DNA of 57,698 nt from a virus: positions 1-57,698 of IMG/VR virus record IMGVR_UViG_3300018063_000014, one strand, 5' to 3'. Shown piece after piece: positions 1 to 57,698 of this stretch. The position numbers and the translations under genes are program-made. Position 1 is the first letter of the stretch. The number at the start of each line of letters is the position of its first letter. Below the pieces are notes generated by a model. The model searched no databases. It had not been told where the DNA came from and saw only the letters and a program-made list of their open reading frames with translations.

Positions 1-570
1 AATTTCGCCGTTAGGCTCACCGCTGTTATAAAAAACATAAGCCCCTTGATGCCCTGCTCCTTTAAACGGCCCGGTCCACCATCCTGTACCGATTGCTACT
101 TGCTGGAAACCGCCGCTACCGTTCTGGAAACAAGTTGACCAAGTTCCGCCAATAGGCAAACAGGAAATAAGCCATGTACCACCGAGGGCGTATCGGCGAA
201 CGTATAGAGTCCCGGTGACTGGATTGACCGTATTATGATCATCGCCATGACTCGGGGTAGTGAACCCGCTTTGAAGCTCTGTCCAAGTATTAGTCGATTC
301 GGTATAGGTGACGTGTGTTGGCCCGGCTGGAACCTGATTATGGTCTTGCCCTGTAAAGTGAAAAATGCCCCGGTTATAATCCCAAGCTCCAGACATAGAA
401 AATGGAAGACGGTTCCCGGTTGATGGTCCAACGGCGAGTACGGGGCCAATGTTGGTTGTCGTAAACGATGCCCATGTACCGACACTCATCACTGTTGCAG
501 TCGTCTCAAGAACAGAGGCTCCCAAAACTACTGAAGGACATAAAAGCAGCAAGATCAACCAAGCAATCAT
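1..570 (-). CDS. Secreted protein of the fibre region, C-terminus beyond the window
   Basis: An open frame of 190 codons runs from an ATG at 570 off the left edge without a stop. The start overlaps the stop of the next gene in an ATGA junction. Residues 1-18 form a clear Sec signal peptide (MIAWLILLLLCPSVVLGA, a hydrophobic core ending in small residues). The mature part is rich in Gly, Thr, Trp and Asn with repeated short motifs such as GTW, as in beta-rich extracellular or fibre domains. I do not recognise the family. It sits beside other signal-peptide proteins of the tail region, so a surface or exported role is inferred. Confidence 0.75.
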   Translation of the reverse strand, partial: MIAWLILLLLCPSVVLGASVLETTATVMSVGTWASFTTTNIGPVLAVGPSTGNRLPFSMSGAWDYNRGIFHFTGQDHNQVPAGPTHVTYTESTNTWTELQSGFTTPSHGDDHNTVNPVTGTLYVRRYALGGTWLISCLPIGGTWSTCFQNGSGGFQQVAIGTGWWTGPFKGAGHQGAYVFYNSGEPNGEI

Positions 571-884
571 CGAAACTCATCCCCTACCGGAAGCCCTAGC
601 GCCCGCTGGCATATTGGGCTGGTGTAGCCCGAACATGTCCCGGAATTGCAAGCCCTGATACGATAACAATACTGCTGTCCGGCGGTAAGATTGGTGTCCG
701 TGTAACTCGTCACGTTCGCCGCAGTCTGGACTATTTCAGCAAAGCTACCACCAGGATCGGCTCCGCGCTCGATACGAAAATCGGTCTCATCGCTGGAATT
801 GTCAGCCCAAGTCAAATGCAAGACGGCGGCGGAGCAGATGCCGGGAATAAGAAGAAATCCAAGTATGAGAAAGAATCGTTTCAT
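567..884 (-). CDS. Secreted fibronectin type III-like protein
   Basis: 105 aa. The ATG at 884 is chosen because it overlaps the upstream stop (ATGA) and opens a Sec signal peptide (MKRFFLILGFLLIPGICSAA). The mature protein has the usual FnIII landmarks: LTWADNSSDE near the N-terminus, a SYTDTNL turn and YCYRIRACN in the late strands. Four or more Cys suggest disulphides outside the cytoplasm. It resembles the protein at 53454-53873, which has the same LTWxDNS and YCY features, so the two look like paralogues. A carbohydrate-binding or adhesion role is possible but unproven. Confidence 0.75.
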   Translation of the reverse strand: MKRFFLILGFLLIPGICSAAVLHLTWADNSSDETDFRIERGADPGGSFAEIVQTAANVTSYTDTNLTAGQQYCYRIRACNSGTCSGYTSPICQRALGLPVGDEFR

Positions 885-1063
885 TGCGCAGGCTCGCATG
901 AAACAAACTCGCCCCGCTCGAAAATCTCGTTGTGCCAGATTACTCCGCATTGAAGGATAGCCGACTCGCGCGATACCGCTGGCACTAGGTAGCGCGTTTC
1001 TTTGCCCTTCCACCTGATGGTTATGGTCCAGTTGGCCCTTGGGGGAGTTTCGATCTCGCTCAT
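881..1063 (-). CDS. Small hypothetical protein
   Basis: 60 aa, ATG start overlapping the upstream stop (ATGA) and its own stop overlapping the next start, so it is locked in a coupled chain. There is no signal peptide. The sequence is hydrophilic with a central TITIRWKGKETRYLV strand-like stretch. The family is not recognised; reality as a gene rests on the two coupled junctions. Confidence 0.6.
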   Translation of the reverse strand: MSEIETPPRANWTITIRWKGKETRYLVPAVSRESAILQCGVIWHNEIFERGEFVSCEPAQ

Positions 1064-1326
1064 CTCAACACCGTCCTGACCGCAGTATGAAACTGCATCG
1101 ATCGCTCGTACTCGTCCAGCTTTCTCTCAAACGGCTCGCAGACTCCCGCGTCTACGCAGCGCGCGCAGATATGCCTCATACACATGCGGCAAAAGCCGCC
1201 CAAATTCTCAGCATCGGCGCGCTTCTCGATGTGCATGATAAACTGACAATGCGCGCAGGTCAGCGTATCATATTCTTTCGTCGGCGCTTCGGGATCGACG
1301 ATGAAAGCGTAACCGTCAATGCGCAT
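1060..1326 (-). CDS. Small zinc-ribbon protein
   Basis: 88 aa. I prefer the ATG at 1326 because GAGG lies six bases upstream; a GTG at 1332 is the alternative. Three Cys pairs are visible (CAHC, CRMC, CARC) plus nearby His, consistent with one or two zinc-binding knuckles. The C-terminal third is charged and helical. It is one of many small CxxC proteins in this genome. Function unknown; nucleic-acid or protein binding would be typical. Confidence 0.65.
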   Translation of the reverse strand: MRIDGYAFIVDPEAPTKEYDTLTCAHCQFIMHIEKRADAENLGGFCRMCMRHICARCVDAGVCEPFERKLDEYERSMQFHTAVRTVLR

Positions 1327-1335
1327 CGACACCCT

Positions 1336-1785
1336 CTACATCTCGTCAACGTGGACCGTTGAAGTAACAATAACCGCCGTTGATGTCGGGGTTCTGATCG
1401 CCACGCCGTTGCTCGCCGTCGCCGGAGTAACGATTTCCCCGCCTGGCGCCGCTACCCAGCGGTACGAGGCACGTTGATTTAGGGGGATCGTCGCCAGCAT
1501 TGCCGCTGCTGTCAGAGTAGGATCGACGGTATGATTTTCCGCCGCGTCCAATTCGGTCGCCGCATCGGCAGGATCAAGCGGTTGCGGAGTAACGCCGGTT
1601 GCCGTTCCCGCCGTGGTGCAGCGTTGAATTTGCCACAGAAAGACGTTATCGGCGGGCGTTGCCTCGGAGCCGAACAGCCAGTCATAGAGCTTGACCCGTC
1701 TCGGACGAGTCGCATCGGCACTAAAATTTCCCACAGACAATGTGGTTGATGCCGTCCGTTGCATCCTGATCGCGTTCTTAGCCAT
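1336..1785 (-). CDS. Probable virion-associated protein of unknown function
   Basis: 149 aa, ATG with AAGGAGAACTAAG in front. No signal peptide. The sequence is Ala/Thr-rich with predicted beta structure (KLYDWLFGSEATPADN, QPLDPADAATELDAAENH). From memory, similar proteins occur in tail-module regions of other uncultured phages with no assigned role. Its position among fibre genes suggests a structural or accessory virion protein. Confidence 0.65.
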   Translation of the reverse strand: MAKNAIRMQRTASTTLSVGNFSADATRPRRVKLYDWLFGSEATPADNVFLWQIQRCTTAGTATGVTPQPLDPADAATELDAAENHTVDPTLTAAAMLATIPLNQRASYRWVAAPGGEIVTPATASNGVAIRTPTSTAVIVTSTVHVDEM

Positions 1786-1786
1786 C

Positions 1787-2020
1787 TTAGTTCTCCTTTA
1801 TTGGATTGGGACGATTGAGCTTTTGTGCAACATGAGTAGCCGCCCCAAACTTAGGCCACTCACGACGCAACTTTGGTAAACATCGGGTATGATAAGGCGG
1901 GGTCAAAGATTCCTCTCCATACGCCTCGCCGCACCCATCACACGTTTTGCTCGGCACTTGGACCGCACCATAAAGGTACAGATCGCAACGCCGCTTGATT
2001 GCAAAAACAATTCGTCTCAT
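1787..2020 (-). CDS. Small Cys-rich protein
   Basis: 77 aa with a strong ribosome site (AAAGGGAGGATTT then ATG). A CDGCGE knuckle followed by HTRC makes a four-ligand zinc site likely at residues 27-47. The ends are basic. It lies 17 bases after the beta-helix gene upstream. Function unknown. Confidence 0.6.
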   Translation of the reverse strand: MRRIVFAIKRRCDLYLYGAVQVPSKTCDGCGEAYGEESLTPPYHTRCLPKLRREWPKFGAATHVAQKLNRPNPIKEN

Positions 2021-2037
2021 AAATCCTCCCTTTTTAG

Positions 2038-4581
2038 TTATTTCCCCGCTCCGGTCAGCAACACGCTCGCACCGTCGGGACGAGTTACTACAGGCGGGGT
2101 TGTTCCAGCATTTAACTCAAACATTACGCCCTTGCCGGTGTCGTCGGTCCCGCCAACCACGTCGAAGGTTTTCGATGTAACGGTAACGGGACTCGCTCCA
2201 TTTATTGCATGATTCCAAACCAGGCCAACAGTGCCAGCGCCCGCATCGTGATCCGGCTCTCCAATTTCAATCCAGGTCAACGAGTCGCCTGTCAGCGTAG
2301 TAACTGAAGTCCAAGCACGGCGCTTCATCCCAACTACAAGGACAACGTTGTTCGCTGCAAGGGACAATCCGGTAATTGGTCCAATGTCGTTGCCAGTAAT
2401 ATTGAGGCTTGGCGTTGTAACCTCTGATATAGGCGTTGTCCCGCTTACACCGCGATAGGCTGCAAGCTGCGTGACGATCTCACCGTTGTTAGAGCCTATG
2501 GTCCAGGTCGGTGCTACGCTACATGACGGATAGAAGCAATACCATAACCCGAGCATCCGGCCAGTATCCTGAGTCGGGGTGAGTATCGCTGTCCAGCCCG
2601 CACTGATTGAAGCCGTGAAATTGGTATCACGACCCGCCAGCCCGGCAATAATAATGTCGTCCGTTGCGAGCCCTGCTGGCAATCCGGGCGCAGGGCTAGA
2701 ATTGTCTACAATGTTTCCCGCCGTTCCCGCCGCGACAAAAGTGATCGCGCCACCAGTGCCAACTTGAACAGAGCAAGTTTGGTCCGTGATGGACAACATT
2801 TTTTGTTTAAAACTGAATGCACTAGGCGCATTGTCCGTCAATGAGCCTGTTGCTGAATTGTAGGAGTCGAGACAAGCGTTTCCAGCGGCAAAAGCATTAG
2901 TCAGGTTGATTGTAAGAATGCCGCCGCCTTCTGTTACCGACGTTACAGGATTATCGACGCCAGCCTTTTTGACTGACCAACCCGTAGTAAAATTGCTAGC
3001 GAGTAGGCCAGGGTAGCGATTGTTCTCGGGAGTGCAAATCAGTTGAAGTGCGGAAACGATTCCGACGACGCAGTTATTTGCTGGAACTATCGACGCCTCG
3101 TAAGCCCCAATCGCACAAGCCGGAGCGTTGCAGCCTACACCGGAAACCGCTGTGCCGCTATTTTCAAACGTAGAAACCGTGTGAGTTAAGTCGCCCGTTG
3201 ATGGAGAAGTCAAAAGCGGATCGGTGTTTAGGGTGCTACCAAAAAGCCCCGAGACCGATTGGCAAGACGCAAGAGTCCGGTTAGTAGTATCACCCCAACG
3301 ACAAACATCAGTCGAACCCTGCTCTAAAAGATTGTTGTGGCTAATGACATGAGCGCCTTGAGTAATGAAAGTCGCGGTCCCCTCAAACGGGACAATGCCA
3401 CCGCTCTCAGTGTGACAAATATTGTTCTGAAAAACAGCGCGAGGTCCGCGAAAAGCATGAAAACATCGCTCTTTTACTCGAACAATGGTGTTGTTAAAAA
3501 ACTTTGGATCGTTGGGATCGCCGGTGCTTGGGGAGCCTAATCGAATGCCCTTTCGCCCAACGTCATAGACGAGATTATTTCTTACAGTCCAATTATGACA
3601 CTGACTCTCAATAAATATTCCGGCTGAATCTGAGTTGACTGTTGCAAAAGTTGGATAATCAATATTGTGAACACGGTTGTTCTCTATGATGCCGTTCTCG
3701 GCTCCGGTGTCACAATATAAACCAACAAATAGATCGTCATCTGTGCCAACAAGACTATCGTTGTCGCACGCTACGCCGTTGATACCGGAACCGTTTACTT
3801 CGTTATTGCGGATAATCGTTCCGCTGCTGTCCTGCGCATCTTTGATAACCTGTATGCCGCGTCTTCCGTCGCTGAAAAGCCCACACCGCATAGAGGAAAT
3901 GGTGTTATTTTCGATCAGTACGTTTAACCCTTCGGAAATCCGGATTATACTATGGGAATTGTTGGTAAAAGCGTTGCTAGAGATTGTCGTTGTAATCGTT
4001 TTGGTTGCCGTTCCGCCGCTTGTGACCCCATTAGTCCGAATTACATTGGTTCCACTAGTATTACTTCCGGTTCCCCCCCAATCGTCGAAACTGTTTCCGG
4101 TGATGGTAATGCCGATCATATTGGCCGTCACCGCCGAGAGTAGAATCGCGGCATCGCTCGTCTGTACTCCGGTTCCATCAAATAGAAGATTGCTTATCGT
4201 GACATGCGAGGCGTCGGTTATTTCAATCGAAGCCGTGCTGTTGGACGAAGCCCCGGAGTTGCGCAGTATTGGAGTCTCGCCGGTGAAGGGCCTAATGGTG
4301 ATGGGACTGCCAACCGATCCGCTTACCGTCAGATTTGAGACTGCGGTGTAAGTGCCGGCGCGGATGATGATTTCATCGTCGGCCCCAAGTGTGGCGTCGT
4401 CAAAAGCACCTTGGATGGTCTGATAAGCATCGCCATCGCTGCCGGTGCAGTTTCGGTTGGTGATAGAGTAATTCCCGGTTGTGCAGTTTGCTCCAAGGGT
4501 TCCGTCAACATGGATATCCTCGGCCCTAACTTGAAAGGCGAGCAAGAGAACAAAAAGAAGTGAGAGTAAGAGGCGGTTCAT
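2038..4581 (-). CDS. Secreted right-handed beta-helix protein, candidate tailspike or exported depolymerase
   Basis: 847 aa, ATG overlapping the upstream stop (ATGA). It begins with a Sec signal peptide (MNRLLLSLLFVLLLAFQVRA, cut before EDIHVDG). Residues about 50-450 are typical of parallel beta-helix or pectate-lyase-like folds: YQTIQGAF at the start, then repeated xIxIxxNxxxN turns (ISNLLFDG, IENNTIS, IIRNNEV, IENNRVHN). After that come Thr/Ser-rich beta domains. Several Cys pairs suit an oxidising compartment. Tailspikes of this fold bind or cut surface polysaccharide, but they normally lack a signal peptide, which makes this one unusual. No catalytic residues can be assigned by eye. Confidence 0.75.
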   Translation of the reverse strand: MNRLLLSLLFVLLLAFQVRAEDIHVDGTLGANCTTGNYSITNRNCTGSDGDAYQTIQGAFDDATLGADDEIIIRAGTYTAVSNLTVSGSVGSPITIRPFTGETPILRNSGASSNSTASIEITDASHVTISNLLFDGTGVQTSDAAILLSAVTANMIGITITGNSFDDWGGTGSNTSGTNVIRTNGVTSGGTATKTITTTISSNAFTNNSHSIIRISEGLNVLIENNTISSMRCGLFSDGRRGIQVIKDAQDSSGTIIRNNEVNGSGINGVACDNDSLVGTDDDLFVGLYCDTGAENGIIENNRVHNIDYPTFATVNSDSAGIFIESQCHNWTVRNNLVYDVGRKGIRLGSPSTGDPNDPKFFNNTIVRVKERCFHAFRGPRAVFQNNICHTESGGIVPFEGTATFITQGAHVISHNNLLEQGSTDVCRWGDTTNRTLASCQSVSGLFGSTLNTDPLLTSPSTGDLTHTVSTFENSGTAVSGVGCNAPACAIGAYEASIVPANNCVVGIVSALQLICTPENNRYPGLLASNFTTGWSVKKAGVDNPVTSVTEGGGILTINLTNAFAAGNACLDSYNSATGSLTDNAPSAFSFKQKMLSITDQTCSVQVGTGGAITFVAAGTAGNIVDNSSPAPGLPAGLATDDIIIAGLAGRDTNFTASISAGWTAILTPTQDTGRMLGLWYCFYPSCSVAPTWTIGSNNGEIVTQLAAYRGVSGTTPISEVTTPSLNITGNDIGPITGLSLAANNVVLVVGMKRRAWTSVTTLTGDSLTWIEIGEPDHDAGAGTVGLVWNHAINGASPVTVTSKTFDVVGGTDDTGKGVMFELNAGTTPPVVTRPDGASVLLTGAGK

Positions 4582-5129
4582 GGCTCTTGCCTATAAATAA
4601 ACTCACCCGTTACAGCTATGGCTTGAGCAAGATTCATGCAAAATGAATCGCCGAGCGAGGTTTTCATCCCGGCAGGAAGAATATGGCCGACTTGAGCAAT
4701 CAGCGGCACGGCCTCCGATATGTTGGCGTCGGTCCCCGCGCAGGTTGCGCCCGATGATTTGACAAACTTCACGCTTACCGTGCCCGCCGCGAGTATGTAG
4801 CCGCCGCAAGACGTGATCTTTTTACCGGCTACTCCGGCAACAATAAGCTGGTCCGCAGCCGTAGCGCCGGTGATGCCAACGCTTGTCGTATATTGCGGAT
4901 CGCAGAATGATTTGACGGCTAGAGCGCAAGCGCCGTTGGGGCAGTCGATCCAATTGGCGCCGTCGTAGACGTACCATTTCTTGTCGAACGTGGTGAAGCC
5001 GGTATCTTGGGTTGATGCAGTCTGGCCAGTTAGATCGCTGAAGAATGTAACCGTGAAGTGGCCCGTCATTGCATAGACCGGCTGGGCGAGCAAGAGAAGC
5101 GCAAGAACTAGAGATTTAATGATCCGCAT
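4578..5129 (-). CDS. Secreted protein of unknown function
   Basis: 183 aa. The frame is open further upstream, but the ATG at 5129 has GAGG upstream and opens a Sec signal peptide (MRIIKSLVLALLLLAQPVYA). The mature part starts MTGHFTVTFFSD and contains six Cys (DCPNGAC, SFCDPQ, TSCGGY, ATCAG, FCMN). It is coupled by ATGA to the beta-helix gene and probably co-expressed with it. Family not recognised. Confidence 0.7.
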   Translation of the reverse strand: MRIIKSLVLALLLLAQPVYAMTGHFTVTFFSDLTGQTASTQDTGFTTFDKKWYVYDGANWIDCPNGACALAVKSFCDPQYTTSVGITGATAADQLIVAGVAGKKITSCGGYILAAGTVSVKFVKSSGATCAGTDANISEAVPLIAQVGHILPAGMKTSLGDSFCMNLAQAIAVTGEFIYRQEP

Positions 5130-5137
5130 TTTGTACC

Positions 5138-5497
5138 TCACAAACTCAATCTTTCGATAACAGGCTGAGATTGCCATTGAAACAGGCGATTCCCGCCGGC
5201 AAGGGCCACGGTCGCCTTTAACCTCACGTAGCGAGAACAAATGGGGTAGAGCGGCGTTGCCCTGGAAGCCACGGCTATATCGACGACCGTGCCGCCAGAG
5301 GTCAATAACCCCGTTTCCCCTGCGGTAAAAGCTACATTCGGCGAACATTCGATATTGATCGTCTCCGTTAGTGTTGCCGGGGTAATAATCGAAGCCATCA
5401 CGGCCCTCGGGTAGCCCAATTCGGACAGATCCAAGATTTCCGAAGTGGTTGCTCCGTTAAGTATCGTCAGAACGGACAGTTTAGGGTTGAGTGCCAT
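5138..5497 (-). CDS. Hypothetical virion protein
   Basis: 119 aa, ATG preceded by GAGATAGGAATATT. Predicted all-beta, no signal peptide, one central Cys pair (ECSPN, PICSR). A 50-base gap before it holds a dispersed CGTAAAAC motif. Ends RYVRLKATVALAG then a WQSQP strand, which resembles small decoration or fibre-associated proteins, but no family is assigned. Confidence 0.6.
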   Translation of the reverse strand: MALNPKLSVLTILNGATTSEILDLSELGYPRAVMASIITPATLTETINIECSPNVAFTAGETGLLTSGGTVVDIAVASRATPLYPICSRYVRLKATVALAGGNRLFQWQSQPVIERLSL

Positions 5498-5514
5498 AAT
5501 ATTCCTATCTCATT

Positions 5515-5547
5515 AAAACGTAAAGCGTAAAACCACTGGACAAAAAA
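5515..5547. repeat. Dispersed CGTAAAAC-type intergenic motif, copy 1
   Basis: Two tandem CGTAAA units (5519-5532) followed by CACTGGACAAAAAA. The last 21 bases match a copy at 56476-56496 at 18 positions and one at 28396-28416 at 16. It lies just upstream of a minus-strand gene start. Role unknown; a promoter or operator component is the simplest idea. Confidence 0.5.
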
Positions 5548-8500
5548 TTACGGGCCTATGGCTTCGGTCGGTAACGGTTGCACTTCCACCGGACGCTGCT
5601 CCGTTGGTTGCCCCTCCGGGAGCCCGGTTTGTGGCTGCTCCGCGCCGAATATCACCCTTTCTATGCCCGGAATGATACCCGGATTAGGCTGTCCGCTCGC
5701 TTCCAGGGCATCGCGCTCGGCTTCTTTGCGTTGAATCTCTGGGTTGACTTTGCGCATCTCATCTTTGGCCGTCTCACGAAACTCGATATAGAGTTGATTT
5801 AGTTCTTTTTGTTTTTCCGGCCTCGGCAGCTTATTGAACTCCGGCTCTGCATCGAGTGCGGCGATAGCTTCGTTCCATGTTCGACTCGTTCCATACTGCC
5901 GTGCATGGTTCTTCGCCAGAAACTCCCAGTCGTAAGCCTCGTCGCCGTTTAGATTCACTCGGGGCTTGCCCTTCATGATTTCAACGGGACTATCCGGGTC
6001 GCTCGTGCCGCCGTAGTGCTTCCAATTATTATGAAGCGTCAATTCGTGCTTCGTCATGAACTCGGCTACCGGGTCTTCGCTTGGCTGATTCTGGCGCATC
6101 GGCGGAGTGAAAAAGCCAATGCCGCGCGCGAGCCAATCAGGAGCGCCAAGATTCTCTTTGACCCATTCGGTTCCAAGGATCGGCGGGATAAAGTGCGGCT
6201 TCCCTGAATAGTTGAGCCGTGGGCGACCGCCAGCGCCGAACGGTGTCCCTGCGAAGAAATATGTTTTCAAATCTTCTAGTTCGCCGTATGAGCGCGTGTC
6301 GGGTGCTTTCGGGTCCATCATTTCACCGACGCGGCGACCGATTGGCGAGCCTCCGATTGATAGATTCTTCAACGGCAGCATCGCGACCTTTGCGATCGCA
6401 TGGAGGTTGTCCTGAAAATCTCCGATGTTTTTGACATCGCTCACCGCGTTGGTCAGCCCTTCCATGAGGCGCAGCCAATAATTGTTTTCTACGAAGCGGT
6501 ACATACTGAACATCAGCGTTGATGTTGCGCCCTCCAATTTGTCCATGTCCATCTCGCCCGAGACATGCGCAAGGTCGGATATGAAACCAACAATGCTCCC
6601 GACCGGCTCAAACCATCGGATCGGCACGCCATGAATCGCGTAAGGCGTATTCCCCGCCTTTCTCCATGCGTCCTGTGCCTTCGGATCGGTGGGACCGCCG
6701 CCCGTGATGTAGCCCATCTTCGCTGCTTCATATATCTGGCTGGCCATCATCCACGAGAGGGTCATGCGCGAACGCGCCGCCGCTTCTTTTGCGCCGCCCT
6801 CGGCCAAGGCTTCAACGAATTCCTTGCTGATCATGTTAAAGCCCGGCGTCCAATCGCGCGCCATCTTCATAGCGTTGATCGGGAACTTGATGACGGGCAA
6901 ATAATAATCCAACGGACCTTGCCGTATTCCTCGGGCAATCAACTCACCGGCCCTTGATAGCGGGCTTCGAAAGAGAATCTTGTCTGATTCCTGTTCCACG
7001 TCGGCAACGAGCCGCTTATAGTTTTCAGGGTTGTTCATGGCCGAATCGACGTAATCGGCGGTCCATTTCCTTTTTTGCGTGCCTGCTGGCATCGTAAACG
7101 CGCCAGCCCTGACCGCATCCTGCATCTCATCCCACTTGGACAGCACCTCTACGGTCGCTCTGCCTTTGGCGAGCCCGTTATTGACGACGCCAGCCATGAA
7201 CTCGTCTTCGTAGCCAAGCCAGCCCAACGGACCATATTTGACCATCGAGCCGGTTGCCGTGCCCTCGATCCCTGCTTTCTCAAGCGACTTCCCGGCATTT
7301 TCGACTGCGTTTCGATGAATCTCAAAGAGCTTATGCCGCGCTTCGAACATGCCCGACCAATTCGCCGCAGCTTCGCGCATCGTCACACTAGAGCCTGGTA
7401 TCAGCGACGACGCGGTTTTATTGACTCCATTGAGCAGGATCGAGCTGGTATTTCCGACCATGTTGGCAACGTGCGTGCCCGGATTCGCAAAAAGCAAGGA
7501 TTTGTAAAAGAGCCTGAGCGTGCTCGCTTCAGCCGTGGACTTCCCGGCCTCTTCGAGAAGCCTGGCGCGGGAATTCTTGCTAAGATTCGCGACTTTCTGA
7601 ATCGTGTAGGCCATGGCCTCGTTCGAACCGTTCAGGAACTTCTCTGCGCCCAGCGCGCGCGTGATCGTGTCGAACGTCAGGGATTCGCGTACGAGGTCTT
7701 GCATGGTCGTCAGATATTCCAATCCACGTCCGGCTTGCCCGCGACCGCTTAGAAACGCCGGGTTGGTCAATTCCATCGCAGCCAAGTGGGCCTTATAGGA
7801 TTCCACCAAATCGGGACGCGCACCGGAGCGGATATCGCCTAAGTGCTGGGCGGCATCGTCAACGACTGAATTGAAAGCGTCGGCAATCTTTTCATGGACC
7901 CGCCCGATCGCCTCCAGTTCGGTCGCGGAGATCGGCGCATCGGGACCACGCGCGATTATCTCGTCAAACGAAAGAGGCTTGGCCGACGCAGCGGCTTTGG
8001 TCTCGGCATGGGAGACGCCCTTATATTTAAACGGCTCGGTGCTACTTCGAATCGTCTTCTCGGACCGTTCGGTGTAGTGCTTAATAAGCTGCGTCACTGT
8101 CATCGCTTCCAGGTCTTGCGGGGTTGCCATCTGTTCTATTGGCATCGCGGCTTGCGTTGGACCCGTGAGCGGCGCCGGTTCGGCGGTTTTGAAAGCCTGT
8201 TTCCCGCCAGTGACTCCGGGTGCTAAAACATCAGGATTGATGATTCTAATATCGTCTATATTGAGTGGAGCCGTTTTCTTCGCCACCTCTACGGCATCGA
8301 ACCCCTGCGCTCTCGCGTATTCGACAATCCGAAACTCCGGTAATTTCGCTATGTTTGGAGGGATTTGGTCATATTCGAGCATCTTGGTTGACGGCAACAG
8401 ATTAAAGTTCTCTGGCGTTCCGAAGGTTTCAGCATAATCCCGAGACGTAGTGACGGACACGCCCTTATCGGTAACTTTAGCCGGATCGAAGGGTTGACCG

Positions 8501-9273
8501 GCGCGGTCGCCACGGAATACCTGAGTGCCCTTAATGCCTTCCGCCTCTGCCGCTGCGCTCGCTACGCCTTGACCCTTGCGCGTCACATTCTCCGCACTGG
8601 CTTTCGCCAACTTCGTTGCCGTCGCGGCCTCTAGGGCCTGCGATTGCCTGATCGCGTGCCCCACCGGATCTTTGATAAATGCCAACTCGTCGGCGAGTTT
8701 AGCACCGGCCTTTATCCCGGCCTTGGCAGCAACCTCCGCTGCTTTGAATGGAGCCTTGAGAAGCGTGCTGATGCCGAAGAAATTCGTTGGTATCCACATC
8801 GCCCAATTCGCCAACCGCGCAAAACCGGGAGATTCGGGAAATATCTCCAACGCCCACCTTTCGACGACATCACCTGGGATATTAAGAGCATCGAGCGCCT
8901 TCAGTGAGCCCATAAGCCCGTGTAGAACCGCTTCGGATTTCTTAGCGCCACCTTCTGCGTTCGCGGCATCCCAAGACGCCTTGAATTCGTTCATGACGTT
9001 TTGCGCGTAAAATTTTGCCTCGCCAACGATCGGTCCCGTCAAGCCTCCGCCCGATTTTCCTACCTGCGAAGTCTTCGCTTGCGATTCCGCCTGCGCGCCC
9101 AACATCGCCGCTTCCCTCTCGGCGTCTCCGTAGAGAGACAGAACCTCGATTTTCGTAGCGAGCGTAATTTCGCCGGTGCGATATCGCCGGTCAATCTCAC
9201 TCACTGGAACCTGCTTCATCTTTTCCAGCACTCTCTGCAAATCTGCCGGTTTAAATCTGGGAACGTAGGGCAT
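5548..9273 (-). CDS. Very large internal virion (ejection) protein with an ADP-ribosyltransferase-like segment
   Basis: 1241 aa, ATG overlapping the upstream TAA. The N-terminal 250 residues are helical and Ala-rich. Residues about 249-350 show an ART-like pattern: FRGDRAG near 253, GVSVTTSRDYAETFG at 271-285, GFDAVEV near 324 and DIRIINPDVL near 341, resembling polyvalent-type ADP-ribosyltransferase domains. The rest (NPGTHVANMVGN near 600, long amphipathic helices, Pro-rich tail) resembles large phage proteins thought to be packaged and injected. Position after the tail genes and beside another helical protein suits a T7 gp15/gp16-like role. Enzyme activity is an inference only. Confidence 0.7.
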   Translation of the reverse strand: MPYVPRFKPADLQRVLEKMKQVPVSEIDRRYRTGEITLATKIEVLSLYGDAEREAAMLGAQAESQAKTSQVGKSGGGLTGPIVGEAKFYAQNVMNEFKASWDAANAEGGAKKSEAVLHGLMGSLKALDALNIPGDVVERWALEIFPESPGFARLANWAMWIPTNFFGISTLLKAPFKAAEVAAKAGIKAGAKLADELAFIKDPVGHAIRQSQALEAATATKLAKASAENVTRKGQGVASAAAEAEGIKGTQVFRGDRAGQPFDPAKVTDKGVSVTTSRDYAETFGTPENFNLLPSTKMLEYDQIPPNIAKLPEFRIVEYARAQGFDAVEVAKKTAPLNIDDIRIINPDVLAPGVTGGKQAFKTAEPAPLTGPTQAAMPIEQMATPQDLEAMTVTQLIKHYTERSEKTIRSSTEPFKYKGVSHAETKAAASAKPLSFDEIIARGPDAPISATELEAIGRVHEKIADAFNSVVDDAAQHLGDIRSGARPDLVESYKAHLAAMELTNPAFLSGRGQAGRGLEYLTTMQDLVRESLTFDTITRALGAEKFLNGSNEAMAYTIQKVANLSKNSRARLLEEAGKSTAEASTLRLFYKSLLFANPGTHVANMVGNTSSILLNGVNKTASSLIPGSSVTMREAAANWSGMFEARHKLFEIHRNAVENAGKSLEKAGIEGTATGSMVKYGPLGWLGYEDEFMAGVVNNGLAKGRATVEVLSKWDEMQDAVRAGAFTMPAGTQKRKWTADYVDSAMNNPENYKRLVADVEQESDKILFRSPLSRAGELIARGIRQGPLDYYLPVIKFPINAMKMARDWTPGFNMISKEFVEALAEGGAKEAAARSRMTLSWMMASQIYEAAKMGYITGGGPTDPKAQDAWRKAGNTPYAIHGVPIRWFEPVGSIVGFISDLAHVSGEMDMDKLEGATSTLMFSMYRFVENNYWLRLMEGLTNAVSDVKNIGDFQDNLHAIAKVAMLPLKNLSIGGSPIGRRVGEMMDPKAPDTRSYGELEDLKTYFFAGTPFGAGGRPRLNYSGKPHFIPPILGTEWVKENLGAPDWLARGIGFFTPPMRQNQPSEDPVAEFMTKHELTLHNNWKHYGGTSDPDSPVEIMKGKPRVNLNGDEAYDWEFLAKNHARQYGTSRTWNEAIAALDAEPEFNKLPRPEKQKELNQLYIEFRETAKDEMRKVNPEIQRKEAERDALEASGQPNPGIIPGIERVIFGAEQPQTGLPEGQPTEQRPVEVQPLPTEAIGP

Positions 9274-10628
9274 TAGCGTTTAATTCCGCGCAAATCTTCC
9301 ACCGGCACTTGACGTTGCTGATTTTCAACTCGTTGCTTTTCGAACTTGGTCCGCAACCCGGTCACAAACGCTCGTTGGCGCTCCGGCGACATATCGGACA
9401 CTTCGCGCAAACTCCTAGCTCTATCGGCCTCAAGCTGCTTACTACTCGCGCGCGGGAAAAACTCCCGATAGAGATCCTGGACTTCTTGGCGCGCGTCGAA
9501 CGTTGACTGCCGCTCTTTGATATCCGAGGTCGTAGTCAGCCGGTCCCGCAAGAATCGGAGTTCTCGAACCGCAGCTCGATAGTCTGGGGTCCGCACGTCT
9601 ACTTGTCCACCCTTCGACGCCGCAGTAAGTTTCCGCTCAGCCTCGGCAACATCGCTAAGCGTGTACCGTGCGCCCCTGTAAACGGGCGACATCGCATCTT
9701 CGACGACGGCCGTCTCGTAGGGATTCGCGGCCTTGAGCCCGATCTGCATTTTGATGAGACCGTTGACCTTCTCATCGTTCCAGCCGTAATACCGCGCGGT
9801 GTCTTTCAACTCGGCGATATCCAGCCGGCGCTCCGAAGCCTGAAGTTCGTAGCTGCGTTCCGCCGCCTCCGAAATGACTCTCATTTCTTGGGCGTCTTTC
9901 CGTGCGCGCGCATCGCCGACGCGGATCGAAATTTCTAGCGCCCGATTGACGGCGGTCGAATCACGCCCTTTGTACGCCCCTTCTTGCTGCTTACGGATGA
10001 ACTCAGCCGGTTGAGTCGCCGCTTCGAGATTCATGCTCTCCGCTTCGACCTTGCGGTTGAAATCCACTAACTCATCCGCCGCCTTTTCCCTCGTGAGATA
10101 ACGATTGCGCGCCATGCCTGCCACCAAATCGCCAAACATCCGGCCTGCGCCCCGCTGATTCTCATCGTCCGCTCCGATCGCGGATCGAAGTAATTGATCT
10201 TTGGCGACGGTGTAGTCTCCTGCGGCTTTGTCTTTAATTTTGAGATTGTATTGATGCCCGATATTGCCATTGATCTTGATCAAATCGTTGGAAAGCCCAG
10301 CCTCTACGAGTCGGCGCGCTCTCGGATTGCTCGCCGATTCTAAGCGCGTTTGGTACAGCTCGCGGGCTTTCGTAATTGTCGTTTCTTTGAACTCCGCCGG
10401 GTCGGAGATCGTGTCTACGGAGTTCTGCAAGTGCGCGTTTAACTCCGCCTGGCCATCGAGTACGGAGCGCGTAGCTTCGGCCTTGTCGGCTCCGTCCTGT
10501 AGGTGCTCAAACTTCTCGCCAAGATGCTCCAACCCCTTGCCGATATAGCTTGCGCCCGGCGTCGGCACGCGGAGCTGCCCGGAATCGAGTCTTGGGACTT
10601 GTGGCTGTATGCGAAGCAATTCGGGCAT
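9273..10628 (-). CDS. Helical internal virion protein candidate
   Basis: 451 aa. I choose the ATG at 10628 (MPELLRIQPQ), two bases after the previous stop with AAAGGG upstream, over a TTG at 10652. It is almost wholly alpha-helical and highly charged with many Ala, Arg, Glu and Gln. Its C-terminal residues overlap the start of the 1241-aa protein. Size, composition and place match internal core proteins that cross the envelope with the DNA in T7-like phages, but no specific homologue is named. Confidence 0.65.
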   Translation of the reverse strand: MPELLRIQPQVPRLDSGQLRVPTPGASYIGKGLEHLGEKFEHLQDGADKAEATRSVLDGQAELNAHLQNSVDTISDPAEFKETTITKARELYQTRLESASNPRARRLVEAGLSNDLIKINGNIGHQYNLKIKDKAAGDYTVAKDQLLRSAIGADDENQRGAGRMFGDLVAGMARNRYLTREKAADELVDFNRKVEAESMNLEAATQPAEFIRKQQEGAYKGRDSTAVNRALEISIRVGDARARKDAQEMRVISEAAERSYELQASERRLDIAELKDTARYYGWNDEKVNGLIKMQIGLKAANPYETAVVEDAMSPVYRGARYTLSDVAEAERKLTAASKGGQVDVRTPDYRAAVRELRFLRDRLTTTSDIKERQSTFDARQEVQDLYREFFPRASSKQLEADRARSLREVSDMSPERQRAFVTGLRTKFEKQRVENQQRQVPVEDLRGIKR

Positions 10629-10630
10629 TA

Positions 10631-11065
10631 CTAAGGCCCTTTCATAATCCAAGCCGATTTATAGAACGCCGGTTCATGATTTGCAGAATTATGCGCACCA
10701 TGAGAATCAACCGTAATGACGCCGTGAGTGTGCCCTGTCACGGCATTGACTAGACCGATAAGTAGATTAAAAACACCAGTTGTATGATCCCCTGGACCTA
10801 CAACGACATGATCCGGGTGAGTCGTATGTGTATGAGTCACCCCGCCTCCCGTTGCGCCGGGATTTTCAGCGGCCCCTACGTTTTTGATAAATTTATCTCT
10901 CAAGTCTGGCGTTCCGTTCGTGCCGTCGCATAAAAACCAACGACTCGGAATCTGATTAAGGGGTTTTCCCCAAGCTACTATTGTTCCTTCGGGTACAGCC
11001 GACATCGATAATAAATCTAACTTTCGGGACAGTTGCTGCGCATTATAAAATCTGGGTCTACTCAC
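10631..11065 (-). CDS. Phage tail-collar-domain protein
   Basis: 144 aa, GTG start sharing bases with the upstream stop (GTGA). The N-terminal part has the collar signature: VPEGTIVAWGKP, then WFLCDGTNGTPDLRDKFI. The His-rich stretches (THTHTTHPDH, GHTHG) resemble the metal-binding HxH motifs along trimeric fibre tips. Such domains sit at the receptor end of fibres. No signal peptide, unlike the two genes upstream of it. Confidence 0.8.
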   Translation of the reverse strand: MSRPRFYNAQQLSRKLDLLSMSAVPEGTIVAWGKPLNQIPSRWFLCDGTNGTPDLRDKFIKNVGAAENPGATGGGVTHTHTTHPDHVVVGPGDHTTGVFNLLIGLVNAVTGHTHGVITVDSHGAHNSANHEPAFYKSAWIMKGP

Positions 11066-11316
11066 TTATGGTGCCCGTCTTTCTTTTCGGTCTTCACTTT
11101 CTCTTGTTCGGCTTCTACCTTTGCCTGCAAAACATCCCGCTCTTTTTTCATTTCGATGTATTCGATTTCCACAAGCCGCATTTTAAGATTCAGATTTTCA
11201 AGGCGGAGCTTGTCCACTTCGCTTTGAGCGAAAGCGGGACTCATCAAAAAGCCAATCAAGGCCAAGAGCGACAAAGTGACTATAGTAAAGCAAATATTTT
11301 CAACTACAGATTTCAT
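11062..11316 (-). CDS. Secreted or membrane-anchored coiled-coil protein
   Basis: 84 aa. ATG at 11316 overlaps the fibre stop (TGATG). Residues 1-31 form a hydrophobic export or anchor segment ending in SPAFAQ, a good Sec cleavage site. The remainder is one long charged coiled coil (heptads from VDKLRLENLNLKMRL to the end). Placement between fibre and collar genes suggests a partner of either. A spanin-like or chaperone role is conceivable but not shown. Confidence 0.65.
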   Translation of the reverse strand: MKSVVENICFTIVTLSLLALIGFLMSPAFAQSEVDKLRLENLNLKMRLVEIEYIEMKKERDVLQAKVEAEQEKVKTEKKDGHHK

Positions 11317-12896
11317 CAGCAACTCCCGCCCGTCAAAAGCCCATGAGAAAAAATGAGCGTGCAATCGGAGGCCCCGCCTGCGGCTCGCACGGTTTTAGTC
11401 GCATTGATCGTCGCTGCCGCGTTAATGCTTAACGTGCCCCTGAATTGAAGCACGCTCCCTGTGTTCCCGATGTTCACCTGGTCGCTCCCTGTGTCCGCGA
11501 TGACTATATCCGCGCTGTCACCGCTATTACGGCTCTTGATCGTTACCCCGGTTGCCAATCTGATATCACCCGTCGCCGCTGGGATGACTCCGATAGAAAG
11601 CCCAGAACCTGGCGTTGTTAGGGCAAGGCGGAGCGCATTGCTTTCAATTTGCCCGCTGGTGGCCCCGACGCGAATATAGGAACTATTGGCATCGTTCCAC
11701 CGGATTTTACCTGTCGTTGCCCCAGCTTTAAGAATCAGTGCCGCATCGCTGATCGTCGTCGGAAAAGTAGCGAAATCCAAGCCCGCTGCCCAATCGCCGC
11801 CGCCTAAGCTGTACCCCACGGCAAGCCCCGCTGTTCCTGTCTGAGTTGCTGAAAAGGAGTACGCCTGAAGGGCTGGCGTTGTGGCGATAGTGGTTACTTG
11901 CCCCAAGATCGCGTTGATATTGGCATCGGAAGTCCCTACCGCCGCCGCGTGAGCATGGATACCGCGTAGGATGTGGCTGAACGTTCCCGCCGTTGCCGTG
12001 GTATCGACGTTGACCAGGATGCCCCGTACCCGATGATCACCATCGCCGTTATCGCTGTCCGTGAGACGAACATAGATTCCAGTCAGATTGCGCTGCGCCG
12101 CGCCTGAGGTTGTCGTTGCTAGCGTACCTTCGATCAGCATCCCATCGACGGCCTTGGTATCGGTAATCGACGTGACGGCACCTAAGTTGATGTATTGGCT
12201 CGCGCTGTGAGCGTTGGAGAGTAAATCATAGCTCGGCGTCGGCGTGGTGATCGTCAGTCTATTATTCGCGAACTTGAAAGCCTCGGAGCCCACAAGCGGA
12301 GTAGTTGTGCCAGCGCCAAAAGCCACTTGCCCGCTCGACAATCCCGTGCCGACAATGTTTACTAGAGTGACATTTTCCAACCCTGTGAGGTCGGACTTCC
12401 AGCGAACAAAGTTACCCGATACCGGATCGGGGATCGTCAAAGCCGAATAGGTAGATTTCTCTCCAAGCAAAAGAGTCCGCTGAGCGCGCTCGGCGAGCAT
12501 TTGCCCGACCATCGTCTGCTTGTCGAAATCGCGCATGACGGTGAGCGCGTTATAGGCAGAATTGGCCGTGTAGTTGGTAAGCTGAGAGACCGGCTGATTG
12601 CGCATTAGCGTCACAGGCAAACCGTTCGCGGGTGCGGTGACAAAAGTAACGGTTCCGCCGTTGGATGCGCCTACCCCTGACACCGAGTAATGAGTCGATA
12701 GAGTTTGAACAACGCCGTTGACAAGAACCTTGATGTCGGCTGACGAGAGAATTTTGAAATTGTAGGTGTAGGCCGTCGCGCTGCCATTGCCGACGTAGCG
12801 ATCTTCGCTGCCATCGAAAACCACCGTGGCGGGTGCCAAAGTAGGAAAAAGCGGGATGCAAAAACTTAGGAACAACGCCAAGAATAGATTTCTCAT
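11316..12896 (-). CDS. Tail fibre with T7 gp17-like N-terminal domain and a signal peptide
   Basis: 526 aa from the ATG at 12896 (alternative start at 12908). The first 25 residues are a Sec signal peptide (MRNLFLALFLSFCIPLFPTL, then APA). Next comes a region that matches the virion-attachment domain of T7-type fibres: TAYTYNFKILSSADIKVLVNG, a THYSVSG strand, PVTLMRNQPVSQLTNYT, then DFDKQTM...AERAQRTLLL. The C-terminal 350 residues are Gly/Thr/Ala-rich beta repeats typical of a shaft. An export signal ahead of a capsid-attachment domain is hard to reconcile with cytoplasmic assembly. Confidence 0.8.
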   Translation of the reverse strand: MRNLFLALFLSFCIPLFPTLAPATVVFDGSEDRYVGNGSATAYTYNFKILSSADIKVLVNGVVQTLSTHYSVSGVGASNGGTVTFVTAPANGLPVTLMRNQPVSQLTNYTANSAYNALTVMRDFDKQTMVGQMLAERAQRTLLLGEKSTYSALTIPDPVSGNFVRWKSDLTGLENVTLVNIVGTGLSSGQVAFGAGTTTPLVGSEAFKFANNRLTITTPTPSYDLLSNAHSASQYINLGAVTSITDTKAVDGMLIEGTLATTTSGAAQRNLTGIYVRLTDSDNGDGDHRVRGILVNVDTTATAGTFSHILRGIHAHAAAVGTSDANINAILGQVTTIATTPALQAYSFSATQTGTAGLAVGYSLGGGDWAAGLDFATFPTTISDAALILKAGATTGKIRWNDANSSYIRVGATSGQIESNALRLALTTPGSGLSIGVIPAATGDIRLATGVTIKSRNSGDSADIVIADTGSDQVNIGNTGSVLQFRGTLSINAAATINATKTVRAAGGASDCTLIFSHGLLTGGSC

Positions 12897-12898
12897 GG

Positions 12899-13423
12899 TT
12901 ACGTCCAACTCGATTCGAGATCCTTCATGCTGGGGAATTTATATGTCCCGGTGCCCCTTGTTTTCTTGTACCAGTCGCCCATCACCGACGAGCCGATTTG
13001 CGCCGCGCCACCAATCGCCATACCCGGAATCGCTCGCCGCTGAAAATGCGCGCCTAATCTCGCTTGGTACGCACGCGATTTTCCAGAATACGTCTCTAGT
13101 TCTTCGTTCATGCCCTGCTCAAACGCATTCGCTAGTTCGATTTCCAGGGGACTCCCGGAAAACGGATCGACACCGGCCCCAGCGGCTACGGCTCTGTTGC
13201 GCCCGATAACTTGTCGATATCGCCTTTGGCTCGCTTCGCGCGTCAGCCGAGTCTCTTCATTGATAAGAGCGGCTTGCTCTTCGCCCAGTTTCGCCTGCGC
13301 GTCGGCTTGCTGGATCGCACTACCAACCTGCGCGGCTGTACCAACAGCCTGTAGCGTTGTGGCGCCATACTCACTGGCCCATTCCCCCAAGCTGGTAAGA
13401 AACGACGCGCCGTAGTCACCCAT
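12899..13423 (-). CDS. Internal virion protein, T7 gp14-like
   Basis: 174 aa, ATG start. Helical, with Gly/Ala-rich ends and a middle stretch full of Gln, Glu and Arg (QADAQAKLGEEQAALINEE). VDPFSGSPLEIELANAFEQG is the kind of motif seen in small internal core proteins of T7-like podoviruses, which form part of the ejection channel. It follows the tail tube genes and a gp13-like gene, the expected order. Overlaps the previous gene by eight bases. Confidence 0.7.
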   Translation of the reverse strand: MGDYGASFLTSLGEWASEYGATTLQAVGTAAQVGSAIQQADAQAKLGEEQAALINEETRLTREASQRRYRQVIGRNRAVAAGAGVDPFSGSPLEIELANAFEQGMNEELETYSGKSRAYQARLGAHFQRRAIPGMAIGGAAQIGSSVMGDWYKKTRGTGTYKFPSMKDLESSWT

Positions 13424-13802
13424 TCTTTGCCCACCCGTAACGAGCTATCGGTAGTCGTTCAAATCCCAACATTTCCAGCCACCGGCAGAACTTGGGATCG
13501 TCGCTCGTCTCGGCTTGTACTATTTCAGCCTTGATCAAATCCCTGATTATCGGGTATCGCCATTTGATTTCGCGTGTCAGTTTGCGCATCAAAAGCTTGC
13601 TTTGCCTAACCTCGGGCATCATCACAACCCATGCAAAGAACTCACGCCCCGTTACGCGGCCTAAGCCAGCGGCGGCAACGGGTTCGTCATTTAGCAAGTA
13701 GACGTAGCCCGGACCCGACAGCCGCCGTGAGTTCAACAGGCTGTCCATCTGCCCCATGCGCTCAAGTTGGTAAACGCTCAGCGGCGCGACCACGGTGTTC
13801 AA
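13416..13802 (-). CDS. GNAT-fold protein, T7 gp13-like
   Basis: 128 aa. The start is probably the TTG at 13802, which shares bases with the upstream TGA and has GGAG upstream; a GTG at 13793 is possible. GYVYLLNDEPVAAAGLGRV followed by FFAWVVM and a C-terminal FCRWLEMLGFERL matches the beta-strand and late-helix pattern of GNAT acetyltransferase folds. T7-like phages carry such a protein between tail tube and internal virion genes. The acetyl-CoA loop is weak, so catalysis is doubtful. Confidence 0.65.
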   Translation of the reverse strand: MNTVVAPLSVYQLERMGQMDSLLNSRRLSGPGYVYLLNDEPVAAAGLGRVTGREFFAWVVMMPEVRQSKLLMRKLTREIKWRYPIIRDLIKAEIVQAETSDDPKFCRWLEMLGFERLPIARYGWAKNG

Positions 13803-16324
13803 CTTGCCGCGTCTCCAAACGCTACTTGACCGGAAATCCCCAAAATGGTCATAGGGTAGGGTCGATCCTGTAGAATCGTGAATGCGCCGTCATATGGGTC
13901 ATCTGTTTCAAGGTTCTCCATCTTGAGAAGGCCCGTATACATTCGTGAGCCACCTTCCCGCTTCTTTAGAGGTTTGCCGTCAATTTTGCCGCCGATGGTA
14001 TTTTTTACCCTGACATGAACATACGGCCATGAGCGTTTGAGCCCTTCCGTTACTTCGCCAGCGACAACGGGCCGGAGTGGTGTAAGGGTCGAATCGTAGT
14101 GCAAGCCGACCTCATAGATCGTATCGGCGTCGGGTACTTCCCCGGCGTCGGCATCGAGCGTTATGACGCCACCGGCTGACACAGTTTTTTGTGCTATCGC
14201 GGTATCACCGATAATGACATCAACGACCGTGTTGGGTAGATGCGTGATGCCGGTAATCGTGGTCGCGCCCGCAAGAAGCGTTCCCACCTTGGCGCAATCG
14301 GTTTGCAGACCGGCCCATTTCACATCGGAGAGTACGCCACTGGCGTTTTTGCTCTGTGTTACTCTAGTCTGTAAAGCGGGAGAATCGTCTTCGAAGTATT
14401 CCCAAAACCGTTTTACAACCGCGTTGATCGTCCGCTTCACCACGACATAAACCGTAAGGCGTTTCCCGTCCTCGTGCGGCACAACAGCCACGCTTTCAAT
14501 CTCATCGCCTGCTCTAGTTTTCGTTCGTGACCACGATTTTACTTCTTCGCGCGGCTTGAAGGTCAAGTTGGCGAGTTGCCCATTCTCCAGGGGAGTAAAG
14601 ACGAGCGAGAAGGGCTTTTTCGCATAGGCGGGTCGATGCACCGCGAATCCCATGTCTCCGATATGCCGGGAGAACAAAGTTAAGTCGGTTGAGACGAACG
14701 CGCTTGCGTCTGGTGAGTCGTTCAGCGAATAGGCCATCTGCACAACGTCTTGACCGAATCTCTGAAGCAGCAAAATCGCGTTGTCCACGACAAGCGGTTG
14801 AACGTGCGCGGACCCTACTTGATCAATGGGAGCGACGAACGGGGTCTCGCTGCCACCGATAGGCTTATCGACTCCCTGCCCGCGCGCGGCATGCTCTTTT
14901 TTCGCATCGCCGATATAAAGAGAAATGAGTGAGACTAGCCATTGAATCGGGTTCTGCTGCCCGCCTTGAATCGTGTACTCGTAGGCGTTGTCCGCGATAG
15001 AGCCAACAGCAAAATTGTATATGTTGTCGATATCTGATCCGTTGAAAGTGGTGGGCTGACTCGGGGGGCCGCCAAACACAAGTCTACCGCCATGAATCGT
15101 CAATGTACGAGGTCTTCCCCTCGTTGCGCTCCAAGACGATTCCTCCAATCGCCACGATCCCTCGGGCGCGGCAGCCGGATTAGCGTCGGGCGATTCATCG
15201 AGCACGCTCAAAATGGTTCCCGTCATGCTGGTTGCACTGTTCCAGGCGGTAATTTTTATTAGGCCGCCATAGACTTTGATAAATTTGCTTACATAGGCAG
15301 CTCTGAACGCATTCACCCCGGCCACTATGGCAACCTGGGTTCCTACGGGCTCTTTTCTGTCCACGTCTAGGGTGGTCCGAGGCGACAAATGCAGCAGCCA
15401 TGCCCCGGCGGCGAATCCGGCGGTCCAATCATACGCAACCGGCGCGGCCTGATCGACGCTGAAAGCGGCATCGATGGTGAAAGTATCGGCTCCGCCTACT
15501 GCGGTTATCTGGCGAATTTCTGTCGCCTGAGCCCCGGCTGTGAGAATCACGAATTGATTGACGCTGCGCCCGTGGCCGGTGCTCGTGACCGCCGTGCCTA
15601 CGCTCGTCAAGGTCTTGCCGCTCGCCGTAATGGTCGCCGCGAAGGCGTCTAAAACATTGACCGTAACTTGTCGCGCCGAATCTAGCGCCGTAATTATTCC
15701 CCGGCCAGTTCCCGCGATGAGCTGCCGACCCACATCGCCGGCAAGAAATTGATCCGTACCGACTCTGAATTTAATAGCTGCCCCAGTGTTCGCGTTCGGT
15801 GCCCCTATCACCCCAAGGCTTTCATCCGCCTCGAAAGACGGCGGAGGATCTGCGTTGAAATTGCCGATTGTCCAATTATTGTCCGCTACGCGCGCGAGTT
15901 TTTGAATATCTAGCGCCGAGTTTAGACTTGTCATGAAAAGAAAATCCGATGCCTGTTCGTAGTGGATATCCCGCAAGTCTGCGGTGGCGTAGGGCTGGAC
16001 GAGTTCATAAGGAACGCCCGGCGAACTTTCGATATAGGCCCGATTCTTGATAAATCGAATCTTCCCGTCGCCGAACAAAAGCACGAAGGCGTCATCGACT
16101 GAACGTTCAAACGGGATCATCATCGTAAATTCGTTCGAGTCTTGAACCTCACCGCCAAACATCAATCCTGGTCTCCTGGTGCCACCGCCTTCGGGCAGAC
16201 CCCACCAGTTTTCAAATACGAGAATTCCGTTGGCCCTTTTTGCAACGTCGGGTCGAGCCTCGACATAATCGCTCACCTCGCCTTGCGAAAAGTTGGTCTG
16301 ATAGTTAGGAGCCTTTTTCGACAC
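13799..16324 (-). CDS. Tail tubular protein B (T7 gp12-like nozzle)
   Basis: 841 aa, GTG start directly after the upstream TAA. The N-terminus is diagnostic: NFSQGEVSDYVEARPDVAKRANG, then NWWGLPEGGGTRRPGL and the ERSVDDAFVLLFGDGKIRF strands. These proteins form the hexameric nozzle at the tip of short tails and bind the fibres. Length is close to the family norm. The gene is adjacent to the gp11-like gene, as in other podoviruses. Confidence 0.88.
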   Translation of the reverse strand: MSKKAPNYQTNFSQGEVSDYVEARPDVAKRANGILVFENWWGLPEGGGTRRPGLMFGGEVQDSNEFTMMIPFERSVDDAFVLLFGDGKIRFIKNRAYIESSPGVPYELVQPYATADLRDIHYEQASDFLFMTSLNSALDIQKLARVADNNWTIGNFNADPPPSFEADESLGVIGAPNANTGAAIKFRVGTDQFLAGDVGRQLIAGTGRGIITALDSARQVTVNVLDAFAATITASGKTLTSVGTAVTSTGHGRSVNQFVILTAGAQATEIRQITAVGGADTFTIDAAFSVDQAAPVAYDWTAGFAAGAWLLHLSPRTTLDVDRKEPVGTQVAIVAGVNAFRAAYVSKFIKVYGGLIKITAWNSATSMTGTILSVLDESPDANPAAAPEGSWRLEESSWSATRGRPRTLTIHGGRLVFGGPPSQPTTFNGSDIDNIYNFAVGSIADNAYEYTIQGGQQNPIQWLVSLISLYIGDAKKEHAARGQGVDKPIGGSETPFVAPIDQVGSAHVQPLVVDNAILLLQRFGQDVVQMAYSLNDSPDASAFVSTDLTLFSRHIGDMGFAVHRPAYAKKPFSLVFTPLENGQLANLTFKPREEVKSWSRTKTRAGDEIESVAVVPHEDGKRLTVYVVVKRTINAVVKRFWEYFEDDSPALQTRVTQSKNASGVLSDVKWAGLQTDCAKVGTLLAGATTITGITHLPNTVVDVIIGDTAIAQKTVSAGGVITLDADAGEVPDADTIYEVGLHYDSTLTPLRPVVAGEVTEGLKRSWPYVHVRVKNTIGGKIDGKPLKKREGGSRMYTGLLKMENLETDDPYDGAFTILQDRPYPMTILGISGQVAFGDAAS

Positions 16325-16909
16325 TTATTCTTCCCGTATATCGTCGGTCAATTCAGTGGCGGTCATCTGCTCCTGCGAGCCCTCTTGCCCATCGACCGCC
16401 TTCGCGTCCAATAATTGCATCTGATAGAGCTTGTAGAGATCGCTGGACTTCGCCACGTCGGTATGGAATGCGGGCGCGAAACGGACAGCAAGATAAGTCA
16501 CGAAGGCTTGGTAGAATGCCCCATCCCAGATGTTCGGATCGATCTCCCATTTGATGCCCTGAATGATGACCGATGACTCGTCGCTCATGAGATTCCGGCC
16601 CTCAAGTTCCCAGATTGACCTGTCGCTGTTGTTCACTCGCACGACCCGGAAACAGTCAGCCGGTAAGGGGTACTGATAGGTCCAATCTGAGATTGGCGCG
16701 GCAGCACTCGCCACAAGCTCGACGCGAAACTTGGCGAAGTTCCAGATATGATCGCGGAGCATGGTTCGAAGAAGCGAGCCGAAATATTGTTTCGCCTTAA
16801 CAGCTACAGGGTCGGCGGTGTCGTCCAGGTCGGTTAAAAAATCCTTGCCAAGCTGGCCCAACGCTTCATTGGCCACATCGACCGGCGAAACATTGAAAGT
16901 AATTGCCAA
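16325..16909 (-). CDS. Tail tubular protein A (T7 gp11-like adaptor)
   Basis: 194 aa. No ATG fits; a TTG at 16909 opens the family's usual N-terminus (MAITFNVSPVDVANEALGQL). It then shows LLRTMLRDHIWNFA, YPLPADCFRVVRV and WDGAFYQAFVTYLAVRFA, all typical of the gp11 ring that joins portal to nozzle. It lies right next to the gp12-like gene. The last 25 residues are acidic. Confidence 0.85.
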   Translation of the reverse strand: MAITFNVSPVDVANEALGQLGKDFLTDLDDTADPVAVKAKQYFGSLLRTMLRDHIWNFAKFRVELVASAAAPISDWTYQYPLPADCFRVVRVNNSDRSIWELEGRNLMSDESSVIIQGIKWEIDPNIWDGAFYQAFVTYLAVRFAPAFHTDVAKSSDLYKLYQMQLLDAKAVDGQEGSQEQMTATELTDDIREE

Positions 16910-16969
16910 CGGATTAACCCCCGGATAAAGAGACGGGGCCGATTGTCACGACCCCTTCCCGGTCAAGCC

Positions 16970-17728
16970 TTAATCGAAGGTGATGCCATCAAATACGGTA
17001 GCGAATGCCTTCGCATACCAAAGCGTCCCGTCACAGACTATCTCTACGCGGTCACCAATCACTGCCTTGGTCGCGACAAACGTGATCACGTCAACAGCCG
17101 TGCCGTTGGTCAAGTCGGGGTCGGTCGCGCTGTTCACGTCGCCGGTATAAACCTGCCCATGAATAATATTCTGAGTGGTTCCATTGGTCGTGATCGTGTA
17201 CGCCGTAGTAGGCGCCACCTTGACGACGATAGTGAAGAATAGGCCGGCGGCGGGCACTGGCAACTTGGTATCGAAGCCGCCAGCAGTCCCAAGGGTCAGG
17301 AGCTTGCCGGAGTCGGTAGCTACCAGTACCTTTGTTGCCGTAAGAGCCTCGACGGGGTAATTCAATACCGGCGCAGCCGGGAAATTGGCGAACCCAAGTT
17401 CCGGGATGTACGACAGCGTATCTCCAGCATTGAGCGTTGTCTTGTAGACCTCGTAGACCACGCCGCCGATAGACATTTGAACTGTTATCAGATTCGAGCT
17501 GGAGGCGTGTTTGTTGCGGATCGTTATGGAATGGACGAAGCGCTGCGCGGAGCCGCCCGGCATGGTCAGAATATCGTAGGTCGCCGCTGCAATGATCGCC
17601 GTTGCGACTCGGCCGGGCACTTCGAAACCATTAAAGGAATTATAATCTCTATAAGAGACAACAGCGTCGAGGGTAACGGCGGATGCACTGATGACTTGGA
17701 TTTTGTCATCTTGAGCCGATAGAATCAT
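16970..17728 (-). CDS. Hypothetical structural protein
   Basis: 252 aa, ATG with TGGAGAATTATT in front. Predicted all-beta: VHSITIRNKHASSSNLITVQ, then several V/T-rich strands and Gly turns. No signal peptide. Located between capsid-associated genes and the tail adaptor, so a head-completion, decoration or tail role is likely. Family not recognised. Confidence 0.65.
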   Translation of the reverse strand: MILSAQDDKIQVISASAVTLDAVVSYRDYNSFNGFEVPGRVATAIIAAATYDILTMPGGSAQRFVHSITIRNKHASSSNLITVQMSIGGVVYEVYKTTLNAGDTLSYIPELGFANFPAAPVLNYPVEALTATKVLVATDSGKLLTLGTAGGFDTKLPVPAAGLFFTIVVKVAPTTAYTITTNGTTQNIIHGQVYTGDVNSATDPDLTNGTAVDVITFVATKAVIGDRVEIVCDGTLWYAKAFATVFDGITFD

Positions 17729-17752
17729 AATAATTCTCCAGCGGAGTCTCTT

Positions 17753-17776
17753 GGGCGGGCCGCCTCCGACCCGCCC
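17753..17776 (-). terminator. Strong intergenic hairpin
   Basis: GGGCGGG at 17753-17759 pairs with CCCGCCC at 17770-17776 across a 10-base loop, and the flanking CTCT and AGAG extend the stem. There is no U-run after it on either strand, so it may stabilise or process the mRNA rather than end it. Confidence 0.4.
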
Positions 17777-17798
17777 GGAGAGGTTTAAAAATCAGTTA

Positions 17799-18455
17799 CT
17801 ATGTAGCCAAGAGATTCACTACGCCCATGACTGTCCCAGCGGTCGCGAACGCCTCTGTGGTGTTCGTGACGCACAGGAATTGATCCGCCGTGGATACCAA
17901 GCCGAAGCTCAGGGCCACGGTCGCTCCAAGAGCAGAACCGGCAGCCGCCTCCCAGTCGGCTGCGGCGAGATACTCATCCACATCGATGATCGCGCCTAGC
18001 GTGATCCCATCGGTTGCCACGGCGTAAGTCCCGACCGCGCCGGTGGCTGTACCACCACCGCTGGTCAAGGCGCTGTGACGTTCAAGCCCGCCAACGAAGC
18101 GCTCGCCCTTGAACATCTTGCCGCACACCAAAACATCACCAATGTTACCGACAGGAAGAGAAAGGAATTCCCAGTAGAGAGCGCGCTGACGCCCACCGGC
18201 GATGTTGGGATTGTGGCGGCGGCCTGCGCGGGCCAGTGTCCAGGCATCGCTGTAGACCGTCGCGCCGCCCGCGACCAATAGAGAGCTTTGCGCCCTGATA
18301 GCCAACGCCACATCTTCCCAACTGGGATTCTTGGCACGCGGAGCGAATACCCCTGCCTGATACAGACCGCGCGCCCCGTTAGCCGCTTCCTTTGCGAACC
18401 AACCCCCACCGAGTTTGAAAGCCTTCTTTTGAGAAGGCATTAGAATCTTTTTCAT
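17799..18455 (-). CDS. Capsid-region structural protein
   Basis: 218 aa, ATG with GAAAGAGGCAATTAAC upstream. Starts with a basic MKKILMPSQKKAFKLGGGW and ends in a beta-rich segment. The position just after the capsid gene and an 81-aa gene suggests a minor head or decoration protein. No family recognised. Confidence 0.6.
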   Translation of the reverse strand: MKKILMPSQKKAFKLGGGWFAKEAANGARGLYQAGVFAPRAKNPSWEDVALAIRAQSSLLVAGGATVYSDAWTLARAGRRHNPNIAGGRQRALYWEFLSLPVGNIGDVLVCGKMFKGERFVGGLERHSALTSGGGTATGAVGTYAVATDGITLGAIIDVDEYLAAADWEAAAGSALGATVALSFGLVSTADQFLCVTNTTEAFATAGTVMGVVNLLAT

Positions 18456-18523
18456 GTTAATTGCCTCTTTCCGGTCCCCGCTTTCGCGAGCATTGACCCT
18501 GGTAAATTGAGAACGTTAATTTG

Positions 18524-18769
18524 TTAGCTCACGCGCTCGATCGTTATCAAATATTCTTGATCGTCGGCCAATCCGAGACTGGCCGCTATCGTTCCGTACA
18601 AATTCTCCGGTGTCGCCGCATAGGTGATAACGGCCTGCGTTGCCTTAAGATGCGTCGGCCTCGCCTCGCTTTCATGGGCCGTGCTGGGAACGAGCGTGAT
18701 CGTGGTCGCATCTATGGCACTCTTCTTAAAGCGCTGAACTACTTTGCCTTCGGTTGCCGTTACTGCCAT
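18524..18769 (-). CDS. Small capsid-adjacent protein
   Basis: 81 aa, ATG preceded by GGGAGGTATCCACTA, a strong ribosome site. Beta-rich (ATTITLVPSTAH, QAVITYAAT). It lies 15 bases after the capsid stop. High-level translation and location suggest a head decoration or stabilising protein; not recognised by family. Confidence 0.6.
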   Translation of the reverse strand: MAVTATEGKVVQRFKKSAIDATTITLVPSTAHESEARPTHLKATQAVITYAATPENLYGTIAASLGLADDQEYLITIERVS

Positions 18770-18784
18770 TAGTGGATACCTCCC

Positions 18785-19687
18785 TTACACGGACTCGTCG
18801 ATGTCTACCTGGATTACGCAAGTATCGTCGATCCGCACCGATCCGCCGCTCAACTTGACCATCGCGAAGGTGTTGTTCCAGTGGCTCGGGTCTTTCCCGA
18901 GTTCCACCTGCTTGACCAAGCCCAACGCCATACCCACTCCCATTTTCTGAATGCGCAGACAGGAGCGGATGTTGCCGGTCTTGAAAAGCTTCACAGACTC
19001 GCGCCATTTCGCGCCGTACCAAGTGGCGTCCTGCGGGAAGCCGCCCGATTGAAGCGCGTTAATGCTCGAATAGTCCGAGCTGGTCGCCGTGGGATCGCTC
19101 AGTAGTTGCTCCATCCCCTTCGGGCTGTGGAAAAAATACTGGTCTTCGATGAGCACCGAGTTGTCGCCCATGATCCGCTTGCTCTGGCGAATCTTCGCCA
19201 TCGTGAGCCCAGACCCACCGTTAGCGACCTGAGAGCCGGCATCGATGGTCGTCTGACTGGACGTATTCGCACCCTCGTCAACGGTCTCAGCAGTTCCGAG
19301 CGCCCCGCCGATATTGGTCGTGCCTTGCGCCAATACGAGGTCGTCTTTCTTTCGCTCCAAGCCGTAGCCGAGAATTTGCGAAAGCTCTGAGGTGGGATCG
19401 GTTAGGGTTTTCAGTTCGTCGAATTCGTCGATAAGAACGGCGAGACCGAAGTCGTAGAGCTGCGCCCGCCTTTTGCTCTGCGGAGGATTCGCATAGACCG
19501 TGACGGCATCGGAGGTCGTGATAGCCATCATGTCCTGCGAGCCGATACGGTTGAAGGGTTCCGTTTTCCCCTTGCAGTTAGTTTTTAGACGGACGGCTCC
19601 GTCTACCATCGCCCTGCGCTGTTGCGAGAGCTGATGGACTGTTTCACTGACCCCATGAATAAACCAAGATTCTGTTTCTAGTGCCAT
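18785..19687 (-). CDS. Major capsid protein
   Basis: 300 aa, ATG with AAGGTG upstream. The sequence fits the capsid family of T7-like uncultured podoviruses: WFIHGVSETVHQLSQQRRAM at the N-terminus, an RRAQLYDFGLAVLIDEFDEL helix and LTDPTSELSQILGYGLERKK. HK97-fold is expected. It follows a scaffold gene, with an HNH gene inserted between the two. No cleavage peptide is obvious. Confidence 0.85.
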   Translation of the reverse strand: MALETESWFIHGVSETVHQLSQQRRAMVDGAVRLKTNCKGKTEPFNRIGSQDMMAITTSDAVTVYANPPQSKRRAQLYDFGLAVLIDEFDELKTLTDPTSELSQILGYGLERKKDDLVLAQGTTNIGGALGTAETVDEGANTSSQTTIDAGSQVANGGSGLTMAKIRQSKRIMGDNSVLIEDQYFFHSPKGMEQLLSDPTATSSDYSSINALQSGGFPQDATWYGAKWRESVKLFKTGNIRSCLRIQKMGVGMALGLVKQVELGKDPSHWNNTFAMVKLSGGSVRIDDTCVIQVDIDESV

Positions 19688-19704
19688 AACTTACACCTTA
19701 TATC

Positions 19705-20229
19705 TCATGTTTTACTTGGAAGGTGAAGCTGAAGCTGGCAATGCCTTTTTAGGTAGTTTAGTAATTCCAAAACGATTCCCGGACTCTCGTCCAATAACCC
19801 AATTGCCGTGTTGCATTTCGTACAAAGCAATCCGCGAACTTTCTTCGTACCGTGGCGATGATCCACTGACAGCCGGGTTTCCTTCCGCGCCGTCTCGCCG
19901 CGTTTACAAATCGCGCAAACATAATTTTGGGCAACGAGGAGCTTCTCGTACTGCGCGACGGTGATGCCGTATTTGCGCTTCAGCATCGAATTGCGATTGC
20001 ATTCTTTGTATTTTTCCGGGTTCGCTTCGCGCCAGCGTTTGCTTTTTTCCGCTTCGCTTCCCGAGTGCAACTTCTGCCATTCCTTTTCTCTTCTCTTGAT
20101 GCAGACACCACAGCCCTTCGGACGGCCCTGTTTATAGAGCCGCGTTTGAGCTAGGTCGTGCCCACTCTTGCAGAGTGCTAGAAGTTGCCCGATTTTTAGA
20201 ATTGTCCCTTCGGTCTTTTTTCCCCTCAT
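19705..20229 (-). CDS. HNH endonuclease, recombination endonuclease VII type
   Basis: 174 aa, ATG start. The C-terminal half has the endonuclease VII zinc/HNH core: YVCAICKRGE, then LSVDHRHGTKKVRGLLCTKC, then NTAIGLLDESP. A basic N-terminal region with CxxC precedes it. Such free-standing HNH proteins often behave as homing endonucleases. Here it interrupts the scaffold-to-capsid gene order and is preceded by a 220-base structured interval, suggesting a mobile unit. Confidence 0.85.
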   Translation of the reverse strand: MRGKKTEGTILKIGQLLALCKSGHDLAQTRLYKQGRPKGCGVCIKRREKEWQKLHSGSEAEKSKRWREANPEKYKECNRNSMLKRKYGITVAQYEKLLVAQNYVCAICKRGETARKETRLSVDHRHGTKKVRGLLCTKCNTAIGLLDESPGIVLELLNYLKRHCQLQLHLPSKT

Positions 20230-20450
20230 TAGCAGGAAGGGGATCTGTCTCGGTAAGTGCCCCGCTTGCGCGGACTCACCTGACCTTACGAGGTCAGCGG
20301 TAAGCCATTTGGCTTACACGTCACCGGACAACCGAAAGGTTGTGGCCCGGAATGGAGCAGAACGCTCCGGTGATTAGATGATCGGCGCCGGATCGCCGGC
20401 GAGCCCGCCACTTGACCCGTGAGCACCGATCATCTAATCAACGCAGTGTT
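20230..20450 (-). ncRNA. Highly structured gene-free interval before the HNH and capsid genes
   Basis: At least five hairpins are visible: 20262-20273 (CCGC/GCGG), 20280-20297 (CTGACC/GGTCAG), 20300-20317 (GTAAGCC/GGCTTAC), 20328-20343 (ACAACC/GGTTGT) and 20354-20368 (GGAGC/GCTCC). TCACCGG at 20321-20327 can pair with CCGGTGA at 20367-20373. A perfect 15-bp inverted repeat joins 20371-20385 and 20426-20440. The last two share bases and exclude each other. No protein frame explains it. It could be a leader RNA, a mobile-element RNA or a recombination site; I cannot match it to a known class. Confidence 0.5.
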
Positions 20451-20633
20451 CTAATACTGCGGCTTCTTTGGTTTTGATTTCTTCTTCTTGGCCATAGTAA
20501 GCAACTTCTTCTCCTCGACGCGCAAAAATGGCAGATACGGAAACGGAATGCTCTCCGACTCCATAATCGCCGCAGCGCGCCGTATCTTTTCAAGCGTCAA
20601 CCCTTCGCTTATGGCTGATCCTTTCTTCGCCAT
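20451..20633 (-). CDS. Small basic protein
   Basis: 60 aa, ATG start with AAGAAAAGTGTAAT upstream. The C-terminus is strongly basic (MAKKKKSKPKKPQY), which may bind nucleic acid. Lies between the scaffold block and the structured interval. No family recognised. Confidence 0.5.
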   Translation of the reverse strand: MAKKGSAISEGLTLEKIRRAAAIMESESIPFPYLPFLRVEEKKLLTMAKKKKSKPKKPQY

Positions 20634-20663
20634 ATTACACTTTTCTTTTTACGTTTACCATAC

Positions 20664-20870
20664 CTATCCAGTTTTGCGCGCCCGAAGCTGCGCGTTGTCC
20701 TGTTCGAGCTTGGCAATCTGCTCCTGGGTTTGGTCCGGTGCTTCGTAGAGCATAATGACAAACATCGGATTCCAGTCGAAGAACTCGACATCCTTCAACT
20801 TGATTCCCAGCTCGTTAAGTCGCCGCGATATCCCCTGGCCATCTTTGGTGATTTTTTCCTCTTTGATCAT
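20664..20870 (-). CDS. Small hypothetical protein of the head module
   Basis: 68 aa, ATG overlapping the scaffold stop (ATGA). Middle segment FFDWNPMFVIMLYEAP, then a C-terminal coiled-coil helix (QIAKLEQDNAQLRARK). Coupling suggests expression in proportion to scaffold. Confidence 0.6.
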   Translation of the reverse strand: MIKEEKITKDGQGISRRLNELGIKLKDVEFFDWNPMFVIMLYEAPDQTQEQIAKLEQDNAQLRARKTG

Positions 20871-21796
20871 TTAGCCTCCCCGGTTCCATACTTTGCTTTT
20901 AGAAGCGTCTCGCGCTTTGCCATCAACGCGACACGCTTCGGGTCTTGTGGGTCACCCTTCATATACAGCGCATTGTCGGGGTGTTTCGGATCGCTGAGAT
21001 TCTTCATAAAGTCGTTAAACTCAGTGTCAACCGCTGACCCCATTCCACTGATCACGCTGATATCCTCCCCCGTGTCCAGTCCGGCGCGCGCAGCGTACTT
21101 GAGCGCCACCGGGCTATTGGCAAACCCCGATGCTTCCATGGCTTGGACTTCTTCTTCGGTAAAATTCTTTGTCAGCCAGGCGGCGCCATAGGCTTCTACT
21201 TCTTTAGGTTCCTTGCCTATAGACGCGGCAAAATCCGCCACAGCCTTTAGCCCCTGCTCAGCGGTGTACTTCAGCGCTGGCTCAACGACCTCGGTATAAC
21301 GCTGCGCCTCAAGGGCGATCAATTCATTGACTGCCTCATTGGTGATTCCGTTCTTGTGCGCCCATTCCTTGAGAGCCTTAACCGTGGGCTCCGATCGCAT
21401 CGGCTCGGGTATGGCATCAAGCTTGACTTCGTATTGATCCGCCGACCCTGGAAGCACCGGCGGCTTCGCGATGATACCGGCATCGATCATCTTCTGCTTG
21501 AACGCCGCAACCTCTTCCGGCTTATCCTTGTTGGGTAGGGTGAGGGCAGTGCCTAATTTCTTTTCTAGGCCAACCATGTGGCTGAGCACCGTAGGCAGGT
21601 CTTTATGATTGCCCGCCTTGACCCCCTTCTCAAACGATTCCCAGGTCGCCGGGTCGCTCGTCTTCAGCGTTTCGGCAGGCGCGTACCATGCCGGGGTAAT
21701 AACGGCCGGCTGGGTTTCGACCGTGCCGCCACCGACCGCCGCTGGGGCGACTTCCGTACCCGCTTCCGCTGTGAGCAAAAGTCTTTTAGGTATCAT
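20867..21796 (-). CDS. Scaffolding (capsid assembly) protein
   Basis: 309 aa, ATG coupled to the upstream gene. Ala/Glu/Lys-rich and helical with a Pro-rich N-terminal region; LTLPNKDKPEEVAAFKQKM and the acidic YEVKLDAIPEPMR segment are typical of capsid assembly proteins in podoviruses. It lies one small cluster upstream of the capsid gene, the canonical place. Expected to guide procapsid assembly and leave before maturation. Confidence 0.75.
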   Translation of the reverse strand: MIPKRLLLTAEAGTEVAPAAVGGGTVETQPAVITPAWYAPAETLKTSDPATWESFEKGVKAGNHKDLPTVLSHMVGLEKKLGTALTLPNKDKPEEVAAFKQKMIDAGIIAKPPVLPGSADQYEVKLDAIPEPMRSEPTVKALKEWAHKNGITNEAVNELIALEAQRYTEVVEPALKYTAEQGLKAVADFAASIGKEPKEVEAYGAAWLTKNFTEEEVQAMEASGFANSPVALKYAARAGLDTGEDISVISGMGSAVDTEFNDFMKNLSDPKHPDNALYMKGDPQDPKRVALMAKRETLLKAKYGTGEAK

Positions 21797-22059
21797 CCAT
21801 CAAACTCCTTATGATCAAACTCCGGCTTCCAATGCACGTTGACAAGTAGATGCCGCTTATGAATTTCTTCGACGCTCAAATACTCACTACCAAGAAGAAT
21901 CTGTTCGATCTCACTGATCCAACGATAATCTTTTTCCAGCGCATCGCCGAGAACCAAGCCATGTTGCATCCCTCGCAGATAGCGATCATGAACGCGGGCA
22001 AGGCCAGCCATGGTGATACGAAGATCAATGGTGCGCTTCGCTCGGTTCGGGTTAGGCAT
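21793..22059 (-). CDS. Hypothetical protein of the head module
   Basis: 88 aa, ATG start; stop overlaps the scaffold start. Starts PNPNRAKRTIDLRITMAGLA and is mostly helical. Not recognised. Its first bases overlap the end of a 57-aa gene. Confidence 0.55.
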   Translation of the reverse strand: MPNPNRAKRTIDLRITMAGLARVHDRYLRGMQHGLVLGDALEKDYRWISEIEQILLGSEYLSVEEIHKRHLLVNVHWKPEFDHKEFDG

Positions 22060-22225
22060 AGAATCCTTTCCGCTTTATCACTTCTGCCTGGACAGCACTG
22101 TACTGAGCAGAAGTCAACTCCCCGCTCCGCATCCAGCGAACCAACGTTCTAGTCCATACGTCTTTGACGTGGAACTCGCTGTCGCAAAATTCGAGAAAAC
22201 TAAATGATTGGTCATCTATGCTCAT
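22052..22225 (-). CDS. Short hypothetical protein
   Basis: 57 aa, starting MSIDDQSFSFLEF and ending VIKRKGFYA. The ATG at 22225 overlaps the upstream stop as ATGA. Coupling on the 5-prime side and an eight-base overlap on the 3-prime side support it. Contains a helical WTRTLVRWMRSGELT stretch. Function unknown. Confidence 0.5.
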   Translation of the reverse strand: MSIDDQSFSFLEFCDSEFHVKDVWTRTLVRWMRSGELTSAQYSAVQAEVIKRKGFYA

Positions 22226-22407
22226 TGTGTCATCCCCATCTGTGGCAAGGAAATAATATTTGTGGTCTGTTTTGCTTTGTACTCACGAATCGCGTCTTGG
22301 GCGCAGCCGAGAAGCCCGTAGCACAACAGCTTGTTGTCGATTGGGCCGCTAACTTGGACCGTGCCGTCAACCATGAGCGTGATGAGTAGTTGGGCTTGGG
22401 GTTCCAT
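22222..22407 (-). CDS. Short hypothetical protein
   Basis: 61 aa, ATG with AGGCTCCAGC upstream. Begins MEPQAQLLITLMVDGTVQVS; the N-terminal half looks like a small beta sheet and the rest like a helix. Similar small QLLITLxxDGxVxVxGP proteins are common in phage head operons, with no known role. Confidence 0.55.
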   Translation of the reverse strand: MEPQAQLLITLMVDGTVQVSGPIDNKLLCYGLLGCAQDAIREYKAKQTTNIISLPQMGMTQ

Positions 22408-22415
22408 GCTGGAGC

Positions 22416-22562
22416 CTAAAATCCTTTGTGCTTAAAAAATCTCAACGTCAGCACGTCATGGATAGGCATCGGGATCTTCGGGTCTCGCAATAGTTCGAGG
22501 ATTTCATCACGGGACAGATCGTCAATCTTGCGTGAACCCTCAAGAAATTCGTTCCAAGTCAT
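22416..22562 (-). CDS. Short hypothetical protein
   Basis: 48 aa. The ATG at 22562 shares a base with the previous stop (TAATG), preferred over a longer in-frame upstream extension that would lie inside the neighbour. Acidic helix (SRKIDDLSRDEILELLRD). Not recognised. Confidence 0.45.
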   Translation of the reverse strand: MTWNEFLEGSRKIDDLSRDEILELLRDPKIPMPIHDVLTLRFFKHKGF

Positions 22563-22777
22563 TATTGCCTCACGTCTACCGACTCGAACTGTTGTCTTTT
22601 GATTTCCGTCAATACGCGCGCGTTGTTTGGGTAGTATACTGCTCCACCATCGACATAATCGCATCTGTCGCCGCAGCCTGCACATTTAAAATGCGTGCCG
22701 TCACGCGAAATCATAAGAGATTCGCAACTACAGACATACCACGCCACGGCATCGTCGGGGATTAACACAAGAATCAT
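22562..22777 (-). CDS. Small zinc-ribbon protein
   Basis: 71 aa, ATG coupled by ATGA. Cys ligands CSC near residue 16 and CAGCGDRC near residue 32 make a zinc ribbon. Function unknown. Confidence 0.55.
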   Translation of the reverse strand: MILVLIPDDAVAWYVCSCESLMISRDGTHFKCAGCGDRCDYVDGGAVYYPNNARVLTEIKRQQFESVDVRQ

Positions 22778-23142
22778 TGCCTCACATCCATCGGCTTCTC
22801 TTCTTCTCTCAACTCTGCCGGTATGAACGCCATCGGATGCATGCCCATATCGAAGCGCACGAGAATATCAACGACTACGAGTTGCTTGCCGTTGTTCTCA
22901 GCAAGGTCTGTAGTGGTCAACGGCGTCGAACCCGACTGCAACGGCTTGTAGTACGTCTCAATTAAGTAGTCGAGAAACGCCTTCCCCGCCTGGTCGTTAA
23001 ACGTCTCGGCGCAGTAGCGGTTGATAAGCTGATCGTGGTCCTCGTCTTCCGGCAGCGGGCGCCAGCGAAGACGCCATGCCTTGAGTTGGTTGAGAAGGCC
23101 GTCATACGACTTCACGAACCGATCGGAAACGATATTCTTCAT
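22774..23142 (-). CDS. Hypothetical protein of the portal-scaffold interval
   Basis: 122 aa. ATG at 23142 (MKNIVSDRF) chosen because it overlaps the previous stop (ATGA). Helical, with FLDYLIETYYKPLQSG in the middle and a Met-rich HPMAFIPAELREEE tail. Not recognised; same order is common for head-completion accessories. Confidence 0.55.
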   Translation of the reverse strand: MKNIVSDRFVKSYDGLLNQLKAWRLRWRPLPEDEDHDQLINRYCAETFNDQAGKAFLDYLIETYYKPLQSGSTPLTTTDLAENNGKQLVVVDILVRFDMGMHPMAFIPAELREEEKPMDVRQ

Positions 23143-23459
23143 GGCGTCAAATTCACGCTTCGGTCTTCGTCGAACGTGCGCTTTTTCGAAATCAACTGCT
23201 CCGCTAGATTGTCCCATTCTTTCGATTGTGGGTCGGTGAGCCTTTTTAACTCATCGACATCATCGACGTGCCAAGCGGCGTTGTAGAGTAACCCGCAGTC
23301 GTCTATGCCCGTGATCAAAACATTGTAGCCGAAGTCTATGAGGCTTCGGTTTATCTGGAGTTTGAAATCTCCGAGATAACCTTGGCATCGATGCCGCGCA
23401 TTCTCCATGACGGTAGCGATAAACCACCGCTCGTCAAACTGAGTAAATGTAGACTTCAA
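23139..23459 (-). CDS. Hypothetical protein
   Basis: 106 aa. Probable TTG start at 23459 with GGGAG nine bases upstream; the ATG at 23408 would remove 17 residues. Mixed alpha/beta, FGYNVLITGIDDCGLLYNAA in the centre. No family recognised. Confidence 0.5.
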   Translation of the reverse strand: MKSTFTQFDERWFIATVMENARHRCQGYLGDFKLQINRSLIDFGYNVLITGIDDCGLLYNAAWHVDDVDELKRLTDPQSKEWDNLAEQLISKKRTFDEDRSVNLTP

Positions 23460-23465
23460 TCGCGT

Positions 23466-23675
23466 CTACTCCCTGTAGATCCGACAACCCGATTTATAGA
23501 GATGCTCGTAAACGGCCTGCCTGAAGTCAGCAGTGTGATTATCGAGAATTTTGATCACGTCGCCTACTTCGACGCTGCTCTGATATTCCGTTCCGCACTC
23601 AACCCTTACCACGCGGCCATCGAAGCTGAACCGCCGACCCGGAATACGCTCGACGCTACTCCAAGACTCTGCCAC
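23466..23675 (-). CDS. Short hypothetical protein
   Basis: 69 aa, GTG start two bases after the portal stop. Beta-rich N-terminus (RRFSFDGRVVRVECG). Role unknown; the position suggests a head-completion accessory. Confidence 0.45.
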   Translation of the reverse strand: MAESWSSVERIPGRRFSFDGRVVRVECGTEYQSSVEVGDVIKILDNHTADFRQAVYEHLYKSGCRIYRE

Positions 23676-23676
23676 G

Positions 23677-25404
23677 CTACGCCGCCTTCTTACTTTCCGT
23701 CAACAATTTCAATGCGGGAGCCGCCTTCCCGGCGCTTTCAGCCGCCTGCACCAACTCCTGAGTCTGCCCCTGCTGCTGCTCCGCCTCAGCGTAAGAGCCG
23801 CGTAGCGCCTTCAGTTCCCGCTCGCCGAGGGTCACGGCAGCGGGGACGCCATAATTCCGGTTCACCCGCGATGCGTATTTATCATAGTCGTAGTGATCGA
23901 GAACAAACTGCCGCGGGCGCTTTCCGGTCTTCTCCCATTCCTGTAGTTGCAACTGAACGATCGGTGTCAAGGCCGACATAGCCTGATTCATCGAGTCGAT
24001 TTCTTCCATGCGTTGCGCGCGGGCAAGCGGACTATCGAATCTCGCTTGTGGCTGGCCGCCGTATTGGAGGATAATATCGGGCGGTGGGGAGAACTGCTTC
24101 TTCCGATACATCATGTTAAACAGCCGGGCCACGTAAGGAATACCGAAGTCGGACTGCCACCGCCCATAAGTCGGCCCAAGCATTTTCTGGACTATGTTCT
24201 GCTTTTGCTGGAAGACGTAAACGCGCATTTCCTGCTGGCCTTCGAGAGCCATTAACTGCTCAAGGGCATCAGCGTAGAAAATGCGGCGGACCATTTTTCT
24301 GAGTTCCTCTTCCTTGATCTGCCCAAATTTATAATCGCCTAACGTATTGATCGGTGCGATGGCGTTTTGAACTGATTCGCCATGCGCCACGCGGACCACC
24401 GTGACACCCCACGGAGAAAACCGCTTGGCGCCAATCACGGCATCGTGCCGTTGCGCCAACGCGGGCTTCGAAGAAAGTGCGGCGGATTCAAGATCGAGTT
24501 TATAAGAAGCGTTTATAGTAATGAGCGCGTTCAGCGCGATTTCACCCAGGCCGCGCCCGTAGGGTTCCCCGTGGCATCTGGTCCACCGATCACAGACCGC
24601 TGGAAATTCTTCGTAGCCGCTCTCGAAGACGACCTTCTTTTTATCGTAGTGGACGTAGCACGAAGCCCACGGCATCGCCTTGTTGCCATACGTTTGCTCT
24701 TTGGATTGCCGGGGGTAGATGCCATGAATGAATCGAAACTCATCGACCTTGCCGTTATTATAAGCTTGTTGAACATCCTCCGGCAGATTTTCAATTCCCC
24801 ATAACTCCTTTGCGGCTTTGGCGGTTTTTTTCAGCTCAACGTAGCTTTCGTCTACTTGACCAATGCCGTTTTCAAAGACGACGAACCGGCCAGCTTTGTG
24901 ATGCGTGAATCGTGACCCTCTGAAACCAAACGGGCTCTGTCCGTGAGTGACCGGGCGCTCCTCGATCATCATAAAGCCGGTGCCAAACCCCATCCAATCC
25001 ATGTCCGCTTCGTAGGACTCAGGATAGAACGCCCCATGCTCGGCTTGCTTCAACATCTTGCCGTTGCATTCCTCGTACCATTCCCGTGCGTCATCATCTA
25101 GGTTTACGAAATCATTTGCATCTTCGAGCCCGTGCCAGTGAGTATTGGGACCATGGAGATAGCTGCTGATCTGCCGCACGGCCAAGTCGGCTGCGCTGAT
25201 ACCTTCAGAATCGTACATGCGGGAAAGCAACGCTTGCCCGGGCGCCTGCGATGATTGCACGTTGGACCGCGTGGGCTCGATATACGGCGCGAGCAAATCG
25301 ATGCGCTGGCGAAAGTTGGCCGCGTAGCGCAAGCCTTCATCGTATCGGAGACAGACCTTCTTGCCGATTTCGTCGAGCTGTTCGGTTGGACGTAGGCGAG
25401 GCAT
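23677..25404 (-). CDS. Portal protein (T7 gp8-like head-tail connector)
   Basis: 575 aa, ATG start. Family landmarks include ADLAVRQISSYLHGPNTHWH, MDWMGFGTGFMMIEE, GRGLGEIALNALITIN and LRKMVRRIFYADALEQL. The C-terminal third is helical with a Gln-rich end. Twelve copies form the DNA channel at the capsid vertex, where terminase docks. It follows terminase closely, with two small genes between. Confidence 0.9.
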   Translation of the reverse strand: MPRLRPTEQLDEIGKKVCLRYDEGLRYAANFRQRIDLLAPYIEPTRSNVQSSQAPGQALLSRMYDSEGISAADLAVRQISSYLHGPNTHWHGLEDANDFVNLDDDAREWYEECNGKMLKQAEHGAFYPESYEADMDWMGFGTGFMMIEERPVTHGQSPFGFRGSRFTHHKAGRFVVFENGIGQVDESYVELKKTAKAAKELWGIENLPEDVQQAYNNGKVDEFRFIHGIYPRQSKEQTYGNKAMPWASCYVHYDKKKVVFESGYEEFPAVCDRWTRCHGEPYGRGLGEIALNALITINASYKLDLESAALSSKPALAQRHDAVIGAKRFSPWGVTVVRVAHGESVQNAIAPINTLGDYKFGQIKEEELRKMVRRIFYADALEQLMALEGQQEMRVYVFQQKQNIVQKMLGPTYGRWQSDFGIPYVARLFNMMYRKKQFSPPPDIILQYGGQPQARFDSPLARAQRMEEIDSMNQAMSALTPIVQLQLQEWEKTGKRPRQFVLDHYDYDKYASRVNRNYGVPAAVTLGERELKALRGSYAEAEQQQGQTQELVQAAESAGKAAPALKLLTESKKAA

Positions 25405-25611
25405 CTATTTCTCTAATTCCGTATTCAAGAAGTCGCGAATAGCTTTCACGTCAGCGTTCGATATTGCCACGACGCGCCCCTCTCCGTTCTTGTGAAACAG
25501 GCCGAACGAAACATAAGGGTGCTCGACTATCGGTTGACGTTTGATAAGAATTTCCAGCCCCGCGCCTTCGTGAGTAATCCAAAGCCGTTTACACTCAGAT
25601 AGTTCGTTCAT
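25405..25611 (-). CDS. Small hypothetical protein
   Basis: 68 aa, ATG overlapping the preceding stop (ATGA); stop abuts the portal start. Alternating beta strands (GLEILIKRQPIVEHPYVSFG) and a C-terminal helix. Not recognised. Confidence 0.5.
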   Translation of the reverse strand: MNELSECKRLWITHEGAGLEILIKRQPIVEHPYVSFGLFHKNGEGRVVAISNADVKAIRDFLNTELEK

Positions 25612-25805
25612 CCCGCGCCCAAAGTGCTCTTGCCGCCGTTATACGCACCCATCTGTCGCATGCCAGAAAGATCCGTCGAGGCCAAGCCGCGCCCCTGTCG
25701 GGACTTCTGAGTCTCTGCTTGCTTCTCTGCGCCCGCCGCAGGAGCCAGTTTCGGCTTCTTTGGTTCCTTCGACGGCACAAAGAGACTTTTCATCAAACCA
25801 GCCAT
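25608..25805 (-). CDS. Small terminase-portal interval protein, gp7.3-like
   Basis: 65 aa. ATG at 25805 has an excellent ribosome site (GAGAAGGAGGCAGTT). The sequence is basic and Pro/Ala-rich, then ASTDLSGMRQMG and KSTLGAG. Many podoviruses encode a short low-complexity protein here with a comparable S-T-x-L-x-G ... TLLG ending, linked with tail or virion assembly. The match is by pattern only. Confidence 0.5.
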   Translation of the reverse strand: MAGLMKSLFVPSKEPKKPKLAPAAGAEKQAETQKSRQGRGLASTDLSGMRQMGAYNGGKSTLGAG

Positions 25806-25818
25806 AACTGCCTCCTTC

Positions 25819-28353
25819 TCATAGTCGTGGGTCAAACTGTTCTTGCCCGCCACTGACTCTTGGATCATCGAGAAATCTGGCGTCGAAACGGGAGAACTGT
25901 TGATCTTGATCTTTCGGCTTCTCACGATTCGAGCCGGCGAGCATTGCGACGAAAAGATAACAAGCCGAATCTCCGAGATCGCACCACGGCATGTTGGGCT
26001 TCTTCGGCCTGTCGCTCGTGACATTCCCGTTTCTATCGGTGGCGATGTACCACCGCCCGCCTAGCGCTTCGATTAGCGGCTGTCCTTCGACCGGATCGAT
26101 TTGGAGCGCAGCTTCGAAGCCTGACCCCGGCGCGGTTTTAGTTAGCGCGTTAAACAGCGCCTCTTTTCTTTGGAACCAATCGACCGGCCCAGGCTCCCAG
26201 TATCCGCCAATCTTTTGCTGACAAACATCAAGGGGGTTCTTGTCGCTGTCGCTCTCGTCGTCCGGGAGCGCGGGATCGTAGATACCGACAACGAGATCGT
26301 TCTGTTTTAGCGCCCATGGCGCATGCTCCTGGAACCACGGTACAACGTTGTATTCGTATTGCTGCTTCATCCCGGCGTGCTCCGGTGGAGTGAGGGATGC
26401 AAGCACGTTGAGCCTCCCGCGTATAGGCTGGCCGATAGTAGTGGCGGGGCAATTACCAGTCCAAGATGGTCTACCCCTGCGTCTGGTATATATAATTCCA
26501 TTCGGAACGGTGACACAAAATACTTCGCCGCAATAATCGATCTTGTTTAGGTTTTTCCTTAGCAAGTGGATGTTGTGCTCGCCCTTTTTAAATCTCACTC
26601 TGTATCCGCCGGAGCCGTGTACAATTCGATCTTCTGCCGCATAATACCTGTCGTCGGGCGGTTCCCAGTTAATAGAACTCCACCAGCCGACTTTAAGGGC
26701 AAGCTCTTGAAGATCGTCGGCCATCTTTTTTGATTTGGTAAAAACAATATGCTCTTCTCCGTGATCCTCGCGGTTGCGGATATACCCGTCGCCGAGTGAA
26801 TAGGCATCGATGAATTCGAGGATGTTTTCACGAGATGCAGATTTGATTTCTTGTGGAACAAATTTACCATCCGACAAACCGAACTGTTCTAAATATCCCG
26901 CCAGTTCCTGGTTGGAAGCGCGGAGTCTATCCTTCCCCGGATGCCATTCGAGCCCGGTCGCGATCATATCGGACCACAATTGGTTCATGTACTTTTCGTT
27001 GCGTTGAGCAATTTGAATTCTGCCGCGACCTTCCGTTGACCCCTCACTGAGATACCATCCCATAAATCGGCAAAAGGTTTTCGTGCTCCACTGGAGAGGG
27101 CCGCCACACTCATCATCGCCATTCCACCTTCCATCAACAAAGACGCACTGGTGATCTGTCGGGGCGCACGCAACCTCTTCGGCTGTCGCCCACCGAAGCC
27201 TCCGCGCCCTATCGTGATCGTCGAACCAGGGAACGCGATGATCGGGAGTCACGCACATATTCACGCCCTGTCGCCCGGACCACTCGTAGAGTGGCCCATC
27301 GTAATCAAAGCGGACATAACGACTCGCCCCTTGGTATTTGATCTCTTTCGTTTCAGGATTCAGTGTGGCAAATTTGATGCTTCCTATGGGTGGAAGGTCT
27401 TTAAAAAGAAACCACCCCTTGTCGGTTAATACGTCGGTCTGATCATCGCAACAGTGCCCACCATCTTGTCCGACGTAGATCGGAACACCCTTCACCACCT
27501 TCAGCCTTTGCGGTGCGGTGTGCTTCTCTTCGTTAAAGCCCATCGGCACCCCCTCGTGGTAGACAACCGCGACGGCCCTACCTAGCGCAACGGCACCGGG
27601 CCTGCCGTCAACGAGCCGAGCCAGAAGGTCGGGCCGGTCTCTAAGGGCGTGGCGCGTTTCGTCCCGTTGGGCTTGGCTGACATATGGGTTATCGCCAATG
27701 GGAACGCGGAACCACATTCTGGTCGCATCATCGGGATTGACTCCGAATGGTTTTGTCAAGCCCGGATTCATCCGTTTCCATGTCCAGTGAGACTTGTCGG
27801 GATAGTTAGTAGTAAATACAGCCACGCGGGCATGTGTCGGGATGCGCTGAGAGCCAAGGGAAATATTCCATGTGGTTTCATCGACACCGGGGCCTTCAGT
27901 GGCAGGCGCCGGTTCTTCGCACCAAACGCCTACGCATTCAGTTCTGACTTTATCATGGGCGCCCTTGTCTTCGATTCCGAATAATTCGAGCCGGACGCGG
28001 GCAATGCCGTCAATCGTTAGAACGGCGAGATGGGAATCATCAAAGGTTTGCCAAGCTCCCTGCCAATGGTCCGCTTCTAAACTCTTTACGGTCTTGTTTT
28101 TATGGGATGTGTGAAAATCCGTAAACCCGATCCATGGCACCGGAAGCTTGTGCTTTACCTTCTGCCCGTGATCCGTCATGGAATACCCGGCCTTCTCGTG
28201 CTGAACACTGTGCGCCCACATTCCGGCCAATGCTCCCGTGGTTTTTGCCTCTCCACGGGCGCTGAAGGCACCAAGCTCTCGGGCGCCCCCGACGCTAATT
28301 TGGTAGACGAATTCCGAAATGATGCGACCGAGTTCGAAGCGGTGTTCAGGCAT
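25819..28353 (-). CDS. terL: Terminase large subunit interrupted by an intein
   Basis: 844 aa, ATG start. The spliced protein would be 510 aa. ATPase: degenerate P-loop SARGEAKTTG at residues 31-40 (Ala where Gly is usual), Walker B-like VGVWCEEP at 141-148. Nuclease motif I is VGQDGGH-CPATTIGQ, split by the intein between H300 and C635; a late CDLGDSACYL segment fits another acidic motif. The enzyme packages DNA through the portal and cuts it. The intein lies within a few residues of a catalytic Asp, so splicing should be needed for cleavage. Confidence 0.88.
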   Translation of the reverse strand: MPEHRFELGRIISEFVYQISVGGARELGAFSARGEAKTTGALAGMWAHSVQHEKAGYSMTDHGQKVKHKLPVPWIGFTDFHTSHKNKTVKSLEADHWQGAWQTFDDSHLAVLTIDGIARVRLELFGIEDKGAHDKVRTECVGVWCEEPAPATEGPGVDETTWNISLGSQRIPTHARVAVFTTNYPDKSHWTWKRMNPGLTKPFGVNPDDATRMWFRVPIGDNPYVSQAQRDETRHALRDRPDLLARLVDGRPGAVALGRAVAVVYHEGVPMGFNEEKHTAPQRLKVVKGVPIYVGQDGGHCCDDQTDVLTDKGWFLFKDLPPIGSIKFATLNPETKEIKYQGASRYVRFDYDGPLYEWSGRQGVNMCVTPDHRVPWFDDHDRARRLRWATAEEVACAPTDHQCVFVDGRWNGDDECGGPLQWSTKTFCRFMGWYLSEGSTEGRGRIQIAQRNEKYMNQLWSDMIATGLEWHPGKDRLRASNQELAGYLEQFGLSDGKFVPQEIKSASRENILEFIDAYSLGDGYIRNREDHGEEHIVFTKSKKMADDLQELALKVGWWSSINWEPPDDRYYAAEDRIVHGSGGYRVRFKKGEHNIHLLRKNLNKIDYCGEVFCVTVPNGIIYTRRRGRPSWTGNCPATTIGQPIRGRLNVLASLTPPEHAGMKQQYEYNVVPWFQEHAPWALKQNDLVVGIYDPALPDDESDSDKNPLDVCQQKIGGYWEPGPVDWFQRKEALFNALTKTAPGSGFEAALQIDPVEGQPLIEALGGRWYIATDRNGNVTSDRPKKPNMPWCDLGDSACYLFVAMLAGSNREKPKDQDQQFSRFDARFLDDPRVSGGQEQFDPRL
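26452..27453 (-). mobile_element. LAGLIDADG intein in the terminase nuclease site
   Basis: 334 codons, residues 301-634 of the terminase frame. Block A: C301 C302 then DDQTDVLT, with Thr at position 6 as in known inteins. Homing endonuclease blocks: FMGWYLSEGS (about 430-439) and FIDAYSLGDGYI (about 514-525). Block F: GEVFCVTVPNG. Block G: WTGN followed by Cys635. The penultimate residue is Gly, not the usual His, which some active inteins tolerate. Host sequence rejoins as GGH-CPA. Confidence 0.88.
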
Positions 28354-28377
28354 TTTGTTCGTTAATATAACACAGAT

Positions 28378-28416
28378 GAACGTAAAACATGAAACGTAAA
28401 ATCAATGGCCAAACAT
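28378..28416. repeat. Dispersed CGTAAAAC-type motif, copy 2
   Basis: Two CGTAAAA units (28381-28387 and 28395-28401) in the gap directly upstream of the terminase start. The last 21 bases (28396-28416) match copy 1 at 16 positions. Confidence 0.45.
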
Positions 28417-28608
28417 TTCGCCGGCCTTTCTGGTTAAAATTCGAACCAGAAGGTCGGGCCTAGCCAATAAGACCCAGCGCAATCGGTCAGGAATCTCGGT
28501 TAGCCACTTCAATCCGCACTTATTACACAACCATCCATCCGCAACCTTCTGCATATCGATATAACACTTTCGGCATTTAACGGGTCGGGAGTCGGGTTTC
28601 ATTCCCAT
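28402..28608 (-). CDS. Small zinc-ribbon protein
   Basis: 68 aa. Two possible ATGs (28608 and 28602); the second overlaps the preceding stop as ATGA. CRKC and CNKC spaced 15 residues apart make a classic zinc ribbon. A helix RWVLLARPDLLVRIL follows, which echoes a similar helix in the terminase N-domain. Function unknown. Confidence 0.6.
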   Translation of the reverse strand: MGMKPDSRPVKCRKCYIDMQKVADGWLCNKCGLKWLTEIPDRLRWVLLARPDLLVRILTRKAGEMFGH

Positions 28609-28790
28609 CCCAACTCTGACACTTCAGATACTAATTCCCAAACACCCGGCATGGGCGAGCCATCAAGATAATTCGGTGAACAGGTACACCGAGGCGGAAG
28701 ACCGAAGTTGCTGAAAACCCAATGGTAGAATTCGCCCGATATCCTCTTCCCGCATAGGGTGCATTCGTATTGCTTACCGTCATTCATCAT
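28599..28790 (-). CDS. Small zinc-finger protein
   Basis: 63 aa from the ATG at 28790 (the longer frame starts upstream without a good site). CTLCGK and CTC plus a His provide zinc ligands. Its end overlaps the next start by 10 bases. Function unknown. Confidence 0.5.
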   Translation of the reverse strand: MMNDGKQYECTLCGKRISGEFYHWVFSNFGLPPRCTCSPNYLDGSPMPGVWELVSEVSELGWE

Positions 28791-28844
28791 TGAGCCGCCA
28801 TCTCGCTTTCTTCCTGCCAGCACCACCGGCGGTGATGATTGGCA

Positions 28845-29066
28845 TTACGACTGCTCATTCCATTCGACCGCATCGGCAAGCCGAATATCGAACTCGATAC
28901 TCAACTCCCGCAGGGTTCTGTAAAAAAGCATAAGGGAGTGACCGATCACCTCGATTTGCCCGTGAGTCAAAGGTTCACCGTCTTTCACTTGACCCGTGGC
29001 CGTATTGATCGCCGTGTAAATCTGCCACAATGCCATAATCTTTCCTTGAACCCGGTCATCGGTCAT
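28845..29066 (-). CDS. Small hypothetical protein
   Basis: 73 aa, ATG start with GGAAAGCG upstream. Helical (IEVIGHSLMLFYRTLREL). A CGTAAAAC motif lies just upstream (29071-29090). No family recognised. Confidence 0.5.
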   Translation of the reverse strand: MTDDRVQGKIMALWQIYTAINTATGQVKDGEPLTHGQIEVIGHSLMLFYRTLRELSIEFDIRLADAVEWNEQS

Positions 29067-29070
29067 GTTC

Positions 29071-29090
29071 TACGCTTTCCGTTTTACGAT
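29071..29090. repeat. Dispersed CGTAAAAC-type motif, copy 3
   Basis: On the minus strand it reads ATCGTAAAACGGAAAGCGTA, five bases before the start of the 73-aa gene and so opposite in orientation to copies 1 and 2. Confidence 0.4.
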
Positions 29091-29293
29091 TCTCTCAAAA
29101 TCGGCAAATTTCGCAATCCTGGGGCCGTGGCTGAACGATCGGGGCTGAATTGAAGGTAATCTACCAGTGGTTGCAAAACGGCCATGCTATCGGTTAAGTT
29201 CATAGGTTTGGGCTTTCCCCACTTCTCGGCACGCCTCATCAGGTCTTCATGGCTCCAGTGATTGTAACGACGTGGACGGGGGCGGTAGCTCAT
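29084..29293 (-). CDS. Small hypothetical protein
   Basis: 69 aa. ATG at 29293 overlaps the upstream stop (ATGA). Basic N-terminus (SYRPRPRRYNHWSHEDLMRR) then a helix. Not recognised. Confidence 0.45.
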   Translation of the reverse strand: MSYRPRPRRYNHWSHEDLMRRAEKWGKPKPMNLTDSMAVLQPLVDYLQFSPDRSATAPGLRNLPILRES

Positions 29294-29424
29294 AAATCCC
29301 GAATCGGCTTGCTCTCGCGAACACCGGGCGGAGGTCGGCCAGCACCAAATCGCGGTTGCTTCTTCGCCTTCCACCATGCGTACTGCGGATGAGTCTTTGG
29401 TTTCGGACGGCGTTTAGGCTTCAT
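29290..29424 (-). CDS. Short basic protein
   Basis: 44 aa from the ATG at 29424 with GAGGCTCCAGAT upstream. Very basic and Pro-rich (MKPKRRPKPKTHPQYAWWKA). Probably binds nucleic acid; coupled to the next gene. Confidence 0.4.
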   Translation of the reverse strand: MKPKRRPKPKTHPQYAWWKAKKQPRFGAGRPPPGVRESKPIRDL

Positions 29425-29740
29425 ATCTGGAGCCTCATTTGAAAAATTTAAACCTACTCGCCCTTGAGATTCGAAATAGTGTTTTGATAGGTAGAAAGGG
29501 CAAACTTGAATTTTCAATTTGGTTTATACGAACGCATACGGTCAAAAAATCGCGGGCGCAAACACCCCCCCCGGTAGGTCGGTTTTTCAAAAATGGTCTT
29601 AGATAATTCCATGATGGTTGTTTAGGCCGGATGACGGCGGGACGTGGGCTCGGCGGATGGCATTGGGTCTTGTATCCCCAGAGGTTGGCTAGTGTAAGCT
29701 GAATATATTCGCATACTTAGGCGCGCCGAGCGGCGCAGGG
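29425..29740. other. Gene-free interval between small genes and the terminase-small candidate
   Basis: 316 bases with no convincing gene. It contains an A/T-rich stretch (29500-29550), a C-run (29565-29572) and a GCGCCGAGCGGCGC hairpin at about 29723-29736, just after the stop of the 139-aa gene when read on the minus strand. It may hold a terminator, a promoter or a packaging site; none can be proven by eye. Confidence 0.4.
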
Positions 29741-30160
29741 TCACGGTGACTCGGGTGTTTCGTCGGCTTTGGGCGCCTCGATTTGCGCCGGAATCGTGAA
29801 TATCTCGACCATGCGGTCCTTGGTGGCGTCCGTGCCGATCGGGCGATTGATCACGAGAACCATACTGCTGCCCGTGCCGCCAGGGTTGGTTAGCTCAATT
29901 TCCTGCTTTGCCTTCCCGACCGTACGATCCAATATCTCACAGCACGCATCGACCACCACTCGAACTGACGGTACAACCTCGACTTCTTCCCATTCGCCCT
30001 GACTATTCTTCACAAATTTCTGTTCATATACTCTATTATCCCTAACCTTGCACAAAGTATCAAACGACTTGATAGCTTCTTGTTGTCTTCGCTTAAGAGC
30101 CATCCAATATTTTCGAGGTCTTCGGAGGATCGGCTTATTAGGATCATGTAGGGCTGGCAT
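29741..30160 (-). CDS. Candidate small terminase subunit
   Basis: 139 aa, ATG start. Basic N-terminus, then SVRVVVDACCEILDRTVGKA followed by KQEIELTN, which resembles the AAxAILDRxxGKPxQ segment found in small terminases and related packaging proteins. The long MVLVINRPIG and acidic tail are consistent with a packaging accessory. Order (upstream of terL, separated by small genes) agrees. The identification is tentative. Confidence 0.5.
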   Translation of the reverse strand: MPALHDPNKPILRRPRKYWMALKRRQQEAIKSFDTLCKVRDNRVYEQKFVKNSQGEWEEVEVVPSVRVVVDACCEILDRTVGKAKQEIELTNPGGTGSSMVLVINRPIGTDATKDRMVEIFTIPAQIEAPKADETPESP

Positions 30161-30183
30161 TTAAAGGCTCGAATCGTGGGTTA

Positions 30184-30198
30184 ATTGCAATTTGCAAT
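30184..30198. promoter_or_regulatory. Palindromic operator candidate, TGCAA-W-TTGCA type
   Basis: ATTGCAA-T-TTGCAAT, a perfect 15-base palindrome, 24 bases upstream of the terminase-small candidate. It shares the core TGCAAWTTGCA with the palindrome at 31129-31143 in the divergent control region. Confidence 0.6.
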
Positions 30199-30206
30199 GG
30201 TATGGC

Positions 30207-30226
30207 GTCGTTTTACGTTTTACGAC
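30207..30226. repeat. Dispersed CGTAAAAC-type motif, copy 4, palindromic ends
   Basis: Minus strand reads GTCGTAAAACGTAAAACGAC: two CGTAAAAC units bounded by GTCG and CGAC. It is 8 bases from the 30184-30198 operator; the same motif pair recurs at 31121-31143. Confidence 0.5.
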
Positions 30227-30323
30227 AGTTTGCGCAGTTTGTCAAACTATCTACCTCGGTCGATGAAAGCGCAGATAGCGCGGTTCAACCTGAACGGTCG
30301 CCAGTTCAACCGATATGCGCTTA

Positions 30324-30348
30324 AGCGTATAAGACGGCGATATACGCT
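30324..30348. promoter_or_regulatory. Inverted repeat, operator candidate
   Basis: AGCGTATA (30324-30331) and TATACGCT (30341-30348) are perfect inverted arms separated by nine bases. A third related half-site, TATGCGCT, lies at about 30314-30321. It is placed just after the RepO-like stop and upstream of the terminase-small unit. Confidence 0.45.
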
Positions 30349-30359
30349 GATGAGTATAT

Positions 30360-30977
30360 TCACGGTTCTTCGTCGTCGTCTTCCGGTTCTTCCGGCATCG
30401 GTTGATTAGGGTCAAACCCGATGGCGTCGAAGTGACGCTGGTTGGCGTCTTCCATCTGTTTCAATAACTCGTCAAGGTCGAATTTTTCGCCTCTTATTTC
30501 TTTTGTATTGTCTTTACTGTCTTTGGAGTGCGTCTCCACTGACGCAGGTTTTGGTACTGGATTGACGCAGGTTGATGCACCGATTGACGCAGGTTGGTCT
30601 GTGGGGATATCCAACGACCTGCGTCTCTGCTGACGCAGGCTATCGTGCGTCTTGGGAGACGCAGGTTGATTAAGCCAACGTGAGTAATCCTTCTGGATTC
30701 CGTAAGCGACAGACTGAGCGCTCAATCGCTGCACGATTATCAAATTGCGACGCCACAAGCGCTTGACGGTTCGCTGCACATTGCGCCGATCAAGCTCGGT
30801 CCGTGTCACGAACTGAGAGCCGGCGATGGTATCATCCCTCTTGTTGTATCCGTAGGTCATACGGGCGACAGTCCAGAAGACTCGCGACTCATAGGGCGAT
30901 AGATCAATCTTGCACAGCGCCTCAAGAAGCTCATTGGCTACGCGCGTGTATCCTTCCTCAATTTGCGGTCGTGACAT
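30360..30977 (-). CDS. Replication initiator, phage lambda O-like N-terminal domain
   Basis: 205 aa, ATG start. The first 105 residues match the replication protein O domain: EEGYTRVANELLEALCKIDL, ESRVFWTVARMTYGYNKRDD, then TRTELDRRNVQRTVKRLWRR, a winged-helix DNA-binding region. The middle is low-complexity (repeated PAS) because it is encoded by iteron DNA. The acidic tail (EEPEDDDEEP) may contact the helicase loader. O binds the origin and recruits DnaB; a DnaB gene lies at 38672. Confidence 0.85.
   Translation of the reverse strand: MSRPQIEEGYTRVANELLEALCKIDLSPYESRVFWTVARMTYGYNKRDDTIAGSQFVTRTELDRRNVQRTVKRLWRRNLIIVQRLSAQSVAYGIQKDYSRWLNQPASPKTHDSLRQQRRRSLDIPTDQPASIGASTCVNPVPKPASVETHSKDSKDNTKEIRGEKFDLDELLKQMEDANQRHFDAIGFDPNQPMPEEPEDDDEEP
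30540..30667. repeat. Iterons inside the RepO-like gene, candidate replication origin
   Basis: GACGCAGGTT or a one-base variant occurs directly at 30541-30550, 30564-30573, 30586-30595, 30631-30640 and 30658-30667, and inverted (ACCTGCGTC) at 30617-30625. The first three are spaced 22-23 bases, about two helical turns. The copies fall in two different codon phases. An A/T-rich stretch (about 30481-30530) lies beside them, as the unwinding region does beside lambda's iterons in gene O. Confidence 0.75.
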
Positions 30978-31346
30978 TCATTTTGCCCCCAGTCAAGGCT
31001 AAGGGGTGGCGCTATGTGACTGGCATAGCGCCGTGGTTCCCCAAGTTCTTTAGATTGTGAACGACGGCCAATCGCCACGCTTCACCTATCGCACAATTCC
31101 CCTCTGTCGTCAACCGTAATCCGTAAAACGTGCAAATTGCACGATATTTGATGTATGGAATAATGCCATGTTGAAATCTCTACGACTTTGTGAGTAATTT
31201 TAGCGTGACGCTAACTTTCTTTTGGGCTCAACTGCCCGTATTCGCTCACTATGTAAACTTGGTTTACGATTGCTTGGCACGATTCTTTCGCCTTAATAGG
31301 GTAGAAGGTCAAGAAAATTATGAACGCAGGCCTGGAGGAAAAGAAA
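30978..31346. promoter_or_regulatory. Divergent control region between RepO and the plus-strand operon
   Basis: 369 bases with no good gene. It holds three separate 15-base palindromes: 31129-31143 (CGTGCAA-A-TTGCACG), 31200-31214 (TTAGCGT-G-ACGCTAA) and 31253-31267 (GTAAAC-TTG-GTTTAC), and a CGTAAAAC unit at 31122-31129. This resembles the early control region of a temperate phage, with operators for the Cro-like product at 31567 and for the regulators at 52.2-52.8 kb. Exact promoters cannot be set by eye. Confidence 0.6.
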
Positions 31347-31562
31347 ATGAAAAACAAAAAAGCCGTAGTCGAAAAGGCATTTGAATTAGGCGCAGTCTAT
31401 ACAAAGGTTCGAACCAAAACCGTTTCATTCGCGGACCTAGCACGCGATAGCGCCGTTTTTATCCAGTTCAACGGTCTGTCTTGGGCGAACGGATATAATC
31501 GGTGGGATGACCTTAAGGCGTGCGCAAGGGAAAACGGGTTTATTCTTAGCTCGTCAATCTAA
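31347..31562 (+). CDS. Small hypothetical protein, first gene of the plus-strand operon
   Basis: 71 aa from the ATG at 31347 with GGAGGAAAAGAAA upstream, better than the ATG at 31320. Begins KNKKAVVEKAFELGAVYT; ends in NRWDDLKACARENGF. Alpha/beta, no family recognised. Probable early gene. Confidence 0.55.
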   Translation: MKNKKAVVEKAFELGAVYTKVRTKTVSFADLARDSAVFIQFNGLSWANGYNRWDDLKACARENGFILSSSI

Positions 31563-31566
31563 AGGC

Positions 31567-31749
31567 ATGACCATGAACGCCACCGAACTAAAACAGCGAC
31601 GCGAGCAAGCAGGGCTGACGCAAGCGCAGCTCGGGAAGCTCATCGGCCTGCACCCAGTGACGCTATCCGATTACGAACGAGAAGACAGAGCGATTCCGCC
31701 AGTTGTGCAGATTGCTATCGACAGGGTTTTGACCGAACGTGGAGTATAG
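31567..31749 (+). CDS. Cro/C1-type helix-turn-helix regulator
   Basis: 60 aa. Start at ATG 31567 (or 31573) after AAAGG; a longer frame overlaps the previous gene. The XRE fold is clear: ELKQRREQAGLTQAQLGKLI then GLHPVTLSDYEREDRAIPP. No dimerisation or protease domain, so it is Cro-sized. It lies next to the palindromes at 31129-31267, its probable targets. Confidence 0.8.
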   Translation: MTMNATELKQRREQAGLTQAQLGKLIGLHPVTLSDYEREDRAIPPVVQIAIDRVLTERGV

Positions 31750-31795
31750 CCCTTTTTTTAAAATTGTGTTTAGCGAATGACTAATGGAGAAGAAA

Positions 31796-31954
31796 ATGGA
31801 TTACGACGAAGCAATAGAAGCAATGGTTAGCCGCGAACAGGCACGCCGCGAAATAGCAAAGCATGACTGCGAGGGGTTCTATCAATTCCTTCAAGACGTA
31901 GGCGACAAGCTGGAATATGCAGGGTGGGAAGTCCTGGATTGGCTTGGATATTAA
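31796..31954 (+). CDS. Short hypothetical protein
   Basis: 52 aa, ATG with TGGAGAAGAAA upstream. Acidic and helical (MDYDEAIEAMVSREQARREI; ends EVLDWLGY). Follows the Cro-like gene in the same orientation, so likely co-transcribed. Unknown role. Confidence 0.55.
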   Translation: MDYDEAIEAMVSREQARREIAKHDCEGFYQFLQDVGDKLEYAGWEVLDWLGY

Positions 31955-31975
31955 CTCAGCAAAGGAGGAACGAAA

Positions 31976-32179
31976 ATGAAATTCTGTGAAAACTGTTCAG
32001 CAGAAATCGGAACGCGCGATGGCGATAATCTTTGCGATGCCTGCGACCACGCCGAAGGCGACAAGAAGGCACTCGCCAATCAGCGCCGCAAACTTAACCG
32101 CAAGGCTAGGGAATCTGCCTTGCGTAGCTGTGGACTCGTCAAGGTACGCGGAGCATTGGGCGGAACGTACTGGGAATAA
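31976..32179 (+). CDS. Small zinc-ribbon protein
   Basis: 67 aa, ATG with AAAGGAGGAACGAAA. CENCSAEIG and CDACDH form a zinc ribbon at residues 4-24; the rest is a basic helix. Could be a small DNA-binding early protein. Confidence 0.6.
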   Translation: MKFCENCSAEIGTRDGDNLCDACDHAEGDKKALANQRRKLNRKARESALRSCGLVKVRGALGGTYWE

Positions 32180-32208
32180 TCCCCTCAACCCCCAAAAGGA
32201 GAATGACC

Positions 32209-32493
32209 ATGAAATCGTTTAGACGCGACAAACTCCGCAGGCTTGTAGAGCAAGGCAAAGTTGAAACCGTATCAACCTATCACTTTGATGACATGTATGG
32301 TGAGAGCTGCGGACACAAAACCATGCCGTGTGCGATCATACCTCGGGATTGGCATGACCGGAAAGAAGGAATCTGCTACATGTTCGCTCACGATTTCACT
32401 AGCAAGAGCGGCGCCTGTTGGTTGAATGATAACGGAACAGTGACGCTCATTGTCCACTCGAACAGCAATTACGATCTAAAAATTAACCCCTAA
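32209..32493 (+). CDS. Hypothetical early protein
   Basis: 94 aa from the ATG at 32209 (AAGGAG seven bases upstream). Contains Cys and His residues (GESCGHKTMPC, RDWHDRKEGIC) that could bind metal, and a C-terminal beta sheet. No family recognised. Confidence 0.55.
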   Translation: MKSFRRDKLRRLVEQGKVETVSTYHFDDMYGESCGHKTMPCAIIPRDWHDRKEGICYMFAHDFTSKSGACWLNDNGTVTLIVHSNSNYDLKINP

Positions 32494-32520
32494 CTCCGAA
32501 CTCCGAACCCTGGAGGACAC

Positions 32521-32892
32521 ATGGAAACGAAACACACGCCAACGCTAGATCTCCACCTGGTTCATAACACCGACAGCCGCGATATAGACGCAAAGGCCAT
32601 AGGTATTCATGGCGCCGGTTTGATGAGCAACGGCGAAGCCCGCCGCATCCGGATTCAACATGATGGGACACGCCAGGACGTTCTTGCTGCAAGCAAACTA
32701 GGCGATGAACTAATTACCGCCGTCAACCAGCACGCCAAGCTCACCCGCGATAATGAGGCGATGCTGGCAACACTTCACTTTGTTCGCGACAACCTCGATC
32801 AACTCAAGCCGGACTTCTTGAAAGAATGGGACCTAGAAAAAATGGATCAAGAAGTCCGCGCCACAATCGCTCAGGCCAAAAAAGGAGACTGA
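32521..32892 (+). CDS. Hypothetical early protein
   Basis: 123 aa, ATG after CCTGGAGGACAC. The N-terminal half is beta-rich (HTPTLDLHLVHN, ARRIRIQHDG), the C-terminal half helical (ELITAVNQHAKLTRDNEAML). This layout recurs in small phage proteins with a short strand pair and a trailing helix; role unknown. Confidence 0.55.
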   Translation: METKHTPTLDLHLVHNTDSRDIDAKAIGIHGAGLMSNGEARRIRIQHDGTRQDVLAASKLGDELITAVNQHAKLTRDNEAMLATLHFVRDNLDQLKPDFLKEWDLEKMDQEVRATIAQAKKGD

Positions 32893-32893
32893 A

Positions 32894-33088
32894 ATGGAAA
32901 ACGAACACAGAATAACAGCAACGCGCCGACTCCACTACGAAATAATGACCCAGCTCAAAAAGCAAGGGTTCGGTCACATTGATGCCGGCCGTGAAGCATT
33001 ACGCCGAATGGAAGCGAGCCCCCAGCTAACAGAATGGCGGGATTTCTTTACGGCCGTCGAAGTCGAGGGCTACAGCCTGCCACATTGA
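32894..33088 (+). CDS. Short hypothetical protein, end of the plus-strand operon
   Basis: 64 aa, ATG with AAAGGAGACTGAA. Helical. Its last 41 bases overlap the 3-prime end of the minus-strand gene at 33048, a tail-to-tail overlap of coding regions. Function unknown. Confidence 0.5.
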   Translation: MENEHRITATRRLHYEIMTQLKKQGFGHIDAGREALRRMEASPQLTEWRDFFTAVEVEGYSLPH

Positions 33089-33752
33089 TGCGCTTAATGG
33101 CGGCGGTAAGTTCATCGCATAGCTGCAATACACACGGTATATTCTGTATCGATCCGTCGTGGTTACAATGCACTACCGCCATTGCTTTGGCCCGCTCTAA
33201 CCCCTCCACATACCGCGCCTCGGCCCGCTTCTCGGCGGCGGCGAGCTTGTCACTAAAATAATCTCTATCCTTGAGTGCGGCGGTTAAAGCGTCGTTCAGA
33301 AAGGCGTTGTCTTTCCTGAGCCCATCAATAGTTTCTCGCGCCTTATCGATTGTAGGGATGAGGGCATCGGAGCGTTGATGTATTCCCGCCAGTTCCTTCT
33401 CCGCCGCTTCCAACTTGGCGCGCAGGTCGGCTACCATCTCCGGTATCTTCAACCTTAAAGGCGAATCTTGGATCGAACCGTCATCCGACACATAAACATT
33501 CGGTCCAAGATGCACGGCGATTTGATCGAGTAATCCGCGATAGAAAAACTCGTTCCTACAATGTTGAGCAGCCGTTTCTTCCCAGGCTTTAGCCAGCCCA
33601 TCCCTCTCTGCGAGCCGGGCGGCGACGGCGGGAATAAAGGCTTGAATATGATGCTCTGCCAGCTTGCGTTCATTGCCCGCTATTACGCTGCTTTGATACC
33701 TCAGTGAACGTAGCAATTCCTCGGCCTCTTTTTGCGCGCCGGTTGTGGTCAT
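33048..33752 (-). CDS. Coiled-coil hypothetical protein
   Basis: 234 aa from the ATG at 33752, which overlaps the upstream stop (ATGA). Long coiled coil around residues 100-190 (LRAKLEAAEKELAGIHQRSD, DRDYFSDKLAAAEKRAEARY). The 3-prime end overlaps the plus-strand gene. A scaffold or DNA-metabolism partner role is possible; none is assigned. Confidence 0.55.
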   Translation of the reverse strand: MTTTGAQKEAEELLRSLRYQSSVIAGNERKLAEHHIQAFIPAVAARLAERDGLAKAWEETAAQHCRNEFFYRGLLDQIAVHLGPNVYVSDDGSIQDSPLRLKIPEMVADLRAKLEAAEKELAGIHQRSDALIPTIDKARETIDGLRKDNAFLNDALTAALKDRDYFSDKLAAAEKRAEARYVEGLERAKAMAVVHCNHDGSIQNIPCVLQLCDELTAAIKRINVAGCSPRLRRP

Positions 33753-34081
33753 GACTTCCCCTCCAATTCCTTGTTCGCCTCCGCTTGCCACTTGGCCCAT
33801 TGCCAGGAGTGGCGGGGGTCAACCTGACGGTATGCAATCGCGTCATCGATAAAGCCGCATTTTTTACAGTGATCGCCTAATTTGGGAGCAGAATCTTTTA
33901 TCCGCATTAAAATCACGACATGATCTTTCTCAAACTCCGCCCTCAGCTTCGCGGCCAGGCAGTCGCGGAAGGCACCAATAAGCGTTATCATCGCCGGACA
34001 TCCCCACTTTGGATCGGTAAACGTCAATATAAATTGCCACGCCTCCCGCACCTCGTCCGTAATTTCAAAGTCGGTGCTCAT
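33749..34081 (-). CDS. Hypothetical protein with one Cys pair
   Basis: 110 aa, ATG start. CKKCGF and nearby His (GDHCKKC) suggest metal binding. Helical N-terminus (EVREAWQFILTFTD). Coupled on both sides. Not recognised. Confidence 0.5.
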   Translation of the reverse strand: MSTDFEITDEVREAWQFILTFTDPKWGCPAMITLIGAFRDCLAAKLRAEFEKDHVVILMRIKDSAPKLGDHCKKCGFIDDAIAYRQVDPRHSWQWAKWQAEANKELEGKS

Positions 34082-34275
34082 GATTCAAGCCTCTTTCGGG
34101 CGGCTTGGAGACGCGCAAACTGTTCTTCGGTTACTTCTTCCCAATCATCCACATCGGTTACGGCGTCCCAAAATTCCACCAGCGCCGAAAACCATTCGAC
34201 CGGAATCTCTATATAGTCAGTTCTATTTCTCTGTGCTGTTGCCAGCGCCTTTTTGATGGCGTCGATTGTGCTCAT
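34078..34275 (-). CDS. Small hypothetical protein
   Basis: 65 aa from the ATG at 34275 (ATGA with the preceding gene). Helical and acidic (EFWDAVTDVDDWEEVTEEQF). Unknown role. Confidence 0.45.
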   Translation of the reverse strand: MSTIDAIKKALATAQRNRTDYIEIPVEWFSALVEFWDAVTDVDDWEEVTEEQFARLQAARKRLES

Positions 34276-34448
34276 GGCGTTCCGTCCCTTCCGCACCAAG
34301 ACCCCTTCATGTGCCCCATGAGCGGATACACTGAGTCGGCATTTTCACATCGTGGCGTTTTATCCTCACAGTGCGTCCAGGTACGATTAGGGCCATCTTG
34401 ATGCACTTCCCTCAAACACTCGCTGCAAATAACCATTCCAGTACTCAT
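34272..34448 (-). CDS. Short Cys-rich protein
   Basis: 58 aa. ATG at 34448 with GGAGGATTAG upstream; stop overlaps the next start. CSEC, HC, C and WCGRDG offer zinc ligands. The strong ribosome site and the coupled end support it. Function unknown. Confidence 0.55.
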   Translation of the reverse strand: MSTGMVICSECLREVHQDGPNRTWTHCEDKTPRCENADSVYPLMGHMKGSWCGRDGTP

Positions 34449-34571
34449 CTAATCCTCCAAATTAATCCCGTCATTCTTGAGCCCGGCAACCGTGACTATG
34501 GCCGTGACCCGATATGTTTTATGATATAAATCAGCATAACGTGGTGTCTGGTAATGATATTTTTCAATGAT

Positions 34572-34736
34572 TTAGCGGTATCCGCGTGTTCCCGTAAACC
34601 CAGAGACTACCGTGTGATTCTCGATACTTACAACGGTGGGCACGCCTGGGTCACGGGATTCTTCAGCAAGAATGCGACCAATCGTGCCCCGCAAGTGTTT
34701 TGCGTTTTTGTTCTTCCTTGAACCTTTCCAGGTCAT
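34572..34736 (-). CDS. Possible short protein overlapping an HNH gene
   Basis: 54 aa frame from the ATG at 34736, overlapping the HNH gene by 74 bases in another frame. Basic start (MTWKGSRKNKNAKHLRGTIG). No strong ribosome site. It may be chance; listed because the 3-prime half is otherwise unexplained. Confidence 0.25.
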   Translation of the reverse strand: MTWKGSRKNKNAKHLRGTIGRILAEESRDPGVPTVVSIENHTVVSGFTGTRGYR

Positions 34737-34959
34737 TCCGATTACGATTAAGGTTGCACTGGTGGCACGCCGCAACTCGGGGATTATAATTCTTTCGCAG
34801 AGGATGGAGCTTCGAATAAATATGATCTATCGTGCAAGCAGACGGAGGATTTTTCCCGTTGCCATGAAAGATTAGCAACATCTTCCTACCGCACCAGTGG
34901 CAGAGTCCGTTTTGCCTCTCATAAAGTTCCCGGCGAAGAGATTTTTTAATGTACGACAT
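34663..34959 (-). CDS. HNH endonuclease
   Basis: 98 aa, ATG start. LCHWCGRKM, then CTIDHIYSKLHPLRKNYNP and ACHQCNLNRN make a complete HNH core with a zinc ribbon. Typical free-standing phage homing-type nuclease; a packaging HNH is less likely because it is far from terminase. Confidence 0.85.
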   Translation of the reverse strand: MSYIKKSLRRELYERQNGLCHWCGRKMLLIFHGNGKNPPSACTIDHIYSKLHPLRKNYNPRVAACHQCNLNRNRNDLERFKEEQKRKTLAGHDWSHSC

Positions 34960-35022
34960 TGAAATCCATGTACTACTAAGGAATTCTAGGTAGTTACAGA
35001 GTCGGGCACGGGAAGGTCACGG

Positions 35023-35175
35023 TTATCGGAACCTTAAATTGACAGCGCCACAATCGATGCAACGCCTGACACTCGACGCTGCCCACCAGTAATCGTAATA
35101 GACCCTGTTTGTCCGTTGGCACTTCGGACAGATCGGAAACAGCCAGTTGTATATACCGTGGACCAATGTTTTCAT
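35023..35175 (-). CDS. Short zinc-ribbon protein
   Basis: 50 aa, ATG at 35175 (MKTLVHGIYNWLFPICPKCQ). CPKC and CIDC give a zinc ribbon. A 24-codon frame at 35172-35246 precedes it, overlaps the integrase stop and is joined by ATGA, so the two may be coupled to integrase. Function unknown. Confidence 0.45.
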   Translation of the reverse strand: MKTLVHGIYNWLFPICPKCQRTNRVYYDYWWAASSVRRCIDCGAVNLRFR

Positions 35176-35238
35176 GTATCTCTTCTCGCCCTGCAATCCG
35201 CGCTCATCGCGGGGTGAATATCAGCAAGAATCCAACGG

Positions 35239-36447
35239 TTAGCCATGAGAAGCCTCCTTCTTTGTCACCACTGCATTCAGCGCCGCTTCCCCGAACTTGG
35301 AAGTATCGCCGAGCCAGCGCGCGTAGTTTTCGTAAATCACCGCAGGCGAATTGCCCGCATAGTCTGCGATGGCCTTGGGGTGCTCGCCGTGGAGCAGCAT
35401 GACCGATATCCATGTGTGCCGCGTGTTGTAGAATGGCCGATGCCGGATCTTCAGCGCGGTGAGTGCCGGCCAGAAATAGCTCTGTGCAAAGACCGCTTGC
35501 CCGATCGGCTCCCCTTTTTTGGTGGTAAAGATGTAATCGTCGGGGCCAGCCCTCAAGGGTCGTATCTCTTCAAACCGTTCCATGACAGGCGGGAAAAGCT
35601 TGATCGTTCTATTGCTTTTCGACGTTTTGGTTTCGCCGTCTTCGCCCTCCGTGCGCGAACTGGAAATTGTGAGACTTCCTGAACGTTGGTCGTAATCCGA
35701 AAATCGCCGCGCGGTAAGTTCAGAAGGTCTCGCACCTGTCCAGAACAAACTGAACATAAACGCACTACCCCGTGCCCATGTTTGCCGGTATTTTTTGTCA
35801 AAGTACGCGAGGATTTCATCTCGTTCCTCTTCTGTAAATGGGTCTGGCTGCTCACGCGGGCCTGGTGGCCACCACTTTGGCGGTAGTGATAGAAAGGGAT
35901 TCTTCTCGACCAATCCCTCAGCCTGCGCGTCTCTAAACATGGCGCGAAGGCTGGAATTGATGACATTCCGTGCCGTCCGCATTTGCACCGGCTCCCGACC
36001 TTCCCTGCCCTCGATCAAGGCGGCTCGAAGCTCCCGGATATCCGCTACGGTGTAGGTATTCAGTAAACGGTCTCCGTGCATCGATAAAATGTGATAGGTG
36101 AAGTGCGATTGCCACTTCAGCCAATAACTTCGGCGCACGAACGGCGGCATTTTGTCCTTTTTCGTTGCATCGTATCGCTGGCGGATGGTTTGTGGAACCA
36201 TCTTCGAGTTTTGCTGTGCAAACAGTTTGGCGCGGTTGCCGGCCGGAAAGTGGCGCAAATAGTCGAACGTGCCGGCTTTCATCTCCGCCGTGATCTTCTC
36301 GGCGAAGGCTTCCGCTTCCTTGCGGTTTGCCAGGGTGTCCTTCCATTTCGTGCCTTCCCACGATTCACCGTTGGGGAACGAGGGATGGTAAAGGCGAATC
36401 ACGAGGGCTTTATGCCTTGATACGGATATGCGTGCACTCATGCCCAC
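35239..36447 (-). CDS. int: Tyrosine integrase
   Basis: 402 aa, GTG at 36447 (AAAGGA nine bases upstream) or ATG at 36441. Catalytic set by eye: R240 in TGARPSEL, K277 in KTSKSNRTI, R343 in YNTRHTW, and Tyr375 in IYENYARW. The usual box II His is Tyr340, as in several YNTRHT integrases, and the LGHSS-type His is Asn366 (AGNSPA). The N-terminal part is a SAM-like core-binding domain. It integrates the phage at attB; the attP site was not found. An excisionase-like gene lies at 37491. Confidence 0.85.
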   Translation of the reverse strand: MGMSARISVSRHKALVIRLYHPSFPNGESWEGTKWKDTLANRKEAEAFAEKITAEMKAGTFDYLRHFPAGNRAKLFAQQNSKMVPQTIRQRYDATKKDKMPPFVRRSYWLKWQSHFTYHILSMHGDRLLNTYTVADIRELRAALIEGREGREPVQMRTARNVINSSLRAMFRDAQAEGLVEKNPFLSLPPKWWPPGPREQPDPFTEEERDEILAYFDKKYRQTWARGSAFMFSLFWTGARPSELTARRFSDYDQRSGSLTISSSRTEGEDGETKTSKSNRTIKLFPPVMERFEEIRPLRAGPDDYIFTTKKGEPIGQAVFAQSYFWPALTALKIRHRPFYNTRHTWISVMLLHGEHPKAIADYAGNSPAVIYENYARWLGDTSKFGEAALNAVVTKKEASHG

Positions 36448-36452
36448 GGGTT

Positions 36453-36953
36453 TTATTCCTTTGGGTTGGCGAGGTCAAGTGCGGCTTTTAGCTTATTTGC
36501 GTGCGTGACCTTCAGGGCGTCGATCACGCCTTGATAATCTTCCGGGTCGATACGTCCGTAGCGAAGGAGAAGTCTTATCTCGTGGGCGTCAAGTTGCTTT
36601 TTGAGCGTGCCCAACTCGTCATTCAATTGCTTGAACCGCGCCAAACAAAGCTTCACCCACGGCACATTGGGGTAAACGTCCTGTGTGCGCTCTCCGAATA
36701 ACTCACGAATCTTTGAGATTCCGAGGAAACTCCGCTTATTCATGTGAACGCCGGTGATGTGCTCAACGGTGCCGGATTCGGTTAAGACTTCGAGACTGAG
36801 TTTTTCCTTGGCCTTCGATTGTTTGACCTTGGCGATCTTGTCGATGAATTCCGTTGCCTCAAGATAGCTCGCGAAGTTTCGATCCTCGCCAACCACGTCG
36901 AAGCGCATCTCTTTGGTAACTTGAATTTCGTGACCATTGTACGTTTGGTTCAT
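36453..36953 (-). CDS. Hypothetical protein next to integrase
   Basis: 166 aa, ATG start. Begins MNQTYNGHEIQVTKEMRFDV with beta character, then a helical C-terminal half (WVKLCLARFKQLNDELGTLK). Overlaps the following gene by ATGA. The order beside integrase suggests a lysogeny-module role, but it is not recognised. Confidence 0.5.
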   Translation of the reverse strand: MNQTYNGHEIQVTKEMRFDVVGEDRNFASYLEATEFIDKIAKVKQSKAKEKLSLEVLTESGTVEHITGVHMNKRSFLGISKIRELFGERTQDVYPNVPWVKLCLARFKQLNDELGTLKKQLDAHEIRLLLRYGRIDPEDYQGVIDALKVTHANKLKAALDLANPKE

Positions 36954-37243
36954 TTTACCTCCGCCTCGGCGCGCTCGTAGGCGATCATGGCGTCGGCCAT
37001 TTGATGAGCATGAAGGGCAAACATTTTCATGCGGTCATCGGTCGTTAAAGATTGAAACTTTACATTGTCATCTTGTATCCAAGATGCCAGCAACCCCTGC
37101 ATCGCCAGTCCCGCCAACTTCTGGCGCCGGGTCTCGCTAGGCCAACTATCAAACTCAAATGTGTCGCCGGTATCAACATTGCGCAGTCGATGGGGTACTG
37201 GATTTGCAAATCCGCCCTGGTCAATCTTTTTCTGCTCACTCAT
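36950..37243 (-). CDS. Hypothetical protein
   Basis: 97 aa, ATG start, coupled on both sides. Helical with DSWPSETRRQKLAGLAMQGL and a C-terminal YERAEAEVK. Similar small proteins with a W-PSE-RR-K-AGLAMQ segment occur in phages; role unknown. Confidence 0.5.
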   Translation of the reverse strand: MSEQKKIDQGGFANPVPHRLRNVDTGDTFEFDSWPSETRRQKLAGLAMQGLLASWIQDDNVKFQSLTTDDRMKMFALHAHQMADAMIAYERAEAEVK

Positions 37244-37494
37244 AATTCCTCCAAGTAATCACTTTTGACCCATTCTGCCATCAGGCAGAGCAGGAGGACG
37301 CGGAGGTTCCTCCGTGTTTCGGCGGTGTGATCGGCTTCGTATGGGATACAATTCCCTATGCCCATCACCTCTTTATAAAGCCCCATTGCGGGCCGGCTTG
37401 TGCGTTCAACGGCACAGCATGAAAACATCTCGCGCCTGGTGGCGATTTTCTCCGCAGCCCGCAGGTAAATGTCAACAAGTTCGGTTTTTCTCAT
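37240..37494 (-). CDS. Hypothetical protein
   Basis: 84 aa from the ATG at 37494 (ATGA junction). Helical; contains FSCCAVER and a C-terminal LLLCLMAEWVKSDYLEEL. Unknown. Confidence 0.45.
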   Translation of the reverse strand: MRKTELVDIYLRAAEKIATRREMFSCCAVERTSRPAMGLYKEVMGIGNCIPYEADHTAETRRNLRVLLLCLMAEWVKSDYLEEL

Positions 37495-37721
37495 GTTCCC
37501 GCCGTGTATCCTTTCGCCATCGGAATTCCCTTCGGCTCCCCGGAGCCCTCTTTTACCCACTTCACAAGCTCATCTTGATCGAACAAGGCGTGGATCTCCC
37601 CTTCCCGTCGAAACCACACCTTGCCGCGCGGGATCACGCCAGAGCGCATCTTGTTCGAGAGCGTGCCGGGCTCGATTCGGAGAAGGGCGGCAGCTTCGGT
37701 GAGAGTTAGGAATTCGGTCAT
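37491..37721 (-). CDS. Excisionase/MerR-type helix-turn-helix protein
   Basis: 76 aa from the ATG at 37721. EFLTLTEAAALLRIEPGTLS then NKMRSGVIPRGKVWFRREGE is a typical winged HTH of excisionase or MerR-like proteins (HTH_17 type). It sits four genes from integrase in the same orientation, so a directionality factor (Xis) or small transcription regulator is likely. Confidence 0.7.
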   Translation of the reverse strand: MTEFLTLTEAAALLRIEPGTLSNKMRSGVIPRGKVWFRREGEIHALFDQDELVKWVKEGSGEPKGIPMAKGYTAGT

Positions 37722-37975
37722 CAGAACGGCACCCACCTGTCGGCACATTCCAATGAACAGAAGTGCTCCGGTTCGCCCTTCCATTTCAGTCGCTTGTTGC
37801 ATTCCCAACATCGCCACACGTAAAACGTCCTGAGAAGCCAGTAACGAAAGTATCGCCAACGCCACACAATAAAGCACGGCCCTTGAATAAAGTCGGCATC
37901 GTAAAGATCGGTCCCGCACCGCATGCAACTGTGGTATTCGTCCTCGCAACCGTAGAACCGACAGAGGATTCTCAT
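37721..37975 (-). CDS. Small double zinc-ribbon protein
   Basis: 84 aa from the ATG at 37975. N-terminal part (MRILCRFYGCEDEYHSCMRC) resembles the small prophage proteins of DUF1660 type; C-terminal CWECNKR and HFCSLECADRW form a second zinc site. Both pairs are well spaced. Role unknown. Confidence 0.6.
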   Translation of the reverse strand: MRILCRFYGCEDEYHSCMRCGTDLYDADFIQGPCFIVWRWRYFRYWLLRTFYVWRCWECNKRLKWKGEPEHFCSLECADRWVPF

Positions 37976-38295
37976 AACCCCGCCCTTTCTATCTGTTTTC
38001 GAAGCTCGGTTCGGGTCTTGTGATCTTCTGGGCACACCGTTTCAAGGCGCGCGTGGTCCACTAAGAGATGCCGGCGAACAACATCTACGAGCAAATCCCA
38101 CGGGATGTTTTTATCAAGATGATCGACAGTAACCTTGAACTCCTTGCCCTTCGCGGTCGATTGTTTCTTGTGGCAGTCACAGCACGTATAAAAATCCCTC
38201 TTGAGCGCAGCTCTCCGCTCCCTGGAATGTAGCCAGAGCATCCGCAGCGCGTTGACGATGATGCCCTTCGGGGTGACGTTGGGGTTGCCGGTCAT
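37972..38295 (-). CDS. HNH endonuclease-like protein
   Basis: 107 aa, ATG start (ATGA). FYTCCDCHKKQS, then VTVDHLDKN and LETVCPEDHKTRT fit an HNH core with a zinc ribbon; the last His is placed as in HNH proteins. The N-terminus is helical. Probably another mobile nuclease. Confidence 0.7.
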   Translation of the reverse strand: MTGNPNVTPKGIIVNALRMLWLHSRERRAALKRDFYTCCDCHKKQSTAKGKEFKVTVDHLDKNIPWDLLVDVVRRHLLVDHARLETVCPEDHKTRTELRKQIERAGL

Positions 38296-38672
38296 GTGTC
38301 CGCCTCGTAAGAAAACTCAATCCTTGTGATTTCCGTTTCTGGCGTGCAGCCCCTATGAGTCGCGCAGAAAAAACTCACGAATTCAGAGGGGAATCTATAG
38401 GCCGGATGATTTCCGAAGCCTTCCTTAGCGCACTCTTCAAAGCCATAATCCAAGTCGGCTTGCATCCGGTTTAACGGCTCCCGACGAACGCTCACGATGC
38501 GGATAGGATCGCGGAGCACGCTCTGTTTTTCGCCTTTCTTGATGCCCATGCACTTCTTGACCGGCAGCAATAGTTCGCCGGGTTGGAGACTCATCCAGCC
38601 GAGACGACGGGTTACGGTCTTTGTGCCGGCCATAACCTGATCAGTGGTCAAGGCAAAACTGATTCTACGCAT
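38292..38672 (-). CDS. ASCH/PUA-like domain protein
   Basis: 126 aa, ATG start. SFALTTDQVMAGTKTVTRRL, then LQPGELLLPVKKCMGIKKGE and IRIVSVRREPLNRM follow the ASCH/PUA-like pattern found in phages, thought to bind RNA or nucleotides. The C-terminus is beta-rich. It precedes the helicase gene's end, coupled TAATG. Confidence 0.65.
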   Translation of the reverse strand: MRRISFALTTDQVMAGTKTVTRRLGWMSLQPGELLLPVKKCMGIKKGEKQSVLRDPIRIVSVRREPLNRMQADLDYGFEECAKEGFGNHPAYRFPSEFVSFFCATHRGCTPETEITRIEFSYEADT

Positions 38673-39988
38673 TAGCTAATCCTTTCGGAGAACCGCACAC
38701 AGTCGGCCTTGAAATGGAGATCCACGACGCCCACGGCGCCTTCCCTGTTCTTGCTTATAGCGACCTCAGCGACCGTGTTATCGATGACCCCGTGCCGGTT
38801 CTTCTCGCCGTAGTAAGCCGGGCGATAAAGCATCAAAACCACGTCGGCGTTCTGTTCGAGGGCGCCCGATTCTCGCAGGTCCGATAGCATAGGCCGGTGG
38901 TCTTTCCGCTTCTCAACATCTCGGTTTAGTTGGTTCAGGAAAACCATGCCGATGTTCAAAGACACGGCAAGGCGCTTCGCGTCGGCGCTCATGTAGGCCA
39001 CCTCGGATTGCCTTTCGCCTATTGATCGTGAGGGTTTGTCGTATGCGTCTACCAGGCCAAGGTAATCGACGAACGCCGCGCCAAGGTTCGGTTCCCGGAT
39101 CTTTAATTGCTGAATATTCGCCTTGATCTTCGGCCATCGGCTTTCCTTATCGGCGATGCGAAACATTTCAAGATCGGAGATAACATTCGCAGCATGCGCC
39201 ACCTGATTGACTTCTGGACCTTCAAGCGCGCCGGTTCTGATCAAACGAAGCGGAACCCCTGAATACATAGAGAGCATCCGGCACATGAGCGAATGGTTCG
39301 TACCCTCGACAGAGATATACGCTACGGATACGTTCGCGCGCGCCATGTTCAGACAGCAATTAGCGGCGAATGCAGACTTGCCCATGCTGCTCCTGCCGGC
39401 CACGATCCACAGTTCCCCCTTGCACATTCCCCCAATTATCCGGTCGATAGACGGGAAACCGATCTTCATAAAATCCGCCTCGTTGTGCGACTCAATTTTC
39501 TTGAGCGTTTGAATAATCTGCTCCCGCACAGTGATCAGCGTCTTTTCTTCTTGAAGTAGCTGAGTAAAGGTTTGCGAAAGATTGGCGTACTGCTCACCCA
39601 GGTCGGTGAGCGGGTTGGCTCCCATCTGCTCGATGGATTCCATGAGGGCCTTTTGAGCGGTACGGCGCTTCGAATAATCTTTGATTTTTCTAACGCTATA
39701 TTCCACCGAGCCCGGCATCGCCTTCTCGGCCAAGTCGGCGAAGAAATCAAACGGCATTTCTTTGTCTTCGCAATAGTCGTAAACTTGAACCACGCCAATC
39801 GGCATACTGAAGGCTTGCAACTCTAAAATCCTCTGGTAGACACGCCGATGTAGCGGACCGTACCAGTCCCCAAGCTCCAGGCCCGCGCTCACTATCGGGA
39901 TTATCGAGGGGTCAACTAGCATGGCACCAAGTAAGACCTTCTCAATTTCTATCGCCTGCGCGATGCGGATGTCGGGAGAGTCGGGCAA
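38672..39988 (-). CDS. dnaB: Replicative DNA helicase, DnaB-like
   Basis: 438 aa. TTG start at 39988. N-terminal domain IEIEKVLLGAMLVDPSII is DnaB-like; Walker A is GRSSMGKS (198-205), Walker B AAFVDYLG (about 304-311), the catalytic Glu is in SVEG (228), and the arginine-finger region is in the late YRPAYYGE part. It unwinds DNA ahead of the fork. It lies just downstream of a helix-turn-helix initiator-like gene, the usual phage pair. Confidence 0.88.
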   Translation of the reverse strand: MPDSPDIRIAQAIEIEKVLLGAMLVDPSIIPIVSAGLELGDWYGPLHRRVYQRILELQAFSMPIGVVQVYDYCEDKEMPFDFFADLAEKAMPGSVEYSVRKIKDYSKRRTAQKALMESIEQMGANPLTDLGEQYANLSQTFTQLLQEEKTLITVREQIIQTLKKIESHNEADFMKIGFPSIDRIIGGMCKGELWIVAGRSSMGKSAFAANCCLNMARANVSVAYISVEGTNHSLMCRMLSMYSGVPLRLIRTGALEGPEVNQVAHAANVISDLEMFRIADKESRWPKIKANIQQLKIREPNLGAAFVDYLGLVDAYDKPSRSIGERQSEVAYMSADAKRLAVSLNIGMVFLNQLNRDVEKRKDHRPMLSDLRESGALEQNADVVLMLYRPAYYGEKNRHGVIDNTVAEVAISKNREGAVGVVDLHFKADCVRFSERIS

Positions 39989-39991
39989 GGC

Positions 39992-40741
39992 TCAATCTTC
40001 CCCCAACCGTCGCGCCCAAACTCCGGTTCGCTCCGGCGCCTTGACCGTGCCATCCGGGTTGAATTCGTCGCCGTTGCCGTTCTGCGGCTTGTGAACCCAC
40101 TCGACCTTGATCGTGGTCCAGTTGCGGTCGATGGCATCCTCTATGACCTTCTTCGGGTCGTAGCCGATACCCCTTAGTATTCGAAGGCGCTCGAAAAGGC
40201 GCTCTGCCACTTCCTTAGTCGTCGGCGCTCTCTTGCGCTTTCTATGTGCTAGAAACTCTTCCCAAGAGTCTTTAGGGATGAAATCAGGAAGCGTTAGCGT
40301 CTCTTCTTCCTTTGATTCTCTTCTACTGATTCTCTTAAGAGGAGTCCGCATATCCGCTGACTCCTGACTCTGCGTATGTGGCGACTCATGAGTCTGCATA
40401 TATGCGGAGTCCTGAATCGTCATCACCTCGGAAATCCACTGGTGCATCAAGAATCGGTAGCGGTTGGCCTTGCCGAACCCTAGTTGCTCGACTTCGACGA
40501 GAGCGTGCTTCGACTCCAATTCCTTGATGTACCTATCAAATTGGCTTTCAGAGATTCCCAACTCGGCGGCTATAGTCTCACGCTTTGGCCATGCTACGCC
40601 GTGGTCGCCCGCGTACTGCGCGAGCCGCGCGTAGGCCAGCTTGGCCCCCTGGGAGACCTCGGTCCTACTTAACAGCCAGTTCGGAACGAACGAACCGACC
40701 CATGCCTTATAGGGATTGATAAAACGACCCTCCAGTTTCAT
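39992..40741 (-). CDS. Helix-turn-helix replication initiator-like protein
   Basis: 249 aa from the ATG at 40741, with GGGAAGGGTCGC upstream; an upstream extension is unlikely. Residues 30-100 form a helix-turn-helix of replication protein type: LLSRTEVSQGAKLAYARL, WPKRETIAAELGISESQFDR, then a wing. The middle (about 110-133) consists of three eight-residue repeats coded by tandem 24-bp units. The C-terminal part is helical and Trp-rich. It precedes dnaB, so a primosome or origin-binding role is likely. Confidence 0.75.
   Translation of the reverse strand: MKLEGRFINPYKAWVGSFVPNWLLSRTEVSQGAKLAYARLAQYAGDHGVAWPKRETIAAELGISESQFDRYIKELESKHALVEVEQLGFGKANRYRFLMHQWISEVMTIQDSAYMQTHESPHTQSQESADMRTPLKRISRRESKEEETLTLPDFIPKDSWEEFLAHRKRKRAPTTKEVAERLFERLRILRGIGYDPKKVIEDAIDRNWTTIKVEWVHKPQNGNGDEFNPDGTVKAPERTGVWARRLGED
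40343..40414. repeat. Three tandem 24-bp repeats inside the initiator-like gene
   Basis: Units are 40343-40366, 40367-40390 and 40391-40414. The first and third agree at 19 of 24 bases (AGTC-GCATAT core). They code QDSAYMQT, HESPHTQS and QESADMRT. The period is a multiple of three, so protein or DNA could be the target; given the helix-turn-helix initiator, they are candidate iterons. Confidence 0.6.
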
Positions 40742-40928
40742 GCGACCCTTCCCGAACCCACAGCAAGGCCGGCACGCGGGATAGGCGCGCATCGCCGCTC
40801 GGGGGGAACGGTTGCCGACCTTGCTCTAAATTCGAAAAAACGGAGGATTTCAATGGACACTATCCTTGCCCACGATGCAGGCACTATAACCCGAATCGCG
40901 GGCTGTGTAAAGCGGCAAACGTAAAACG
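40742..40928. other. Intergenic segment with a dispersed motif
   Basis: 187 bases. Contains copy 6 of the CGTAAAAC motif (AAACGTAAAACGTTAAAC, 40917-40934, running into the next gene end) and, on the plus strand, a 23-codon frame from 40853 after CGGAGGATTTCA (MDTILAHDAGTITRIAGCVK). The plus-strand frame has a perfect ribosome site but faces all neighbouring genes, so I only note it. Confidence 0.3.
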
Positions 40929-41177
40929 TTAAACAGACTCGTAGGTAGCGTTGAAAACGTCTGGTTTACACGGGTAAAACTCGCCCATGACGCCTCTGAT
41001 AATCCAGTCTCCTTTGGAGGCTGTCATGGTGCCTTCGAGTGTTTTGATTGAGATGCTATCGCCGGTGAAGTCTTCTTCAAATTCCGTGGCACCCTTGGCG
41101 AATCTCATAATCTCGCTCATGTTGTGGCCGGTATATTGAACAGCCTCAACCACCACTGGTTTTTTCCTAAATTTCAT
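40929..41177 (-). CDS. Conserved phage protein of unknown function
   Basis: 82 aa, ATG start. [19 protein letters not shown] and [20 protein letters not shown] followed by [10 protein letters not shown] are the hallmarks of a very common small phage protein found from Gram-negative to Gram-positive hosts. Its function is not known. Length and order of motifs are complete. Confidence 0.75.
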
Positions 41178-41388
41178 ATCGGCTTCTCCTTTCCAATTCC
41201 GCTTCTAGCATCTGAATCACCTTGTCCCGCGCCTCGACGACACGCTGAAGTCGCCGGATGCCCTTGTTGGCGTTGGCGATCTCGATACGGGCGCGGAGGT
41301 AAAGGGATTCGAAAAGAAGGGCGCGGTGAGCTGCGTCGAAACTCAACGCGGGTATCTTATCTTCGTTAAGCTTTTTCGCTGGTTCCAT
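41167..41388 (-). CDS. Coiled-coil hypothetical protein
   Basis: 73 aa, ATG start. A single long helix ([20 protein letters not shown], then [20 protein letters not shown]). Overlaps both neighbours by about 11-22 bases. Unknown. Confidence 0.5.
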
Positions 41389-41569
41389 CGGCGTCTCCCT
41401 TCAACCGTCGTTCCTCCGCCATCTGTTCGACTAGGATCTTCAACTCTTCCCTCAGCACCGCCTCGACCTTCTCCGGCTTCTGGCCGTACCACAGCGCGCA
41501 CTCCGAAATGGTGGCACCAACAATGAAGCGGTCAACGATGAGGGCGCGGATCGATTTGGTTAGGTTCAT
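41366..41569 (-). CDS. Small hypothetical protein
   Basis: 67 aa, ATG start, overlapping the methyltransferase end by 38 bases. IRALIVDRFIVGATISECAL looks like a short HTH-like or helical domain. Not recognised. Confidence 0.45.
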   Translation of the reverse strand: MNLTKSIRALIVDRFIVGATISECALWYGQKPEKVEAVLREELKILVEQMAEERRLKGDADGTSEKA

Positions 41570-42911
41570 TTAATCCTCTTTCAATTTCCGCGATGCCTTT
41601 GACAATCTCATAGGCGACTTGCGGGACAATCGCGTTGCCGAGTCCTTTTAACCTACTGACTCGATCCGGTACTCCTGTCGCAACTCTAGGCAAGCCATCT
41701 TCCCAGCCGTAGGAAGGCCAAGCCGCTTCGCCGTCGAATGCAGGAAGTTGTGGCACCATTTGCATAGCGTCTGAATATTCATCGAGTCGTTGTTTGCCTT
41801 GTTTTGATCGACGTGATGAGCGTTGAGCTGTCGCCGTTCGCCGCAAGCCTCGCAGGAAGTCTTCAGATACTTCCTTGCCCGCCACGAGTAGCCGTGCTTC
41901 GTCAGAACCGTTCGAGTATTCGCGCACGAAAGAGAACAAAATCTCCGCTTGTTGAATGCGGTCAAATCCTCTAGCTGCCTGCCATAACGCTTGCGAAACA
42001 TTGGCGTTCCACAATTCTCGCAGGGTTTTGATGCTTCTAATATTTTCCTCATAGCTCATTCCTTTTCCGTAATGTCGGTCCAACCAACTGGGTAGCCCAT
42101 CAGAGCTTCGACCCACGTCGGGTTCAGGGAGCCACCATGACCCTGATTGATTAGAACTTGCTCGTGCAAGTCGATTTGCTTCCCTTTCGTTTTCCTGTTC
42201 ACCGCTGCTTGATAGCCTGTCCCGCCGTGATGGCCTACGTGAGTCGATGGCGTCGGCCACATCTTCACCGCTTGCGGTAAATCTATCGCTTGTTCCGCAT
42301 AAGCCCTGCCTTGCGGGCCTTTCCAATCGCGGCTTTGTATTGTTGGCCACAATCCAAACTCTGTCTCGTCGGTGTTTGGCATCGACGGCGCAAGCTGGAA
42401 TAATAATCGATTGGACGGCGTACCCTTCACCTTCCAGGTCAGAAAGCACTCGGTCGAGTTCCATCGTGACGATTCCAGCAACGTTCTCACCAAGCACCCA
42501 AGCGGGCCGGGCTTCCGATATAACCCTGAGCATTTCCGGCCAGAGATAACGGTCATCTTCCTTGCCTCTACGCTTCCCGGCTTGGGAAAATGGCTGGCAA
42601 GGAAACCCTCCGGTAAGTAGGGTTGCGCCTCGGTAGGGGGTTCCGTCGAAGGTGAAGATGTCGGAATAGAATCGAGAGCAACAAAGTCTTCTAGCCTGCT
42701 CTTGTGCCCGTTCTTTATATTCTCTGGATTGCGTAGCACGCCCGTCGCACCGTGACTCTTTGTCATTGTCGGATATAGCCCCGAAGTTCTGTTTGATGAC
42801 TTCCTGCGCATAAGGCTCAATCTCTACAAATGCCACTGTCTTGAATCCCGCCCACTGTGCGGCTAAAGCGAAGCCGCCGATGCCGCTGAATAGGTCGATG
42901 TGGGTTAGCAT
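41532..42911 (-). CDS. DNA cytosine-5 methyltransferase
   Basis: 459 aa from the ATG at 42911 (TGATG junction). Motif I DLFSGIGGFALA (6-17), motif IV GGFPCQPFS with catalytic C105, motif VI GENVAGIV (141-148), motif VIII HRRDRVW (180-186), motif X LGNAIVPQVAYEI (about 424-436). A WLPEPDVGRSSDGLPSWLDR segment leads to the C-terminus. It transfers a methyl group to C5 of cytosine, probably to protect phage DNA; no partner restriction enzyme is visible. Much of the gene is overprinted by two frames listed separately. Confidence 0.9.
   Translation of the reverse strand: MLTHIDLFSGIGGFALAAQWAGFKTVAFVEIEPYAQEVIKQNFGAISDNDKESRCDGRATQSREYKERAQEQARRLCCSRFYSDIFTFDGTPYRGATLLTGGFPCQPFSQAGKRRGKEDDRYLWPEMLRVISEARPAWVLGENVAGIVTMELDRVLSDLEGEGYAVQSIIIPACAVDAKHRRDRVWIVANNTKPRLERPARQGLCGTSDRFTASGEDVADAIDSRRPSRRDRLSSSGEQENEREANRLARASSNQSGSWWLPEPDVGRSSDGLPSWLDRHYGKGMSYEENIRSIKTLRELWNANVSQALWQAARGFDRIQQAEILFSFVREYSNGSDEARLLVAGKEVSEDFLRGLRRTATAQRSSRRSKQGKQRLDEYSDAMQMVPQLPAFDGEAAWPSYGWEDGLPRVATGVPDRVSRLKGLGNAIVPQVAYEIVKGIAEIERGLNEPNQIDPRPHR
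41648..42052 (-). CDS. HNH endonuclease encoded inside the methyltransferase gene
   Basis: 134 aa in a different frame of the same strand, wholly inside the methyltransferase. ATG at 42052 has AAAAGGAATGAGCT upstream, three bases after the stop of the 251-aa frame. Complete pattern: PCENCGTPMFRKRYG, RRFCSLSCANTR, then SCEACGERRQLNAHHVDQNK and LCKWCHNFLH, a full HNH with two zinc ribbons. Such precise patterns are not expected by chance in a shadow frame. Confidence 0.8.
   Translation of the reverse strand: MRKILEASKPCENCGTPMFRKRYGRQLEDLTAFNKRRFCSLSCANTRTVLTKHGYSWRARKYLKTSCEACGERRQLNAHHVDQNKANNDSMNIQTLCKWCHNFLHSTAKRLGLPTAGKMACLELRQEYRIESVG
42056..42811 (-). CDS. Overprinted protein of the methyltransferase-associated family
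   Basis: 251 aa from the ATG at 42811 (other possible starts: TTG 42820, ATG 42766), in the same frame as the following HNH gene but shifted from the methyltransferase. Conserved-looking stretches: MTVISGRKCSG, WNSTECFLTWKVKGTPSNRL then LFQLAPSMPNTDETEFGLWP, and near the end GGSLNPTWVEALMGYPVGWT. From memory, proteins with SGR, LTWK, LWPT and NPxWVExLMGxPxGWT in this order are common near phage cytosine methylases. The N-terminal third is weaker. Function unknown. Confidence 0.65.
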   Translation of the reverse strand: MRRKSSNRTSGLYPTMTKSHGATGVLRNPENIKNGHKSRLEDFVALDSIPTSSPSTEPPTEAQPYLPEGFLASHFPKPGSVEARKMTVISGRKCSGLYRKPGPLGCLVRTLLESSRWNSTECFLTWKVKGTPSNRLLFQLAPSMPNTDETEFGLWPTIQSRDWKGPQGRAYAEQAIDLPQAVKMWPTPSTHVGHHGGTGYQAAVNRKTKGKQIDLHEQVLINQGHGGSLNPTWVEALMGYPVGWTDITEKE

Positions 42912-43300
42912 CAATCCTCGTCTTCCCCGTCGTCGTCATCCTTCATGGTGACCTTGCACTTCTCTTTGCCCTTCACGATCTTGCCGGTAAGTGGAGGGTC
43001 GAAGCTGTCGTCCTTGTACGACTCGATTCCATGCGCGTGCATAAGCTGGAGCGCCAAGTCCTGCGCGGCGGTTTCCTGCTTCGTGAAGTCCATCCGCATC
43101 TTGCGAATCTCCTTCAACTTTTCCAGGGCATCGCTGACCTCAGGGATACGGACGAATTGATCCTCCATCCCCGGCAGTGTCGGTGTCTTGCCGGGTTGTT
43201 TAGCATTCGGTTCGTCCGGTTCCACCGTTCCTACTGCCTCAATCCCTTCCCCCTCATGCACCGCCTCTATGAACTGCTTCATCGTCGTGACTGTTTCCAT
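42911..43300 (-). CDS. Acidic hypothetical protein
   Basis: 129 aa, ATG start. Glu/Pro-rich N-terminal half, a helical middle (ALEKLKEIRKMRMDFTKQET) and a very acidic tail (KDDDDGEDED). Coupled to the methyltransferase (TGATG). Similar proteins with a LKEIRxxRM helix and GIESYKDD segment occur in other phages; role unknown. Confidence 0.55.
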   Translation of the reverse strand: METVTTMKQFIEAVHEGEGIEAVGTVEPDEPNAKQPGKTPTLPGMEDQFVRIPEVSDALEKLKEIRKMRMDFTKQETAAQDLALQLMHAHGIESYKDDSFDPPLTGKIVKGKEKCKVTMKDDDDGEDED

Positions 43301-43889
43301 TTTGCTTTTCCCTTCTTTTGCTCCATCTCTTTTCGTTTGCGCGCTTCAGTTGTAGCTGGGTTAGATTCCGTTTCTCGGTAAAGTACCAGGCGTCGTACCG
43401 CGACTTGCACTCGTTGCAATCTCTCACCGTCATCCATTCGCGGCACTCCGCATACTTGTGGCTGTAGGTCTGACCTGGAATGTCGGGGATGTCGGTTCTC
43501 AATGGCTTACGGTGCGTATACCGAAGCTGTCTGGTCTTATGCGACCGAACCCTCTTTGCCTTTGCCGGACGGCTCTCTATGCCCTTGCGAACATAGTCAG
43601 GGTCAAAGCCAAGGCTCTCGCAAATGTTCACGAAACAGAAAGGCCATAGGCTGTCGCCTTCTTCGAGCCATGCCCTTGCCGCTTCGTGCCGGCCGATATC
43701 GTCAGAGGCGAAACTATCGACAGCCTCTTCGAGCACGGCGACCATGAGTTTCTTTTCGGGGTCTAGCTCGCGGGTCGCCTTGTTCATCTTGTCGATGTTG
43801 AGAAAGCCGTCTGCCGAAGTGGGCATGCAGATTCGCGGCGGCTCGATGATCTCACCGGATTCCCAAGCTGTTTTTTCGGGATGGCGCAT
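43254..43889 (-). CDS. Hypothetical protein
   Basis: 211 aa, ATG start. Contains VAVLEEAVDSFASD and ARAWLEEGDSLWPFCFVNIC, typical of a small phage helical domain followed by a basic, Cys-bearing tail (CREWMTVRDCNECKSRYDAW). Its 3-prime end overlaps the next gene by 47 bases. The helical core (FASDDIGRHEAARAWL...ICESLGFDPDYVRKG) recurs in other phages without assigned role. Confidence 0.55.
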   Translation of the reverse strand: MRHPEKTAWESGEIIEPPRICMPTSADGFLNIDKMNKATRELDPEKKLMVAVLEEAVDSFASDDIGRHEAARAWLEEGDSLWPFCFVNICESLGFDPDYVRKGIESRPAKAKRVRSHKTRQLRYTHRKPLRTDIPDIPGQTYSHKYAECREWMTVRDCNECKSRYDAWYFTEKRNLTQLQLKRANEKRWSKRREKQNGNSHDDEAVHRGGA

Positions 43890-43893
43890 GGGG

Positions 43894-44046
43894 TTAGCTG
43901 GCTAATAAATCTTTGAGCCGATCACCTATAACCCTAATAGCCTCAGTCACTAGGACCAACAGGCAATCCTCGCAAAAACGTTTCACACTCCTGCCCTTTC
44001 CCGACACCGCAAAGATCGCAGGTTCTTTGCAGTAGCTACACTTCAT
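43894..44046 (-). CDS. Short zinc-ribbon protein
   Basis: 50 aa from the ATG at 44046 (ATGA). CSYCKEP and CEDC give a zinc ribbon, followed by a helix (LVLVTEAIRVIGDRLKDL). Unknown role. Confidence 0.5.
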   Translation of the reverse strand: MKCSYCKEPAIFAVSGKGRSVKRFCEDCLLVLVTEAIRVIGDRLKDLLAS

Positions 44047-44603
44047 TGCCTGGCACCCTTCTCCCCCCACACCTCGACGCTTTTCTTCGCCAACCACTTA
44101 CGCAAATAGGCGTTGCAATGTCCACGGTTTTGCCGCTTCCAAGCCGCAATCCGACGCTTCTTACACTTGACGCACCTACGTTTCCCGTGCTCAATCAGAA
44201 GATTGTCTCCGGTTAACGGATGACCATGCACGCAGTTACGGCGTCTCGCGTTCTGCGCCGGGAGGCTTTCGCCCCTCAAGATATTCTGACGACAGGTAGC
44301 GGGTTCTAAGTGATCCGGCCTTACGCAACGGCGGTGTGGGCATTTGTCTCCGTGTAGGCATCCCGTTCCGTTGTGACAGGTATGATCAAGTTTCAAGCCG
44401 TTAGGAATCGGACCATTGTGGAGTTGATAAGAGAATCTATGAGCCGGAACGTTGTGACCGCGCCTTGGCCCATTTGGGGTTGTTTCCCAAAGCAGGCCAT
44501 AACCGTGATCAATAGCGCCGGTCCAAAGCCAACAGGTTTCGGTCTTCTGGACCCTTTGCCAGAAACGGGTTTCTATCGAAGGTTTATTCGTCCAACGCCC
44601 CAT
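44043..44603 (-). CDS. HNH endonuclease (HNH_3 type)
   Basis: 186 aa, ATG start. FWQRVQKTETCWLWTGAIDH, then AHRFSYQLHNGPIPNGLKLD, H-T-C, and RRCVRPDHLEPAT form the HNH_3 core; a C-terminal GHPLTG and CVKCKKRRI module follows. Paralogous in design to the nuclease at 48668. Free-standing homing endonuclease is the likely role. Confidence 0.88.
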   Translation of the reverse strand: MGRWTNKPSIETRFWQRVQKTETCWLWTGAIDHGYGLLWETTPNGPRRGHNVPAHRFSYQLHNGPIPNGLKLDHTCHNGTGCLHGDKCPHRRCVRPDHLEPATCRQNILRGESLPAQNARRRNCVHGHPLTGDNLLIEHGKRRCVKCKKRRIAAWKRQNRGHCNAYLRKWLAKKSVEVWGEKGARQ

Positions 44604-44605
44604 AA

Positions 44606-45265
44606 TTAAGTCCTCTGAACTGGAATCCTGACTGAATAGACCTCGATACCCGGTATATTCGCTAAGAGCTTCAATGCCCGCACGACCTTACCGATTTTCA
44701 CTTCGTCCGCCATCAGGTATGTTCGGGGGATCGCCTGTTCATCTTTGATGCGAAACTTGAAATCTTCACGAAACGAAACGCCCGTCTCTTTCGATGAAGG
44801 AGTTTCCTTGAGGATAACTTGCGGCGGTGGCGCTTCGATCGGTTCGGCCTTGATCTCCTTGGCGAGTTTCTTGTAGCCGAGTTCCGTGGCGAGCGCCACG
44901 AGGCGCTTCTTCTCGTCTTCGGCTTCTTGCCGCTGTCTGGCCTCTTCGATTTGCTGCTCTCGCTCGCGCTGCCGCTTAAGCCGCTCCTGCTCATTGTCGA
45001 AGTCCACTATCAGACCGCCGAGGCGTCGATACTCCGCTTCTATAGGGTCAACGTCTCTCGCCAGATCGGCCTGCGCGTCCTTGAGTGCTTTCTTCAGATT
45101 GTCCAAATTCGGCTTGGCGCGCTTCTCGAAGAATTGGACAGCCTTCTTGAATAGCCCGCGCAGATTGACGGCGGTGTGATATCCGTTCGCATCCGCGATC
45201 TTCTGAATCGCCTTCGCCTGCTCGATCAGCGCCGTGCTTTCGTCTTGCTCGATGGGTTGGTCCAT
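44606..45265 (-). CDS. Coiled-coil phage protein, recombination-module position
   Basis: 219 aa from the ATG at 45265. The centre is a long coiled coil rich in Arg/Glu/Gln (EQERLKRQREREQQIEEARQ). The C-terminus (TYLMADEVKIGKVVRALKLL) ends in IPGIEVYSVRIP, a pattern I associate with accessory proteins near phage recombination genes. A DNA-metabolism accessory role is possible. Confidence 0.6.
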   Translation of the reverse strand: MDQPIEQDESTALIEQAKAIQKIADANGYHTAVNLRGLFKKAVQFFEKRAKPNLDNLKKALKDAQADLARDVDPIEAEYRRLGGLIVDFDNEQERLKRQREREQQIEEARQRQEAEDEKKRLVALATELGYKKLAKEIKAEPIEAPPPQVILKETPSSKETGVSFREDFKFRIKDEQAIPRTYLMADEVKIGKVVRALKLLANIPGIEVYSVRIPVQRT

Positions 45266-45444
45266 TATTTCACCTTGCCGCTTTCGGTTTTGTTGACCGT
45301 GACGATATAGCCGCACGGGGTCTGGTATTTGGGGAACGCAATAGAGATGATCGACAAATCTGTACCGCCAAGTACATGATCGCTGACCCATCCGCGCACG
45401 GCCTCAGTAACTTCCTCGGGAGTTAGTGTAATTTCCATTTCCAT
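45265..45444 (-). CDS. Small hypothetical protein
   Basis: 59 aa from the ATG at 45444 (AAAGGAGAGCAC upstream). Starts MEMEITLTPEEVTEAVRGW, then beta strands. Common small phage protein with TxEEVxxAVxxWV; unknown role. Confidence 0.55.
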   Translation of the reverse strand: MEMEITLTPEEVTEAVRGWVSDHVLGGTDLSIISIAFPKYQTPCGYIVTVNKTESGKVK

Positions 45445-45572
45445 GTGCTCTCCTTTGCCCTTCATCTAGCGACCCGGTGGGCTAAAGCTGTAACGGCCTA
45501 TTGGGATGTCGCCCTATCCCGCTTCGCGCCTGAGCTTCGCGCATTCACGCAACGGATCGCTAGGTCAAGGGC

Positions 45573-45821
45573 CTACTTAATCTTTCTCTTGAGCGACCGA
45601 ATCTCCTTAGCAAGCATTTCAATGCGCTGATCAGATTCGGCGGCCATCCCATTGTAGACACGGCAAGCTGAGCGTATTTCGATGATGCAGGTATTGGGAA
45701 CCTGAGCGATCCAGTGACCGTCTTTCTTTGTGAGAAGATCGCTGTAGTCGGTGTGTCGCGATACATAGGTCGCATCGTTGTATTGCACCGCCTGGCCGTT
45801 GCTGAACCGAACTGTGATCAT
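45573..45821 (-). CDS. Small hypothetical protein
   Basis: 82 aa from the ATG at 45821 (GGAG eight bases upstream; 45827 is an alternative). N-terminal beta sheet (ITVRFSNGQAVQYNDATYV) and a C-terminal basic helix. Resembles small phage proteins with a surface-bound beta-sheet followed by a helix; no function known. Confidence 0.5.
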   Translation of the reverse strand: MITVRFSNGQAVQYNDATYVSRHTDYSDLLTKKDGHWIAQVPNTCIIEIRSACRVYNGMAAESDQRIEMLAKEIRSLKRKIK

Positions 45822-45943
45822 GTCCATCTCCTACTTCTTCGCTCTGCCGCCAGCTTGCTCCTGATGCGAATAACGACCCTGCGCTCGGCTACGTTCCTGA
45901 ACGGGAACGACTTGCCGAAGATTGGACTGCGCGGCCCCGGCAT
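45818..45943 (-). CDS. Possible very short basic protein
   Basis: 41 codons; strongly basic (VVIRIRSKLAAERRSRRWT). The stop overlaps the next start as ATGA. No clear ribosome site, so doubtful. Confidence 0.3.
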   Translation of the reverse strand: MPGPRSPIFGKSFPFRNVAERRVVIRIRSKLAAERRSRRWT

Positions 45944-45987
45944 GGGTAGCGCGGCCCTGAGTCTTTTTTGAGTTGGGGTTTCCGTGG

Positions 45988-46395
45988 CTACCCCTGCTCC
46001 TTCACGAACTTCTCAATGATCGCAGCTTCTGTGAGGGCCGTGCGGCGATGGAGAGGGCCAAAGAGCCAATTCGTCTGATCGCCGTCTGTTCCAAAAAATA
46101 TTTCGCAGGCAGATAAGTGCCGCGTGGCAGTCGGGACATGGAGGAGACTGGCGTAACGGGCGTTCTTAGACCGTTCCAGCCTCAGATCCTTGAAAATTGC
46201 CGTTCCCCAGCCCGCCGCACAGGCCGCCGTGTGGCATTCATCATTCGGCTGAGCTTTATACCGCCCAGGAACCTCTTTCCCCCGAAGGTCTTGCCCGAAT
46301 TCTTTCATCTTGAATCGTCGTTTCGGAAGCTTCGAAACCGTCTCCCTCAAGAACTCGGCCAGCCTTAAGAGTCTGCGTTTGTGAACTGCTTTCAT
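45988..46395 (-). CDS. Hypothetical phage protein
   Basis: 135 aa, ATG with GAAAGGAGAATTCG. Basic N-terminal helix, then ECHTAACAAGWGTAIF and FFGTDGDQTNWLFGP. The C-TAACAxGW and FG-x4-W motifs recur in small phage proteins of unknown role. Confidence 0.6.
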   Translation of the reverse strand: MKAVHKRRLLRLAEFLRETVSKLPKRRFKMKEFGQDLRGKEVPGRYKAQPNDECHTAACAAGWGTAIFKDLRLERSKNARYASLLHVPTATRHLSACEIFFGTDGDQTNWLFGPLHRRTALTEAAIIEKFVKEQG

Positions 46396-46407
46396 CGAAT
46401 TCTCCTT

Positions 46408-46536
46408 TCAATCTTCGTCTTCGTCTTTCCTACTCGTATCCTCATCGCACTGTTCGCAAATCACGTTTCGCGCTTGGTCTGCCGTGGCGAACGGCCCGAG
46501 ACCTACTCCGCACATGCGGCACTTTGACCACCACAT
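46408..46536 (-). CDS. Short zinc-ribbon protein
   Basis: 42 aa, ATG at 46536 (MWWSKCRMCGVGLGPFATAD). CRMC and CEQC pairs and an acidic tail. Ends 13 bases before the next ATG. Weak ribosome site. Confidence 0.4.
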   Translation of the reverse strand: MWWSKCRMCGVGLGPFATADQARNVICEQCDEDTSRKDEDED

Positions 46537-46543
46537 CGGCGGG

Positions 46544-46810
46544 TCAGGGATTCGTTCGATCGTTCCGATCTCCAACGGCTACCTTCAGACAGCGATAGAG
46601 CAAGTCCCATGCGCCAAGTCGCTTGCGGGGAAAGCCAGACACCGCCGCGCGTCTCCATTCAGCCTTCGGTCTGCCAGCCTTCGAGAAAACAACACGATAG
46701 TTGCCGATCGTAGGCGTTCCCGTGGCGTCGTTGGCGATGACAGCGATCCCGAGATGCCTCTTGAGGCTCTCATCCCCTAACGGCCAAAGCTCGACGGTGA
46801 CAACGATCAT
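46544..46810 (-). CDS. Conserved small phage protein
   Basis: 88 aa from the ATG at 46810 (ATGA). MIVVTVELWPLGDESLKRHL, GIAVIANDATGT, NYRVVFSK and LGAWDLLYRCLKVAVGDRN follow a pattern I recognise from many phages: a beta sheet with a C-terminal helix. Function unknown. Confidence 0.65.
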   Translation of the reverse strand: MIVVTVELWPLGDESLKRHLGIAVIANDATGTPTIGNYRVVFSKAGRPKAEWRRAAVSGFPRKRLGAWDLLYRCLKVAVGDRNDRTNP

Positions 46811-46914
46811 GGCAACCCCGACCACCACCTGAGCGCGTCGATCACGAGTGAGCCGCAAAAGCCGGAGACCAGCGTGATGGTAATGACGAACGCGAAGGAT
46901 TCGAATAGGTTCAT
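46807..46914 (-). CDS. Very short membrane protein
   Basis: 35 aa, ATG at 46914; stop overlaps the next start (ATGA). One membrane span (SFAFVITITLVSGFCGSLVI). Coupling supports it. Role unknown. Confidence 0.45.
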   Translation of the reverse strand: MNLFESFAFVITITLVSGFCGSLVIDALRWWSGLP

Positions 46915-46917
46915 GGG

Positions 46918-47082
46918 CTACTCATTTTCTTTCTTGCCCATTTCGTATTCTGCTTCTAGGCATTCACGACATGGCGCAACGCTGATTTGCCAGACGCCTC
47001 GGCGCTGTTGCGGCGAGCCCTCAAGGCTTGAGTGGCATTTGTCGCACTCAAGCGAAACTTCACCTGAAAATTCTAATTCCAC
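46918..47082 (-). CDS. Short zinc-ribbon protein
   Basis: 54 aa. GTG at 47082 with GGGAGTAGC upstream. CDKC and CREC form a zinc ribbon; the tail is Lys/Glu-rich. Directly follows the next upstream gene. Confidence 0.5.
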   Translation of the reverse strand: MELEFSGEVSLECDKCHSSLEGSPQQRRGVWQISVAPCRECLEAEYEMGKKENE

Positions 47083-47083
47083 G

Positions 47084-47266
47084 CTACTCCCTCTCCCTCT
47101 TGCCCTCAGCGACTTCCCTCTGCCGACGCTGAAACCAAGTGTCGGACGGGAATTTGATAAACACCGGCTCCGGCTCCCTGTACTCCGCGCCGTTCACCAC
47201 GCTCAGGTGAAATAGGTTGATGACTTCGGCAGGGGTGAGGGAGATTGGTTTACGATTCATCTTCAT
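47084..47266 (-). CDS. Small hypothetical protein
   Basis: 60 aa from the ATG at 47266 (ATGA). SLTPAEVINLFHLSVVNGAE looks like a helical domain; basic C-terminus. Unknown. Confidence 0.45.
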   Translation of the reverse strand: MKMNRKPISLTPAEVINLFHLSVVNGAEYREPEPVFIKFPSDTWFQRRQREVAEGKRERE

Positions 47267-47484
47267 AGCATCGCTCTCCATATTTGAGCGTTATCGTCGG
47301 GCCACTCGCCCGGTTCTTTCACGTCGTGCATGCCTATTTCATGGTAGATCATGTCTACCGCAATCTTGAAACACGCCCATGCCTTTCTGGATATCAGCGG
47401 CTTGATGTGGGTGCCTACCACCCCAAGCCACATGTAGTGTTGTCGAAGTTCCGCAAGTTTCCTGTCGGCTTTGTTGTCCATCAT
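47263..47484 (-). CDS. Small hypothetical protein
   Basis: 73 aa from the ATG at 47484 with GTAGGAGGGGAG upstream. KAWACFKIAVDMIYHEIGMH then acidic Trp-rich end. Not recognised. Confidence 0.5.
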   Translation of the reverse strand: MMDNKADRKLAELRQHYMWLGVVGTHIKPLISRKAWACFKIAVDMIYHEIGMHDVKEPGEWPDDNAQIWRAML

Positions 47485-47492
47485 CTCCCCTC

Positions 47493-47678
47493 CTACTGCC
47501 AAACATTCTGCAACCCTTCGCGCATCGCGTAGTGCAAATCGGGGTCGTAGTAGTAGGCATCGGTTAGGTATACAAGCCACTTCCCGTTTTCATCTTCCTC
47601 CGCATTGTGCATCCACCTGGCGAATACGCTGCCGGGGATGTAGCGGAAGTCGGGGAGACCGGCGACTTCTTGTTCCAT
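47493..47678 (-). CDS. Small hypothetical protein
   Basis: 61 aa from the ATG at 47678 (TGATG). Aromatic-rich (WLVYLTDAYYYDPDLHYAM). Unknown. Confidence 0.45.
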   Translation of the reverse strand: MEQEVAGLPDFRYIPGSVFARWMHNAEEDENGKWLVYLTDAYYYDPDLHYAMREGLQNVWQ

Positions 47679-47917
47679 CACAGCCCCACGCTTTCAAGAA
47701 CCGCGATGACTTCATCGGCGGTGCGGCCCCTCCGATCATTCCAAATGATAGGATTGCTCCCTACGGCTTCGCGTAATTGAGCTAATATTTTGTCAGCCGT
47801 TGGGATGTCGCGCTGAGTCGCTTCTTGTACTGCCCCCCACAGGCAATGACGCCCGTGTATATCGGTTGAAACGCCCTGGCACCATCCCCGCTCCCTGATA
47901 ATCTCCGACGGTTTCAT
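47678..47917 (-). CDS. Conserved-type small phage protein
   Basis: 79 aa from the ATG at 47917. MKPSEIIRERGWCQGVSTDI, then HGRHCLWGAVQEA and IIWNDRRGRTADEVIAVLES. Proteins with RGWCQG, GxxCLxGA and WND-R-T-x-DEV occur widely in actinobacterial and proteobacterial genomes and phages; role unknown. Confidence 0.6.
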   Translation of the reverse strand: MKPSEIIRERGWCQGVSTDIHGRHCLWGAVQEATQRDIPTADKILAQLREAVGSNPIIWNDRRGRTADEVIAVLESVGL

Positions 47918-48057
47918 TAAAGCACCCCGCATGCCTTGAGTACGATTCCCGCCACAATGATAGGGAGCCCGGCGATTAAGGAACCAATCAGCAACGCCCC
48001 GAATAAGCCGCCCATCACGATAACCGAGGCCGCCGCGTAGGCAAGAAATGTCCTCAT
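47917..48057 (-). CDS. Short membrane protein
   Basis: 46 aa, ATG at 48057; overlaps the next ATG by TAATG. Two hydrophobic stretches (YAAASVIVMGGLFGALLIG and LPIIVAGIVL). Likely inner-membrane; unknown role. Confidence 0.5.
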   Translation of the reverse strand: MRTFLAYAAASVIVMGGLFGALLIGSLIAGLPIIVAGIVLKACGVL

Positions 48058-48687
48058 TTACGCCTCCATCCAACGTCTGATATTTTCCCTGTACGGCGCG
48101 CACACCTGCTGGAACTTCTCCTCCTCTTGGCATAGCCGAAGCGCACAGAGACCGATCTTTAGGTCGTTCGCATCTTTGTACTCGCGTAACTTTGCGATAG
48201 AGCCGTCTGGCTGTAGGTACAAACCAGCGCGATGTTGAATTCTGATGTGGTTGGCCAGTGCGCCCTCTTGGTACATAGCTGTTTGAACACCATCGGTTTT
48301 TTGGGGACCACCGGATTTCAGATCAACTAAAACGTCTTGAATCGTCTGGCAATCGAAATCCTGATCCCACGTACCGGCGAAGAGTAAACGCGGGTGCCAG
48401 AACATAAACTCAGTGCGGCGGGGCTTTAGTTTAGTCGCTTCCTTGAACAGCCCGTAGCTTTCGACGTAGGGCTTGATCTCGTCATCAACCGAGGTCCAAT
48501 CGAGGTTGTCCCAGGCTAATAACGCGCAAGCCATGTGAACCGCCGCCCCTCGCTCTCGCCCGCGCTTAGTAAAGAATCCCTCGCCCTTCATTAAGCCCTG
48601 CTGCTTGATGATTTGAGTGACAGAGGGGATCTCCATGTCACCAACCCAATATCGATGCGTCGCTTCGTCAAATCGTAGCACGCTCAC
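48058..48687 (-). CDS. PD-(D/E)XK nuclease, exonuclease-like
   Basis: 209 aa, GTG at 48687 with AAGGAGAGTCC upstream. HRYWVGDMEIPSVTQIIK at the N-terminus, RGRERGAAVHMACALLAWDN, then GTWDQDFDC and VLVDLKSGGPQKTDGVQTAM: the D...D-x-K core plus the Gln/Tyr motif of the PDDEXK_1/RecB-like family. It lies two genes from RecT, suggesting an exonuclease that supplies RecT with single strands. Confidence 0.8.
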   Translation of the reverse strand: MSVLRFDEATHRYWVGDMEIPSVTQIIKQQGLMKGEGFFTKRGRERGAAVHMACALLAWDNLDWTSVDDEIKPYVESYGLFKEATKLKPRRTEFMFWHPRLLFAGTWDQDFDCQTIQDVLVDLKSGGPQKTDGVQTAMYQEGALANHIRIQHRAGLYLQPDGSIAKLREYKDANDLKIGLCALRLCQEEEKFQQVCAPYRENIRRWMEA

Positions 48688-49117
48688 GGACTCTCCTTGT
48701 TCGCTTTTCTTCGCGCCTACACTCCCGGCAATGCCGGTGTACCACTCCAGTGTACCCTACCCACTCGTAGGTATTGGTTTCATCGTATGCGTGACCACGT
48801 TTACAGTGAGTCTTGGTAAAATTCTCAGCGGTCAACCCAAATCCGCGAATAACCACATTTACGTGCATAGTGACCGGCTCTAGGTGGTCTGGATTAACGC
48901 AGCGCCTATTCCGACACTTGTGGTCGATTACTAGCCCATCGGGGATGTCGCCTCTATGGAGCATGTAGGAGAGTCTGTGGGCTAAGAAAAATTTATACCC
49001 TATATGGAACTGGCCGTAGCCATTGGGCATGAGCGGCGGCAGCCAGTTCCAACAACCGCTCGCAAGATCGCGGGCGTGCTTGTTCTTAAACCTCGTGATG
49101 TCTTTCGCGTCGAACAT
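48668..49117 (-). CDS. HNH endonuclease (HNH_3 type)
   Basis: 149 aa, ATG start. GCWNWLPPLMPNGYGQFHIG, AHRLSYMLHRGDIPDGLVID then HKCRNRRCVNPDHLEPVT make a complete HNH_3 core; GHAYD and CRECRR form the tail zinc module. It sits between the nuclease and recT genes, overlapping the nuclease by 20 bases. Confidence 0.88.
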   Translation of the reverse strand: MFDAKDITRFKNKHARDLASGCWNWLPPLMPNGYGQFHIGYKFFLAHRLSYMLHRGDIPDGLVIDHKCRNRRCVNPDHLEPVTMHVNVVIRGFGLTAENFTKTHCKRGHAYDETNTYEWVGYTGVVHRHCRECRREEKRTRRVRERATI

Positions 49118-49126
49118 ATATTGGCG

Positions 49127-50263
49127 CTACTTCTTCTCCAGCAACTTCCGCCGCGCGTGGAACGCCTTGACGACACTAGGCCCCCTGCCCTCTTCTATCG
49201 AGCGGAAGTTTTTGTAGACTTCGTTGTCTTTCGAGTCGAGCTGTTCAAGCGTAGCCGTTTCGATCCAGGCGATGAGCTTGTCGGCGATGGGGGTTTCGGA
49301 GGTTTCGTCGCCAGCATCTTCAGCGCCTTCAGTTTTCCCCTGTTGAGAAACCTCAGATCCTTCAGGATTTGCTGACGGTCCATCGGTCGCCACGGCTTTC
49401 GTCCCATCCGCCTTCTCCTTCTTCGGCCTACCTACCTTCGGTTTTTCCGCCTGCTTTCCTTCTGCATTTGACGGCGGGTTTTCGCTCGGGCCTTTTCCCT
49501 CGGCGTTCGCCTTCTCGGCGGGTTCTGTGGTTCCCCTAGTAGCTGGTGAAACCACTGTGTCGGGAACTTTGGGATCATCGGGCTTCTCCTTCAGGGGCTT
49601 CGGTAGGGAGATGGGCTTCTCGGCAACCGGAGTAATGTCGCGCGGCTCTAACTCTTCGGCGAGTTCGGTTATCTCCAAACCGATCACGGCTTCGGGGATC
49701 GCATCGTTGCCGGCCAAGTTGCGGGCCATCCATTGAAGCATTCGACCGGGCCGCTTGAACCACGGACTCTGTTCGCGCTTCTCCTGAGTCGCACCCTTGC
49801 CGCCCCACACGCCGGACTTCTCGGCCATCTCCTTAGTGAATCGCGCCGTCACGGGTTTCTTGGAACCCCTACGCTTAATCGTGCATTCGCCATAACCCTT
49901 CTCTAGGGCTTCATGTTCGGCTAATTCTTCGGTGTCCTCGCACAGCGGATGGCTCTTAATGAGGGACCAATAGCCGTTTCCCCAAATGCGCGGTCGCCCG
50001 TTGATCACGGCGATGTAACGGAGCGAAGCCATCGGCGGCAGTCCGACTTCATGCCCGGTCTGCCACGCGGCGAGCACCGCTCCGGGCTTGTCGCGAAAGG
50101 CGTCTGGTACGAATTCGGTCGCACAGATGAGCTTGGCGAAGTCGGCCATCTCCTGCCATGTGCGCGGCTTGAATGCCATCGCGTCGTCTTTAACCGCGAT
50201 GGTCCATTGTCTCTTATCGGTTGTCGTGGGAACCTGCGCTGATTGCGTCTGTTCTTCTGCCAT
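49127..50263 (-). CDS. recT: RecT-family single-strand annealing recombinase
   Basis: 378 aa, ATG start. Core region residues 30-200: PRTWQEMADFAKLICATEFV, FRDKPGAVLAAWQTGHEVGL then PPMASLRYIAVINGRPRIWG, as in RecT/beta-like annealers. The last 170 residues are disordered (Lys/Glu/Pro-rich) with a short C-terminal helix. It pairs single strands for recombination or repair. Probably works with the PD-(D/E)XK nuclease at 48058. Confidence 0.85.
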   Translation of the reverse strand: MAEEQTQSAQVPTTTDKRQWTIAVKDDAMAFKPRTWQEMADFAKLICATEFVPDAFRDKPGAVLAAWQTGHEVGLPPMASLRYIAVINGRPRIWGNGYWSLIKSHPLCEDTEELAEHEALEKGYGECTIKRRGSKKPVTARFTKEMAEKSGVWGGKGATQEKREQSPWFKRPGRMLQWMARNLAGNDAIPEAVIGLEITELAEELEPRDITPVAEKPISLPKPLKEKPDDPKVPDTVVSPATRGTTEPAEKANAEGKGPSENPPSNAEGKQAEKPKVGRPKKEKADGTKAVATDGPSANPEGSEVSQQGKTEGAEDAGDETSETPIADKLIAWIETATLEQLDSKDNEVYKNFRSIEEGRGPSVVKAFHARRKLLEKK

Positions 50264-50448
50264 TCGTTTCTCCTTTAAAAAGCTCTCAATTCATCGGTCT
50301 GGCCGGGATAGATTCCGGCTCGCTCTTTCGCAGCTGCATTGTTTTTACCCGTGGGCTGCTATCACACAGGTCGGCGTCTGGTATATGCAGTCAACCTTGC
50401 GTGTCCTTCCACGCCGCAGACCGATGAATTCAAAGCTCAATAGTTTCG
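50264..50448 (-). ncRNA. Structured leader before recT
   Basis: No gene fits in 185 bases. Two 21-base arms, 50281-50301 and 50417-50437, form an inverted repeat with 14 bases perfect (AATTCATCGGTCTG). The arm nearest recT is followed by TTTTAAAGGAGAAACGA, the ribosome site. Inside are smaller hairpins such as CCGG-AATCTAT-CCGG. A regulatory leader or attenuator is inferred; no known riboswitch is recognised. Confidence 0.45.
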
Positions 50449-50622
50449 CTACCCCCCTTCGAACATCCGCCAGAATAATCCCGACCTCGGTTTGCGCCAC
50501 TTGATTGCTCCGTGATAACCGCACCGAGGGCACGTCTCTAAGCAGGCGAACGACTCACCGCACCAATCGCGGATGATCTTGTGGCCGTAGCGATCACAGA
50601 GGTAGCGGCGAAACCGCTTCAT
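50449..50622 (-). CDS. Small zinc-ribbon protein, DUF1660-like
   Basis: 57 aa from the ATG at 50622 (ATGA). MKRFRRYLCDRYGHKIIRDW, then CLETCPRCGYHG: the C-x-GH...C-x-RCG design of small prophage proteins. Resembles the N-terminal part of the gene at 37721. Confidence 0.55.
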   Translation of the reverse strand: MKRFRRYLCDRYGHKIIRDWCGESFACLETCPRCGYHGAIKWRKPRSGLFWRMFEGG

Positions 50623-50825
50623 AGCTTCACCCCGCACGGAAACGTGTCAGTAGGTAAACAAAGCTCGCGCTCCGGCGACCCGTTCCACTCTCCCCTGAGT
50701 TCTTCCCGTAGCTTCGCCTGCTGGCGATTGTAGGCTATGAGGTCCGCAGGGGCCTTGAACCAATCACGCCCGTTGACGGAGCGGAGAAGGATTTCTTGGC
50801 CGGCTACGGTCACGTTTTTAAGCAT
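50619..50825 (-). CDS. Small hypothetical protein
   Basis: 68 aa, ATG start. LKNVTVAGQEILLRSVNGRD then WFKAPADLIAYNRQQ. Beta then helix. Three bases after the pentapeptide-repeat gene. Unknown. Confidence 0.5.
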   Translation of the reverse strand: MLKNVTVAGQEILLRSVNGRDWFKAPADLIAYNRQQAKLREELRGEWNGSPERELCLPTDTFPCGVKL

Positions 50826-50828
50826 CGC

Positions 50829-51635
50829 TCACTCCTTGACCAGCCCGAGTTCTTTCAAGTTCTTCTCCCCAACTCGGCGGCATGTTTTTACTCTAAATTT
50901 CCCGTCTGTACAGGTTGGAATGACCAAATTACCCGGAGGCACCGATACGAAAAACTCCATGATTAAAATGCGGTATCCCGGTTTCCACTCCCGCATGACC
51001 CAATCCAAGGTAGCCAGATTGATCCCGGCGCCGCACTGTTCGTTTTCGCCGGCAGTGAAATTCTTGACGGAGAATTCTTCTACTTCCGGCTTGAGATAGT
51101 TGATACCGCCATTGAACGGCCCTTCGCCCGTAGCGTTTACGAGCTTGTACGCCCGAACGGGTCCAGGTTGTTCGAGAAGAATGCGGAGCGGCGTAGAGCG
51201 ATTCTTATCTATGCCCACGGCGGAACACAGATCGGCGAAACACAGATTGGCGGAACGCAGATCGGCGGAACTCAGATTGGCGGAACGCAGATCGGCGGAA
51301 CTCAGATCGGCGGAACACAGATCGGCGGAACTCAGATTGGCGGAACGCAGATTGGCGGAACGCAGATTGGCGGAACGCAGATCGGCGGAACACAGATTGG
51401 CGGAACTCAGATTGGCGGAACGCAGATTGGCGGAACGCAGATTGGCGGAACGCAGATCGGCGGAACACAGATTGGCGGAACGCAGATCGGCGGAACTCAG
51501 ATTGGCGGAACGCAGATCGGCGGAACTCAGATCGGCGGAACTTTTAACCGCCGCTTCAACCGCAAGTTTCCAGCTTTCGGTTTCAATGCTGAAAATTACC
51601 GAACCCGAAAACCGATTTTTGATTTCAAACTTCAT
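50829..51635 (-). CDS. Pentapeptide-repeat protein with a conserved C-terminal domain
   Basis: 268 aa from the ATG at 51635 with CTCAGGGAGATCCCA upstream. Residues 32-136 are 21 pentapeptides, mostly SSADL, RSANL or CSADL, giving a right-handed quadrilateral beta-helix. The C-terminal half (RAYKLVNATGEGPFNGGINY, AGINLATLDWVMREWKPGYR, DGKFRVKTCRRVG) is the domain often joined to such repeats in phage proteins. Some repeats of this fold mimic DNA and act on gyrase; whether this one does is unknown. Confidence 0.8.
   Translation of the reverse strand: MKFEIKNRFSGSVIFSIETESWKLAVEAAVKSSADLSSADLRSANLSSADLRSANLCSADLRSANLRSANLRSANLSSANLCSADLRSANLRSANLRSANLSSADLCSADLSSADLRSANLSSADLRSANLCFADLCSAVGIDKNRSTPLRILLEQPGPVRAYKLVNATGEGPFNGGINYLKPEVEEFSVKNFTAGENEQCGAGINLATLDWVMREWKPGYRILIMEFFVSVPPGNLVIPTCTDGKFRVKTCRRVGEKNLKELGLVKE
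51228..51542. repeat. 21 near-identical 15-bp tandem units
   Basis: Coding the pentapeptides of the gene at 50829. Units differ mainly in two or three positions (ACACAG, ACGCAG or ACTCAG and GATTGG or GATCGG), so identity is at DNA level and suggests recent expansion and unit shuffling. Long open frames on the plus strand here are side effects. Confidence 0.85.
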
Positions 51636-51685
51636 TGGGATCTCCCTGAGTATTCTTTTGTGGACGCCCATTGTCCACGCCGTTG

Positions 51686-51700
51686 ACGTAAAACGTAAAC
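51686..51700. repeat. Dispersed CGTAAAAC-type motif, copy 7
   Basis: ACGTAAAACGTAAAC, in the gap between the 77-aa gene stop and the start of the pentapeptide gene. Confidence 0.45.
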
Positions 51701-51933
51701 TACCTAAGCCGACGACCAATGGCGACGCCGATATGCAAGTGCAGTTGCGCTTCAATCGATTCAACAATGGGGCTACCTCCCATGAGCAGCTTTTCATAGT
51801 CGGGGTTTATCATTGTGCAGATTGCCTCTAGGGCGTCGCCATGTTCGGCGTCGATGGAGGCAAAGATCACCTCTGGCTGTAGCGCCGCGTCCACAAGCTC
51901 CTGGCACTTTTCATCGATTGATTGTTTGGTCAT
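51700..51933 (-). CDS. Small hypothetical protein
   Basis: 77 aa, ATG start, stop about 65 bases before the pentapeptide gene. Helical (EKCQELVDAALQPEVIFASI). Unknown. Confidence 0.5.
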   Translation of the reverse strand: MTKQSIDEKCQELVDAALQPEVIFASIDAEHGDALEAICTMINPDYEKLLMGGSPIVESIEAQLHLHIGVAIGRRLR

Positions 51934-52121
51934 GATTGGCCTCCCGCTTGCGCGCCGCCGACAATCGCCCGAAGATCCTCGATGATCGTCCTCTGCCGTT
52001 CCCGGTAGGCACCCTGCTTGCAGGCGTTCCTATCGTACTCGCGCTTCGATTTGGGATTCTTGACTGGGAAGCGGGTCTTGCACACTGGACACTTGCGGTA
52101 TGTTTTACGTTTGACGGGCAT
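51930..52121 (-). CDS. Small zinc-ribbon protein, first gene of the minus-strand unit
   Basis: 63 aa, ATG start. KCPVCKTRFPVKNPKSKREY, then DRNACKQGAYR is a basic CxxC knuckle. Likely the first gene of the long minus-strand operon, divergent from the regulators at 52211. Confidence 0.55.
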   Translation of the reverse strand: MPVKRKTYRKCPVCKTRFPVKNPKSKREYDRNACKQGAYRERQRTIIEDLRAIVGGAQAGGQS

Positions 52122-52135
52122 TGAATTTGCGTATA

Positions 52136-52155
52136 ACGGTAACGTGACGGTAACG
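52136..52155. promoter_or_regulatory. Tandem ACGGTAACG operator candidate
   Basis: ACGGTAACG at 52136-52144 and again at 52147-52155 (11-base period), in the 90-base divergent gap between the minus operon and the plus-strand regulators. A period of about one helical turn suits a repressor or activator site. Confidence 0.5.
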
Positions 52156-52210
52156 GTTTCTATGAGCTACGTTCTAATCGATATTGCATAGGAAGTCAAG
52201 GAATATCTTT

Positions 52211-52555
52211 GTGGATTTCGTTACACCGGCGGAAATCACTGAAATCGTGAGGGAACTTTTAACAGCCGAGCCTAATCAAGCGGCGCTCGGCGAGAAACTT
52301 GCACTGTCGCAATCAAGTATATCCCACTTAAAAATGGGCCATGCTCACGAATTCGTTCAACATATCAACACTTTTCTCACGCTTCTAAAGTTGCGGTTCG
52401 AATTAAGCCACGGAGAGTTGAAGGGCAGCCCCTTGGTCAAGCTTTTACAACTCATCGCCGCTAGTGATCTCGCTACTTGCGAGAGGCTAACCGCTTCACT
52501 GCAAAAGCAGATTAAGATGACAAAACACGGAAAGGGCGGTGACGCAAAATGCTAA
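52211..52555 (+). CDS. Helix-turn-helix regulator
   Basis: 114 aa from the GTG at 52211 (AAGGA eight bases upstream); a TTG at 52184 is the alternative. VRELLTAEPNQAALGEKLAL then SQSSISHLKMGHA is a Cro/C1-like HTH. No protease domain follows. Upstream direct repeats may be its operator. A repressor or activator of lysogeny is likely. Confidence 0.65.
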   Translation: MDFVTPAEITEIVRELLTAEPNQAALGEKLALSQSSISHLKMGHAHEFVQHINTFLTLLKLRFELSHGELKGSPLVKLLQLIAASDLATCERLTASLQKQIKMTKHGKGGDAKC

Positions 52556-52821
52556 CCCAAGAAGAAGTGGACCAGCTACGCCAAGATTTTGCCGATCGTA
52601 TGTACGGGCTCATTGGGGATTTGGAGAAGACACAGAACTTGATAAACTTTTCGAAGAAAACAGGCATCTCACTCCGCCAATTGTCCCAATGGAAAAACCA
52701 GCGGCATCTTAATTGGCCGCATGTGAAGAACCTGATGAGGATTGCGCTAGGCGCGGAAGTGTCGGTCGATTGGTTGCTGTTTGGAGATGACAGCAAGGGT
52801 AAGAAGAAGGGAAGGAAGTAG
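52549..52821 (+). CDS. Second helix-turn-helix regulator
   Basis: 90 aa, ATG start overlapping the previous gene's end. INFSKKTGISLRQLSQWKNQ, then LMRIALGAEVSVDWLLFGDD is the C1/Cro recognition helix and the VDWLLFG ending common in phage repressors. Lys-rich C-terminus. Together with the gene before it, a two-protein control of lysogeny is plausible. Confidence 0.7.
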   Translation: MLTQEEVDQLRQDFADRMYGLIGDLEKTQNLINFSKKTGISLRQLSQWKNQRHLNWPHVKNLMRIALGAEVSVDWLLFGDDSKGKKKGRK

Positions 52822-52868
52822 TTGACACGCCACGACCAACCGCATAGAGATTGAACCCCGGAGGCCAC

Positions 52869-52982
52869 ATGGAACACGTAATTATCGACGGTATAATCCT
52901 AGTTGCGACGTTTGTGCTAGCGGTCCTGTGTGTGGTGATTTTAATGGCCCTGGTGCGCGTATTCGGCTTGCGGAAGCGGTGA
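52869..52982 (+). CDS. Very short membrane protein
   Basis: 37 aa, ATG with CCCCGGAGGCCAC. One membrane span (GIILVATFVLAVLCVVILMA) and a basic tail (RVFGLRKR). Downstream of the repressors; superinfection exclusion or lysogenic conversion peptides often look like this. Confidence 0.55.
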   Translation: MEHVIIDGIILVATFVLAVLCVVILMALVRVFGLRKR

Positions 52983-53000
52983 AGCGTGTTTTTAACCGAT

Positions 53001-53075
53001 TGGTGGAGTAGCCGAGATTCCAACTCGGAACGCTCGGGTGCAGACCGAGCATGATAGCAGTTTCACCACTACCCC
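53001..53075 (-). tRNA. tRNA-Ala (TGC)-like, non-canonical
   Basis: Acceptor GGGGTAG/CTACTCC with a G3-U70 pair (the alanine identity element), discriminator A and encoded CCA. Anticodon arm CTCGG-TCTGCAC-CCGAG gives TGC. But position 33 is C instead of U, the T-loop is TTGGAAT rather than TTCGAAT and the D-loop lacks GG. Reading Cys (GCA) needs a shifted loop. It may be decayed or specialised. Confidence 0.6.
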
Positions 53076-53076
53076 A

Positions 53077-53152
53077 TGGTCTGAGTGGCAGGTCTCGAAC
53101 CTGCATGATCGTGATCCCAAGTCACGAGGACAGCCAATTATCCCACACTCAG
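53077..53152 (-). tRNA. tRNA-Pro (TGG)
   Basis: Acceptor CTGAGTG/CACTCAG, anticodon arm CGTGA-CTTGGGA-TCACG (TGG), T-arm GCAGG-TTCGAGA-CCTGC, discriminator A and CCA encoded. Canonical cloverleaf. Confidence 0.92.
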
Positions 53153-53154
53153 AA

Positions 53155-53231
53155 TGGTGCCGCCGGTAGGCATCGAACCCACAACCTTCGCATTACAGGT
53201 GCGTTGCTCTGCCAAATTGAGCTACAGCGGC
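53155..53231 (-). tRNA. tRNA-Thr (TGT)
   Basis: Acceptor GCCGCTG/CGGCGGC, T-arm GTGGG-TTCGATG-CCTAC, discriminator A and CCA encoded. The anticodon loop is CCTGTAA, so position 33 is C instead of the near-universal U. G1-C72 and C2-G71 fit threonine identity. One base separates it from tRNA-His. Confidence 0.88.
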
Positions 53232-53232
53232 A

Positions 53233-53307
53233 TGGGGTGCGCGATGGGATTCGAACCCATTCTTAGTGAGCCACAATCACTCGTGCTGCCAGTTACACTA
53301 CGCTCAC
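53233..53307 (-). tRNA. tRNA-His (GTG)
   Basis: Anticodon arm AGTGA-TTGTGGC-TCACT (GTG), T-arm ATGGG-TTCGAAT-CCCAT, discriminator C as expected for His, CCA encoded. Acceptor GTGAGCG/CGCGCAC has an A4-G69 mismatch. The base at -1 is T, not the G required by histidyl-tRNA synthetase. Confidence 0.85.
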
Positions 53308-53313
53308 AAAAGC

Positions 53314-53343
53314 AAAGGCCGGAGCGTTGCCACCCCGGCCTTT
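53314..53343. terminator. Bidirectional-looking hairpin before the tRNA array
   Basis: AAAGGCCGG at 53314-53322 pairs with CCGGCCTTT at 53335-53343 over a 12-base loop. On the minus strand it is followed by GCTTTTG, a short U-tract, so it may end transcription coming from the lysis side or mark the tRNA processing boundary. Confidence 0.55.
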
Positions 53344-53453
53344 GGGAATTAACAATCGGGTGCGGCACTTAGCGAATCACCATTGGCGCGGCCTCCGTTC
53401 TTTTCGGGTTTGTCTTCATAGCTCTTCCCTTATCTCACCTTTTCTCTTTGGCG

Positions 53454-53873
53454 TCAAGGCGCAACCGCTAAATTTCCCGGCGCTGCCGGTACAACCACGG
53501 GCGGGACGGGGCGGGGAATACGCAAACAAGCCTGATTCGAGTTTCCCGATTCTTGAAGCGCGCCGCTAACCGCAAAGTTATAAGCCGAAACGAGATAGCA
53601 ATACTCGTTATCAAAGTTGATATCGGCAACCGCCATGTTATCGACGTAGGTAGCCTGATCGACTTGGGAGAGTTGAATCAACTGCGCGAATGCCCCAGAG
53701 TTAACCACGATTGTCGTTCCCGGCTGGAATTGAGTTAATTTCCGACGAACGATAAAGCCCACCTCGTTGTTACTGTTGTCCTGCCACGTCAGGGTTGCGG
53801 CATCCGCCTCCGAGACTGACAACAAGAACGCGAGGACGGCGCCCCATAGCGCAAGTTTCGTGTTTTTCTTCAT
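53454..53873 (-). CDS. Secreted fibronectin type III-like protein
   Basis: 139 aa, ATG with AAAGGAGAATCG. Sec signal peptide at 1-26 (MKKNTKLALWGAVLAFLLSV then SEADAA). Mature region LTWQDNSNNEVGFIVRRKL, EYCYLVSAYN and a Pro-rich tail. Looks like a paralogue of 567-884 (same LTWxDNS and YCY landmarks). Likely exported to the surface or periplasm; role unknown. Confidence 0.75.
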   Translation of the reverse strand: MKKNTKLALWGAVLAFLLSVSEADAATLTWQDNSNNEVGFIVRRKLTQFQPGTTIVVNSGAFAQLIQLSQVDQATYVDNMAVADINFDNEYCYLVSAYNFAVSGALQESGNSNQACLRIPRPVPPVVVPAAPGNLAVAP

Positions 53874-54063
53874 TCGATTCTCCTTTATAGCCGTACATTT
53901 GAGCGCAGAGCTTTATCAATCTGACCTGCTTCCAATTCTGCGGATAATGCCCTTCTGTTTTCCAGTACCATATTGAAAATATACTACACCCGACAAAGCG
54001 GGCAATGTAGGAATCGGTTACGCCACATTTGCGGAGATAGGCCAGTGCGCCAATCACTTCCAT
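53770..54063 (-). CDS. Hypothetical protein overlapping the next gene
   Basis: 97 aa, ATG just before the lysozyme stop, then overlapping 53454-53873 by 104 bases in another frame. N-terminal 60 residues (ALAYLRKCGVTDSYIARFVG, SIWYWKTEGHYPQNWKQVRL) look like a small HTH-type domain; the rest is less convincing. A shorter real product cannot be excluded. Confidence 0.45.
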   Translation of the reverse strand: MEVIGALAYLRKCGVTDSYIARFVGCSIFSIWYWKTEGHYPQNWKQVRLIKLCAQMYGYKGESNEEKHETCAMGRRPRVLVVSLGGGCRNPDVAGQQ

Positions 54064-54506
54064 TGCCCAGTCAAGAGCTGATCGGCCAATCGTTTAGCCC
54101 GTTCACCTACCTGCTCCGCATACTTCGAGTCGAGCAGCTCCCTCGCCGCTTCTTCCCAACGCTCGCCATGAGCCGCCGCCAGCATCTTCTTGAACCCGAG
54201 CAGGCGACCGATGCCCATGTTGAAAACGAGGTTCACGAACACAGCGTAGCGGGGCTCGTCGAGGATATCGGTCCATGCGAGGTGCGTGCTCAGTTCGTTC
54301 TTGGCAACGGCCACGTCGTTTTGAAACATCGCGAAGCCCTCAGCGGCGGAGAGTCCGTTGTCTTCGAGATTCCTTCCGACCCCCACGCTTAATTTACCCT
54401 TGAATTTCGGCGTACACGTACAATCCCGCCAAAACTCGCCACAGCAATCCATGTAAGGTAGGCGCCGATTGCCTTCATCGCGCATTATTTGCGAATAGAT
54501 ATCCAT
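54054..54506 (-). CDS. T4-type lysozyme (GH24)
   Basis: 150 aa, ATG start. E11 in RDEGNRR and D20 in PYMD match T4 lysozyme E11 and D20; SVGVGRN supplies the third motif (T26 position, here Ser40). Between D20 and that motif there is a 14-residue Cys-rich insertion (C21, C22, C29, C31). FVNLVFNMGIGRLLGFKKML is the usual second helix pair. It degrades peptidoglycan; no signal peptide, so a holin is needed. Confidence 0.9.
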   Translation of the reverse strand: MDIYSQIMRDEGNRRLPYMDCCGEFWRDCTCTPKFKGKLSVGVGRNLEDNGLSAAEGFAMFQNDVAVAKNELSTHLAWTDILDEPRYAVFVNLVFNMGIGRLLGFKKMLAAAHGERWEEAARELLDSKYAEQVGERAKRLADQLLTGQWK

Positions 54507-54515
54507 CGCTTATTC

Positions 54516-54992
54516 CTAGAAAAGTCTTCCCATCGCCGACTCTGGTTTCGGCATATCAGCCGGTAAAAGCTGCAAGGCCAGCAAGCCGCCCTTAGTTTCC
54601 CCAGCTTGCCTAAAACCGGCCCGCAAATAACAACGGCCAGGGTCGCGCTTCCGCCGAACCTTCCCGGCGTCAACAAAAGTGATCATCCCTAAATTGGGGA
54701 CCTCTGGCCATTCCGCCAAAGTTGCAGCCACCGCCTGCCGAATCAGCTCCGATGACAAGCCGGCTCCTTCGTTTCGGAAAATGCTGTTCACCCAAGCACC
54801 GGCCCATGCGTGCTTAACGTACTGCGCGAATGGCCAGGATGTCGTCCACACGGCTTTCCCGCACTGCGATACAAACACAAGGCAGCGACCCGGTGGAACA
54901 AATTGCGGCGAGCCCACCTTTTGTCGGTTGTAATGTCGATCAGCCAAGGATACCGCTGATGGGTCAAATCTATGTGAGTGCCACCAAATCAA
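54516..54992 (-). CDS. Conserved phage protein of unknown function
   Basis: 158 aa from the TTG at 54992 (TTGA with the previous gene); a GTG at 55028 is the alternative. WWHSHRFDPSAVSLADRHYN then RQKVGSPQFVPPGRCLVFVS, HAWAGAWVNSIFRNEG and VDAGKVRRKRDPGRCYLRAG form a strongly patterned protein I have seen in phages and actinobacteria. GNAT-like topology is possible. Function unknown. Confidence 0.65.
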   Translation of the reverse strand: MIWWHSHRFDPSAVSLADRHYNRQKVGSPQFVPPGRCLVFVSQCGKAVWTTSWPFAQYVKHAWAGAWVNSIFRNEGAGLSSELIRQAVAATLAEWPEVPNLGMITFVDAGKVRRKRDPGRCYLRAGFRQAGETKGGLLALQLLPADMPKPESAMGRLF

Positions 54993-55207
54993 AACTCTAC
55001 CGGCCTGTCGGGATCGACACTCCGCCACCGAAGCACACAGCCGTTAAAACCGGGCGCTGGCAAGCAATGTACGACGCCATCCGAGGCCACGCCCCGGTGA
55101 GTCGTTGTTCCGATATAAACCGAGACGGGGTTATCGATCCGGTACACGCGACCCCCAAATTCGTACTCACGCCAATATTCTATGCCCTTCAGATTTTTGG
55201 GTTCCAT
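54989..55207 (-). CDS. Small hypothetical protein
   Basis: 72 aa from the ATG at 55207 (AAAAGGAGTTCAGC upstream), preferred over 55225. Beta-rich (EYEFGGRVYRIDNPVSVYIG). Coupled to the next gene by TTGA. Unknown. Confidence 0.5.
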   Translation of the reverse strand: MEPKNLKGIEYWREYEFGGRVYRIDNPVSVYIGTTTHRGVASDGVVHCLPAPGFNGCVLRWRSVDPDRPVEF

Positions 55208-55365
55208 GCTGAACTCCTTTTCCATCGTTTATTCCTCGGTTTCCTCAACGACTTGATCGAATCGCCGCGCCTCTTTTTGCGTCGGGCTTCTTTGCAGGCG
55301 AGCGCGTACCGGACGACGCAGTTGATACAACCCCAGGAACAAATTTTGACTTTGCGATTAGCCAT
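55189..55365 (-). CDS. Possible Cys-rich basic protein in an overlapping frame
   Basis: 58 codons; ATG at 55365. CSWGCINCVVRYALACKEAR then a very basic tail. It overlaps the 3-prime end of the 118-aa gene in another frame and the start of the 72-aa gene. One of the two overlapping ends may be spurious. Confidence 0.3.
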   Translation of the reverse strand: MANRKVKICSWGCINCVVRYALACKEARRKKRRGDSIKSLRKPRNKRWKRSSAWNPKI

Positions 55366-55601
55366 CTCATTCGGGCCTCCGCGTTGCTGTCCGGTCTAGC
55401 ACCGTACATTTCGTACATCTTGCCTCTGTATCTCGCTTGGACGGATTTCCAATTTGGGTTCTTGCGATTGCGAATTACGCCGTCCCTGATCCTTTGAATC
55501 CTCTCATCCGGCTTTCTGTGGGAAGCCCGCCAAGCCGGTAAGCCCAACGCACGGAGCTTCGCATAGTGTCTCCGGTTATAAGCGTTGCGATCATAGGGCA
55601 T
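55245..55601 (-). CDS. Basic hypothetical protein
   Basis: 118 aa, ATG start. MPYDRNAYNRRHYAKLRALG then RKNPNWKSVQARYRGKMYEM: basic, helical, and rich in aromatic/Arg pairs. The C-terminal 35 residues are low-complexity and overlap another frame. Unknown role, probably nucleic-acid binding. Confidence 0.5.
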   Translation of the reverse strand: MPYDRNAYNRRHYAKLRALGLPAWRASHRKPDERIQRIRDGVIRNRKNPNWKSVQARYRGKMYEMYGARPDSNAEARMRWLIAKSKFVPGVVSTASSGTRSPAKKPDAKRGAAIRSSR

Positions 55602-55610
55602 GACGTTCTC

Positions 55611-56456
55611 CTAGGTCGATACATGATAGTCGAGTCGCTTACGCCCGTGTTTTTCCGCAACGCTAATTCTGCCGACCACAACGCCAATCACCGCTGGCGA
55701 ATAAAGCGCCCGCTCCGCATAGCCGCCATGAGGTTCGCCTATCGTATAGGCGCGCTGAAAACACCCAACGCCGCTAAAATACTGCTTGAGATAGGTAACG
55801 TCGACTCCGGTTTCATCCCTGATCATCGGCTCCTTGACCAAGACCATCTTTTCATTATCGTGACCGGACACGTACCAATTCGCCATCAAGTATGTCTCCC
55901 GCATCCTGAGACGGCGGTTGACCTTCCCGCCAGTCAAGTAACCACCACCGAATCCGTGGTTGGCAAAAATCTCAAAGGGTAGGCCGTTAATGAGCAACCT
56001 ATAATTAAGTACATCGCCGAAGTATTGGCACCCGAGCTTTTCGGTCATGTACTGATCCGTGCTAATCGCGAACTTCGCGCCCTTCGGAACGAATGGGTCT
56101 TTGTAGTGATGCCCACGGAGAAGCCCGGCGATGTTCTTTCTGATCGGCCAGACCATCTCGCAAAATTGATCACACTGTGCCTGTACGTCAGCGTCCATTT
56201 TCTTCACGGTGGTCTCGTGCATCCCGTAGCCGCCCTCCGCAGCAACGAGAGCGGCCCTCTCCGATGGAGAAAACGTTTCGAAATAATCGCCCGTGCCAAA
56301 CACCCGGACCATGTCCCCCTGCTTCTGAAGATCCACGCACCACTGAATAAATTCCTTAAACCTGTCCAACTCTTCGTCACCCTGAATGTCGCCTATCGGA
56401 ACCACATACAAATTTTGCTTCGGCTTCAGCTTGATCGATTCGTTGTAAATGATCAT
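55611..56456 (-). CDS. Metallophosphoesterase
   Basis: 281 aa, ATG start. Calcineurin-like motifs in order: GDIQGD (D23, with Gln25 in place of the usual His), GTGDYF (D57), RGHHYK (H116, H117), FANHGFGGG (H167), VSGHDNEK (H199). It hydrolyses phosphoester bonds; phage members of this family may act on nucleotides or DNA. The gene sits in the lysis region, so its substrate is unclear. Confidence 0.85.
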   Translation of the reverse strand: MIIYNESIKLKPKQNLYVVPIGDIQGDEELDRFKEFIQWCVDLQKQGDMVRVFGTGDYFETFSPSERAALVAAEGGYGMHETTVKKMDADVQAQCDQFCEMVWPIRKNIAGLLRGHHYKDPFVPKGAKFAISTDQYMTEKLGCQYFGDVLNYRLLINGLPFEIFANHGFGGGYLTGGKVNRRLRMRETYLMANWYVSGHDNEKMVLVKEPMIRDETGVDVTYLKQYFSGVGCFQRAYTIGEPHGGYAERALYSPAVIGVVVGRISVAEKHGRKRLDYHVST

Positions 56457-56462
56457 ATAGCG

Positions 56463-56496
56463 TCAAACTGAAACCGTAAAACAGCCGGACAAAAAA
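56463..56496. repeat. Dispersed CGTAAAAC-type motif, copy 8
   Basis: CCGTAAAACAGCCGGACAAA (from 56474) is in the gap upstream of the phosphoesterase start. The 21 bases from 56476 agree with copy 1 (5527-5547) at 18 positions. Confidence 0.5.
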
Positions 56497-56571
56497 AGAC
56501 ACTCCGTCGGGCTATCGCTTACGGCTGTGCGCACATCCTCCATTCGTTTGTGAGCCGATTTGAGAACGCGG

Positions 56572-56961
56572 TTAAAAGGACGACTCTTTGGTCTGCCCCT
56601 CGACGGTCTTGCGTAGCACCGCCATAATCCGGTCAAGCTCGCTATTCGCTTCCTTGATGTACCGATCGTAGGCTTCGAAGTCGCCCACTAGAAGCGCGGG
56701 GCCGAGGGCGGCTTGATATGAGTAGAGCAGGTCGTCGGAATCGCGGAGTTCCGCCATATTGGCGGGATTAATGGCGACTTCGGCATCGGCAAGCCACCCG
56801 AACACCTTCTTGAATTTTTGATCACGGTCCCAAAGCTCGCGCCATGGCTCAAGTCGGGAAACCATGTCGGCACGGGTCGGAGTCTTGACAGCCGTCGTGG
56901 CACAACCTAGAGAGGAAAGAAACAACGCGAGAATGGTAGCTCTAAGTATGTCTGTCATCAT
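56572..56961 (-). CDS. Lipoprotein of the lysis region
   Basis: 129 aa, ATG coupled to the previous gene (ATGATGA). N-terminal signal with a lipobox LSSLGC (Cys20). Mature part is helical and charged. A lipoprotein beside lysozyme and membrane genes may be an outer-membrane spanin subunit or another envelope protein; classic Rz1 sequence features are missing. Confidence 0.6.
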   Translation of the reverse strand: MMTDILRATILALFLSSLGCATTAVKTPTRADMVSRLEPWRELWDRDQKFKKVFGWLADAEVAINPANMAELRDSDDLLYSYQAALGPALLVGDFEAYDRYIKEANSELDRIMAVLRKTVEGQTKESSF

Positions 56962-57284
56962 CGCCTTGCTCGCTTCGCCAACTCAATCATCACGTCCATA
57001 ATGACCTCACCGCAGGCCGCTACGATTTCCTTGCGTCTCTCTGGTCCATAGAGCCTGATGATCCGAGCCACTTCAACAATCGACGCCACGCCCTTTACGT
57101 CCTCGTCGAGAATACCGGCCGCGTTTATCTCAGCTTCGATGTATATCCAGCACCGCTCTCCCGCTGGGTCTTTGTACTTCCGCGCGATGGCTTCCGCTTG
57201 ACGCAAATCAAGCAGGGCTTTTTCTTGAAAAAGGGCGCAGCCGCCGACGAGCAGGCACAGCGCGAGAACGATTAAATTTCTCAT
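56958..57284 (-). CDS. Lipoprotein of the lysis region
   Basis: 108 aa from the ATG at 57284 (GAAGGA upstream). Lipobox LLVGGC (Cys16). The rest is a helical, charged domain (LFQEKALLDLRQAEAIARKY). Coupled to the other lipoprotein. Together they could bridge or destabilise the envelope during lysis; inference only. Confidence 0.6.
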   Translation of the reverse strand: MRNLIVLALCLLVGGCALFQEKALLDLRQAEAIARKYKDPAGERCWIYIEAEINAAGILDEDVKGVASIVEVARIIRLYGPERRKEIVAACGEVIMDVMIELAKRARR

Positions 57285-57321
57285 TGGCATTCCTTCAATT
57301 CACCCAATTTCGGCAATTAAC

Positions 57322-57447
57322 CTAATTCCCCCAACACGCCGCACGCGACCACAGAGTAAAGTTCTGCACACAGTATGCGACGGCGGAGAGGTAAATCACC
57401 GCGACTAGGGTCACACCGATACTGAGCCATGTAAAGAACCGCGTCAT
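57322..57447 (-). CDS. Short membrane protein
   Basis: 41 aa, ATG with AAAAAGGGGAAGTCG upstream. One membrane span (LSIGVTLVAVIYLSAVAYCV) with Arg at the start. Lies between a holin-like gene and the lipoproteins, so a lysis-related membrane protein is plausible. Confidence 0.5.
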   Translation of the reverse strand: MTRFFTWLSIGVTLVAVIYLSAVAYCVQNFTLWSRAACWGN

Positions 57448-57495
57448 CGACTTCCCCTTTTTGGCCCTCAGTGTAAGGCGTCAAGTTTATTGACG

Positions 57496-57698
57496 CTAGG
57501 GGGCGGTGCCTAGCGACGGTTTCGGTTCGACCACATTGGGCACCGCCACGATGACCATGCAGGTAATCACGATGGCCAGTATGCCCTGGATTGCGGTCTG
57601 CACATCAGCGGGTAAGGTAAGCCCGATAAGACCGGCGTTGTAGACGATCAGAATCTTGAAGTAGCCTGCAAGTTCCGTGGCGAAGGGAACGCTGCCTG
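57496..57698 (-). CDS. Holin-like membrane protein, N-terminus beyond the window
   Basis: 66 codons to the stop at 57496, open at the right edge. FATELAGYFKILIVYNAG and LPADVQTAIQGILAIVITCM followed by VIVAVPN form one or two membrane spans, ending VVEPKPSLGTAP. The VP-N ending after a hydrophobic stretch resembles small phage holin-type proteins. Position next to lysis genes supports this. Joining to the left edge gives no start for this frame. Confidence 0.6.
   Translation of the reverse strand, partial: GSVPFATELAGYFKILIVYNAGLIGLTLPADVQTAIQGILAIVITCMVIVAVPNVVEPKPSLGTAP

What the first reader, a model, noticed from the sequence alone, without database searches (positions are those of the whole stretch)
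1..12896. A set of fibre/tail-region proteins carry Sec signal peptides
Proteins at 1-570, 567-884, 2038-4581, 4578-5129, 11062-11316, 11316-12896 and the outlier 53454-53873 all begin with a textbook signal peptide ending in small residues. One has a T7 gp17-like virion-attachment domain straight after it (11316), and one is a tailspike-like beta-helix (2038). Virion parts of tailed phages are normally folded in the cytoplasm, so exporting them is unexpected. Possibilities: exported proteins that change the host surface (exclusion, biofilm, decoys), fibres released to the medium, or a virion that matures outside the cytoplasm. Several of these proteins are Cys-rich, which suits an oxidising compartment.
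Basis: partly seen in the sequence, partly recalled or inferred. Interest (0 to 1): 0.85.

Follow-up and report, generated by a model that had tools for sequence, protein, structure and literature searches.

The report
Phage fibres with export signal peptides
A group of uncultured tailed phages from environmental samples puts a cleavable export signal on its fibre and spike-type proteins, including one with a normal tail-docking domain, which suggests these parts are folded outside the cytoplasm and join the virus particle late.

Summary
All seven N-termini score above every one of 4,254 internal control windows with a home-made Sec scorer (SignalP was not available). In the gp17-like fibre (11316-12896), predicted cleavage APA|T leaves the N-terminus that ordinary fibres have after Met removal. 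Of its 80 nearest IMG/VR relatives, only one related phage population also has a signal peptide; the other 78 start at the domain. Four phages of this lineage carry signal peptides on structural-operon proteins. An unrelated spring podophage (MW202554) carries one on a collar-domain tail fibre, again exactly before the canonical start. Mature signal-peptide proteins have 3.1 times more Cys than structural controls, and even Cys numbers in 13 of 14 cases against 6 of 20. In two homologue families the signal-peptide member has Cys that the other lacks. Best reading: Sec export and oxidative folding, with the fibre still docking on the tail, probably when lysis mixes the compartments. Export is well supported by sequence; late docking is inferred. 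Main rival: exported host-surface proteins. Weak spots: 11062-11316 may be a holin or i-spanin, 1-570 is cut at the contig end, and the host is unknown. I found no precedent in open-access papers.

The parts
11316..12896 (-). Tail-fibre protein, 526 aa: 23-aa signal peptide (MRNLFLALFLSFCIPLFPTLAPA|T), then a gp17-like virion docking domain (about residues 24-140), then a distal part without detectable relatives; 2 Cys in the mature chain, both near the C-terminus
   Evidence: phrog_1640 E 2.4e-28 from residue 32; Pfam Phage_T7_tail 21.0 bits, below its 25.2 cut-off, while the G001 orthologue is just above it; Dpo31 phmmer E 1.7e-10; Foldseek best hits are fibre N-domains in solved portal-tail complexes
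12828..12896 (-). Predicted signal peptide of the fibre
   Evidence: scorer picks cut 23 without guidance; absent from 78 of the 80 nearest domain relatives
11062..11316 (-). 84-aa protein with signal peptide or membrane segment and charged coiled-coil tail; could be an exported assembly helper, a holin or an i-spanin
   Evidence: score 13.7-15.2; start overlaps the fibre stop; no Cys in the mature part; no family match at a useful E-value
4578..5129 (-). 183-aa protein with signal peptide (MRIIKSLVLALLLLAQPVYA|M), 6 Cys in the mature part
   Evidence: score 15.8; no Pfam or PHROG family
2038..4581 (-). 847-aa right-handed beta-helix protein with signal peptide (MNRLLLSLLFVLLLAFQVRA|E), 18 Cys in the mature part
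   Evidence: Beta_helix E 2.1e-10; score 15.3; no relative among cultured phages or IMG/VR
567..884 (-). 105-aa FN3-like protein with signal peptide, 4 Cys in the mature part
   Evidence: fn3 E 2.3e-5, 24.9 bits against cut-off 25; score 11.4; paralogue of 53454
1..570 (-). Truncated protein with probable signal peptide (MIAWLILLLLCPSVVLG|A), cut by the contig end
   Evidence: hydrophobic core but no basic n-region; score 5.6-7.0
53454..53873 (-). 139-aa FN3-like protein with signal peptide, 2 Cys in the mature part, near the lysozyme gene and a tRNA cluster
   Evidence: score 10.6; 31% identical to the 567-884 product, E 5e-10
16325..16909 (-). Tail tubular protein A (nozzle ring), expected docking partner of the fibre; no signal peptide
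   Evidence: phrog_394 E 4.8e-39
13799..16324 (-). Tail tubular protein B; no signal peptide; used to find the lineage
   Evidence: phrog_376 E 5.4e-111; 55-61% identical in lineage members

Best explanation
In this podophage lineage the fibre, spike and adhesin-type proteins are made with cleavable Sec signal peptides, exported unfolded, and folded with disulfide bonds in the periplasm. At least the gp17-like fibre is still a virion part: signal peptidase leaves it with the N-terminus of an ordinary fibre, and it docks on the tail nozzle once lysis brings cytoplasmic particles and the periplasmic fibre pool together. Shown here by sequence: signal-peptide architecture, its conservation with sequence turnover, precise placement before the canonical N-terminus in two unrelated fibre families, and the Cys signature. 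Inferred: actual export and cleavage, disulfides, a Gram-negative host, and docking at or after lysis.
For: (1) Signal peptides: all seven beat 4,254 internal windows. (2) Precise placement: mature window and G001 fibres have 10 residues before the YxG motif; 38 ordinary fibres have a median of 11 including Met. (3) Lineage restriction: only one related population among the 80 nearest domain relatives has a signal peptide. (4) The G001 fibre keeps a signal peptide of different sequence and a 48%-identical domain, with unalignable distal parts; both signal-peptide fibres keep 18 of 21 near-invariant domain residues, Met apart. (5) G001 carries six signal-peptide proteins; two more lineage members carry others. 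(6) Unrelated MW202554 has a signal peptide directly before a collar-domain fibre (ADA|GTITRPT against M|GIITKPT in a signal-less relative). (7) Cys: 1.44% against 0.46% (Fisher 4e-11); even parity 13/14 against 6/20 (Fisher 4e-4); 9 Cys against 1 over 564 aligned residues in a homologue pair. Even Cys preference is a known mark of exported bacterial proteins (PMC7678975). (8) The domain model matches fibre N-domains in solved portal-tail complexes of Carin1, LME-1 and T7.
Against: No SignalP run and no proteomics. The scorer is home-made, and 11316 is not outstanding in the genome-wide scan. No virion data show the exported fibre on particles. How a periplasmic trimer meets the nozzle is inferred. 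For 11316 alone Cys enrichment is weak (2 Cys; p 0.08 for the two signal-peptide fibres together). Host unknown. One signal-peptide protein, L003:2241, has an odd Cys count, and the MW202554 collar fibre has 3 Cys.
Confidence: 0.55

Rival explanations
1. The proteins are exported but act on the producing cell or outside it (surface change, superinfection exclusion, polysaccharide cutting, decoys or adhesins) and never become virion parts.
For: Most of them (2038, 567, 4578, 53454 and LamG or beta-helix proteins of relatives) have no recognised docking domain; the phage looks temperate (integrase at 35239-36447), so lysogenic conversion is possible; exported Lom lies between spike and fibre genes in lambda (PMC12309495).
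Against: The fibre keeps a conserved docking domain while its distal part is replaced, the usual pattern of virion fibres; the MW202554 case has a tail-collar domain; the genes sit inside the structural operon.
Confidence: 0.25
2. The hydrophobic N-termini are not signal peptides but membrane anchors or assembly helices that stay on the protein.
For: One candidate (11062) looks like a single-span membrane protein; 1-570 lacks a basic n-region.
Against: Small residues at -3/-1 with cleavage at the canonical N-terminus, raised and even Cys in the mature chains, and solved fibre N-domains that begin without such a segment.
Confidence: 0.12
3. The fibre exists in two forms, an exported one from the upstream start and a cytoplasmic one from an internal start, with only the latter used in virions.
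For: GTG at codon 25 of the window gene and ATG at codon 26 of the G001 gene lie near the domain start.
Against: Neither has a Shine-Dalgarno sequence, while the G001 signal-peptide start has GAGG at proper spacing.
Confidence: 0.06

Closest known systems
Phage T7 gp17-type tail fibre (PF03906, Phage_T7_tail)
   Same: N-terminal docking domain by profile, fold and gene context (T7-like tail module)
   Different: A cleavable-type signal peptide precedes the domain; T7 gp17 and the 78 surveyed relatives start at the domain
Dpo31 tailspike of Cobetia phage Carin1 (PDB 28LX, 8CK1)
   Same: Nearest solved relative of the docking domain (phmmer E 1.7e-10; Foldseek rank 1)
   Different: Starts MTVPTNDN... 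with no signal peptide
Filamentous phage coat proteins exported by Sec (general knowledge)
   Same: Virion proteins carrying signal peptides
   Different: Those virions assemble in the membrane and are extruded; here the heads and tails are of the cytoplasmic podovirus type
Phage-encoded exported host-surface proteins such as lambda Lom
   Same: Signal peptide, late or fibre-region gene
   Different: Lom goes into the host membrane (PMC12309495); the fibre here keeps a tail docking domain
Exported 'LLSNNF' proteins near fibre genes in other podophages (L031:10033-11301, L036:9845)
   Same: Signal peptide, close to tail genes
   Different: No docking domain; unknown role

Membership tests
gp17-type podovirus tail fibre (Phage_T7_tail) | N-terminal docking domain by sequence profile | tested here: met
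   phrog_1640 E 2.4e-28; Pfam 21.0 bits, below the 25.2 cut-off in the window, 25.5 and above it in G001
gp17-type podovirus tail fibre (Phage_T7_tail) | Fold of the docking domain | tested here: met
   AF2 pLDDT 79; top Foldseek hits are fibre N-domains of portal-tail complexes; TM-scores moderate, 0.4-0.6
gp17-type podovirus tail fibre (Phage_T7_tail) | Protein begins at the docking domain | tested here: not met
   23 extra residues with signal-peptide architecture; met only after predicted cleavage
gp17-type podovirus tail fibre (Phage_T7_tail) | Present on virions | not testable with these tools
   needs virion proteomics
Sec/SPI-exported protein | Basic n-region, hydrophobic core, small residues at -3/-1 | tested here: met
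   weaker for 1-570 (no basic residue)
Sec/SPI-exported protein | Called by SignalP | not testable with these tools
   SignalP not installed; home-made scorer used
Sec/SPI-exported protein | Even Cys number and disulfide-type Cys content in the mature chain | tested here: met
   13 of 14 even, 1.44% Cys
Tailspike (beta-helix, 2038-4581) | Right-handed beta-helix | tested here: met
   Pfam Beta_helix 40.9 bits, cut-off 25.9
Tailspike (beta-helix, 2038-4581) | Virion-attachment head domain | tested here: inconclusive
   no docking domain found by profile; structure prediction without relatives failed (pLDDT 33)
Holin or i-spanin (11062-11316) | Family match | tested here: not met
   no Pfam or PHROG match at a useful E-value; position and topology leave it open

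The most novel reading that the evidence does not exclude
Tailed phages in at least two unrelated groups have moved fibre production to the periplasm: fibres are Sec-exported, disulfide-bonded, and added to finished particles when the cell lyses, a split-compartment assembly route not described for tailed phages in the literature I could search.
Probability: 0.5. Interest if true: 0.88.

Novelty: new variant of a known kind. Interest (0 to 1): 0.76.

Why it matters
Tailed-phage virions are taken to be built entirely in the reducing cytoplasm. A lineage that exports its receptor-binding parts would show a second assembly compartment, explain disulfide-rich fibres, and make fibre attachment at lysis directly testable. 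It would also change how fibre genes are recognised in metagenomes, since a signal peptide is normally read as evidence against a virion role, and it suggests such fibres should be expressed in the periplasm for laboratory work.

Tried and rejected
Close-relative searches with the fibre and beta-helix proteins in IMG/VR returned nothing. Prophage searches in 84,980 bacterial and archaeal genomes with tail tubular B and capsid profiles found none, so host identity stays unknown. AF2 of the beta-helix without relatives failed (pLDDT 33). The idea that export is universal for this fibre family was rejected: 78 of 80 nearest relatives lack the signal peptide. The idea that a signal-less internal start is the real start was judged unlikely for lack of a Shine-Dalgarno. 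Joining the two window ends gives no convincing circular continuation of 1-570: it stops 16 codons past the join.

Full report
WHAT THE WINDOW IS. The window is a 57,698-base virus record with T7-type virion genes: major capsid protein 18785-19687, portal 23677-25404, tail tubular A 16325-16909, tail tubular B 13799-16324, internal virion-type proteins 12899-13423 and 5548-9273. It carries an integrase (35239-36447) and a lysozyme (54054-54506). Six of the seven proteins in the finding lie at or downstream of the fibre position in the structural block.

CHECKING THE SIGNALS. SignalP was not available, so I built a scorer from known Gram-negative signal peptides. Against 4,254 internal windows of nine non-exported proteins of this genome, all seven N-termini exceed every control. 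In a scan that tries many start codons per ORF, five of the seven are the only scores above 10, while 1-570 and 11316 fall among noise. Gene starts are supported by tight packing: four start codons overlap the upstream stop, and 4578 and 11316 start 8 and 2 nt after it.

THE FIBRE. The 11316 product has a gp17-type docking domain (phrog_1640 E 2.4e-28; nearest solved relative Dpo31, E 1.7e-10). A model of the mature domain matches, at moderate TM-scores, fibre N-domains in solved portal-tail complexes of Carin1, LME-1, P-SCSP1u and T7. Fibres of six annotated phages start at the domain. Of the 80 nearest IMG/VR relatives, 78 start at the domain; the two with a signal peptide are one population (G001) of the window's own lineage. 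After predicted cleavage the window and G001 fibres have 10 residues before the YxG motif; ordinary fibres have a median of 11 including Met. The G001 signal peptide has a different sequence, the docking domain is 48% identical, and the distal parts do not align. Eighteen of 21 near-invariant domain residues, Met apart, are kept in both. In G001 the cleavage site is placed by comparison; the scorer alone prefers an earlier cut.

THE LINEAGE. G001 carries six signal-peptide proteins: the fibre, a tailspike-like protein at L003:20279, beta-helix proteins at L003:2241 and L006:13632, a LamG protein at L006:15830 and a small protein at L003:5460. L099 (tail tubular B 55% identical) has up to four between capsid and tail genes, 6203 scoring weakly, and L106 (capsid 74%) has an orthologue of one of them. 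In 376 ORFs of the other podophage loci of the survey, nine reach the score threshold.

A SECOND, UNRELATED CASE. A search with an L099 protein led to MW202554, a circular podophage genome from Manatee Spring with a P22-type stabilisation protein annotation. Its structural block holds a tail-collar fibre (Pfam Collar 82.8 bits) starting MIVLVLLFLLLSISSADA|GTITRPT, plus three more likely signal-peptide proteins, one of which (25674) scores weakly. A signal-less relative of the fibre domain starts M|GIITKPT. So in a second fibre family the signal peptide again ends where the ordinary protein begins.

CYSTEINES. Mature signal-peptide proteins hold 87 Cys in 6,032 residues (1.44%) against 50 in 10,877 (0.46%) for structural controls (Fisher 4e-11). 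Counting complete, non-redundant proteins with Cys, 13 of 14 are even against 6 of 20 controls (Fisher 4e-4; binomial 0.002); 50 signal-less fibres give 11 even and 29 odd, the rest having none. Parity depends on removing the signal peptide: 567 and 11316 are odd before and even after. In a homologue pair, MW202554 27039-29579 (signal peptide) has 9 Cys in 564 aligned residues against 1 in MW202647 11195-13264 (none), and the L099 4343 C-terminal domain has two Cys that the Caulobacter phage homologues lack at those positions. An even-Cys preference is a known mark of exported bacterial proteins (PMC7678975).

HOW IT PROBABLY WORKS. The signals lack a clear twin-arginine motif, so Sec export in the unfolded state is most likely, followed by trimerisation and disulfide formation in the periplasm. 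Since the docking domain is conserved and would be exposed with its ordinary N-terminus, I think the fibre still ends on the tail. Heads and tails of this type form in the cytoplasm, so the two pools would meet when the lysis proteins break the inner membrane. That last step is inference from established podovirus biology. For the proteins without docking domains, a surface or enzymatic role outside the virion remains about as likely.

LIMITS. No proteomics, no host, no cultured member. 1-570 is cut off, 11062 may be a lysis protein, and the literature search covers open-access papers only.

Noticed in passing
window 25819-28353: Terminase large-subunit gene seems to carry an intein or homing insert: the G001 protein matches only residues 6-300 and 634-844, and a LAGLIDADG_3 domain lies at 511-564.
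   Followed up: partly
L096:1498-2508, L099:14-1021, L106:5069-6079: Major capsid proteins of three relatives have a conserved, hydrophobic 36-residue N-terminal extension (MNxxxxLSRxIxVW...) that the window's capsid protein lacks.
   Followed up: no
window 56572-57290: Two adjacent lipoprotein-like starts (LVGGC, SSLGC) near the lysozyme; possible lysis or spanin-type genes of a Gram-negative host.
   Followed up: no
window 53001-53307: Cluster of four tRNA genes (Ala, Pro, Thr, His) beside the exported FN3-like protein.
   Followed up: no
L031:10033-11301 and L036:9845-10600: Exported 'LLSNNF' proteins with acidic tails near fibre genes of other podophages; a distant match lies in Pelagibacter phage HTVC023P.
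   Followed up: partly
window 50829-51797: Pentapeptide-repeat protein encoded by the phage.
   Followed up: no
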